Part shown: piece after piece, positions 1-33,342 of the stretch | Position numbering within the stretch: the stretch's first letter is position 1 | How the letters are laid out: each line of letters begins with the position of its first letter | Assembly (NCBI GenBank): GCA_026386805.1 | Contig: JAPLMX010000015.1 | Span: 1 to 33,342 of the forward strand | Length of the DNA: 33,342 bases | Reading direction: 5' to 3' | Origin: Phycisphaerae bacterium | GTDB taxonomy: Bacteria; Planctomycetota; Phycisphaerae; Sedimentisphaerales; Anaerobacaceae | Made by a program: the position numbers and the translations under genes | Notes under the pieces: model-generated | Seen by the model: the letters and a program-made list of their open reading frames with translations, nothing else | What the model was told of the DNA's origin: nothing | Database searches by the model: none

Positions 1-28
1 CTGCGATCTGGTACGTTGTCTTGTCCAT
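1..28 (-). CDS. 5' end of an unidentified gene (first 9 codons)
   Basis: Only the first nine codons (MDKTTYQIA) lie in the window, so the product cannot be named. The start is convincing: the ATG at 28 is preceded on the minus strand by AAAAGGAG about six bases upstream, one of the best Shine-Dalgarno sequences in the window. The gene is divergent from purD, about 330 bases apart. Its leader contains a nested inverted repeat that could sequester this ribosome-binding site (separate entry). The function is unknown; a purine gene would be a guess from the neighbour only. Confidence 0.6.
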
Positions 29-99
29 GGCTACTCCTTTTGAAAACCGTTGATCGTTCGTTGGCCTGATGGTACTTGCCATCAGGCCGGAGTAGCCAT
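27..99 (-). promoter_or_regulatory. Nested inverted-repeat leader able to mask a Shine-Dalgarno and start codon
   Basis: Two perfect inverted repeats are nested. The outer arms are 11 bp, ATGGCTACTCC (27-37) and GGAGTAGCCAT (89-99). On the minus-strand transcript the arm at 37-27 is the GGAG plus start codon of the gene ending at the left edge. The inner arms are 10 bp, GGCCTGATGG (63-72) and CCATCAGGCC (79-88), with a 6-nt loop, directly abutting the outer arm. In RNA the outer pairing would hide both RBS and AUG; the inner hairpin would stack on it. This is the layout of a translational on/off switch, but no known riboswitch class is recognised. The rest of the divergent spacer (100-358) shows no gene I can support. 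Confidence 0.5.
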
Positions 100-358
100 C
101 GCTTTTTTTCCAACCTTCAACTGCCGAGGGGACAACTTCTCACAGATCGAGTCTGCCCACTTGGCCGTAGTCAAAGGTCTTCAGGCCATCGAAGGTCTAG
201 AGCACAGACCGGATGTTGCATCGCCCGAAGATATCGGGTATAAGATTGAATTAGCTAGGCAATTTCGAGGACATCAGCCTCAAAAGAGCCCGGAAGACAC
301 AGACATGAATGCGTATGGGACAGATATTAGGTAAACACGACCATAAGAGAAATTAGAC

Positions 359-1762
359 ATGACTGACGACCTCTCTAACACGATTCGAGTTCTTGTTCTC
401 GGGAAGGACGCACGAACTGATGCCATTGCAGCAGCATGCGCGGCCAGCCCACAGGGTACTCAGACGTTCGCATACAGCGAGTACAACAACCCCGGCCTGC
501 TTAGGAGATGCAGGGGGCATTTGAAACTTGGCCCTCTTACCGCCGTTAGGGAGATTCAAGACTATGCCAAGAGCATTGGGACAGACCTAGCTATAATCGG
601 CCCCGAGGAACCTCTGAATGCCGGTGTGGTAGATGGGCTTGAAGATGTGGGCATCCCTTGCTTTGGACCCTACAAAGAACTCGCGAAGATCGAAACCAGC
701 AAGGCGTGGGCGCGACAACTTTTGGCCACTCATCACATACCAGGCAACCCTGAATTCCGCGTCTTCAAATCATCTGATGGGCTTTCCGACTACTTGCGGA
801 AGTTGGGCGATTTCGTGGTCAAACCTGATGGGCTAACAGGCGGTAAGGGCGTCCGTCTGTCAGGTGAGCATCTTGCCTCAATATCCGAGGCTGTAGACTA
901 TGCAAATCAACTGTTTGCGACCCACGGTTGTGTAGTTATCGAGGAGAAGCTGGAAGGCGAAGAGTTTAGCCTACAAACTATCACTGATGGGGAAGCCTTG
1001 ATACACTGCCCTGTTGTTCAAGACCACAAACGGGCATATGAAGGTGACGTCGGTCCCAATACGGGAGGTATGGGCTCCTACTCTTGTGCTGACTTCTCCT
1101 TGCCTTTTCTAGACATGTCTGACATTGAGCAAGCCAAGGCTATCAACGCAGCGGTGGTCAAGGCTATCCGTGAGACAACTGGTCGGCCGTACCGTGGAGT
1201 CCTCTACGGGGGATTTATTGCGACAGCGAGCGGGGTTCGTTTGATTGAGTATAATGCGCGTTTTGCTGACCCCGAAGGAATGAATATCATACCGCTGCTC
1301 CAGACTGACTTTGTGCAGCTATGCTATGCTGTCGCCAAAGGCCACTTGAGAGACATCAATGTTGCCTTTCAGCCAAGAGCGACCGTATGCAAGTACGTCG
1401 TTCCACAAGGATATCCTACGGAAGTAGTACGAAACAAGCCAATCAACATTCCGCCGAGTCTCCTGGTAAGAGAAGATGTACGAACATTCTTTGCTGGCGT
1501 CGATCAGCAAGATGATACGCTGTACCTTACAGGGTCCAGAGGCGTCGCGTTTGTTGGAATAGCAGAGACATTGGAGAAAGCGGAGAGGCTCGCAGAAGAC
1601 GCCGCCGGTTCCGTGCAGGGTTTGGTGAGGCACAGAACCGATATTGGCACCAAGCGGCTGCTCGACACTCGCATAGCACACATGGCTCGGTTGCGTCCTC
1701 GCTCCACGTTCGGCAACAGCCGCATGAAGGATCGACGCCCCAGGAGAACTACTTCCGTCTGA
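359..1762 (+). CDS. purD: Phosphoribosylamine-glycine ligase (GAR synthetase), divergent
   Basis: Catalyses ATP-dependent joining of glycine to 5-phosphoribosylamine, the second step of purine synthesis, in the cytoplasm. Seen: an N-terminal Rossmann-like start (VLVLGKDARTDAIA), IGPEEPL near residue 79, the ATP-grasp segment VVKPDGLTGGKGV near 152, EEKLEGEEFSL near 197, QDHKRAYEGDVGPNTGGMG near 221 and the metal/ATP site YNARFADPEG near 298. At 467 residues it is longer than the usual 420-430; the excess is a basic, low-complexity tail after about residue 430. The sequence is divergent from typical bacterial PurD, and the gene reads as lower in GC than its neighbours, which hints at horizontal transfer. 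The ATG at 359 has only a weak upstream purine stretch. No other pur gene is visible in the window. Confidence 0.9.
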   Translation: MTDDLSNTIRVLVLGKDARTDAIAAACAASPQGTQTFAYSEYNNPGLLRRCRGHLKLGPLTAVREIQDYAKSIGTDLAIIGPEEPLNAGVVDGLEDVGIPCFGPYKELAKIETSKAWARQLLATHHIPGNPEFRVFKSSDGLSDYLRKLGDFVVKPDGLTGGKGVRLSGEHLASISEAVDYANQLFATHGCVVIEEKLEGEEFSLQTITDGEALIHCPVVQDHKRAYEGDVGPNTGGMGSYSCADFSLPFLDMSDIEQAKAINAAVVKAIRETTGRPYRGVLYGGFIATASGVRLIEYNARFADPEGMNIIPLLQTDFVQLCYAVAKGHLRDINVAFQPRATVCKYVVPQGYPTEVVRNKPINIPPSLLVREDVRTFFAGVDQQDDTLYLTGSRGVAFVGIAETLEKAERLAEDAAGSVQGLVRHRTDIGTKRLLDTRIAHMARLRPRSTFGNSRMKDRRPRRTTSV

Positions 1763-1872
1763 TCTGTCGTCTTCTCCGTGTTTGGCTTGCCAACGTCTTG
1801 ACGACCTGGAGTCTCGTACGGTTCTTCTTCTGTTCTTGGGGGGAAACCAGGGACTGTCTCCCACGGGGCCTG

Positions 1873-3270
1873 TCAATCAATGCGGATGCGGGCGTAGCTG
1901 ATGGTTGCGTTGGACCCCTGCCGGGTCCCAAGCAGTTCCAGGGTCTTCGACGGCGGCGAGCCGGCGCGGATCGTGGCGGTGAAGAAATCGGTGAACGGTT
2001 TCTTGAGTGGGACAGAGACCGGGTTGCTCGCAGAGCCGTCCGGCAGGATTTCCAGGAGGCGGTTCTCCGAGATAGGTTTGCCGGCGGAGTTCGCGCCGCT
2101 GACGTAGAAGAACACGAACAGGCGGTTGTCCGGCGTGATCTGGAAGCGGCCTCGACCCGGCCGTTCGTTCGATTTGCCTTCCTCCGCCACGAGCAGCGTG
2201 CGGCGGGAGACGACCGCGCCTTTGCGGAGCACTGCGTAGTTCAACGCGTAGCTCTGTTTCTCGCCAGGGAAGAACTTGGCCCGCAGGCGCTCGTCCAGTG
2301 CCTTTTGCGTCCAGAGGATGTGCACGTCGCCGTTGGGGGCGATCCAAAGATCGCCCGGATTGATCCAGCCGCAGGTCTTTTCCCGGCTGGCGATCTCGAC
2401 CCACGGCTCGAACTTGCCGGTGGTGATGTCGGGCGACCACGCGTAGAAGAGCCGCCGGAAGTCGTAGTCCCAGTCGCGGCCGGTGAGCTGCTTCTTGAAC
2501 GCCCGCCACTCGGGATTCGGCTCGACGATGTCGCTGACGCCGCAGAAGTGGACCTCGCGATTTCGAAGGGCCACGTCCGGATAGCACACGCGGATCGGCT
2601 CAGGCTTCACATAATCCGCGCCCCAGGGCCATTTGAGTTGCCCCTGCACACTCCATTGTCCATCACGGTTGAGGAATGTCCACTCGGCGTGCGTGTAGCC
2701 GACGTTCTGAAGCAGGATCATCTCCCGGTTCGGCCCATCGGCGGCGAAGCTCCGATAGGAATGCTCCGTGAACTTAGGATTGCCGGACCATTCGGGCAGC
2801 AGGGTTCGCTCAACCTTGCCGGCGTCGCGGGCGGCGAATTGAAGGATCTCAGGCCGGGCGGGGCCGGAGTAGGTATTCGGATCGGTGTTCAGCGTCGGGT
2901 TGACGGACACAAATAGCCGGCCGTCGGGAAAGCCCGCCAGTGGGCAAGGCTCCCGCGTCCGCCCGGAGGGGTCGAAGCACACCTTCTGCCAGCCTTGCTC
3001 GCCCCGGTGGAACAGCATCCAGCGGCAGTTGTTCAGCGGCTTGACGCCTGGGATTGTTTCCAGCCCGCCGGCGAAGAGATCGTCGCCGATGCGTGCCAAG
3101 CATGTGGAACCCTGGCACCACAGCGGCCCGGCCCCGTTGTCCGCAGGCTTATAGCTGTAAACGTCCTCTTCGATCTCCACGACCGGCCGGATCGTCGGTC
3201 CCGTCGCGGCGAAGGTTACGGAGGCAAACACTAAAGTCAGGCACAGCTTCGCGAGGGAAGATATTCTCAT
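1873..3270 (-). CDS. Secreted protein of unknown function, possible BNR/sialidase-like propeller
   Basis: 465 residues beginning with a clear signal peptide (basic MRISSLAK, hydrophobic core, cleavage near VTFA-A at residues 20-23), so it is exported. The body is rich in short Trp/Tyr/Gly-containing strands with repeated phrases such as DGRLFVSVN, NGDVHILWT and DNRLFVFFYVSG, spaced as in beta-propeller exo-sialidase or BNR-repeat proteins. No strict Asp-box is seen, so this is a weak structural inference and no catalytic role can be assigned. The ATG at 3270 has an AGAGGAG sequence about ten bases upstream. It is convergent with purD and lies 106 bases downstream of a small lipoprotein gene in the same direction, possibly co-transcribed with it. 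Confidence 0.7.
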   Translation of the reverse strand: MRISSLAKLCLTLVFASVTFAATGPTIRPVVEIEEDVYSYKPADNGAGPLWCQGSTCLARIGDDLFAGGLETIPGVKPLNNCRWMLFHRGEQGWQKVCFDPSGRTREPCPLAGFPDGRLFVSVNPTLNTDPNTYSGPARPEILQFAARDAGKVERTLLPEWSGNPKFTEHSYRSFAADGPNREMILLQNVGYTHAEWTFLNRDGQWSVQGQLKWPWGADYVKPEPIRVCYPDVALRNREVHFCGVSDIVEPNPEWRAFKKQLTGRDWDYDFRRLFYAWSPDITTGKFEPWVEIASREKTCGWINPGDLWIAPNGDVHILWTQKALDERLRAKFFPGEKQSYALNYAVLRKGAVVSRRTLLVAEEGKSNERPGRGRFQITPDNRLFVFFYVSGANSAGKPISENRLLEILPDGSASNPVSVPLKKPFTDFFTATIRAGSPPSKTLELLGTRQGSNATISYARIRID

Positions 3271-3376
3271 GGCAGGGCCACTCCTCTTGTTCTTGTACCA
3301 CCATCCAAATTCTTCTCATGGCTTCACTTTCTATGACTCACGAACCCCATACGAGAAACTGCATGCGGGGATTCTC

Positions 3377-3523
3377 TTAGCGCCAGTGAGGATGTTCATG
3401 GTGTTCCGGGACGACCACGATGACGTCGCGATGCCTGGCGTGCCGATGTTCGTCATGGACGACGCAGCCACCCAGCAAAAACGCCGCGGCCAACGCTATC
3501 AAGAGCACAAGTGTCTTATTCAC
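3377..3523 (-). CDS. Small His-rich lipoprotein (48 aa)
   Basis: A GTG-started frame (complement of CAC at 3521-3523) with a textbook AAGGAGG seven bases upstream and a TAA stop at 3377-3379. The product has a short basic start (MNKT), a hydrophobic core (LVLLIALAAAFLLG) and a lipobox ending LLGGC with Cys at residue 20, then a mature peptide of only 29 residues containing eight His in two clusters (HDEHRHARH and EHHEHPH). It would be a membrane-anchored peptide, and the His clusters suggest metal binding (inference). It lies 50 bases after the NodB-type gene and 106 bases before the secreted protein, all on the minus strand. The non-ATG start and short length would make it easy to miss. Confidence 0.7.
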   Translation of the reverse strand: MNKTLVLLIALAAAFLLGGCVVHDEHRHARHRDVIVVVPEHHEHPHWR

Positions 3524-3572
3524 AGCTAAGCCTCCTTAACATATGATCTGTGTTTCTTGCCTTGTCAACATA

Positions 3573-5144
3573 TTAAGGCACTAAACCGGTCGAAGGTAAC
3601 ATCGACTTGCGCAGCATAGCGGGCTTGATCGTCCAGGCTTGCAGCTTGGCCAGTTCCATCATGCGGGGAGCGCTGAAGCCCTCGGGGAAGATGACCCAGC
3701 CCCACAGTCTCGGCGAATCGTCGGCGACGAATCGCTTGGCCTCCAACTCCGCGCGCCGGAGCGGGACATCCCCCGAATGCTGGTCCGATGCGACGGCCGA
3801 TGCGATGGTGGCGGCGAAGTCCTCCGGACACAGAGGCTGTCCGGCTACCCAGACCACGGAGGGCAGTTGCTGCGTTTGATGGATGATAGCGATCAATTCC
3901 TGGGCGGCCTGGCGAATCGCCTCCCAGCGGCACGCGCCCTCGGGAACGAATCGCGGCGGTGTCGAAGCAGGACCGAACGCGAATTCCACCGCCACCTTAT
4001 CGCCCCCGGCGTCCCCGTTGCCGTCAGCCACGAAGTGGGCCAACGCCGACAGGCCCTCGGCAGCCGAGACGATCCGTGTCCCGAGCTCGACGTAGGAGAG
4101 CCGCTTCTGGAAGGCCTCGGCAATCGCTCGAACGTCGGCGCGTGTCAAAGGACTGGCGTAGACCCGGTCTATGTATAGAGCGGGGATCTCTCTGGCCGTC
4201 ACCAGTTGAACGCCGGCATGATGGACGATGTGGTCCAAGAACGCCTCGAAGGCTTTGAATGCCTGTTCCTGCTCTTCGGGTGGCTTGGTGGGCGGCAGCT
4301 TCCATTCGGATCGAGGCGGATTGGCGCCGTGCGAGAAGTTGACCCCGTCCCAGAACTGCCGGTGCACGAACTCGCAGGGATGATAATAGATGCTGATAAT
4401 GCCACCGCCTTCTTGGGCGAGCCTCTGGGAGACGCGGTCGAACTTGGCGCACGCCTGTTTGACTTCATCATCGGTCCAGCCGGTGCGCATGACGCAGTCG
4501 CCCAACTCCAGGATGGTGAGCACGCCGCCGTACCAGAAGGGACGATCGTTCAGATTGACCTGCGACGTGACATCGAGGTACAGCGGAATCCCCCACGCGC
4601 GCAGGGCGGCGTAGCTCTGCGGCGTCCAGGACGATCCCGGCTGGCCGTAGCAGGAGGCATTGACGCCGAAAACCCGTCGCACGGTCTCCAGCCCCACCCC
4701 TTCCCGCCGGATGAACTCCGACACGCCTTCCTGCCAGCTCAAGTCCCGGGTGTACTCAGCCGGCGTCGGGTGAACGCTGTGGTAGGTGGAGTGATACGCG
4801 ACGTCGTTCTTGGCCAGGGCCAGGATCACATCATCCCGTCCGCGTTCTTGCAGCACCTTGGCCTTCTCGCCGACGATCTTGAACGTGGCCTGGACACCCC
4901 TTTTGGTGAACATCTCCGCCAGCCGTTTGGCGGCGTCATCCGCCTGCGGCAGGATGAAGTCCTCCGTGTCGAACCAGAAGGTGACGTAGACGGTTGTGTC
5001 GCGGGCTTCCAGCCCGCGATTCGAGGGCGGGACGCCCTCGGCACGCGCGTAGACCGTGGGGTCCTCCTTCGCCGCCAAGACAGTCGCCGTGGAGACCAGT
5101 GCCAGGAGGGATACGACCGTGACAAGCCCGAATGATGTCTTCAT
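3573..5144 (-). CDS. Secreted NodB-like polysaccharide deacetylase family protein
   Basis: 523 residues from the ATG at 5144, chosen because GGAG lies eight bases upstream and a signal peptide follows at once (MKTSFGLVTVVSLLALVSTA, cleavage near VLAA, residue 25). The frame stays open upstream, but that segment lacks such features. The NodB fold is indicated by WFDTED at 57-62 (acidic motif 1) and HSTYH at 118-122 (the His-x3-His metal motif), followed by YGQPGSSWTPQSYAALRAWG. Family members remove acetyl groups from amino-sugar polymers; the substrate here is unknown. The C-terminal 190 residues contain VVWVAGQPLCPEDFA, vaguely like pseudomurein-binding repeats, and are otherwise unrecognised. 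Residues about 32-49 are encoded by two back-to-back palindromes inserted in frame (separate entry). A lipoprotein gene follows 50 bases downstream. Confidence 0.8.
   Translation of the reverse strand: MKTSFGLVTVVSLLALVSTATVLAAKEDPTVYARAEGVPPSNRGLEARDTTVYVTFWFDTEDFILPQADDAAKRLAEMFTKRGVQATFKIVGEKAKVLQERGRDDVILALAKNDVAYHSTYHSVHPTPAEYTRDLSWQEGVSEFIRREGVGLETVRRVFGVNASCYGQPGSSWTPQSYAALRAWGIPLYLDVTSQVNLNDRPFWYGGVLTILELGDCVMRTGWTDDEVKQACAKFDRVSQRLAQEGGGIISIYYHPCEFVHRQFWDGVNFSHGANPPRSEWKLPPTKPPEEQEQAFKAFEAFLDHIVHHAGVQLVTAREIPALYIDRVYASPLTRADVRAIAEAFQKRLSYVELGTRIVSAAEGLSALAHFVADGNGDAGGDKVAVEFAFGPASTPPRFVPEGACRWEAIRQAAQELIAIIHQTQQLPSVVWVAGQPLCPEDFAATIASAVASDQHSGDVPLRRAELEAKRFVADDSPRLWGWVIFPEGFSAPRMMELAKLQAWTIKPAMLRKSMLPSTGLVP
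5000..5040. repeat. Double palindrome inside a coding sequence
   Basis: Two adjacent hairpins with 8-bp perfect arms and 3-nt loops: CGCGGGCT/AGCCCGCG (5000-5018, loop TCC) and CGAGGGCG/CGCCCTCG (5022-5040, loop GGA). They lie between the signal peptide and the catalytic domain of the NodB-type protein and encode the linker EGVPPSNRGLEAR. On the coding strand the flanks are similar 16-mers, GACCCCACGGTCTACG before and GACACAACCGTCTACG after (13 of 16 identical, protein DPTVY and DTTVY), as a target duplication would leave. It is probably an in-frame insertion of a REP-like element. Confidence 0.75.
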
Positions 5145-5298
5145 GTGCCATCTCCGTAATTGGGAACTCTGTCTGATATCTAAGCGAGATTGTCCGGCGG
5201 CGTCAAGGTGATGCAATTTGCGGATTCTCCAGAACGTCTTATAATGGACCTGGGGTTCCTTGTGCGTGTGCGTTTGGGTGTATTTGAAATGGCGAAGC

Positions 5299-6960
5299 AT
5301 GAGAAGGGCATCATCAGTTGTCAGTTGCCGGTTGTTGGTTGGCAGCAGAACACTGGGAACTGAGAACTGTCAACTGACAACTCGGTTTTCCACGATTCTG
5401 GCGGTTGTTCTCTTGGCGGCGGCGGCCGCGACGGCGGCGAGCCCTTTTGAAGGCTCGGCGGTCTCGACGCCGCAGAGCCAGATCGACAAGCTGGTTTTCG
5501 ACAGATTGGAGCAGTTGGGCATCCCGCCCGCCAATTTGTGCTCGGACCCCGTGTTCGTCCGGCGGGTCTATCTGGATGTGATCGGGACGCTGCCCACCGC
5601 CCAGGAGGTCCAGACGTTCCTGGCGGACCAGGACCCGAACAAGCGAAGCGTCCTGATCGACCGTCTGCTGGAGCGGCAGGAGTTCGCCGATTACTGGGTG
5701 ATGAAGTGGAGCGATCTGCTGCGGGTCAAGTCGGAGTTCCCGATCAATCTGTGGCCCAACGCGGTGCAGGCGTACTACCGCTGGATTCACACGTGCATCA
5801 GGGACAACATGCCGTATGACTGGTTCGTCCGGGAGATGCTCACGGCCAGCGGCAGCAATTTCCGCGTGCCCCAGGTCAACTTCTACCGGGCCGTCCAGAG
5901 CAAGGAGCCCCAAGCCCTGGCCCAGGCGGTGGCGCTCACGTTCATGGGGGTCCGGCCGGAGGGCTGGCCGAAGGACAAATGGTCCCAGATGGCGGTCTTC
6001 TTCTCCCAGGTCGGCTACAAGTCCACCCTGGAATGGAAGGAGGAGATCGTCCTGTTTGACCCCAACCATCACCCAGCCAAGCCAACACCGGGCGTGGCCA
6101 ATCCACAGTCCGGAGCAGCGGTCTTTCCGGATGGCACCACGGTCCAGCTCTCTCCGGACCAGGACCCGCGCGAGGTCTTTGCCAACTGGCTGATTGACGC
6201 GAAGAACCCGTGGTTCGCTCGGAACATCGTCAACCGCATCTGGTTCTGGCTGCAAGGTCGCGGCATCATCCATGAGCCAGACGACATCCGGCCGGACAAC
6301 CCGCCCGGCAATCCTGAGCTGCTGGTGTACCTGGAAAAGGAGCTGGTCGCGGCCCACTACGATCTCAAGCACATCTACCGGCTGATCCTGAACTCGCAAA
6401 CGTACCAGCTTTCCTCCATCGCCCGAACCGAGGACCCCAAGAGCGAGGCGAACTTCGCGTTCTATCCGTTGCGACGGCTCGAAGCCGAGGTGCTGATCGA
6501 CGCCCTGTGCCAGATCACCGGCACGACGGAGCAGTATTCCAGCCCGATTCCCGAGCCGTTCACCTTTATCCCGGAGGGCCAAAGATCGACCGCACTGGCG
6601 GACGCCAGCATCACGAGCTCGTTCCTCGAGACGTTCGGCCGCTCGCCACGTGACACCGGCCTGGAATCGGAGCGCAACAATCGCCCCACGGCCGCTCAGC
6701 GGCTGCACCTGCTCAATTCGAGCCACATCCAGCGTAAGATCGAACAGAGCACGAAACTGCAACTGATTCTCCAGACCAAAGGCACACCGCGCAGCCTTAT
6801 CAATAGTCTGTACCTGACGGTTCTCTCGCGTTTGCCCACGGATGACGAATGGAAGATCGCGGGGGCGTACTTCCAATCCGCCGGCGGAAACAGACGCGGG
6901 GCGGCCATCGATCTCGTCTGGGCCTTGATTAACAGTTCGGAGTTCCTCTATCGGCATTGA
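5299..6960 (+). CDS. DUF1549/DUF1553 protein, exported, no heme motif
   Basis: A planctomycete family protein of unknown biochemical role, normally encoded beside a DUF1501 gene as here. DUF1549 spans roughly residues 55-250 (IDKLVFDRLEQLGIPPANL, VRRVYLDVIGTLPT, RQEFADYWVMKWSDLLRVKS). DUF1553 spans roughly 305-550 (DPREVFANWLIDAKNPWFAR, NRIWFWLQGRGI, LLNSSHIQRKI, SRLPTDDEW, INSSEFLYRH). No CxxCH heme-binding motif is present, unlike relatives with a fused cytochrome c domain. The start is uncertain: the ATG at 5299 gives 553 residues, and the frame also opens at a TTG at 5260. The hydrophobic signal core (FSTILAVVLLAAAAATA) begins only after about 30 residues encoded by an intergenic-type inverted repeat (5316-5382). 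The DUF1501 gene follows after 23 bases. Confidence 0.85.
   Translation: MRRASSVVSCRLLVGSRTLGTENCQLTTRFSTILAVVLLAAAAATAASPFEGSAVSTPQSQIDKLVFDRLEQLGIPPANLCSDPVFVRRVYLDVIGTLPTAQEVQTFLADQDPNKRSVLIDRLLERQEFADYWVMKWSDLLRVKSEFPINLWPNAVQAYYRWIHTCIRDNMPYDWFVREMLTASGSNFRVPQVNFYRAVQSKEPQALAQAVALTFMGVRPEGWPKDKWSQMAVFFSQVGYKSTLEWKEEIVLFDPNHHPAKPTPGVANPQSGAAVFPDGTTVQLSPDQDPREVFANWLIDAKNPWFARNIVNRIWFWLQGRGIIHEPDDIRPDNPPGNPELLVYLEKELVAAHYDLKHIYRLILNSQTYQLSSIARTEDPKSEANFAFYPLRRLEAEVLIDALCQITGTTEQYSSPIPEPFTFIPEGQRSTALADASITSSFLETFGRSPRDTGLESERNNRPTAAQRLHLLNSSHIQRKIEQSTKLQLILQTKGTPRSLINSLYLTVLSRLPTDDEWKIAGAYFQSAGGNRRGAAIDLVWALINSSEFLYRH
5316..5382. repeat. Inverted repeat of the AGTTGTCAGTTG type in a gene start
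   Basis: Perfect 12-bp arms AGTTGTCAGTTG (5316-5327) and CAACTGACAACT (5371-5382), surrounded by further related words such as ACTGGGAACTGAGAACTGTC. It lies in frame between the start codon of the DUF1549 gene and its signal-peptide core, so it is translated if ATG 5299 is used. Confidence 0.7.
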
Positions 6961-6983
6961 TCCGGTTGAAGGGGACTGCAAAT

Positions 6984-8327
6984 ATGAGCACAACAATCTC
7001 CCGACGCGAGGTGATGCGCCACAGCCTCTTCGGCGCGGCGGGGCTGCTGCTGGCCGACGGCTGGCCCGTTGGTAGTGTGCCCGTACGGGCATCCAACGAA
7101 ACGCCTCGCGGCGTCACTACGAACAAGGCCAAGGCGGTCATCCAGATCTGGATGTGGGGCGGGCCGTCGCACTTGGACACGTTCGATCCCAAGCCGGCGG
7201 CGGGCTACGACTACTGCGGGCCTTTGGATAAGCCCATCCCGACCAACGTGGACGGGATCATCATCGGTGAGCTGCTGCCGCTCTTGGCGAAGCAGGCGGA
7301 CAAGTACTCCATCATTCGCAGCATGACCCACGGCATCAACGGCCACGAGACCGCGTCCTACATGATCCAGACCGGTCGGCCGCCCGGCGGCCGGGACGTG
7401 TATCCGAGCGTGGGGGCGGTGGTCTCGCTATTCAAAGGCTACAACGCCGGGTACGCCGGGCTGATTCCACCCTACATTGTGCTGACCCAGCCGCAGGGCC
7501 GGTTCTCTGAGGCAGGGTTCCTGGGAGCGCGCTACAAGCCTGCCACCGGTGGCGACCCGGCGCAGGCCCGGTTCGCCGTCGAAGGCGTCGTCGCCCAGGG
7601 CATCACGGACGAGCGGCAGAAGGACCGACGCGAGCTGCTTCACAAGCTGGACACGCTGGGACAGGCCGAAAAAAGCAACGAGTCGCTAAAGGTGTTCGAT
7701 CAGGCCGAGGAAGGAGCCTACGAGCTGATCCTGGGCGACGCGGGCAAGGTGTTCGATCTCACGCAGGAGAAAAACGAGCTGCGAGACAGCTACGGCCGCA
7801 CGACGTTCGGGCAATCCTGCTTAGTCGCGCGGCGGCTGGTCGAGCGCGGCGTCCTTTACGTCACCATCAACTACAACGGCTGGGACACGCACAAGCAGCA
7901 TTTTCCAACCATGCGCCGAAAACTGCCCGAGATGGATAAAGGCATGGCGACCCTGCTCCAGGACCTTGCGGACCGCGGCTTGCTGGACAGCACCATCGTC
8001 TGGTGGAGCGGCGAGTTCGGCCGGACGCCGAAGGTCCAGTGGGAGGCGCCCTGGAACGGCGGACGCGGTCACTACGGCCAGGTCTTCAGTGCCGTGGTCG
8101 CCGGCGGCGGGTTCAAGGGCGGCCGCGTGGTGGGGGCGTCCGATGAGAAGGGCGAAGAGGTGAAGGAGCGGCCCGTGTATCCGTGCGATCTGATCGCCGG
8201 CATGTATGAGCTGCTCGGCATCGACGGCAATGCGAAGCTGCCTCATCCCCAAGGGCTGGACGTCCGTGTGACGCCCACGGCCGCCGAGGGCGTCACGATG
8301 GGCGGACGTTTGAAGGAAATCATGTAA
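6984..8327 (+). CDS. DUF1501 protein with Tat signal (alkaline-phosphatase-like fold)
   Basis: 447 residues from the ATG at 6984, which has AAGGGG about nine bases upstream. The N-terminus carries a twin-arginine signal (SRREVMR, then the hydrophobic HSLFGAAGLLLADG), so the protein is probably folded before export. DUF1501 landmarks: IQIWMWGGPSHLDTFDPKP near 53-71, NGHETASYMIQTGR, VYPSVGAVVS, GWDTHKQHF and VVWWSGEFGRTP near 330-342. The family belongs to the alkaline phosphatase/sulfatase superfamily fold, but its reaction is not established. It is the middle gene of a three-gene set: 23 bases after DUF1549/1553, with its stop codon overlapping the next start (TAATG). Confidence 0.9.
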   Translation: MSTTISRREVMRHSLFGAAGLLLADGWPVGSVPVRASNETPRGVTTNKAKAVIQIWMWGGPSHLDTFDPKPAAGYDYCGPLDKPIPTNVDGIIIGELLPLLAKQADKYSIIRSMTHGINGHETASYMIQTGRPPGGRDVYPSVGAVVSLFKGYNAGYAGLIPPYIVLTQPQGRFSEAGFLGARYKPATGGDPAQARFAVEGVVAQGITDERQKDRRELLHKLDTLGQAEKSNESLKVFDQAEEGAYELILGDAGKVFDLTQEKNELRDSYGRTTFGQSCLVARRLVERGVLYVTINYNGWDTHKQHFPTMRRKLPEMDKGMATLLQDLADRGLLDSTIVWWSGEFGRTPKVQWEAPWNGGRGHYGQVFSAVVAGGGFKGGRVVGASDEKGEEVKERPVYPCDLIAGMYELLGIDGNAKLPHPQGLDVRVTPTAAEGVTMGGRLKEIM

Positions 8328-10756
8328 TGCGGATCATGACGCGGATGGTACGCCATATGTCATTGCGAGCGAAGCGAAGCAGTCTCTCATCCCAAGGGTT
8401 GAGATTGCTTCGTCGCTGCGCTCCTCGCAATGACATAAATGGGCCTTGTGTGTCCGTACGAGCGAAGAGCGTCGCGTGGGCACAGCCCACCCTACTGGCC
8501 ATCCTTTTGATGATTGTGCCTGTCGTGCAGGCGCAGCAGGGCGCTCCGCATCTCGGCTACGTCTATCCCGCCGGCGGGCGGCAGGGCACCACGTTCCAGA
8601 CCAAGATCGGCGGGCGATTTCTCGACGGCGTGACCAACCTCTACATCTCCGGCGGCGGGATTGGGGCCACGGTCGTCGAGCAGAACAAGCCTCTGACGCC
8701 GGCACAGATCAATACTCTCCGAGAGAAGCTCCAGGAACTACAGAAGAAGGAGCGGGATGCCGTGACTCTGAAGGAAATGGCCGAAATCCGGGACCAGATC
8801 GCCGCCTCCGTGAAGAGGAACGCGAATCCTGCGCTGGGGGAAACCGTCACGATCCAGGTGACGATGGCTCCCGATGCGATCCCCGGCGATCGGGAGCTGC
8901 GGCTGGGGACGCCATTGGGCTTATCGAACCCCCTCATTTTCCGCGTCGGCCGGTTGCCGGAATTCTGCGAGAACGAGTCGAAAAACGGCCAGACCTACAC
9001 CGAGACGGTCGTCACACTGCCGGCCACCCTAAACGGCCGCATCGTCCCCACCGATAGTGTCCGCGTTCTGTTCCCGGCACGTCAAGGCCAGCAGTTCCAG
9101 TACGCTGACGCGGATCGGTACCGCTTCCAAGCCCACCAAGGTCAGCAGTTGGTTGTCGTTGCCAGTGCGAGGGAATTGATCCCGTACTTAGCCGACGCCG
9201 TTCCCGGCTGGTTTCAGGCCGTCGTGACGCTGTACGATGGCCACGGCAAGGAACTGGCCTATGACGACGACTATCGTTTCCATCCCGATCCAGTCCTCCA
9301 TTATGTGATCCCCCAGGACGGCGATTATATCATCGAGATCAAAGATGCCATCTACCGCGGCCGCGAAGATTTCGTTTACCGCATCACCTTGGGTGAACTG
9401 CCGTTTGTGACGAGCATTTTCCCGCTGGGCGGTCCGGCCGGCACTGCGACGCCCGTCGAGATCAAGGGTTGGAACCTCCCGGTGGACAAGCTGACGATGG
9501 ACGCCAAAGACAAGGGGCCGGGCATCTATCCGCTTTCCGTGTCCAAGGGAGAGATGGTTTCCAACCATGTGCCGGTTGCGGTGGACACGCTGCCGGAGTG
9601 TATCGAAAAGGAGTCGAACGACTCGCCCCAGAGTGCACAACCGGTCACGCTGCCGATCATCGTCAACGGCCACATCGACAAGAGCGGCGATTGGGATGTG
9701 TTCCGCTTCGATGGCCATGCCGGCGACCAAGTCGTCGCGGAGGTCTACGCCCGCAGGCTTGATTCGCCGCTGGACTCCGTGCTCAAGCTGACCGATGCCG
9801 CCGGCCGGCAACTGGCGTTCAACGACGATTATGAGGACAAGGGGTCGGGATTGAACACGCACCACGCAGATTCGTTTATCCTCACGACTCTGCCGGCGGA
9901 TGGGGCTTACTACCTCCAGATAGGCGACGCCCAGCACCAGGGCGGTCTGGAGTATGCCTACCGCTTGCGTATCAGCACGCCGAGGCCCGATTTCGAGCTG
10001 CGGGTCGTGCCGTCCGCCATCCGCGCGGGCGCCGGGCAAACCGTCCCCATCACAGTCTATGCCCTGCGAAAAGATGGCTTCTCCGGCGATATCGCTCTGG
10101 TCCTGAAAGGTGTCCCGCAAGCATTCAGGCTCAGCGGCGGCACAGTGCCCGCTCATCAGGATCAGGTGCGGCTCACCCTGACGGTCCAGCCCATTCCCCT
10201 GAACGAGCCTCTGAGTCTGGGCTTGCAAGGCCGTGCGACTATTCAGGGCCGGGAGGTGGTTCGGCAAGCCGTGCCAGCGGACGATATGATGCAAGCCTTT
10301 GCCTACCGCCATCTCGTACCTGCAAAAGACCTGAAGGTGACCGTGCTCAAACGCGGGGCGGTTCGTATGTCGGCAGCAATCGTCAGCGAGCTACCCGTGA
10401 AAATCCCCCTCGGCGGAACGGCACGGGTCCGAGTGACCACGCCGCCATACAGGGCCTTCGATAAGATCCAGATGGAGCTGAGCGAGCCGCCGGAGGGAAT
10501 CACCGTGCGGGACGTGTCGTCCGACCCAAAGGGCACGGACATCGTCCTGCAAAGTGATGCCGCCAAGACCAAGCCTGCCCTGCGAGGGAACCTGATCGTC
10601 GAAGTGTCCGGGGAGCGAACGCCGCCGTCCGGAGACGGAAAGCCGAAAGTGAATAGGCAACGCATCCCGCTGGGCACACTGCCGGCGATCCCCTTCGAGA
10701 TTGTCAAGCAGGACCCGGCGGTTGAGGCTCAGACAACGAATCCATCGCCGGGGTGA
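8327..10756 (+). CDS. Exported protein with two PPC (pre-peptidase C-terminal) domains
   Basis: Up to 809 residues. The ATG at 8327 overlaps the preceding TAA, arguing for translational coupling, but the signal-peptide core (LLAILLMIVPVVQA) comes only at residues 57-70; the 45 or so residues between derive from two dispersed repeats. GTG 8450 is an alternative start giving an ideal n-region but no visible RBS. After the signal comes an IPT/TIG-like segment (GYVYPAGGRQGTTFQTKIGG). The first PPC-like domain lies near 213-365 (ENESKNG, DRYRFQAHQGQQLVV, YDDDYRFHPDPVLHY). The second lies near 425-555 (ECIEKESNDSPQSA, GDWDVFRFDGHAGDQVV, NDDYEDKGSGLNTHH). Such proteins accompany DUF1501 genes in planctomycetes and are probably periplasmic or surface-located; their function is unknown. 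Confidence 0.85.
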   Translation: MRIMTRMVRHMSLRAKRSSLSSQGLRLLRRCAPRNDINGPCVSVRAKSVAWAQPTLLAILLMIVPVVQAQQGAPHLGYVYPAGGRQGTTFQTKIGGRFLDGVTNLYISGGGIGATVVEQNKPLTPAQINTLREKLQELQKKERDAVTLKEMAEIRDQIAASVKRNANPALGETVTIQVTMAPDAIPGDRELRLGTPLGLSNPLIFRVGRLPEFCENESKNGQTYTETVVTLPATLNGRIVPTDSVRVLFPARQGQQFQYADADRYRFQAHQGQQLVVVASARELIPYLADAVPGWFQAVVTLYDGHGKELAYDDDYRFHPDPVLHYVIPQDGDYIIEIKDAIYRGREDFVYRITLGELPFVTSIFPLGGPAGTATPVEIKGWNLPVDKLTMDAKDKGPGIYPLSVSKGEMVSNHVPVAVDTLPECIEKESNDSPQSAQPVTLPIIVNGHIDKSGDWDVFRFDGHAGDQVVAEVYARRLDSPLDSVLKLTDAAGRQLAFNDDYEDKGSGLNTHHADSFILTTLPADGAYYLQIGDAQHQGGLEYAYRLRISTPRPDFELRVVPSAIRAGAGQTVPITVYALRKDGFSGDIALVLKGVPQAFRLSGGTVPAHQDQVRLTLTVQPIPLNEPLSLGLQGRATIQGREVVRQAVPADDMMQAFAYRHLVPAKDLKVTVLKRGAVRMSAAIVSELPVKIPLGGTARVRVTTPPYRAFDKIQMELSEPPEGITVRDVSSDPKGTDIVLQSDAAKTKPALRGNLIVEVSGERTPPSGDGKPKVNRQRIPLGTLPAIPFEIVKQDPAVEAQTTNPSPG
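8356..8437. repeat. Dispersed CATTGCGAG-type inverted repeat in a gene start
   Basis: 82-bp element with perfect 14-bp ends TATGTCATTGCGAG (8356-8369) and CTCGCAATGACATA (8424-8437) and imperfect inner complementarity (GAAGCGAAGCAGTCTC against GAGATTGCTTCG). This is a known widespread intergenic repeat type in bacteria. Here it lies in frame in the 5' part of the PPC-domain gene and encodes a basic peptide beginning SLRAKRSSL. Confidence 0.85.
8476..8490. repeat. Short palindrome GTGGGCACAGCCCAC
   Basis: A GTGGGC/GCCCAC palindrome followed by CCTA, typical of a dispersed repeat. A related copy, GTGGGCTGCGCCCAC, lies at 32189-32203. This copy encodes VAWAQPTL immediately before the signal-peptide core of the PPC-domain protein. 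Confidence 0.6.
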
Positions 10757-10786
10757 CAGCGGCAAGGCTGGATCGCCTTGCCGCTG
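10757..10786 (+). terminator. Perfect 12-bp hairpin directly after the PPC gene
   Basis: CAGCGGCAAGGC (10757-10768), 6-nt loop, GCCTTGCCGCTG (10775-10786), starting on the base after the TGA stop. There is no T-run (CTACCCCC follows), so it is either a weak intrinsic terminator or a 3'-end stabiliser closing the DUF1549-DUF1501-PPC unit. Confidence 0.6.
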
Positions 10787-10896
10787 CTACCCCCGCTGCC
10801 ACTCCCGCCCCCCCACGCCGCTTTCCCCTCGACAATCCTCGACGAAACCGGGTGTCGCGACCCCGATGTGTAGTTTCTTCGTAGGATAGATGGTAA

Positions 10897-10951
10897 GATG
10901 TCCATGGCTGGGCCGCACCGCGTTGAGTGCGGGCGAAGCCCGCTGGACATC
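10897..10951. repeat. Inverted repeat at the start of the KaiC-like gene
   Basis: Arms GATGTCCA (10897-10904) and TGGACATC (10944-10951) enclose GCGGGCGAAGCCCGC, a second small palindrome. The ATG at 10898 of the downstream frame lies inside the left arm, which makes the TTG at 10967 (AAAGG eight bases upstream) an attractive true start. Confidence 0.5.
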
Positions 10952-11386
10952 GGCAAAGGCAGTACGTTGACTGAATTCTCATTGACAACCGGAATCAAGG
11001 AAATCGACAACCTGGTCGGCGGCATCTCGCCCGGCGACAATATCGTCTGGGGGGTCGATTCCGGCGCGCCCGTCGACCGGTTCGTCTCCGGATTCCTGAC
11101 GGCCGACAGGGCCCTGGGCTCGACCGTCACCTACGTCAGCTTCAACCGCTCGCCGCAGACGATCACACGCGCCTACGGCAGGGACCTGTCGCCGGGAGCG
11201 TTTCGACTCATCGACTGCTTCTCGTCGGGAAAAGGCAACAACGACAAGGTCTTCCTCGACTTCTACGAGTCGGCCGACGAGCAGTTGCGCAGCGCCGTCG
11301 TCCACGTGGGCCACCCTTCCGATCCGGCGGAGCTGGAAAAGGCCCTGACCGGCCCCTCGAAATCCGTCAAGTCCAGACTGTCCTGA
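10898..11386 (+). CDS. Truncated KaiC/RecA-like protein with degenerate P-loop
   Basis: 162 residues from the ATG at 10898, or 139 from the TTG at 10967, which has a better-placed AAAGG. The phrase TTGIKEIDNLVGGISPGDN is the typical opening of a KaiC-like ATPase domain, followed by a beta strand and TYVSFNRSPQTI. The Walker A position reads GVDSGAPVDRF and lacks the GKT/GKS, so ATP binding is doubtful. KaiC-family domains need about 230 residues; this frame breaks off after ELEKALTG and ends in ten residues (PSKSVKSRLS) that are antisense to abiEii. The 3' part of the gene therefore appears lost at a recombination joint near 11340-11365. Its last 124 bases overlap the convergent abiEii frame. 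Confidence 0.6.
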   Translation: MSMAGPHRVECGRSPLDIGKGSTLTEFSLTTGIKEIDNLVGGISPGDNIVWGVDSGAPVDRFVSGFLTADRALGSTVTYVSFNRSPQTITRAYGRDLSPGAFRLIDCFSSGKGNNDKVFLDFYESADEQLRSAVVHVGHPSDPAELEKALTGPSKSVKSRLS

Positions 11387-12030
11387 TACGCTCCCAAAAT
11401 ACGCCAGATGTCGTAGTAATCCCGTGCCCGCGAACGGCTCCAACCCCGCTGCTGGAGACTCCGCTGATGTTGAAGAATCGCACGCAGCTTCTCGGCAATG
11501 ATCTCTTCGAGGCAATAGACCTGCACATCCGCTTGGATGGTCTCTCCGTACTCATGGATCACGCTCCGGCGGCATGGAGTCTTCAGTACCTTCTCATCTA
11601 TGGCGATTTCCACCATCACACGCGTTTGAGCCTGTCTTTGCCAAGGCAATTGCACCCGAATGGTAAACGCCTCCTGACCGGCGGGGTGAGGTTCCTTTTC
11701 CGTATACCGCTCCCATTCAACCCGCACGGGGGCGTATTCGTCCAGCAACTCCATTGCTGTCCGGCAAACGCCTTCGATAGCGGTTTCCATATCCCCGCCC
11801 GTAGGTACCCCGGCCAGCCCTGAGAAATCCAGATCCTCAGAGAACCGGTAGTCCCCGAAGTAACACTTCTTCAGAGCCGTGCCGCCCTTGAACACCAGCG
11901 TCTCGCGCAAATGCTCCTGACGGCTAATTCCCGCCAGAATCCAGGACAAGACATAGTCCCGCTCCAACACATCCCAGCCCAAGCCTGTGCGTTGTCTGGC
12001 CTGCTCCAGCCGGGTCCGAAGCAGCTTCAT
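11263..12030 (-). CDS. abiEii: AbiEii-type nucleotidyltransferase toxin, C-terminus replaced
   Basis: Toxin of the AbiE type IV toxin-antitoxin/abortive-infection system, a DNA polymerase beta-fold nucleotidyltransferase (DUF1814). Seen: motif I FKGGTALKKCYFGDYRFSED followed by LDF (residues 47-69), EEIIAEKLRAIL near 176-187 and ARDYYDIWRIL near 205-215, so the recognised catalytic motifs are all present. At 255 residues it is shorter than the usual 290-310, and everything after about residue 225 is read from the antisense strand of the KaiC-like gene (VRAFSSSAGSEGWPTW), so the natural C-terminal lobe is missing. Its ATG overlaps the abiEi stop (ATGG/TGA within 12027-12030), the usual coupling. 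Whether the truncated toxin is active is unknown. Confidence 0.85.
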   Translation of the reverse strand: MKLLRTRLEQARQRTGLGWDVLERDYVLSWILAGISRQEHLRETLVFKGGTALKKCYFGDYRFSEDLDFSGLAGVPTGGDMETAIEGVCRTAMELLDEYAPVRVEWERYTEKEPHPAGQEAFTIRVQLPWQRQAQTRVMVEIAIDEKVLKTPCRRSVIHEYGETIQADVQVYCLEEIIAEKLRAILQHQRSLQQRGWSRSRARDYYDIWRILGAYQDSLDLTDFEGPVRAFSSSAGSEGWPTWTTALRNCSSADS

Positions 12031-12863
12031 GGTGTCACCTTCCCAGCCAGGTTCTCCTGGACCATCCAGGACCGGTTATACGGTCCTCGACGCGGACCGG
12101 CCGGATCGAGCTTGCTGTAGCCCGTGACCTCCACTCGTTCAAGGGCGGTCAGTCGTGAACGCTCTGTTTCTGTCTTCTCCAGCACCCAGCCCAGCCGCTT
12201 GGCCGTCGCAGCATTCAGCTTAAAGGCGTATTCAATGAGCCGGTCCAGGTTCAGCCGGTCATGCGCCCCCGCAAAGGCATGAATGACCTCTGCGAACCCG
12301 CCGCAGCACTGAGGCATGGCGAGGCCGTCGATCAAGGTCCGCTCCCTATCCGTGACCGTCACCCGAGCCTCACCGATCCAGACCTCCTTGGTTCCGAAGA
12401 ACCGCTCCGGCTTGACCTGAATGAACTGGTAGACGGTTTCGCCAACGCGGTACCCGCTCTCGCCGCCGCGAGCCTTGTGCGAACGCGGCACCCAGTGTCC
12501 GGTCGTGGTCGTGGTCATGACGAAGACCCGGTGCGGGATTTGATCGGTCAGTTCGTGATAGTGCATGGCCGAGAAGTGGCTGATCGCCGCCGGACGCACC
12601 AGCGCCATGGCGACCTCGAATTCATGGGCTGGCGAAACGCCCGGCACCGAGGAGGAAAGGGCGTACAATCCCTTCCGCAAACGAACCAGCCATCCGGCCC
12701 GCGCCAGATGGTGCAGGGCCTGACGCACATAGCCTTCTGACAGCCCCACATCAGGAGCTATCTCGCGGGCCTGCTCCGTCGAGAAGATGCGGCAGCCTTC
12801 GGCCGCCAGTCGCCGAACCAGCATCAACGCCGGTGTCGGCTGGGATGGATGTTCTTGTGTCAT
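12027..12863 (-). CDS. abiEi: AbiEi-type antitoxin and autorepressor
   Basis: 278 residues. N-terminal winged-helix region (IFSTEQAREIAPDVGLSEGYVRQALHHLARAGWLVRL, written here in part: the recognition-helix area is near residues 30-60), then the AbiEi core: KGLYAL, HEFEVAMALVRPAAISHFSA, YHELTDQIPHRVFVMTT, VTDRERTLIDGLAMPQCCGG and LNLDRLIEYA. AbiEi proteins neutralise AbiEii without binding it and repress their own promoter through inverted repeats. A perfect palindrome covers this gene's start codon (12861-12885), consistent with that. Overlap with abiEii is 4 bases. The predicted transcript would be leaderless or nearly so, as no Shine-Dalgarno precedes the ATG at 12863. Confidence 0.88.
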   Translation of the reverse strand: MTQEHPSQPTPALMLVRRLAAEGCRIFSTEQAREIAPDVGLSEGYVRQALHHLARAGWLVRLRKGLYALSSSVPGVSPAHEFEVAMALVRPAAISHFSAMHYHELTDQIPHRVFVMTTTTTGHWVPRSHKARGGESGYRVGETVYQFIQVKPERFFGTKEVWIGEARVTVTDRERTLIDGLAMPQCCGGFAEVIHAFAGAHDRLNLDRLIEYAFKLNAATAKRLGWVLEKTETERSRLTALERVEVTGYSKLDPAGPRRGPYNRSWMVQENLAGKVTP

Positions 12864-12885
12864 TGTTCGTTATTATCGAACAATG
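12861..12885 (-). promoter_or_regulatory. Palindromic operator over the abiE start codon
   Basis: Perfect 9-bp arms CATTGTTCG (12861-12869) and CGAACAATG (12877-12885) with a 7-bp AT-only centre. On the minus strand the centre gives GATAAT, a good -10 box, only about eight bases from the ATG at 12863. AbiEi bound here would cover both promoter and start codon. The inference rests on established AbiEi autoregulation through inverted repeats; the half-site sequence itself is not one I can match to a characterised AbiEi. Confidence 0.65.
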
Positions 12886-12943
12886 ACTCGATAGAATCCA
12901 CAAGATTCGGCGTACTTGGGGGATTTGTTTTCACCCATCGCCC

Positions 12944-13024
12944 GACCAAGCTGTGGCGGCCAAGCTCGCCATCAGCCGTACCACCCTGCGCAAACGCCTC
13001 CAGGAATATGGCCTGGGCGAGTAG
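12944..13024 (+). pseudogene. 3' remnant of a Fis-type HTH protein
   Basis: The last 26 codons of a lost gene, read on the plus strand to TAG at 13022-13024. The peptide runs DQAVAAKLAISRTTLRKRLQ followed by EYGLGE. It is the second half of a Fis/NtrC-type helix-turn-helix (consensus AAxxLGISRTTLRKRLxxYGL), the usual C-terminus of sigma-54 activators and related regulators. No start codon or upstream domain is present; the sequence is cut off close to the abiE promoter. It is too short to function and marks the other edge of the AbiE insertion or deletion scar. Confidence 0.7.
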
Positions 13025-13054
13025 TCGCCACGACACAACCGTAGCTCGTGCCCT

Positions 13055-13113
13055 CCGTAGGGCGAGCGTCCCCGCTCGCCAACACACATCGTGCGAGGAC
13101 GCACGACCTACGG
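13055..13113. repeat. Cloverleaf-like palindromic repeat, copy 1
   Basis: An outer stem CCGTAGG (13055-13061) / CCTACGG (13107-13113) encloses two hairpins: GGCGAGCG/CGCTCGCC with loop TCCC (13061-13080) and CGTGCG/CGCACG with loop AGGA (13090-13105). A second copy at 24600-24658 keeps both hairpins while the outer stem has changed on both sides. The TAG stop of the neighbouring LRR gene is supplied by the right outer arm (CTA at 13108-13110). Confidence 0.8.
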
Positions 13114-15252
13114 GGAACGTCGGGGATTTGCTCGAATCGGTGGATTGGCACGAGGCGAGCTTGTGGGCGCGTGTCCGGGCTGGGCCGGGCTGCTCTGGAT
13201 CAGCGGCGGCGGCCGCACCAGCAGGGGTTTGTCGATGTGGATGAATTCGACCATCGGCAGCGTCTGTTTGAGACGGGCGATCGTCTCGGGCCGAATCGGC
13301 TCATCGGTCTGCACGGTGAGCGACCACAAAGAAGGAAGTGCCGGCAGGCGGACCAGGGCGGCATCTGTGATCCGGCCCTGCAGGTTGAGATCTCTGAGTT
13401 TCTTCAACCCGCCCAACGACGCGAGGCCTTCGCTGCTCGAACAGGAAATCCCCGTGAGAAGCAGGACCTCCAATTCGGGCAATGCCTTCAGGTGCAGCAA
13501 AGCTTTCTCTGTGAAGGCGCCGCCGGTGAAGATGCCGCCGTCGATTTCCAACCGCTGCACGTGGCGCAGGTCCGCCAGAGACGCCAGGTCCTCATCGTGC
13601 AGCGGCAAACCGCGCAGGTACAGAGTCGTCACACTCGTTAAACCAGACAGATTGAGTGGTATTTCATCTACTCCCCCCGAGAGGCCGGAAGGCACCGCCA
13701 CGCTCAGGGTCCGGAGGTTCGTCAGGTCGCCCAATTGGTTCAAGCCTCGCTTGCTCACGGGGACCAGAAGGTTCAGCGACTCCAGGGATTTTATCTTGTT
13801 GATCGTCGTCATGCCGCGGTCGCCCATGCGTTCGCCCATGAGGGACAGGCTCTTGAGATGGGTGAGAGGCTCGAGGCGAGCCAGGTCTTCATCGGACAAG
13901 GCTCGGGCGCCGTTCAAGTCGAGTTCCTCCAGGGAGTCCAGGGCCGCCAAGTCCGGTAGGCCTGTCGGGCCACGGTAGCCTTGCCGGTAGTCTTTCATCA
14001 TGATGTCCAAGTGATGGGCGTTGCGGATGGTAGTGAGGGTCCGCACCCCCTCGGCGGAGAGAAAGCCGGTCCCTGCCAGGGATTCGAGATGAGGCAACGG
14101 GGCCAGCAGACGAACGACTTCGTCGCCGTACCGCGCGCCCTCGGGACTGCTCCACGTTCCCGCAAAGTCCACTTCTCTGAGGTTCTTCAGGTTCCGCAAG
14201 TGGATAACGCCGGTGGGGGTGAACTTGGGACTGGTCCGGACAAAGTAGAGTTCCTCAAGATCCTTGAGCTTTCCTATGGAGGCGAGACTGGCATCGGTCA
14301 GACTGTCGGCCACCCCCCACAGGGTCAGACTCTTGAGGTGCGACAGGCCCTCCAGATATCGAATATGCTGATCCGAAATTTCGCTAACGCCCCAGAGGCA
14401 CAGACGTTCCAAATGGGGCAGGTTGGCCAGCTCGGCCAGCCCCGGCCCGCGGATCCTGCCGGTCCGCACCCTCAGCCAGCGCAGGCTGGGCAGTCGCCCC
14501 AAGTGCTTGAAACCAGCGTCGGTGGTGGCAGTTTCGAGGTCCAGGTACTCCAGGGCGGGCAGTTCCTTGAGCACGGCCATGCCGGCGTCCCCAACTCCAT
14601 CCTCTCTGAGTTCCAGAGACCGGAGGGATCGTAGTCCTCGGAGGTGCTCCAGACCTTTGTCGGTCGCCCCTGTCTTTTGCAGGAGCAACATCTGCAAGCC
14701 CGCCAGACGCGCGATCGGCTCGAGCACGCCCTGGTCCGCATTCGCTCTGGGAACCAAGGAGTAGATCTGGAGCCGGCACAGACCGTTCGGGTCAAGCCCG
14801 GAGAGTCCCGACAGATCGTTGGGATCTTCGCGACACCGGTCGGTGCCAAACATCTTGTATTGCCGAGGTGGCAGCGCCGCCAATTTCGCGGCGTCCTTCT
14901 CCGGGCGCCGCAGGTAGACAAGAAGCTGGATGCTGCGATCGGCGGGCACGGCCACGTCGTTCTGAGCCACGCCGACGAGCTTCCAGTCTGTGCGGAGAGC
15001 CAGCAACATGCGGTCGAGACCCCCGGGCAGAACCGGATCGAAGCGATTCGTGCGGTACTGACCTCCCGACGTCCAATCCTCCACTTGCAGGGTCCCCACG
15101 TGTTGATCCTTCGGGAAGTGCAGGACCTTGGTTGCAGCGACGGCCGGACCGGCGCCGGGCGCCGAGGTCTCCTTGGCTCGCAATCCCGCGGCCAGGCTGC
15201 ACGCGGCTATCATCGTCGCCACGATGGCACGGCCACTCGCTTTCATGTCCAT
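13108..15252 (-). CDS. Secreted leucine-rich-repeat protein, LRR-C
   Basis: 714 residues; GGAGG lies nine bases before the ATG at 15252. Signal peptide at 1-25 (IVATMIAACSLAAGLRA). Next comes a conserved N-terminal domain, residues about 38-110, opening VLHFPKDQHVGTLQVEDW and containing WKLVGVAQNDVAVPADRSI, shared with both neighbours. About 20 repeats of roughly 24 residues of the LxxLxxLxLxxTxxTDxGLxxL kind then follow, and a Pro-rich tail (SSPAQPGHAP). LRR solenoids bind proteins or glycans; the ligand is unknown. It is the last gene of the sigma-LRR-A-B-C operon, 25 bases after LRR-B. Its stop codon lies inside a palindromic repeat. Confidence 0.88.
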   Translation of the reverse strand: MDMKASGRAIVATMIAACSLAAGLRAKETSAPGAGPAVAATKVLHFPKDQHVGTLQVEDWTSGGQYRTNRFDPVLPGGLDRMLLALRTDWKLVGVAQNDVAVPADRSIQLLVYLRRPEKDAAKLAALPPRQYKMFGTDRCREDPNDLSGLSGLDPNGLCRLQIYSLVPRANADQGVLEPIARLAGLQMLLLQKTGATDKGLEHLRGLRSLRSLELREDGVGDAGMAVLKELPALEYLDLETATTDAGFKHLGRLPSLRWLRVRTGRIRGPGLAELANLPHLERLCLWGVSEISDQHIRYLEGLSHLKSLTLWGVADSLTDASLASIGKLKDLEELYFVRTSPKFTPTGVIHLRNLKNLREVDFAGTWSSPEGARYGDEVVRLLAPLPHLESLAGTGFLSAEGVRTLTTIRNAHHLDIMMKDYRQGYRGPTGLPDLAALDSLEELDLNGARALSDEDLARLEPLTHLKSLSLMGERMGDRGMTTINKIKSLESLNLLVPVSKRGLNQLGDLTNLRTLSVAVPSGLSGGVDEIPLNLSGLTSVTTLYLRGLPLHDEDLASLADLRHVQRLEIDGGIFTGGAFTEKALLHLKALPELEVLLLTGISCSSSEGLASLGGLKKLRDLNLQGRITDAALVRLPALPSLWSLTVQTDEPIRPETIARLKQTLPMVEFIHIDKPLLVRPPPLIQSSPAQPGHAPTSSPRANPPIRANPRRSP

Positions 15253-15277
15253 ATCGGTCTACCTCCAGATACAGGGA

Positions 15278-17380
15278 TCACGGCTGACGCGGGCGTGTCC
15301 CTCGATTCGGCTGATTGGCACGGGGCGGACGGGCCGGGACACGCCCGCGCTGGGCCGGGCTGCTCCGGATCAGCGGCGGATTGCTCTGCGGCGGTTTGTC
15401 GATGTGAATGTATTCGATCACGGGCAGAGTCTGCTTGAGACGGGCAATGGTCTCGGGCCGGATCGGCTCATCGGTCACGATCCGCAGCGACCACAGGGAA
15501 GGCAAGGCGGGCAGCCGCGCCAAAGCCGCGTCCGTGATCCGCCCGCTGATCGTCAAGTCTCCGAGTTTCTTCAACTCTCCCAGTTGGGCGAGACCTTCGC
15601 CATTCGGACAGGAGACCTCTTTGACGACCAGTCGCTTCAATTCGGGGAGGTCTTTCAGATGCCACAACGCACCTTCCGTGAAGGTGCCGTCCAGGATCAG
15701 CCATTGCAGATGTCGCATGCCCGCCAGGGACGCCAAGTCCTCGTCACGCAGAGACAGACCTTGCAGGGACAGAGTCTTCAAGTCTGTCAGGCCGGACAGC
15801 CTCAACGGGACCTCGTCCATCCCGCGGGTCCCGTACGGCCCCGGCATCACGCTAAGGGTCCGAAGCTGTGTCAGACCGTTCAATTGGTTGAGCCCACGCT
15901 TGCTCACGTCGGCCCAGAGATTCAATGACTCCAGTTCCTTCAACTTGCTGACAGCGGCCGTGCTGCGATCGGTCACGTCGTCCCCCCAGAGGTGCAGACG
16001 CTTCAAGCGGCTAAGGGACTCCAGGCCAGCCAAATTGTCATCGGAAAGCCGCACCCCCACGACGTTGCCCGTAAAATTGAGTTCCTCCAGGGACGTCAGC
16101 GCGAATAGAGAAGAGACGGCGCCCGGGGCCGTTCGGTCCTGAAGGAAGACATCAAGCGCTTTGAGGTTCTGGAAGGAAGCAAGTGTCTTGGCGGTGGCGG
16201 CGGTCAACGGCAGGCCGCCGTTGATGGTGGTCAGGCTGGGCATGGCCGCCAGGTGCCGCAGGCCGGCCTCGTCGAGCCGCACGTACGAGAGATCTACCTT
16301 CTTGAGGTTCTTTAAGCTCTTGAGGCGCGCGATTCCCGCGCTCGTGAATTTTGGCGCGGTCACGATGAAGTACAGTTCCTCCAGACTCTCGAGCTTGCTG
16401 AGGGAGGCGACGCTGGCGTCGGTCAGCGGGTCGGCCACGCCCCAGAGGGTCAGGCTCTTGAGGTGCGTCAGGCCTTCCAGGTATTGGATGTGCCGGTCGG
16501 AGATGTCGCTGCTACCCCAGAGGCACAACCGCTCCAGTCGGGGCAGGTGGGCCAATTCGGCCAAGCCCGGCCCCCAGATCCTTCCCGTTTGTATCCGGAG
16601 CCACCGGAGATTGGGCAATTGTCCCAGGTGTCTCAGGCCCGCGTCCGTGACGGTGGGGCCCAGGTCCAGGTACTCCAGGGCGGGCAGGTCCTTGAGCACC
16701 GCCCAGCCGGCGTCGCCGACCCCGGCCTCTGTGAGTTCCAGGGACTGGAGCGACCGCAGGCTACGGAGGTACTCCATCCCTTTGTTCGTCACTCCCGTCC
16801 GGTTCAGGCGGAGCATTTTCAGGCCTGTCAGACGCGATAGCGGCTTGACCACCCGCTCATCCGCGTAGGTCCTTTCCCCCAAGGAGCCAACGAAGAGCAT
16901 GCCGAGGTCATTCGGCTCGAGGCCGGACAATCCGGACAGGTCATCCGGATCCGCAAAGCACCGGTCACGCAAGTTGGGATGCACCAATTCCGACGACTTG
17001 GGTTTGAGCAGGATGCGCAGGGCAATATCCCGATTTGCGGGCACGGTCACGTCGCCGCGAGCTACGCCCACGGATTCCCAAGACGTGTCCAGGGCCAGTC
17101 GTCGCGAGTCCATCGCCCAAGGCAAGGAGGGATCGAAGTTGCGTTGCATATACTCGCTTCCGGGAGTCCGATCCTCAACGGATAATACTCCCAGAGACTG
17201 GTCTCCGGGAAAGTGCAGCACCTTGGCTGGGGCGGGACCGGCGGTGGACGCCGGCAAGCCCGTGGCGCGTAGGCCGCCGACCAAGACGCAGGCCGCTGTC
17301 AGCGCCGCCACGACGAGGGGACCCCAATCGCGAAATATCGCGATTGGGAACCCGATTCGACCATCCGCTCTCACGTCCAT
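15278..17380 (-). CDS. Secreted leucine-rich-repeat protein, LRR-B
   Basis: 700 residues with the same architecture as LRR-C: signal peptide, the VLHFPGDQSLGVLSVEDRT domain (with WESVGVARGDVTVPANRDI), about 20 LRR units (for example GLKMLRLNRTGVTNKGMEYL) and the Pro-rich tail SSPAQRGRVPARPP. Against LRR-C (MDMKASGR then AIVATMIAAC) the N-terminus reads MDVRADGR, then twelve extra residues IGFPIAIFRDWG, then PLVVAALTAAC. The insertion is a 36-bp palindrome (17317-17353) and lies just before the signal core. The start is the ATG at 17380, with GGAG eleven bases upstream. It follows LRR-A after 97 bases. Confidence 0.88.
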   Translation of the reverse strand: MDVRADGRIGFPIAIFRDWGPLVVAALTAACVLVGGLRATGLPASTAGPAPAKVLHFPGDQSLGVLSVEDRTPGSEYMQRNFDPSLPWAMDSRRLALDTSWESVGVARGDVTVPANRDIALRILLKPKSSELVHPNLRDRCFADPDDLSGLSGLEPNDLGMLFVGSLGERTYADERVVKPLSRLTGLKMLRLNRTGVTNKGMEYLRSLRSLQSLELTEAGVGDAGWAVLKDLPALEYLDLGPTVTDAGLRHLGQLPNLRWLRIQTGRIWGPGLAELAHLPRLERLCLWGSSDISDRHIQYLEGLTHLKSLTLWGVADPLTDASVASLSKLESLEELYFIVTAPKFTSAGIARLKSLKNLKKVDLSYVRLDEAGLRHLAAMPSLTTINGGLPLTAATAKTLASFQNLKALDVFLQDRTAPGAVSSLFALTSLEELNFTGNVVGVRLSDDNLAGLESLSRLKRLHLWGDDVTDRSTAAVSKLKELESLNLWADVSKRGLNQLNGLTQLRTLSVMPGPYGTRGMDEVPLRLSGLTDLKTLSLQGLSLRDEDLASLAGMRHLQWLILDGTFTEGALWHLKDLPELKRLVVKEVSCPNGEGLAQLGELKKLGDLTISGRITDAALARLPALPSLWSLRIVTDEPIRPETIARLKQTLPVIEYIHIDKPPQSNPPLIRSSPAQRGRVPARPPRANQPNRGTRPRQP
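17317..17353. repeat. Palindromic element inserted in frame in LRR-B
   Basis: Arms CCCAATCGCGA (17323-17333) and TCGCGATTGGG (17338-17348) are perfectly complementary around AATA, and GGGG/CCC extensions lie outside. The same plan, GGGTTCCC, then CGCG, ATTTCGCG and TTGGGG, occurs at 29166-29204, and a more worn version lies at 24265-24300. Comparison with the paralogous gene start shows directly that this copy is an insertion. Confidence 0.85.
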
Positions 17381-17477
17381 CTCGATTCATCTCCGGCTCT
17401 TGATCTTACCCCGAGAACACAATAGAACGAACCACGATTCCAGAAACTGGATCCCATGTGTCTCCGATCCCGCGGGT

Positions 17478-19607
17478 TCACCGTTGCCGCGGCGGGGCCG
17501 GCGGGTTGCTTCGACGGGGACTGTTGCGGATTGGTCCCTGCCGTCCTGAAGAGGGCTTGGTTTGGGCCTTGTCAAACTCCGGCAGCGGGTACAGATGGAG
17601 GTACTCGAGGGCGGGCAAGGTCCGTTTGAGGCAGTCGATCGTCGCGGGGCGAATCGGCTCATCGGTCCATGCCGAGATGGACCAGGCGGAAGTCACACTC
17701 GCCAACTGGCCCAAGGCGACGTCCGTGATTCGCCCCCGGAGCGTCAGGTCCCGCAAACCTGTCAGTCCCGCCAGGTGGGCCAGGCCACTGCCGTCCGAGC
17801 AGTTGACCTGGCTTACGTCGAGGTGCTTCAGGGCGGGCAAGTCCTTCAAATGCCGCAAGGCCGTCTCGGGGAGAACCACGCCCTGAAGCAGGATCAGCTC
17901 AAGCTGATGGAGGCCACTCAGGCAGACCAGGTCGCCACTGTCCAGCGCGAATCCGTCCAGATGGCAGGACTTCAGACTCTTCAATCCCGCAAGGTTCAGC
18001 CTGATCTCGTCAATCGCGGGCCTCCCATCCGGATGTACCCAAACATGGAGGGTTTGGAGGTTTGTCAGGCCGCTCAGTTCGTTCAATCCTCTCTTGGTCA
18101 TTGCGCTATCCGTAGAAACCGTCAGGTGCTCCAGTCGGCGCAGCTTGCCGAGGGAAGTCATACCGCGGTCGGTCACACCATTGAATCCGACGAGTAGATC
18201 CCGCAAATGGCCGAGGGATTCCAAGTGGACCAGATCGGCGTCGGACAAACACTGATTGCCGGTGAGGGCGAGTTCCTCCAGGTTGCTCAGCCCGGCCAAG
18301 TGAGATACGCCTGTGGGACCGTGGTAGTTTTGGAACCGATCCTTCAGGGTGACGTGCAGGCATCTGAGGTTCCGCATGGTGCCCAACGTCTTCATGCCCT
18401 CGGCGGACAGATAGCTGATTCCCTTGATCGATTCGAGACTGGGCATGCCCGCCAACTGACGTGCGATTTCATCGCCATGCTCCGCACCTTGAGGACCAGC
18501 CCACGTCAAGGCGAAGTCCACCTTCCTGAGGTTCTTCAAGTCCTTCAAGCAAGCCACGCCTGCCGGGGTGAATCTCGGCATGGTCATGATGAAATACAAT
18601 TCCTCAAGGCTCTTGAGCTTGCTGATGGAGGCTAAGCTGGCGTCGGTCAGATTGTCGGCCACCCCCCAGAGGGTCAGGCTCTTGAGGTGTGTCAAGCCTT
18701 CCAGGCACTGGATGTGCCGGTCGGATATTGGAATGGAGTCACAGATGCACAGCCGTTCCAGCCGGGGCAGGTTGGCCAACTCGGTCAGGCCGGGACCCCA
18801 GATCCTTTTCGCGCGGATGTGCAACCAGCGCAGGCTGGGGAATTGCCCCAGGTATTTGAAACCCGCGTCCGTGGCGCCGGTATCAAGACACAGGTACTCC
18901 AGGTTGGGCAGGTCCTTCAGCACCGCCAGCCCCTGGTTTCCGACGAAGGGCTCTTGTTCGAATTCCAACGCCCGGAGCGACCGCAGCTCCCGGAGGTGTT
19001 CCATCCCCTTGTCGGTCACCCCTGTGCCATACAGTTTCAGAACCTTCAGACCCGTCAAATGGCGGATCGGTTGGAGCACGCACTGGTCCGCATCCGCCCT
19101 GCGGACGAGGCTGGAGATATCCAGACAGTACAGATCGTTCGGCTCCAGAGCGGACAACCCCGAGAGGTCCGGCGGGCCTTCGCGGCACCGGTCTGTGCCG
19201 AATATCTTGTACTGACGAGGCGGCAGTGCGGCCAGCTTCCCGGCGTCCTCTTTCCTGAGCTGCAGCCCGATCCTCAATTGGATGTTCCGACCGGCGGGCA
19301 CACTGACGTCGCCCTGGGCGAAACCGATGAAGTCCCGGTCGCCGCCCAGCGTCAGACCGTTCGGGCTCAGCCCATAAGGCAGGGAAAGATCGCGGCCCAA
19401 CTCCATGTACGTGCTCCCCAGGCACGGGTCCTCGACATACAGACTCCCCATGTACCGGTCCCGCGGGAAATGCAGGACCCTGGCGGAGGCCGCCGAGCTG
19501 CTACCCGCTCGAACAGCCGCATCGGCCCGTGTCCCTGTGACCAGAATCGACGCCGCGAGCACGATGATGTCCAAACCCGCCTGACGGCAGAGCTTCTCAT
19601 TCCTCAT
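17478..19607 (-). CDS. Secreted leucine-rich-repeat protein, LRR-A
   Basis: 709 residues from the ATG at 19607, chosen because GGAGG lies eight bases upstream and a signal peptide follows (AGLDIIVLAASILVTGTRA); the frame is open further upstream, but that region is sigma-gene sequence. The N-terminal domain opens VLHFPRDRYMGSLYVEDP and holds FIGFAQGDVSVPAGRNIQLR. It shares PPRQYKIFGTDRCREGP with LRR-C, so A and C are closest in that segment. About 20 LRR units follow, then a tail rich in Pro/Arg. It is the first LRR gene after the ECF sigma gene (29-base gap), so it is almost certainly co-transcribed with it. Confidence 0.88.
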   Translation of the reverse strand: MRNEKLCRQAGLDIIVLAASILVTGTRADAAVRAGSSSAASARVLHFPRDRYMGSLYVEDPCLGSTYMELGRDLSLPYGLSPNGLTLGGDRDFIGFAQGDVSVPAGRNIQLRIGLQLRKEDAGKLAALPPRQYKIFGTDRCREGPPDLSGLSALEPNDLYCLDISSLVRRADADQCVLQPIRHLTGLKVLKLYGTGVTDKGMEHLRELRSLRALEFEQEPFVGNQGLAVLKDLPNLEYLCLDTGATDAGFKYLGQFPSLRWLHIRAKRIWGPGLTELANLPRLERLCICDSIPISDRHIQCLEGLTHLKSLTLWGVADNLTDASLASISKLKSLEELYFIMTMPRFTPAGVACLKDLKNLRKVDFALTWAGPQGAEHGDEIARQLAGMPSLESIKGISYLSAEGMKTLGTMRNLRCLHVTLKDRFQNYHGPTGVSHLAGLSNLEELALTGNQCLSDADLVHLESLGHLRDLLVGFNGVTDRGMTSLGKLRRLEHLTVSTDSAMTKRGLNELSGLTNLQTLHVWVHPDGRPAIDEIRLNLAGLKSLKSCHLDGFALDSGDLVCLSGLHQLELILLQGVVLPETALRHLKDLPALKHLDVSQVNCSDGSGLAHLAGLTGLRDLTLRGRITDVALGQLASVTSAWSISAWTDEPIRPATIDCLKRTLPALEYLHLYPLPEFDKAQTKPSSGRQGPIRNSPRRSNPPAPPRQR

Positions 19608-19636
19608 GGTTGTTGCCTCCGCAAGACAAGACGATG

Positions 19637-20977
19637 TCATTGATCGAGCTTCAGGAGCTTCCAGCGGCTGTCCACTCGGATTAGCCGGGAGCACAGCGGC
19701 ACGAATTCGCCCGGCAGACGCTCCTTTCCCTTGTAGGAGAACGGCGTGCGGGCGGTGGCCTCCCATGTGACTTGAGCGGTGTCGCCGTCCTGCGCCACTT
19801 CGACGAGCCGGATGGGATAGCCGAGATCGCGAGGGAACGGGCTGTCCGCCGCGACCTGGGCCCCTTCGGCGAGGCATTCGCCCAGTTCGTCTGTTGCCCC
19901 CTGGTCGATCAGGGTCAAGAAGCTGTACACCACCGCCTCCGGGGTCCTCAGATCAGCGGTGGGGACCCCACTGAACGGGTCTCCCACGGACATGCCGCCC
20001 ATACCTTGCACGTCTTGCGAAGGCCCGAACGGTCCCAGGAGAGGCTCCGGCGTCGGTGTCTGCTCGGCCGCAGAGGTTGCGGCGGCCGCCTTGACTTCGC
20101 CCTGCGCCGCACGGGCGGTTGTGACGCGCCCTACGGAGGGGGACTGGCTGCTGTTGCTTCTCGGTGCGGTTTGCCGGACGATACCCGCCGGGGCGGAGGA
20201 CTGTGCGCCCGGCTCAGGGCCGCGTAAGTGATGAACATAGCTTATCACCGACGCGGCCGCTACGACGGCTACCGTGGCAAGCACGACTTTGACCGTGTTG
20301 GCGCTGATGGCAATGGTTGCCTTGCCGCTCAGAGCCACGGATGTGCCCGTGGTGCCGACCATTGCCATCTTGCTCAGTCCGGCACAGACCGCTGCCGGGA
20401 CGGCTTGCGAGGTGTTCTCCATCAGCATCGTGCCGAGCGCGGCGGCGCCTACGAGCAATCCCTGCCGCCGGAGCATACCCCGCAATTGTCCCAGACCCTC
20501 ATTGATGCGGCGCGAGACAGTTGCCTGGGAGATGCCGTGCTCCTGGGCGATCTGCCCGGTAGTCTTGCCGGCCAGAAAGCGATCCAGCAACAGGCGCCTC
20601 ACGGACTCATCCAGCTTCTCCAGGGCTTCATCGACGCAGCCGGAAAGATCGCGCCACGTTTGGGCTTCCACGGGCTGGGTCTGGGCATAGGTTTGCTCCC
20701 GATTCCTCCGGTGCGTCCGGCGGCGAATCACGTCAATGGATTTCTGCGTGGCCACTCGGTGGAGCCAGCCGCTCAGCGGTCCCGTGATCCGGTCTGCCTG
20801 ACGCGTCAGCTCGAAGAAGGTCTCCTGGGTCACGTCCGCGGCGTCGGTTTCGTGTCTCAGAACTCGCCAGGAGGCCCAGTAGACCAGCCTGGCGTATCGA
20901 TGCACCAATTCGGTGAAGGCCTCGGCGTCGGCCCGTCGCGAGAACCGCTCCAACAAGACTGCGTCGTTCTCTGGCAT
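19637..20977 (-). CDS. ECF sigma factor with membrane anchor and extracytoplasmic domain
   Basis: 446 residues from the ATG at 20977 (GGGGAG nine bases upstream). Sigma region 2 lies at about 18-90 (ELVHRYARLVYWASWRVLR, DVTQETFFELTRQ, WLHRVATQKSIDVIRRR) and region 4 at about 115-170 (LDESVRRLLLDRFL, TGQIAQEHGISQATVSRRI). A weakly hydrophobic linker follows, then a clear membrane helix at 228-248 (VKVVLATVAVVAAASVISYV). After it comes a Pro/Ser/Ala-rich linker and a final domain at about 345-446 (TPEAVVYSFLTLIDQGATDE, GDTAQVTWEATARTPFSY) resembling NTF2-like/DUF4878 folds. Such C-terminally extended ECFs are known in planctomycetes. Release from the membrane, presumably by proteolysis, would be needed for full sigma activity (inference). 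It heads the operon with three LRR genes. A possible -10 (TAGAAT) lies about 40 bases upstream. Confidence 0.88.
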   Translation of the reverse strand: MPENDAVLLERFSRRADAEAFTELVHRYARLVYWASWRVLRHETDAADVTQETFFELTRQADRITGPLSGWLHRVATQKSIDVIRRRTHRRNREQTYAQTQPVEAQTWRDLSGCVDEALEKLDESVRRLLLDRFLAGKTTGQIAQEHGISQATVSRRINEGLGQLRGMLRRQGLLVGAAALGTMLMENTSQAVPAAVCAGLSKMAMVGTTGTSVALSGKATIAISANTVKVVLATVAVVAAASVISYVHHLRGPEPGAQSSAPAGIVRQTAPRSNSSQSPSVGRVTTARAAQGEVKAAAATSAAEQTPTPEPLLGPFGPSQDVQGMGGMSVGDPFSGVPTADLRTPEAVVYSFLTLIDQGATDELGECLAEGAQVAADSPFPRDLGYPIRLVEVAQDGDTAQVTWEATARTPFSYKGKERLPGEFVPLCSRLIRVDSRWKLLKLDQ

Positions 20978-21070
20978 TTGCCTATCTCCCCGGCTCTTGC
21001 GGAATACCCACGATTCTATCATAGAGCCGCAGTGCGACGGGGAATTATTCAGGAATTCGGGGTAGTCAAC

Positions 21071-21109
21071 TGGTACACATGGTGGCCCACGGATCAATAA
21101 GTGGTCCAT
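21071..21109. mobile_element. Possible IS21-family terminal repeats (remnant)
   Basis: Three related words, TGGTACACA (21071), TGGCCCACG (21083) and TGGTCCATA (21102), are spaced irregularly, as are the multiple TGGYCCA terminal repeats of IS21-type elements. No transposase gene is present. The stretch sits immediately before the broken 5' end of the hydG-like gene, so an IS-mediated deletion is plausible. The assignment is by resemblance only. Confidence 0.35.
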
Positions 21110-21182
21110 ATTCCCTGGTCCTCATGAATGCAACCTGACCAGGTAGATTAACATAAGCCCAGTCTATTTATGGAGTTATGTC

Positions 21183-21656
21183 TCATGCGGCCGCCCGACG
21201 GAGGCTGGCGTTGACGACGTGGGGCTCGGCGTGCTGTTCGGCTTGCACGATTGGAAGTTTGAAGTGATGGGGCTGTTGTACCACGCGCTCGAGCTGGAGA
21301 AGCGGTTCGGCATCGGGCCGCACACGATCTCGTTCCCCCGGCTCGAACCGGCGCACAATACGCCCTTCGCGCAAAACCCGCGGTACGCGGTGGACGACGA
21401 GGCGTTCAAGAGGCTGGTGATGGTGATCCGGCTGGCCGTGCCGTACACGGGCATGATCCTAACGGCTCGCGAGAACGCCCAATTGCGGCGGGAGATCCTG
21501 CCGCTCGGCTGCACGCAGACTGACGCTTCGACCCGCATCGGCATCGGCGCCTACGCCGACCAGTTCGATGAAGCCCAGCACGGCGAGCTGACGCCCAAGA
21601 AAATCGTGCAAATTCTGAAAGAGTACAGAAAACAGGCCGGGAAAGAGCAATCGTGA
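21183..21656 (+). pseudogene. 5'-truncated HydG/ThiH-like radical SAM gene
   Basis: The C-terminal 150 or so residues of a HydG/ThiH-family enzyme (full length about 370-470). Homology begins abruptly near 21189 with EAGVDDVGLGVLFGLHDW and continues through GIGPHTISFPRLEP and RLAVPYTGMILTARENAQLR. The N-terminal radical-SAM CX3CX2C half is absent, and the frame closes upstream at TAG 21144. A GTG at 21219 could still start translation. The end (ADQFDEAQHGELTPKKIVQI, then LKEYRKQ) lacks the Cys-rich C-terminal cluster domain that HydG uses to make CO and cyanide, so the parent was either a HydG variant or ThiH-like. Its TGA overlaps the hydE start by four bases (GTGA), showing they were one operon. 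Confidence 0.75.
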
Positions 21657-22735
21657 CAGGCTCCCACGTGCAGACTGTTCTGGAGAGGATCTATGCCACC
21701 GAGGCGCCGGAGCTGGCGGACGTCGAGGCCGTTCTGCGCATCACGGACGGGGACGAGCTTGGGCGGCTGTTTGATTTTGCCAACGAGGTCAGGCGTTGGT
21801 TCGTTGGGGACGGCGTGCTGCTGCGGAGGATCGTCGAGTTCTCCAACGTCTGCCGCAATACGTGCCAGTATTGCGGGCTGAATCGAGGCAACGACCGGCT
21901 CCAGCGGTACCGGCTGACCAAAGAAGAGATCCTGGCGGCCGTCGGGAATATCCGTGCCGCCGGCATCAAAACCGTTGTGCTCCAGAGCGGCGAAGAGGAT
22001 GATCTCGACGCCGATTGGCTCCGAGAGATCGTGGAAGAGATCAAGTCCTCTCGCGACGCGGCCGTGACGCTCTGTGTCGGTGAGCGCCGCCGCGAGGAAT
22101 ATCGGTTGTGGAAAGAGGCGGGGGCCGACCGGTACTTGCTCAAGATCGAAACGTCGGACCCGGGCCTCTATGGGCAGTTGCATGCCGGCATGAGCTTCGA
22201 GAATAGGCGTAGGTGCCTGCGGGACCTGGCGGAGCTGGGCTATCAGACCGGCTCAGGCGACCTTGTCGGTCTCAAGGGCCAGACGCTCCGGCACCTGGCC
22301 GGCGACGTTCAGTTCTTCAAACAGGGCAATTTCGACATGATCAGCATCAGTCCCTTCATCCCGCACCCGCAGACCCCGCTCGCCGAGGAGCCTGCGGGCG
22401 ATCTGCTGATGACGCTGAAGATGACGGCCCTGGCGCGGATCGTCAGCCGCGACGCCCATATCCCCGCCACGACGGCGCTCGGGTCGCTGCACGGCCGGGA
22501 CGAGCGGCCCAAAGTCCTGGCCGCCGGGGCCAACGTGATCATGCCCAACTTTACCCCGGCGTCGTACCGGCGGCACTACGAGATCTACCCGAACAAACGC
22601 TGTGTGAACGAAGACGCACGAGCCTGCCCAGCCTGCCTCGAGCAAATGGTGGGGGCGATGGGCCGCTGGGTGGATTATGCGCGAGGGGATAGCTTGAAGA
22701 GGAGTTTGAAGTGCGAAGTGGGAAGTTTGAAGTGA
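21653..22735 (+). CDS. hydE: HydE, [FeFe]-hydrogenase maturation radical SAM enzyme
   Basis: 360 residues starting at a GTG that overlaps the upstream stop. Radical-SAM cluster Cys at 67, 71 and 74 (CRNTCQYC). Family landmarks: GLNRGNDRLQRYRL, TVVLQSGEEDD, LKIETSDPGLYGQLHAGMSF, GYQTGSGDLVGLKGQT, SPFIPHPQTPL and a C-terminal Cys trio at 317, 325 and 328 (CVNEDARACPAC), the site of the optional second cluster in HydE. HydE works with HydG and HydF to build the diiron subcluster of [FeFe]-hydrogenase. HydF and a hydrogenase are not in this window, and hydG is broken, so the role here may have changed. The last residues (KRSLKCEVGSLK) are encoded by an intergenic-type repeat, so the native stop was probably a little earlier. 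Confidence 0.9.
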   Translation: MTGSHVQTVLERIYATEAPELADVEAVLRITDGDELGRLFDFANEVRRWFVGDGVLLRRIVEFSNVCRNTCQYCGLNRGNDRLQRYRLTKEEILAAVGNIRAAGIKTVVLQSGEEDDLDADWLREIVEEIKSSRDAAVTLCVGERRREEYRLWKEAGADRYLLKIETSDPGLYGQLHAGMSFENRRRCLRDLAELGYQTGSGDLVGLKGQTLRHLAGDVQFFKQGNFDMISISPFIPHPQTPLAEEPAGDLLMTLKMTALARIVSRDAHIPATTALGSLHGRDERPKVLAAGANVIMPNFTPASYRRHYEIYPNKRCVNEDARACPACLEQMVGAMGRWVDYARGDSLKRSLKCEVGSLK

Positions 22736-22771
22736 GAGGCGTGGAGGCTTGAAACTTCACACTTCAAACTT
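22723..22771. repeat. AAGTTTGAAGTG inverted repeat at the hydE stop
   Basis: Perfect 12-bp arms AAGTTTGAAGTG (22723-22734) and CACTTCAAACTT (22760-22771) lie within a longer field of GAAGTG/TTGAAG words from about 22695. The hydE TGA (22733-22735) is at the end of the left arm. The family resembles the GGGAAGTG repeat at 23191-23288. Confidence 0.7.
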
Positions 22772-22800
22772 GAAACTACTGAATGAAGGAGAAATGGACG

Positions 22801-23187
22801 ATGGCGAAAAAGGTGCTGATGATTGACGATGATCCGGAGTTTGTCGAGGCGATTTCGAACCTGCTCGACGCCAAGGGCTACGACGTCCACACGGCCTCCA
22901 ACGGCAAGGAAGGCGTCGAGAAGGCCAAGGCCGAGAACCCGGACATCATTCTGCTCGACGTGATGATGACGACCAAGGACGAGGGGTTCAACGTGGCCCA
23001 GGAGCTGCACGGCCACGAGACGCTCAAGGACACGCCCATCATCATGATGACCGGGATTCGGCGGGAGATGAACCTGCCGTTCGGCTTCGAGCCGGACGAG
23101 ACGTGGCTGCCCGTCAAGAGAGTGCTGGAGAAGCCCGTGAAGCCGGAGGTCCTGCTCTCGGCCATCTCCGAGAACATCAGAAGATGA
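22801..23187 (+). CDS. Stand-alone response-regulator receiver protein
   Basis: 128 residues from the ATG at 22801 (GGAG nine bases upstream; an in-frame ATG at 22783 is less well placed). It is a single receiver domain: acidic pocket DDD at 9-11, phosphoacceptor Asp 53 (IILLDVMM), switch Thr in IIMMTGI and conserved Lys in LEKPVKP. No output domain is attached, so it must act by protein contact, as CheY/Spo0F-type proteins do. The partner kinase is not in the window. An insertion-like MTTKDEGFNVAQEL segment after the Asp gives a longer loop than in CheY. It follows hydE by 65 bases and may share its transcript. Confidence 0.9.
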   Translation: MAKKVLMIDDDPEFVEAISNLLDAKGYDVHTASNGKEGVEKAKAENPDIILLDVMMTTKDEGFNVAQELHGHETLKDTPIIMMTGIRREMNLPFGFEPDETWLPVKRVLEKPVKPEVLLSAISENIRR

Positions 23188-23190
23188 GTG

Positions 23191-23288
23191 GGAAGTGGGA
23201 AGTGGGAAGTGTGATTTTTGATTGAAGAAGACTCGCGAATCCCAATCAAAAATCAACAAGCAAACATCAAACATCCCACTTCCCACTT
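23191..23288. repeat. GGGAAGT tandem words and nested inverted repeat
   Basis: Three tandem GGGAAGT units (23190-23210) face TCCCACTTCCCACTT (23274-23288), and inside them are perfect 13-bp arms TGATTTTTGATTG (23212-23224) and CAATCAAAAATCA (23243-23255). It starts two bases after the receiver gene's stop, so a transcript would fold into a long two-part hairpin there. Confidence 0.8.
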
Positions 23289-23339
23289 GACACTCCCGCT
23301 TCGCACTTTTGACCTTTTGACTTCTTCTCCAGATTACCC

Positions 23340-23406
23340 TTGACGGTTTGCGGTAGAGTCGTTCTATTAACAGCCAAGCCCGAAGGGGCTGTGGACGTTT
23401 GGCTGT
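23340..23406 (+). promoter_or_regulatory. Possible promoter and structured leader of the Pal-like gene
   Basis: TTGACG at 23340-23345 is followed about 17-19 bases later by TCTATTAA, a fair -35/-10 pair. Directly after it, ACAGCCAA (23370-23377) and TTGGCTGT (23399-23406) form an 8-bp stem holding an inner GCCC-GAAG-GGGC hairpin. The start codon is 83 bases further on. No known riboswitch is recognised. Confidence 0.4.
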
Positions 23407-23488
23407 ATGAGGTCCTGAGCGATCTGCTCAATTCTTATATCTTATAGGACACACAAAAGGATTGGTCGTTCTTGGAAAGGATTCGGCA

Positions 23489-24265
23489 ATGCGGAGTGTC
23501 AAGCTTTCAACCGTTCTAATCGTGCTCGGTCTATCGGCGGGGATGGCGTTCATCGTGGGCTGCGAACAGTCGGATCTGCAGACTCAGAACCAGTCCCAGC
23601 AGAAGCGGATCTCCGATCTGGAGAGCCAGTTGCAGGCGTCCCAGTTGCAGCTCGATCAGCTCAAGAGAAAGCTCGAAGCGGCGGAGGCCACCGGCGGGGT
23701 CGAGGTTGAGACGCTCCGCCAGAAGGTGGCGGCCCTGGAAGAGGACGTCGCCAAGAAAACCGCCTTGATCAAGTCCATGCAGGACCGCCTGATGGGGGGC
23801 TCGCCGCTGCCCGTCGAGTTGAACACAGCGCTGGAGGACTTCGCCAAAGGCAGTGACTTGGTCGAGTACGATGCCAGCCGCGGCATGGTCAAGTTCAAGA
23901 GCGACCTGCTCTTTGACAAGGGCAGCGACGCCGTGGCGCCGCAGGCCGCCGAGGCCATCAAGACCCTGTGTGGGATCCTCAATGGCGAGCAGGCCAAGAA
24001 GTTCGATATCATCATTGCGGGCCATACCGACGATATCCCCATCCAGAAACCGGAGACGCGGGCCGTGCATCCTACGAATCGCGCCCTGTCGTCGCATCGG
24101 GCGATTTCCGTCGTGGAGCAGATGGAGAAGAGCGGGGTCGAGCCGAAGCGCCTGAGCACGCGTGGCTTCGGCGAGTACCGGCCGCTCGAGCCGAACGCCC
24201 CGAACAAGAAAGGCAATCCCAAGAACCGCCGCGTCGAGATCTACATCGTCCCGGCGGGCGCATAG
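23489..24265 (+). CDS. Pal/OmpA-like peptidoglycan-associated lipoprotein
   Basis: 258 residues from the ATG at 23489 (AAAGG eight bases upstream). Lipoprotein signal with lipobox IVGC and acylated Cys at residue 25. Residues about 30-105 form a coiled coil (QQKRISDLESQLQASQLQLD; DQLKRKLEAAEA; VAALEEDVAKK). Residues about 135-255 are an OmpA C-terminal domain: VKFKSDLLFDKGSDAV, IIIAGHTDDIPIQ, LSSHRAISVVEQM, RLSTRGFGEYRPL and NRRVEIYI. The conserved NxxLSxxRA-type signature appears as TNRALSSHRA. Such proteins tether the outer membrane to peptidoglycan. An intrinsic terminator lies 120 bases downstream. Confidence 0.92.
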   Translation: MRSVKLSTVLIVLGLSAGMAFIVGCEQSDLQTQNQSQQKRISDLESQLQASQLQLDQLKRKLEAAEATGGVEVETLRQKVAALEEDVAKKTALIKSMQDRLMGGSPLPVELNTALEDFAKGSDLVEYDASRGMVKFKSDLLFDKGSDAVAPQAAEAIKTLCGILNGEQAKKFDIIIAGHTDDIPIQKPETRAVHPTNRALSSHRAISVVEQMEKSGVEPKRLSTRGFGEYRPLEPNAPNKKGNPKNRRVEIYIVPAGA

Positions 24266-24300
24266 GGTTCCCCCACACGAGCCGTCGCGTTTGGGGTCCC
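24265..24300. repeat. Palindromic element, worn copy at the Pal stop codon
   Basis: GGGTTCCCCC at the left and TCGCGTTTGGGGTCCC at the right match the ends of the elements at 17317-17353 and 29166-29204, although the centre is diverged. The first G is also the last base of the TAG stop of the Pal-like gene. Confidence 0.6.
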
Positions 24301-24386
24301 GGTCTCCTGGCGGCTCCGCGCGACACGGGCGCGACAACCACCCGCATTTCGCATCTGGACAACTCGATCGCACTCAGACGCACACC

Positions 24387-24416
24387 AAGGCTGCGAGCCT
24401 CTCTCGCAGCCTTTTT
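24387..24416 (+). terminator. Intrinsic terminator of the Pal-like gene
   Basis: GGCTGCGAG (24389-24397), 5-nt loop CCTCT, CTCGCAGCC (24403-24411), then TTTTT; the two A residues before the stem can pair with the first T residues. This is the clearest rho-independent terminator in the window. Confidence 0.9.
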
Positions 24417-24448
24417 CATCAACGGCCCGGTAGAAAGCTAAGAAGGAA

Positions 24449-24785
24449 AGCCACAGAGGTCACAGAGGAACACAGAGAAGAGGGAAGGCAGGAAGGAAAA
24501 GGGGCGTTCCGACGTTCTTACCTTTCTGCACGGCAAAGGTGCAACATCTTGTTATTTTGACAAGCATCTTTGTGTCTCACCCAAAGCGGCTGAGGTGCAA
24601 AGTAGGGCGAGCGTCCCCGCTCGCCTAAAGAAGTCGTGCGGGGACGCACGATCTACTTCCTCGCGGTTGCCCTTTGTGTCTTCGTGGCTTTGTGTGAGGG
24701 GATTTTGGTTGCGGCGGAGCGGAGCGAAGCCGCGCTGCGTTCTTATCTTTCTTTCTTCTCTGTGTTCTCTGTGCCCTCTGTGGCT
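24449..24785. repeat. Inverted CACAGAG-type repeats enclosing a repeat nest
   Basis: The left arm at 24449-24481 (beginning AGCCACAGAGG) and the right arm at 24754-24785 are almost exact reverse complements over about 32 bases: CCACAGAGG, CACAGAG, AACACAGAGAAGA. Between them are a cloverleaf repeat copy and CTTTGTGTC/CTTCGTGGC words. I see no gene between 24417 and 24936; apart from these repeats nothing is recognised there. Confidence 0.75.
24600..24658. repeat. Cloverleaf-like palindromic repeat, copy 2
   Basis: Outer stem AAGTAG (24600-24605) / CTACTT (24653-24658), hairpin GGCGAGCG/CGCTCGCC with loop TCCC (24606-24625) and hairpin CGTGCG/CGCACG with loop GGGA (24635-24650). It is the same plan as 13055-13113 with compensatory change in the outer stem. 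Confidence 0.8.
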
Positions 24786-24936
24786 AAAACCACGGTTTAG
24801 CCTTATAGCGGATCATTGTTTTTCATACGTGTCTATTGCGCCTCCTGTATACGCAGCGTGCGTCACGCGGCCGGGGGCCGAAGAATTCCTGTCACATTTC
24901 TCCTTGCCGGGTTTCTTTTAAGGAGAAGAGGTTACA

Positions 24937-27900
24937 ATGGTCCTGGTTTGCGACGGGGGACTTGCGATGTTCGAGAGATCGAAGAACGACATCGAATTGC
25001 TGCGGGCCAGTCTCAACGGCAGCCCGAAGGCGTTCGGGGTCCTCGTGGACCGGTATCAATCCCTGATCTGTGCCATCACCTACAGCGCGACCGGCAGCGT
25101 GGAGCGCAGCGAAGAGCTGGCCCAGGAGGCCTTTCTGCGGGCCTGGAAGAGTCTCGGTCAGCTCCAGGACATGAGCAAGTTCCGGGTGTGGCTGTGCCGC
25201 ATCGCGCGAAGCACGGTGCAGAACTGGTTCCGCGACCGCAATCGCGACGTCATCGGCCGGGCGGCCCCTCTCGACTGGGCCGCGGACAAAGCATCGGACG
25301 AATCCGGACCTGAAGAGGCAGCCATGATCCAGGAACAACAAGCGGTCGTCAGCCAGGCCCTGGCCGAGATCCCGGAGTCTCTGCGGGAGCCCTTGGTGCT
25401 TTTTTACCGCGAGCAGAAGTCCATCCGGGAGGTGGCGGAGCAATTCAGCCTCACCGAGAACGCGGCCCGGCAGCGCATCTCCTGCGGGCGCAGCCTGCTT
25501 CGCAAGCAGGTGGCCCATGTCGTGGAATCCACCCTCGCCCGCAGCCGGCCGGGAAAGGCGTTCACCGCCGCCGTGGTTGCGTGCATTGCGGGCACGGTGG
25601 TCAAGAGCTCCGCGGCGGTTGCGGCCGTGGGGGCGGCGCACGCGGCCGCGGCGGCCGGCAAGTCGGTCGGCCTCGTCTCGCTTCTGTCGGGTGCCACGGC
25701 CAAGATGGCGGCGGTGGCGGCCGGCCTGGCGCTTGTCACCGGCGGCCTTCTCGCCTACCGGCAGCTCGCGAAGGCCACGGAACCCGCCGGTCGAACCTTC
25801 ACGATGGCAGTGGTCTCTCCGGAACTCGTGGCGGAGGACCGCCCAAGCACGTCGGTGGCGACGAGGGGTGCCATCCTGGACGCGATACCGGTGGCCGAAA
25901 ATGTTCCCGTCTCGCCCGCAACGCCCGCGCCCGCGCCGGTAGTGGGCGAGACCCTGGCCGCACGCACGCGTGTCCGGCAGGACCTGGCCGCCCAGACTGC
26001 TCCCAAACCGTTTGAGTTTCAGCCCCGGGGCGTGCTCAGCGGTCTGGTCACCGATGCCCAGACGGGCGAGCCCGTCCGGGATGCTCTCGTGCAGATCACG
26101 ATGGGCCGGGTCTACCACGCCCGGACCGACCCGAACGGCTTCTACAGCCTCGAGACCATTCCGCAGGCCGGCAACGCCTCCGTGACTGTGGACTCGAAGG
26201 AGTACGTGGGAGTCTCGCGCCAGGACCCGAGCCCGGTAGTGATTCATCTAAGTCCGGACCGGCAGACCGTGCAGCATTTCCCATTGCGGCGGGCTTGCCT
26301 GGTGGATGTGCGGGTCGTGGACGCCCACGGCGTCGGCATCAAGGACGCCTACGTTGCCGCCGCGTCTCTGGCCGATCAGTACGGGCGAGCCGTGAGCTAC
26401 TTCAGCGACTATCGCCCCACCGATCCGAATGGCTACGTCCTGCTCGGTGGTCTTCCGCCCTCCCGGAGCGATTATCTGGTCACCGCGTGGCACACCGTCG
26501 AAATCGGCGTGGAGAAACGCGGCAGCATCTCGTGGACCCGCACCGAGTACGATTATGCCCCGGCCCGGGCCGTCGTTTCCCTGACGGACCCGAACGTCGT
26601 CTCGCAGGTGCAGATCGTGCTGGCCCGCGGCCCGGAGGTGCAGGGTTTCGTCCAGTACGCCGACGGTGTGCCGGTCCAGGGCGTCGAGGTCGCCGCCACG
26701 CCGGTCTGGTGGCACTCGACTCACATCGGGCCGACGTGCAAGGTGGATGAGAAGGGGATGTTCACGCTGAAGCAGATCGTCCCCGGGGCCTACAATATCG
26801 ACCTGTACACACCTTTCGGGGACTCCGGCAGCACGAGCCGGACGCTGATGCAGACCCAGCTTCCGCCGGCGAATGACGAGCCCCTGATCCTTCGACTGGA
26901 CCGGCCGTCGCCGCAGGCGCTGGTGACTATCAGCGGCACGGTGGTGTTCCGGGGAGAAAAGAAGCCGGGCTACCTCCACATCGAGGCGTATCCCTCCTCC
27001 TCCGGCGTTCCGAGCGCTCGTGGGGACGTCAAACGCAAGGCGAACGGCGAGATTGACGACACGTTCACGGTCGAGGGCCTGGAGCCGGGGACGTACACGC
27101 TGGAGTTCTCCGGCGAGGACCTCGAAGACGTCCGCGTGCCCAACGTGACCGCGCCGAAGTCGGACCTCCAGGTCGAGATGGTGTACGCGCTCCGGCCCAA
27201 GCTCACGGGCACCGTGGTGGACGCCCGGACCGGCGCTGCGGTGAAGGACGTGCAGGTGCGGGCCCGGATGCTCCGCCCGCTGCGCGGCAACCGCTATGCT
27301 CAGCCGAGCCGATGGACTCACGCTGCCAACGAGCAGGGGAGTTTCAGCGTCGATACCGTCGGGCCGGGGATCTACCAGGTGCAGGCGCGCGCCGACGGCT
27401 ACGCCCCGGGCTGGAGTGAAGAGATCAATACGGACCAGACTCGGCAGGCAGTCATCGCGCTGTCCGTCGGCGGGGCGGTGACGGGGCGGGTGCTCGACGA
27501 AAAGGGCCGGCCGCTCGACCGAGCGAAGGTGATCCCGCTGTCCAGCGCCGGGGTGCGGACCGGAGGCGCGTTCCTGTCCGAGGATGGCGCGGTGGAGACG
27601 GTCGCCGGCGCGTTCACGCTGAACCATCTGCCGGCTGGGACCGAGACGCTCAAGATCGTGCACCCGGACCATGCGCCGGCGGTCGTGGAGGAGATCCAGG
27701 TGCTCGAAGGCCAGACGACGGAGGGTGTGGTGGTCGCTTTGGCCGAGGGTGGCACGGTCGAGGGCTACGTGTACGACGACCGTGGCGTCGCGCTGGCCGG
27801 GGAGGGCATCTACGTCCAGGATGAGCCCGGCGACTTCGGGAGCGAGGAAGAGGCGGCGCGGCGCTTGGGCACGGCCGTCACGGACGCCAACGGCTTCTAT

Positions 27901-29085
27901 CGCGTGGCGCACCTGCCGGCGCAATTGTGCTATCTGAAACGGGCCAACGCGTGGAAAGGCGTGGGGGTCGTGCGCCGGGCGGTCGTCCCGCAGGACGCGC
28001 GGACAACGCGGCTGGATTTTGGCGGCACGCCGGTCGTCCGTGGGACCGTTGTCATTGACGGGACCCCGCTGGCCAAGAGCCGGATCGTGCTAAGCTCCAC
28101 CGACTCGGCCCGCCCCGGGGTCCAGGTGTGTCGCGCTGTGACGGATGAGCGCGGCGGGTTCGTCTTCCCCGGCGTGGCGCCGGGAGCCTACGTCATCTAC
28201 CGCGACCCGAGCGGAATGTCGGGTTCCTTGCAGAACATCGCGACGGTCCACGTCAGCGGTGCGAACGTCGATCTCGGCGTCATCCCGCGTTCCTCCTCGA
28301 AACTGGTTGTGACTGTCAGCGGTGCCGAGGCGTCACAGCCGGGAGAGATTTCCGGGGTCCTGCTGATGGAACGCGGCAGAGTCTTCACGACGGTGGGCAG
28401 CACGGATACGCCTGCGCAGGCGGGAGGGCCCTGGATTCTCCCGGAGGTCGAACCGGGCTCGTATACCCTCGCCGTAGTCCGCCGGGACCGCCTCCAATGG
28501 CGAAAGGACGTTGATTTGGAGGCCGACCGGCGCCAATGGGAAGTCTCGCTGGACGTGCCGAATGCGAAGGGCCGCCTGTCGGGGCACGTCAATAATGGCG
28601 GCACGAGGCAGCCGCTGGCGCTGTGGCGTGAATCGCGCGATCTTCTGGGGACGGTCTGGCCGGGACAGGACGGCGTCTACAGCGTCGAGAACCTTCCGGC
28701 GGGCCGGTATTTTGTGGGCGACTACTCGTGCTTTCTGTACGGAGCGCCGCCGACCACCGAGTTTCTTCTGGGCGAGAGCGAGAGCAAGGTGCTCGATCTG
28801 GACCTGTCGGAGCCGTCCGGCAAGACCGCCATTCTGGTCGTCCATGTGGCCGATGAGTTCGGACGAACGCCTGCCGGCGTACGCGTCTGGCTGGCGGGAC
28901 CGGCGGGCACCGTCGAGCCTATCACGGCTGAGGCTGGTCTGTGCTTCACCGTGGTGTCCGGCGGGTACACCCTGCACGCCCAGGCCCCCGGCTACGGCGG
29001 GACGCAGAGAGAAGTCACGCTCAAGCCGTATGACGGGGAGGCCGGCTCGCCGCAGCGGATCACCGTCTGCCTGGAACCCAGGTGA
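24937..29085 (+). CDS. Giant ECF sigma factor fused to extracytoplasmic beta-sandwich array
   Basis: 1382 residues from the ATG at 24937 (GGAG eleven bases upstream); the ATG at 24967 (MFERSKND) is the more usual ECF start and has GGGGG upstream. Sigma region 2 lies at about 32-105 (LVDRYQSLICAITYSA, SEELAQEAFLRAWKSL, RVWLCRIARSTVQNWFRD) and region 4 at about 141-192 (IPESLREPLVLFYREQKSI, EVAEQFSLTENAARQRI). An Ala-rich hydrophobic stretch at 208-245 and a membrane helix at 256-275 follow. From about 365 to the end there are nine or so carboxypeptidase-regulatory-like/CNA-B-type domains (signature GxVxDxxTGxPVxxAxV, then DxxGxFxLxxxxPGxYxL), for example starting near 365, 566, 661, 753, 845, 939, 1031 and 1298. 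The sigma part is therefore cytoplasmic and the 1100-residue rod presumably outside. No anti-sigma gene is adjacent. Confidence 0.88.
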   Translation: MVLVCDGGLAMFERSKNDIELLRASLNGSPKAFGVLVDRYQSLICAITYSATGSVERSEELAQEAFLRAWKSLGQLQDMSKFRVWLCRIARSTVQNWFRDRNRDVIGRAAPLDWAADKASDESGPEEAAMIQEQQAVVSQALAEIPESLREPLVLFYREQKSIREVAEQFSLTENAARQRISCGRSLLRKQVAHVVESTLARSRPGKAFTAAVVACIAGTVVKSSAAVAAVGAAHAAAAAGKSVGLVSLLSGATAKMAAVAAGLALVTGGLLAYRQLAKATEPAGRTFTMAVVSPELVAEDRPSTSVATRGAILDAIPVAENVPVSPATPAPAPVVGETLAARTRVRQDLAAQTAPKPFEFQPRGVLSGLVTDAQTGEPVRDALVQITMGRVYHARTDPNGFYSLETIPQAGNASVTVDSKEYVGVSRQDPSPVVIHLSPDRQTVQHFPLRRACLVDVRVVDAHGVGIKDAYVAAASLADQYGRAVSYFSDYRPTDPNGYVLLGGLPPSRSDYLVTAWHTVEIGVEKRGSISWTRTEYDYAPARAVVSLTDPNVVSQVQIVLARGPEVQGFVQYADGVPVQGVEVAATPVWWHSTHIGPTCKVDEKGMFTLKQIVPGAYNIDLYTPFGDSGSTSRTLMQTQLPPANDEPLILRLDRPSPQALVTISGTVVFRGEKKPGYLHIEAYPSSSGVPSARGDVKRKANGEIDDTFTVEGLEPGTYTLEFSGEDLEDVRVPNVTAPKSDLQVEMVYALRPKLTGTVVDARTGAAVKDVQVRARMLRPLRGNRYAQPSRWTHAANEQGSFSVDTVGPGIYQVQARADGYAPGWSEEINTDQTRQAVIALSVGGAVTGRVLDEKGRPLDRAKVIPLSSAGVRTGGAFLSEDGAVETVAGAFTLNHLPAGTETLKIVHPDHAPAVVEEIQVLEGQTTEGVVVALAEGGTVEGYVYDDRGVALAGEGIYVQDEPGDFGSEEEAARRLGTAVTDANGFYRVAHLPAQLCYLKRANAWKGVGVVRRAVVPQDARTTRLDFGGTPVVRGTVVIDGTPLAKSRIVLSSTDSARPGVQVCRAVTDERGGFVFPGVAPGAYVIYRDPSGMSGSLQNIATVHVSGANVDLGVIPRSSSKLVVTVSGAEASQPGEISGVLLMERGRVFTTVGSTDTPAQAGGPWILPEVEPGSYTLAVVRRDRLQWRKDVDLEADRRQWEVSLDVPNAKGRLSGHVNNGGTRQPLALWRESRDLLGTVWPGQDGVYSVENLPAGRYFVGDYSCFLYGAPPTTEFLLGESESKVLDLDLSEPSGKTAILVVHVADEFGRTPAGVRVWLAGPAGTVEPITAEAGLCFTVVSGGYTLHAQAPGYGGTQREVTLKPYDGEAGSPQRITVCLEPR

Positions 29086-29165
29086 GGCCACGGTCCAACA
29101 AGTCCGGCCGTGCCACCCGGAGTGTCACCCCTCCGGCCATCCAAAGAAACGCCTTACGGCGTCAC

Positions 29166-29204
29166 GGGGCCCCCCAACGCGAAATTCCGCGTTTGGGGAA
29201 CCCC
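29166..29204. repeat. Palindromic element downstream of the sigma fusion
   Basis: CCCCAACGCG (29172-29181) against CGCGTTTGGGG (29188-29198), with outer GGGG and AACCCC. On the minus strand it reads GGGGTTCCCC, CGCG, ATTTCGCG, TTGGGG in the same order as the LRR-B insertion. It lies between two convergent genes. Confidence 0.8.
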
Positions 29205-29217
29205 ACCACGAACGCGG

Positions 29218-31755
29218 TTACTGCTTGATCACCTGGATGTCGTCGATGAGGAGGCGGCCGGCGCCGCCGGGGACGGTGGCCTTACGGTCGCCGACCCCGA
29301 GGTACAGTTTCTTGACCTCGGTTACGCTCACGCCGGCGAGGCTGCTGAGTGGAACCTTCCATTGGGTCCAGGCCGCCGTCAGTACCGCCGCCGGGTCGGG
29401 GTGGGTGACCACGGCCACCTGGCCGGCGCTGTCCTCAACGGCCAAGTACAGTCTCTCGGGCGTGTTGCCGATCTGCGGATCGCTCCCGATCCCGATCGTC
29501 TGCCACAGATCGAAGACGCCGCCGGTGATCGTGACGTGGGAGAATTCCGCCGTGCTGATCTTCGCGGCGTCGTGGCTGGTCACCGCCAAGCCGACGTAGA
29601 CGCTGGTCCCCATCGGGATGGTGGTGTCCGTACCCACTTGGGTCCAGGTTTTGCCGTCCATCGAGTACTCCGCCTTAAAGACGTTTTCCGTGCGCGTCAA
29701 CTTGACCCAGTAGGGCACGGCGAGACTGCCGATGTTGGTCTGGGCGCTCGTGCCGGCGGTGGCGGTGCGATAGGGGAAGGACACGCCGTTCGACGGGGTC
29801 ACGACGACCGCCGCGTGCCTGGAGTCGGCCTCGAGAGTCTCTCGGATCATCACGCCGGCCTTGGCCCAGCCGTTCGTGTTCGTCTGGCTATCGACGCGGG
29901 CCGTGATCGAGCCGTTGCCGCTGAGCTTCTTGTAGGCGAAGCGGAAGGCGTCGGCCGCGTTCCAGATGTCGTTGCCGCTGCCGCTGACGGTGAAGGCGTT
30001 ATTGCCATTGTTGGCGAAGGCGATCGGATAGCCCCGGAACCACAGGCTCAGATCCGTGACGCCGTAGCCCGTCCAGTCCTGCAGGGCGTCAAAGGTCCGC
30101 TCGGTTTCGCTGAAGTAATGCGTCGGACCGGCGTTGTGGTAGGCCAGGGGCATCGACTGCCGGCCGCCGTGAACGATCGTCTGCTCGGCAAACGGCGCCG
30201 GGTCGTTGCCCACGACGGAACCGCTGTCGTCGCCGAAGTTGTCGAGCCACGTGTCGTAGATGCGGTGATCGGCGTCGTCGTAGCTCTCGAACTCATCGAC
30301 GATGAGGCAGCCGGGGACGGTGAAGGACCAAGCGTAGCCCTTGCGGAGGGTGGTGCCGTCGGCCTTGACCTCGTCGATGCGCCAGAAATAGCTGCCGCCG
30401 CCGAACTGGACCCGCCCGGCCAGATCGAGGCTGGTGCCGGACTGGCGGCCCTGGTACAGCGGGGAGGTCGTGTCGGCGGTCTGGACGGCATCCTTGTCCT
30501 GGCCGAAGTAGACATCATGTTGGGCCGCCTGCTCGCCCGCCGACCACTGCAGGTCCGTGGCGTCGCGGATGTCCAAGTTGGCGCCCGTCGCGGGCTGCGG
30601 GGCCCAGGCAAATAGCGGGTCGCCCACCATGACCTTCCGGATCTCCTCCTCGGTCAGGGCCTTGTTGTAGACCCGCACGTCATCCATCAGGCCGAGCCAG
30701 TAATAGGCACTCCGGTAGGTCTCGCGACCGAGCATGAGAACGCCGGTCGAAACGCCGGCCACCTCGGCCGTCGCCAGCTCGCGATCCAGCTTGCCGTTGA
30801 TATAGGTCCGCAGGGCCTTGCCCTTGTCATAGACGCCCGCCACGTGGTACCAGGTGTTCGTCCGCAGGGCGGTTCCGCCCGGCGTGGTGCGGTTGAGGGT
30901 CGCGGCGTTGGCGGACGAGCGAATCTCGAACTCGGCCATGTTGTTGCTGCTGTAGACGCCGAGCTTGTAGCCGCCGGTCGCGTCATTCTGGTTGCTGGCG
31001 ATCTTCTGGTCCCGGCCGACGGCGCCCAGCCTGACCCAGGCGGCCACCGAGACGGAGTCCACGCTGGTCAGGCTGGCGTCGTTGCCGCACGTGACATAAT
31101 CGTCTGTGCCGTCGAAGGACAGGGCATCGCCCAGATAGCCGTCCACGAACTCCGGCCCGTTCATGAGCGTGCCGTAATTGTCATAGCCGGAGTAGTCGGC
31201 CGCCACGCCGCACTTCTCGTCGTCCATCTTCCACCAGCCTACCAAGCTGGGATCGGCCTTGGCGATGACCGGGCGGACGGTGAAGCTCCAGACGGGGCCG
31301 GGCACGGTGCCGCCGATGACATTCTCATCCACTCTCCAATAGTACACTTTCCCACGTTCCAGCGCGCGGGGCGTATACGAGCTCATCGTCTGCTTCTCGG
31401 CCACCTGGGCGGTTGCCGCGCCGGACTCGACGGCCGCACGATCGCTGCTGAGGTAGACATCGTGGGTCACGGCGTTCCTCCCCGCCGTCCATTCAAGAAC
31501 GGTATTGGGAGCGACGTAAGCCGCGCCGTCACTGGGACTTGGTGCCCAAGCGGGCGTCAGTGCCGCGGCCAAACTCCATGCGTCCCCGGTGAAGACCGTG
31601 CCATCCGCGTCGATCTCGTCGATTCTCCAGAAATAGGGGGTGTCCGGTTTCAAGCTTGGTGGGGAGGAATAGAACGGCTGTACGTACATCTGCTTGGCCT
31701 GGGCCAGGCCCAAGGTCAGCAGCAGGAGACTTACACAAACGGACTTCCTGCACAC
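29218..31755 (-). CDS. Secreted LamG-domain surface protein
   Basis: 845 residues if started at the GTG at 31755, which has GGAAGG about nine bases upstream and begins a signal peptide (MCRKSVCVSLLLLTLGLAQA); the frame is open to an ATG at 31827 but that adds a charged, non-signal segment. Domains: two fibronectin/Ig-like units with YFWRIDEIDADGTVF and YYWRVDENV near 25-165; a LamG jelly roll near 170-365 (LVGWWKMDD, ALSFDGTDDYVTCG, WYHVAGVYDKG, GLMDDVRVYNKALTEEEI); another YFWRIDEVKADGT unit near 370-480; a DUF1349-like beta-sandwich near 590-740 (WAKAGVMIRETL, PYWVKLTRTENVFKAEYS); and a C-terminal domain WTQWKVPLSSLAGVSV. The first WRIDE unit lacks its usual front half, suggesting an internal deletion. 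Role: probably surface carbohydrate binding. Confidence 0.85.
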   Translation of the reverse strand: MCRKSVCVSLLLLTLGLAQAKQMYVQPFYSSPPSLKPDTPYFWRIDEIDADGTVFTGDAWSLAAALTPAWAPSPSDGAAYVAPNTVLEWTAGRNAVTHDVYLSSDRAAVESGAATAQVAEKQTMSSYTPRALERGKVYYWRVDENVIGGTVPGPVWSFTVRPVIAKADPSLVGWWKMDDEKCGVAADYSGYDNYGTLMNGPEFVDGYLGDALSFDGTDDYVTCGNDASLTSVDSVSVAAWVRLGAVGRDQKIASNQNDATGGYKLGVYSSNNMAEFEIRSSANAATLNRTTPGGTALRTNTWYHVAGVYDKGKALRTYINGKLDRELATAEVAGVSTGVLMLGRETYRSAYYWLGLMDDVRVYNKALTEEEIRKVMVGDPLFAWAPQPATGANLDIRDATDLQWSAGEQAAQHDVYFGQDKDAVQTADTTSPLYQGRQSGTSLDLAGRVQFGGGSYFWRIDEVKADGTTLRKGYAWSFTVPGCLIVDEFESYDDADHRIYDTWLDNFGDDSGSVVGNDPAPFAEQTIVHGGRQSMPLAYHNAGPTHYFSETERTFDALQDWTGYGVTDLSLWFRGYPIAFANNGNNAFTVSGSGNDIWNAADAFRFAYKKLSGNGSITARVDSQTNTNGWAKAGVMIRETLEADSRHAAVVVTPSNGVSFPYRTATAGTSAQTNIGSLAVPYWVKLTRTENVFKAEYSMDGKTWTQVGTDTTIPMGTSVYVGLAVTSHDAAKISTAEFSHVTITGGVFDLWQTIGIGSDPQIGNTPERLYLAVEDSAGQVAVVTHPDPAAVLTAAWTQWKVPLSSLAGVSVTEVKKLYLGVGDRKATVPGGAGRLLIDDIQVIKQ

Positions 31756-32715
31756 CGTCGTTTTCCTTCCCCAAATGGATCGCCCTTGGCCATAGACCGC
31801 GCTATCACGGCGCCGACACACGATCACTTCTCCGACACCCTCTCATTCGACGATCTGTCCCGCCTGCTTGATCCGAATGGCCCTCCAGGCAACGCAACCG
31901 GCGTAATGGAAATGGCTGTTCGAGACTTGGGGTTCCTCCCGAGCCTGCGATTTCCATCTCGTCCATACCGCATCGGATGGCTCGCGTCAATGCTCTGGGT
32001 GGATATTCTCGGACGAAGCATATCCCGACAGACCGGGGGCATGATGCGGGGGGGGGACGCTCGCGGCGTGAGCCGTCCAGACGCCTCCTGCTTGGCGGCT
32101 CTATGGTCTCACGGGAGCCACCAAAAGCCTGCGAAGAAGAGGACAGGGGCCTTGACGGTGCCAGAAGCCCCCAGAGCGGGAACATAGAGTGGGCTGCGCC
32201 CACCGATCCATGCGAATCGAACCAATGAATAGCGAGCGCAGCCCGGCCTGGGAATTATGTCCACCGCTCCGCGTCCGTCCGAATCCAATGTCCAAGAGCC
32301 GATGATGTGCAACCAGTATCATGCAAGGTGTTTCCTCCGTTATCAATACTGTCACGAGGAGTTTCTCCCGAATTGCCGCAAAATACGTAGAAGTACGTAG
32401 GGTTTCGGGGACCACTGAGGGCAATTGCCATGAATTGTCACGACAACGACCGGCCCGGATCAGCGAAGGAAGATGAAAGGCGAACATGATCGGACCTGTA
32501 GGACTTCCGCCTTATCCTCGGAAACAGCGCTGATCCTTTCTGTCGCGTAGTGGATGAGAACAGAGCGGGTGCTGCTCTGAGTCACCGTAGCCTTGGTGTC
32601 ACCACCGCCTCGGCGTGGCGGTTATCTCGACAGCACCCATGAGGAAGGCGATTCTCGATGGGCGGATGTAGAGGGAAGGAGGCAGTTTCTCGTATCATCC
32701 CCGCCTCCTGCAAGT
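31756..32715. other. Gene-free stretch with repeat and motif remnants
   Basis: No convincing coding region on either strand: open frames here lack ribosome-binding sites and recognisable domains. It contains GTGGGCTGCGCCCAC (32189-32203), related to the palindrome at 8476-8490; a TACGTA-GAAG-TACGTA double motif (32384-32399); and the palindrome GGCAATTGCC nearby at about 32423. The rest is unassigned and may be decayed mobile DNA or a long regulatory region upstream of the LamG gene. Confidence 0.5.
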
Positions 32716-32977
32716 TCACGCGCGCGGGTGAAAGGGACGCGGATCACGTGGACACGGCCGGCCCGTAGGGGTCCGCCGCCGAATTCGGGCCACGTCGGCT
32801 TCGGTCCATCCTTTCGCCAATTCCTCTCGCCATTCTTTAACGAAGGTCTGCTTGCACCACCGCGATAGGTTCAACAACTTGCGACGCAGCCTTCTCGTCC
32901 GTGGGGACGGCGGCACTGGACCACGCGTACGGCCAGGCTCTGCGGCGCAGCTTCGCCCGCACCGGGTTCAATTCCAT
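32716..32977 (-). pseudogene. Frameshifted 3' remnant of a RAYT (REP-associated tyrosine transposase)
   Basis: Two overlapping frames together give the C-terminal third of a Y1-type REP-associated transposase. The first, from 32977, reads MELNPVRAKLRRRAWPYAWS then SAAV, matching the family hallmark YVELNPVRAGLVxxxxDYxWSS. The second, ending at 32716, reads LLNLSRWCKQTFVKEWREEL then AKGWTEADVARIRRRTPTGRP, matching the family tail (LSRW, EWREFL, IRRxTRTGRPLG). The shift falls between about 32900 and 32885. The catalytic HUH and Tyr part is missing; only a short unmatched segment lies upstream. It cannot be functional. Confidence 0.75.
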
Positions 32978-33056
32978 AAGTTGATTATCAGTCAGAATGT
33001 GAAATGTGTAGGTGCGACCCCGGTTTTTCCCCGGTTTTCCCCCGGATCGTTGAAAG

Positions 33057-33097
33057 AAAAAGCGGGGCGTCGTCTTGTGGACGAACGCCCCGCTTTT
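33057..33097 (-). terminator. Bidirectional-type intrinsic terminator
   Basis: AGCGGGGCGT (33061-33070) pairs with ACGCCCCGCT (33085-33094), with a further GTC/GAC inside and A/T runs on both sides. On the minus strand five T residues follow the stem, 45 bases after the stop of the partial LamG-type gene. Confidence 0.85.
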
Positions 33098-33141
33098 GTG
33101 TCCTCGTGCGCCCCGTGCGGCGGCGCGGTTGTCACTTCGGA

Positions 33142-33342
33142 TTACTGGGCCGGGTGGCCGTACCCGAGGTCGTCGAAGTACAGCATGCCGGCGGCGCCCG
33201 CCTTCGGGCTGGTCTTATCGCCCACGCCGAGCGTAATCTTCTGCACGGCCGTCAGGCTGACGCCCGTCAGGTCGCTGAGCGGAATCCGCCATTCGGTCCA
33301 GGCTCCTGTAGCGCTGGCCGACGGATTCGCATTGACCACGGT
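33142..33342 (-). CDS. C-terminus of a second LamG-type surface protein (partial)
   Basis: 67 codons to TAA at 33142-33144, open to the right edge. The sequence WTEWRIPLSDLTGVSLTAVQ followed by KITLGVGDK, then AGMLYFDDLGYG closely parallels the C-terminus of the 29218-31755 protein (WTQWKVPLSSLAGVSVTEVK, LYLGVGDRK, GRLLIDDIQV). It is therefore the end of a paralogous secreted protein whose main part lies outside the window. It is followed by a strong terminator. Confidence 0.8.
   Translation of the reverse strand, partial: TVVNANPSASATGAWTEWRIPLSDLTGVSLTAVQKITLGVGDKTSPKAGAAGMLYFDDLGYGHPAQ

Follow-up and report, generated by a model that had tools for sequence, protein, structure and literature searches.

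Sigma factors of the ECF type that are built in one piece with a membrane anchor are known from IutY and ECF52, and both carry anti-sigma domains of a kind that we did not recognise in the protein described here. As the cited reports describe it, IutY of P. putida (ECF243) joins an ECF sigma factor, one transmembrane (TM) segment and an extracytoplasmic C-terminal part in a single polypeptide, as our protein does, but possesses a periplasmic cell-surface-signalling anti-sigma domain, works with the receptor IutA, measures 374 aa against 1372 and is described there without a CarboxypepD_reg rod (PMC5411451, PMC8999054). IutY is released by Prc and RseP, according to the same account (PMC5411451). 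SCO4117 and ECF52/ECF53 of Actinobacteria are likewise composed of an ECF sigma factor, a TM segment, a Pro-rich stalk and an extracytoplasmic domain, which in their case serves binding; however, they bear an anti-sigma domain of the zinc-finger type between sigma factor and TM segment, to which ECF52 adds a carbohydrate-binding module, and neither domain was found in our protein (PMC5826349, PMC8999054). Positive autoregulation has been suggested for SCO4117 (PMC5826349).

Other described systems share single features with the protein. ECF41 has a -35 element TGTCAC(A), a fused C-terminal regulator and a single detectable target, while its -10 element is given as CGTC or TGTT rather than GGTTTCT, its extension, a regulatory domain fused to the sigma factor, lacks our TM segment and rod, and its target is a COE gene, whereas ours is predicted to be the gene itself (PMC3426412). 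The fused ECF41 domain is small and SnoaL-like (PMC8103513). Long C-terminal extensions are also present in ECF57 and other planctomycetal ECFs, and some planctomycete ECFs were recovered from Triton- or SDS-soluble fractions; the ECF57 extension consists of WD40 repeats, which these sources give for some members only and which the Pfam scan did not find in our protein (PMC8567305, PMC8999054). RsgI/SigI of Clostridium thermocellum resembles our case in that several receptors for different substrates follow one sigma-signalling design, and RseP is reported to cut RsgI within its TM helix, but these are two-protein, SigI-type systems with the sensor on the anti-sigma factor instead of on the sigma factor (PMC12203970). 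The link to BlaR1/MecR1 (M56) is the rod itself, as Gimesia M56 proteins carry the same rod C-terminally. Receptors of the M56 type signal by a protease to a repressor. The output is a repressor route in BlaR1/MecR1 and the sigma factor itself in our protein.

The gene lies in a window of 33,342 nucleotides, the whole stretch of DNA that was analysed, from a Phycisphaerae bacterium. Judged by sequence comparison, what is new is the occurrence of the same rod across receptor types, the exchange of sensors behind one sigma-TM part, and a conserved promoter-like element upstream of the gene.

Gene continuity and domain architecture

The open frame at 24937-29085 (+) comprises 1382 codons with no internal stop. 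The likely real coding sequence is 24967..29085, encoding 1372 aa from M11 of the longest ORF, on which our residue numbers are based; M11 (codon 24967) is the family start, nearly invariant in an alignment of 42 members, and the database copy of the protein (P0001) is also 1372 aa long. With the query included, at least 118 homologous proteins from many contigs were observed when the best 7991 candidates by shared words were scored (about 7990 for the other protein lists). Among the 118 homologues listed, 82 are 1200-1420 aa long, and a survey for ECF-CarboxypepD_reg fusions found PF13620 (CarboxypepD_reg) in 105. One full-length copy sits on a chromosome record (CP070782.1).

Homologues from many contigs share this architecture, which shows that the sigma-rod frame is continuous and that the gene belongs to a real conserved family. 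The single-polypeptide fusion proposed in an earlier note on this DNA is thereby borne out, and a missed stop or frameshift between sigma and rod, which that note had raised as a threat to its reading, is excluded by the full-length homologues. A few relatives do show a broken frame or short form (G061 C307, G005, G008), but the lengths of the homologues and the chromosomal copy refute an assembly or gene-calling artefact that fused two genes, and we consider it vanishingly improbable. A true split origin of the G061 C307 copy (L050/L076) was also rejected, as it resembles one gene with a broken frame (not mended).

The sigma part contains sigma-70 region 2 at residues 36-103 (25042..25245, +; PF04542, Sigma70_r2, 9.2e-14) and region 4 at residues 138-185 (25348..25491, +; PF08281, Sigma70_r4_2, 1.7e-7), with AF2 pLDDT by block of 93-98 and 89-97, respectively. 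TIGR02937 scored 82.9 bits against a cut-off of 42.9, and the best Foldseek matches were SigW, sigmaE and AlgU; by these three lines (Pfam, TIGR02937, Foldseek) the query has regions 2 and 4 only, as expected of an ECF (group 4) factor. Pfam searches up to E 0.01 recognised no anti-sigma domain anywhere in the polypeptide, including zf-HC2 and the periplasmic surface-signalling domain of the IutY/ECF243 type, and the SnoaL-like domain that marks ECF41 was absent from the Pfam scan. Residues 197-253 contain one Cys and therefore no HxxxCxxC pattern.

The rod (residues 366-1382; 26032..29082, +) begins at residue 366 and consists of 11 transthyretin/CarboxypepD_reg-like modules, each 86-111 aa long, a number supported by profile-profile comparison (hhalign between modules); the count of about nine given in the earlier note was too low. 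PF13620 (1.5e-57) reached 192.4 bits against a gathering score of 32.3, with six significant stretches, i.e. an array of repeated modules above the gathering score. Module 3 contains a P-x-W-W signature (residues 589-592; 26701..26712, +), which was present in 138 of the 148 rods compared across all contexts but in only 4 of 812 control ORFs.

Membrane segment, linker and stalk

A single TM helix is predicted at about residues 254-279 (25696..25773, +; AF2 helix, pLDDT 54-74 by block), where several membrane segments had earlier been supposed. Hydropathy and charges were evaluated in 84 of the 118 proteins, namely those with a simple motif that could be located (34 were dropped), and the TM segment exceeded a KD of 1.6 in all 84 relatives. 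Gly269 within it is nearly invariant in the 42-member alignment. Ahead of this segment lies a conserved 'PGKAFTxxV' linker, predicted as a helix (residues 207-222; 25555..25602, +; pLDDT 68-77) to which AF2 gives 16 residues; P205 and F209 are invariant and V213 is nearly invariant in 61 sequences. The linker is too short and polar to span the membrane in most relatives (KD > 1.6 in 16 of 84). In the query its best 19-mer (KD 1.92) and the TM segment (1.70) are equally hydrophobic, and a second hydrophobic stretch lies there, in windows starting at residues 204-231. The AF2 model shows one long helix after sigma4, with weak placement of the linker against the sigma part (pTM 0.41), and single-sequence structure prediction gave a pLDDT of 42.

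Behind the TM segment follows a Pro/Ala-rich, poorly conserved stalk (residues 280-365; 25774..26031, +). Using 82 of the 118 homologues, median identity was 17% over residues 276-366 compared with 61% in the sigma part and 39% in the rod. In 63 of 84 relatives the 15 residues that follow the TM segment include two or more positive ones, and in 67 of 84 the positive residues behind the segment outnumber those ahead of it, which by the positive-inside rule is unfavourable to a C-terminal end outside. The predicted topology is nevertheless one TM helix with the sigma part inside and the rod outside.

Occurrence of the rod on other receptors

Rod and sigma factor were observed in one ORF at 19 distinct sites (among them one short form and one broken frame), while at 14 distinct sites the rod has an ORF of its own, directly after a stand-alone ECF gene that it overlaps or adjoins, in the same order. 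In the split type the homologous region is the part behind the TM segment of a membrane protein; three of the 14 rod proteins show an HxxxCxxC zinc-finger pattern before the TM segment, and one split copy (P0181), from Anaerohalosphaera, bears the database annotation of anti-sigma factor. The rod was also found C-terminal to PF05569 M56/BlaR1 domains, with named relatives in Gimesia, and behind apparent signal peptides in apparent secreted proteins. Our labels for these contexts (ASD-ZAS, ASD-PS, ASD-TL, ASD-FD, SECRETED) denote N-termini read by motif and eye and not database families. L032/L060, at first a candidate secreted rod, has a pilin-like N-terminus followed by a run of unknown bases and was excluded from the evidence.

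A rod tree was built with 34 of 110 fused rods (six unclear rods omitted), and a single clade of fused rods was rejected by the AU test (p=7.3e-5) with five long or divergent fused rows removed from the tree's 66; the rod therefore moves between receptor types. The companion sigma-domain tree included 88 of 123 sigma domains. The sigma-TM part in turn swaps sensors, with 78.5% identity over 307 residues and no similarity beyond. Since relatives of the rod occur on anti-sigma-like and BlaR1-type proteins, it probably serves as an exchangeable sensor on the outside of the cell. With homologues behind TM segments, on M56 proteins and behind apparent signal peptides, the extracytoplasmic sensor rod of the earlier note is the natural reading.

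Promoter-like element and gene neighbourhood

A predicted ECF-type promoter is located at 24890..24916 (+), with -35 TGTCAC (24890-24895), a 14-nt spacer and -10 GGTTTCT (24910-24916). Tested against the ECF41 pair TGTCACA and CGTC, the -35 element matches and the -10 element differs. The exact TGTCAC-N14-GGTTTCT has a single occurrence in its own genome and was observed in 7 of 13 genomes, once each and always just upstream of the gene or its short form. TGTCAC was present in 68 of 86 distinct upstream regions of the sigma family, with duplicates, short regions and genes open at a contig end removed. A one-mismatch search of the own genome returned 5 other sites versus 6 for the reversed control, i.e. 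no excess, and a spacer one base shorter, taken as a spacing control, gave two one-mismatch sites in 7 genomes. Weaker promoters may have escaped detection. From the conserved promoter ahead of the gene, its product would seem to act chiefly on its own expression; if the strict motif were the whole regulon, there would be no evident output besides the receptor itself.

Across 16 loci, the one neighbour family to recur was that of the LamG protein of the window, with relatives in 3 of 16, where neighbours in other loci were compared with each other and the subtilase of G005 was the one among them scanned against Pfam. A scan of 22 distinct ORFs of the window (122 ORFs listed) detected no domain of the Pal/OmpA type, and the sigma-LRR cluster is about 3.8 kb from the gene on the opposite strand. 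An envelope-neighbourhood operon was accordingly rejected. The proposal of a one-protein receptor thus keeps its sigma/membrane/rod polypeptide and loses the argument from an envelope-signalling neighbourhood. Candidate M50 and S41 proteases are encoded in the genome, but M50 matches occurred in 14 of 14 control genomes and S41 matches in 10 of 14, so their presence says little. With one predicted TM segment, the nearly invariant Gly269 and these candidate enzymes, regulated proteolysis is plausible.

Discussion

We think it fairly probable that the gene encodes an autoregulated one-protein receptor, whose rod likely senses outside and from which regulated proteolysis probably releases the sigma part. 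At rest the sigma factor would be held at the membrane, with the conserved PGKAFT helix perhaps masking it in place of an anti-sigma domain. Binding of a ligand to the rod, or damage to it, would trigger site-1 and then site-2 (RseP/S2P-type) cleavage, upon which the freed sigma factor would transcribe mainly its own gene from TGTCAC-N14-GGTTTCT and perhaps serve a few weaker targets. Such self-transcription would both amplify and reset the receptor.

Cleavage could be dispensable if the state of the rod altered the linker helix and allowed the anchored sigma factor to bind core RNAP. The sigma factor would then resemble the membrane-tethered regulators of the ToxR/CadC type. The position of the linker directly after region 4, with its invariant P205 and F209, would suit a conformational switch, and the 16 loci compared share no neighbouring gene family that might supply a dedicated protease; however, IutY, an experimentally studied one-piece sigma factor, is described as activated by proteolytic removal (PMC5411451) and SCO4117 autoregulation as activated by truncation (PMC5826349), and we judge a tethered mode of action unlikely. 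The main role of the rod might instead be structural, at the cell surface (as an adhesin, scaffold or lattice spacer), with the sigma factor as a gauge that renews lost rod. The restriction of the exact promoter to the gene or short form in the seven genomes that have it and the apparent secreted rods are consistent with such a role, but anti-sigma-like and M56 proteins carry the same rods where a sensor would be placed, overlooked weaker promoters would weaken the first point, and two genomes retain promoter and sigma factor with most or all of the rod lost, making this a distinctly improbable account.

We give very little credence to a two-span hairpin with a cytoplasmic rod that scaffolds protein-protein contacts, a role proposed for the ECF57 sigma factors that carry WD40. 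The second hydrophobic stretch of the query and the excess of positive charges after the TM segment speak for it, yet that stretch is TM-like in just 16 of 84 relatives, its AF2 helix spans 16 residues, and rod homologues have apparent signal peptides or lie behind a single TM segment. A further idea, which we judge unlikely, is that of a self-renewing surface protein whose rod is also a portable sensor cartridge, fitted to three or more classes of receptor (one-piece ECF, ECF with a separate anti-sigma-like protein, and BlaR1/M56) and reading the same surface cue via the conserved P-x-W-W site. The sigma factor's only strong target would then be its own gene, and a rod that was cut, shed or pulled off would be replaced by new transcription.

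The route by which membrane signals reach ECF sigma factors without an adjacent anti-sigma gene is an open question, and C-terminally extended ECF sigma factors are numerous in Planctomycetota and Verrucomicrobiota. Here a single sensor module can be traced through sigma systems of one and of two pieces and through M56 receptors, just as a single sigma-TM part can be traced through different sensors. Related versions are hosted by Anaerohalosphaera (two-piece system) and Gimesia (M56 version), both of which are cultured. These natural chimeras, together with the predicted promoter and the named hosts, open the signalling path to experiment. If true, a sigma factor with its own gene as the clearest target would be an unusual circuit.

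The sigma-rod gene and its family

The gene that joins an ECF sigma factor to a carboxypeptidase-regulatory-like rod occupies 24937-29085(+) as a single uninterrupted ORF (ORF reading of the window), on contig 59 of a 5.55 Mb genome in 279 contigs with 93.5% completeness. M11 of this longest ORF (codon 24967) was nearly invariant as the family start in an alignment of 42 members, so the real protein probably starts there and is 1372 aa long. Pfam placed sigma region 2 at residues 36-103, sigma region 4 at residues 138-185, and CarboxypepD_reg (PF13620) in six significant stretches (192.4 bits). Profile-profile comparison of family slices resolved the rod into eleven modules of 86-111 aa (starts at residues 366, 453, 564, 662, 753, 846, 939, 1031, 1121, 1211 and 1297), each matching at least three others with probability >90%; this supports eleven modules instead of the about nine proposed in the earlier note. 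Two large antisense ORFs overlapping the gene, 24892-26247(-) and 26248-27924(-), are presumed by-products of high GC.

A search with query residues 1-330 against proteins 0.55-1.75 times the query length matched at least 118 proteins, query included. Among the matches listed, 105 of 118 carried PF13620 (counted from the listing), 82 of 118 were 1200-1420 aa long, and the named hosts were Sedimentisphaerales, Phycisphaerae or Planctomycetota. The survey for such fusions suggested in the earlier note thus uncovered a family, and its claim of a single polypeptide joining ECF regions 2 and 4 to the rod stands, given the unbroken ORF and the full-length relatives; judged on these homologues, the fusion is not an artefact. 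Median identity to the query across the 82 relatives of 1200-1420 aa was 61% for the sigma part, 46% for the linker, 41% for the transmembrane segment (TM), 17% for the stalk and 39% for the rod.

The same note had read the surroundings as an envelope-signalling neighbourhood, close to a Pal-like lipoprotein and a sigma-LRR operon, a view that our comparisons do not bear out. No gene family recurred beside the fused gene in the 16 loci compared, except, in 3, relatives of the window's LamG protein (29218-31827(-); Pfam), the next and convergent gene. Pfam scans of neighbours covered a subtilase of genome G005 and 22 window ORFs, and none of these 22 showed a Pal-like or an anti-sigma domain. 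The sigma-LRR cluster (13108-21109(-)) lies ~3.8 kb away on the minus strand. Ahead of its three LRR proteins lies another ECF sigma with a C-terminal extension (19637-21109(-), 490 aa), which has sigma regions, a hydrophobic segment and a weak SnoaL_4-like C-terminus. An AbiEi/AbiEii-type toxin-antitoxin pair (PF13338/PF09407 and PF08843) was also observed at 11263-12863(-).

The rod on other proteins

In a rod-only search (query residues 351-1382, E <= 1e-30) of three overlapping genome samples, the rod turned up in 28 of 148 at order level, 12 of 298 at class level and 9 of 392 at phylum level. After merging loci of the order covering the same site, we counted 19 distinct sites with sigma and rod in one ORF, including a short form in G005 and a broken-frame copy in G061 (contig C307). 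The arrangement was split at 14 distinct sites, where a stand-alone ECF gene (168-291 aa) overlapped or abutted an ORF whose product has a cytoplasmic N-terminus followed by a single TM and the rod. The gap between these ORFs was -34 to +3 nt at 12 of the 14 sites, and -142 and -318 at the other two, where ORF starts are uncertain. The order's other rod sites were truncated at contig ends, encoded secreted rods or were ambiguous.

Three split partners (L017, L029, L037) contained an HxxxCxxC zinc-finger pattern; Pfam matched zf-HC2 weakly, below cut-off, in two of them (E 0.022, 0.014) and gave no zf-HC2 match in the third. Other split partners (L034-L036, L038, L049, L051, L028, L055, L059, L061) had a short cytoplasmic N-terminus of one of two other kinds, in which Pfam named no domain in the five scanned (L028, L034, L035, L036, L038); both kinds are candidates for anti-sigma domains not yet recognised. 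The Anaerohalosphaera split protein P0181 is annotated in the database as an anti-sigma factor. Outside the class, six genomes of one genus bore the rod on another protein type, and the sole one scanned, L152, was a BlaR1 M56 protein (PF05569, 1.8e-43); among the matches listed, the nearest named proteins belong to Gimesia species such as G. alba and G. panareensis. The rod proteins of these Gimesia-like genomes (L152-L157) were ~1440-1500 aa, and their named relatives in Gimesia carry BlaR1 or MecR1 annotations. Seven full-length rods started with an apparent signal peptide, N-termini being judged by reading. Contig 10 of G054 encodes two tandem rods (L048/L149) that each start with an apparent signal peptide and lack a sigma. 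By its distribution, the rod is a portable module. Of 148 full-length rods from all contexts, 138 carried P-x-W-W in module 3, versus 4 of 812 control ORFs (>=300 aa), and this persistence suggests a common site of action across rods.

Trees and sensor swaps

On a tree of 66 rods the fused state needed 9 changes; without five long or divergent rows it needed 8, of which well-supported branches force at least 6. On this reduced set a single fused-rod clade was rejected (log-likelihood difference 900, AU p 7.3e-5, LG+G4 quick tree); these rod trees do not distinguish fusion from fission. In the sigma tree (88 rows, with many weak branches and several long rows), one group (support 97) held 33 of 34 fused sigmas together with 40 sigmas that share the PGKAFT linker, a conserved helix between sigma region 4 and the TM, and have other C-termini. 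All 14 split sigmas fell outside this group, and 13 of them clustered by their partner's N-terminus type (supports 99, 93, 87). The fused protein L147, with a distant sigma and a rod that groups with M56 rods, is apparently a separate fusion event.

Residues 22-328 of P0048 and 1-307 of P0049 shared 78.5% identity, beyond which the two proteins did not match at E 1e-3; on this alignment, the pair is one sigma-TM part with two sensors. CarboxypepD_reg was found in 15 of 34 scanned proteins of the PGKAFT-linker type, and other C-termini among the 34 included a PQQ propeller, alpha/beta hydrolase, HEAT, M16 and AhpC/TSA. The sigma and linker type was also widespread in Verrucomicrobiota records (L086-L146), with hydrophobic, probably multi-span C-termini, many proteins of ~500 aa, and an upstream TGTCAC as in the sigma-rod gene with a different -10.

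Membrane topology

Both hydrophobic segments could be placed in 84 of the 118 listed proteins (34 dropped); mean hydropathy exceeded 1.6 for the second in 84 of 84 and for the first in 16 of 84. An AlphaFold2 model of residues 1-300 (61 sequences; mean pLDDT 77.8, pTM 0.41) scored sigma regions 2 and 4 at pLDDT 89-98 by block and placed a helix of 16 residues at 207-222 (pLDDT 68-77), disorder at ~224-253, and one long helix at 254-279 (pLDDT 54-74). From the hydropathy and these helices we predict one TM, with sigma inside and rod outside; of the membrane segments claimed earlier, one is retained rather than several. However, the query, taken by itself, has a first segment no less hydrophobic than its second, which counts against a single TM. 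Positive residues also count against a rod outside: 63 of 84 relatives have at least two within 15 residues after the TM, and in 67 of 84 they are more numerous after the TM than before it. The predicted outside position is independently supported by the rod's other homes, on split membrane proteins, M56 proteins and proteins with apparent signal peptides.

A promoter-like element and predicted autoregulation

TGTCAC-N14-GGTTTCT lies at 24890-24916, upstream of the sigma-rod gene. Among 86 distinct genes of this sigma type, 68 had exact TGTCAC within 130 nt upstream (versus 2.5% of 17,826 background windows), as did 14 of the 19 rod-bearing ones. The full exact pattern has one copy in the gene's own genome and occurred once each in 7 of 13 family genomes (reversed-pattern control, 2). 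All 7 copies sit directly upstream of a sigma-rod gene or short form, which makes autoregulation the clearest prediction. Among the six genomes lacking it, a contig end coincides with the gene start in G007, the -10 differs by one letter in G141 (GGTTCCT) and G061 (GGTGTCT), and a full-length relative was looked for and not found in G002, G003 and G006. With a looser -10, G000, G001, G004 and G005 gave their own copy only (one control match, in G001), and G008, G117 and G129 gave 1, 3 and 3 further sites versus 0, 1 and 2 for the control. No further strong target was found by the exact and looser searches of these incomplete genomes; weaker or shifted targets are possible.

An own-genome paralogue (L002) has TGTCAC and a differing -10 region. 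ECF41 shares the -35 element and single-target habit but differs in -10 and extension (PMC3426412). Short forms in G005 (L013/L078) and G008 (L077) kept promoter, sigma and TM, with little or none of the rod remaining; within 20 nt follow a subtilase in G005 and another apparently exported protein in G008. The intergenic stretch 24440-24800, upstream of the sigma-rod gene, contains 'cacagagg'-type repeats, possibly a dispersed repeat.

Proposed mechanism

The comparisons establish, at sequence level, the fusion, its family, the module number, the shared rod, the sensor swaps and the conserved promoter-like element. In the mechanism we propose, the rod would sense outside the cell, and sigma would be inhibited at the membrane and released by proteolysis. 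Candidate release proteases were found in the genome (M50 on contigs 87, 230 and 244; S41 on 32 and 216), but M50 also turned up in all 14 control genomes and S41 in 10 of the 14. Among systems studied by experiment, IutY, which Prc and RseP set free (PMC5411451), is the best parallel, followed by SCO4117 of the ECF52 group (PMC5826349). As those texts describe them, both contain an anti-sigma or zinc-finger domain, whereas Pfam recognised none in the sigma-rod protein, making the conserved PGKAFT helix a putative candidate for keeping sigma silent. Our literature search found no paper pairing a sigma factor with a carboxypeptidase regulatory-like domain, Planctomycetes included, although a mention in tables of large ECF classification or planctomycete papers is possible. 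Since one-piece membrane sigmas are already known, the sigma-rod protein is a new variant rather than a new kind.
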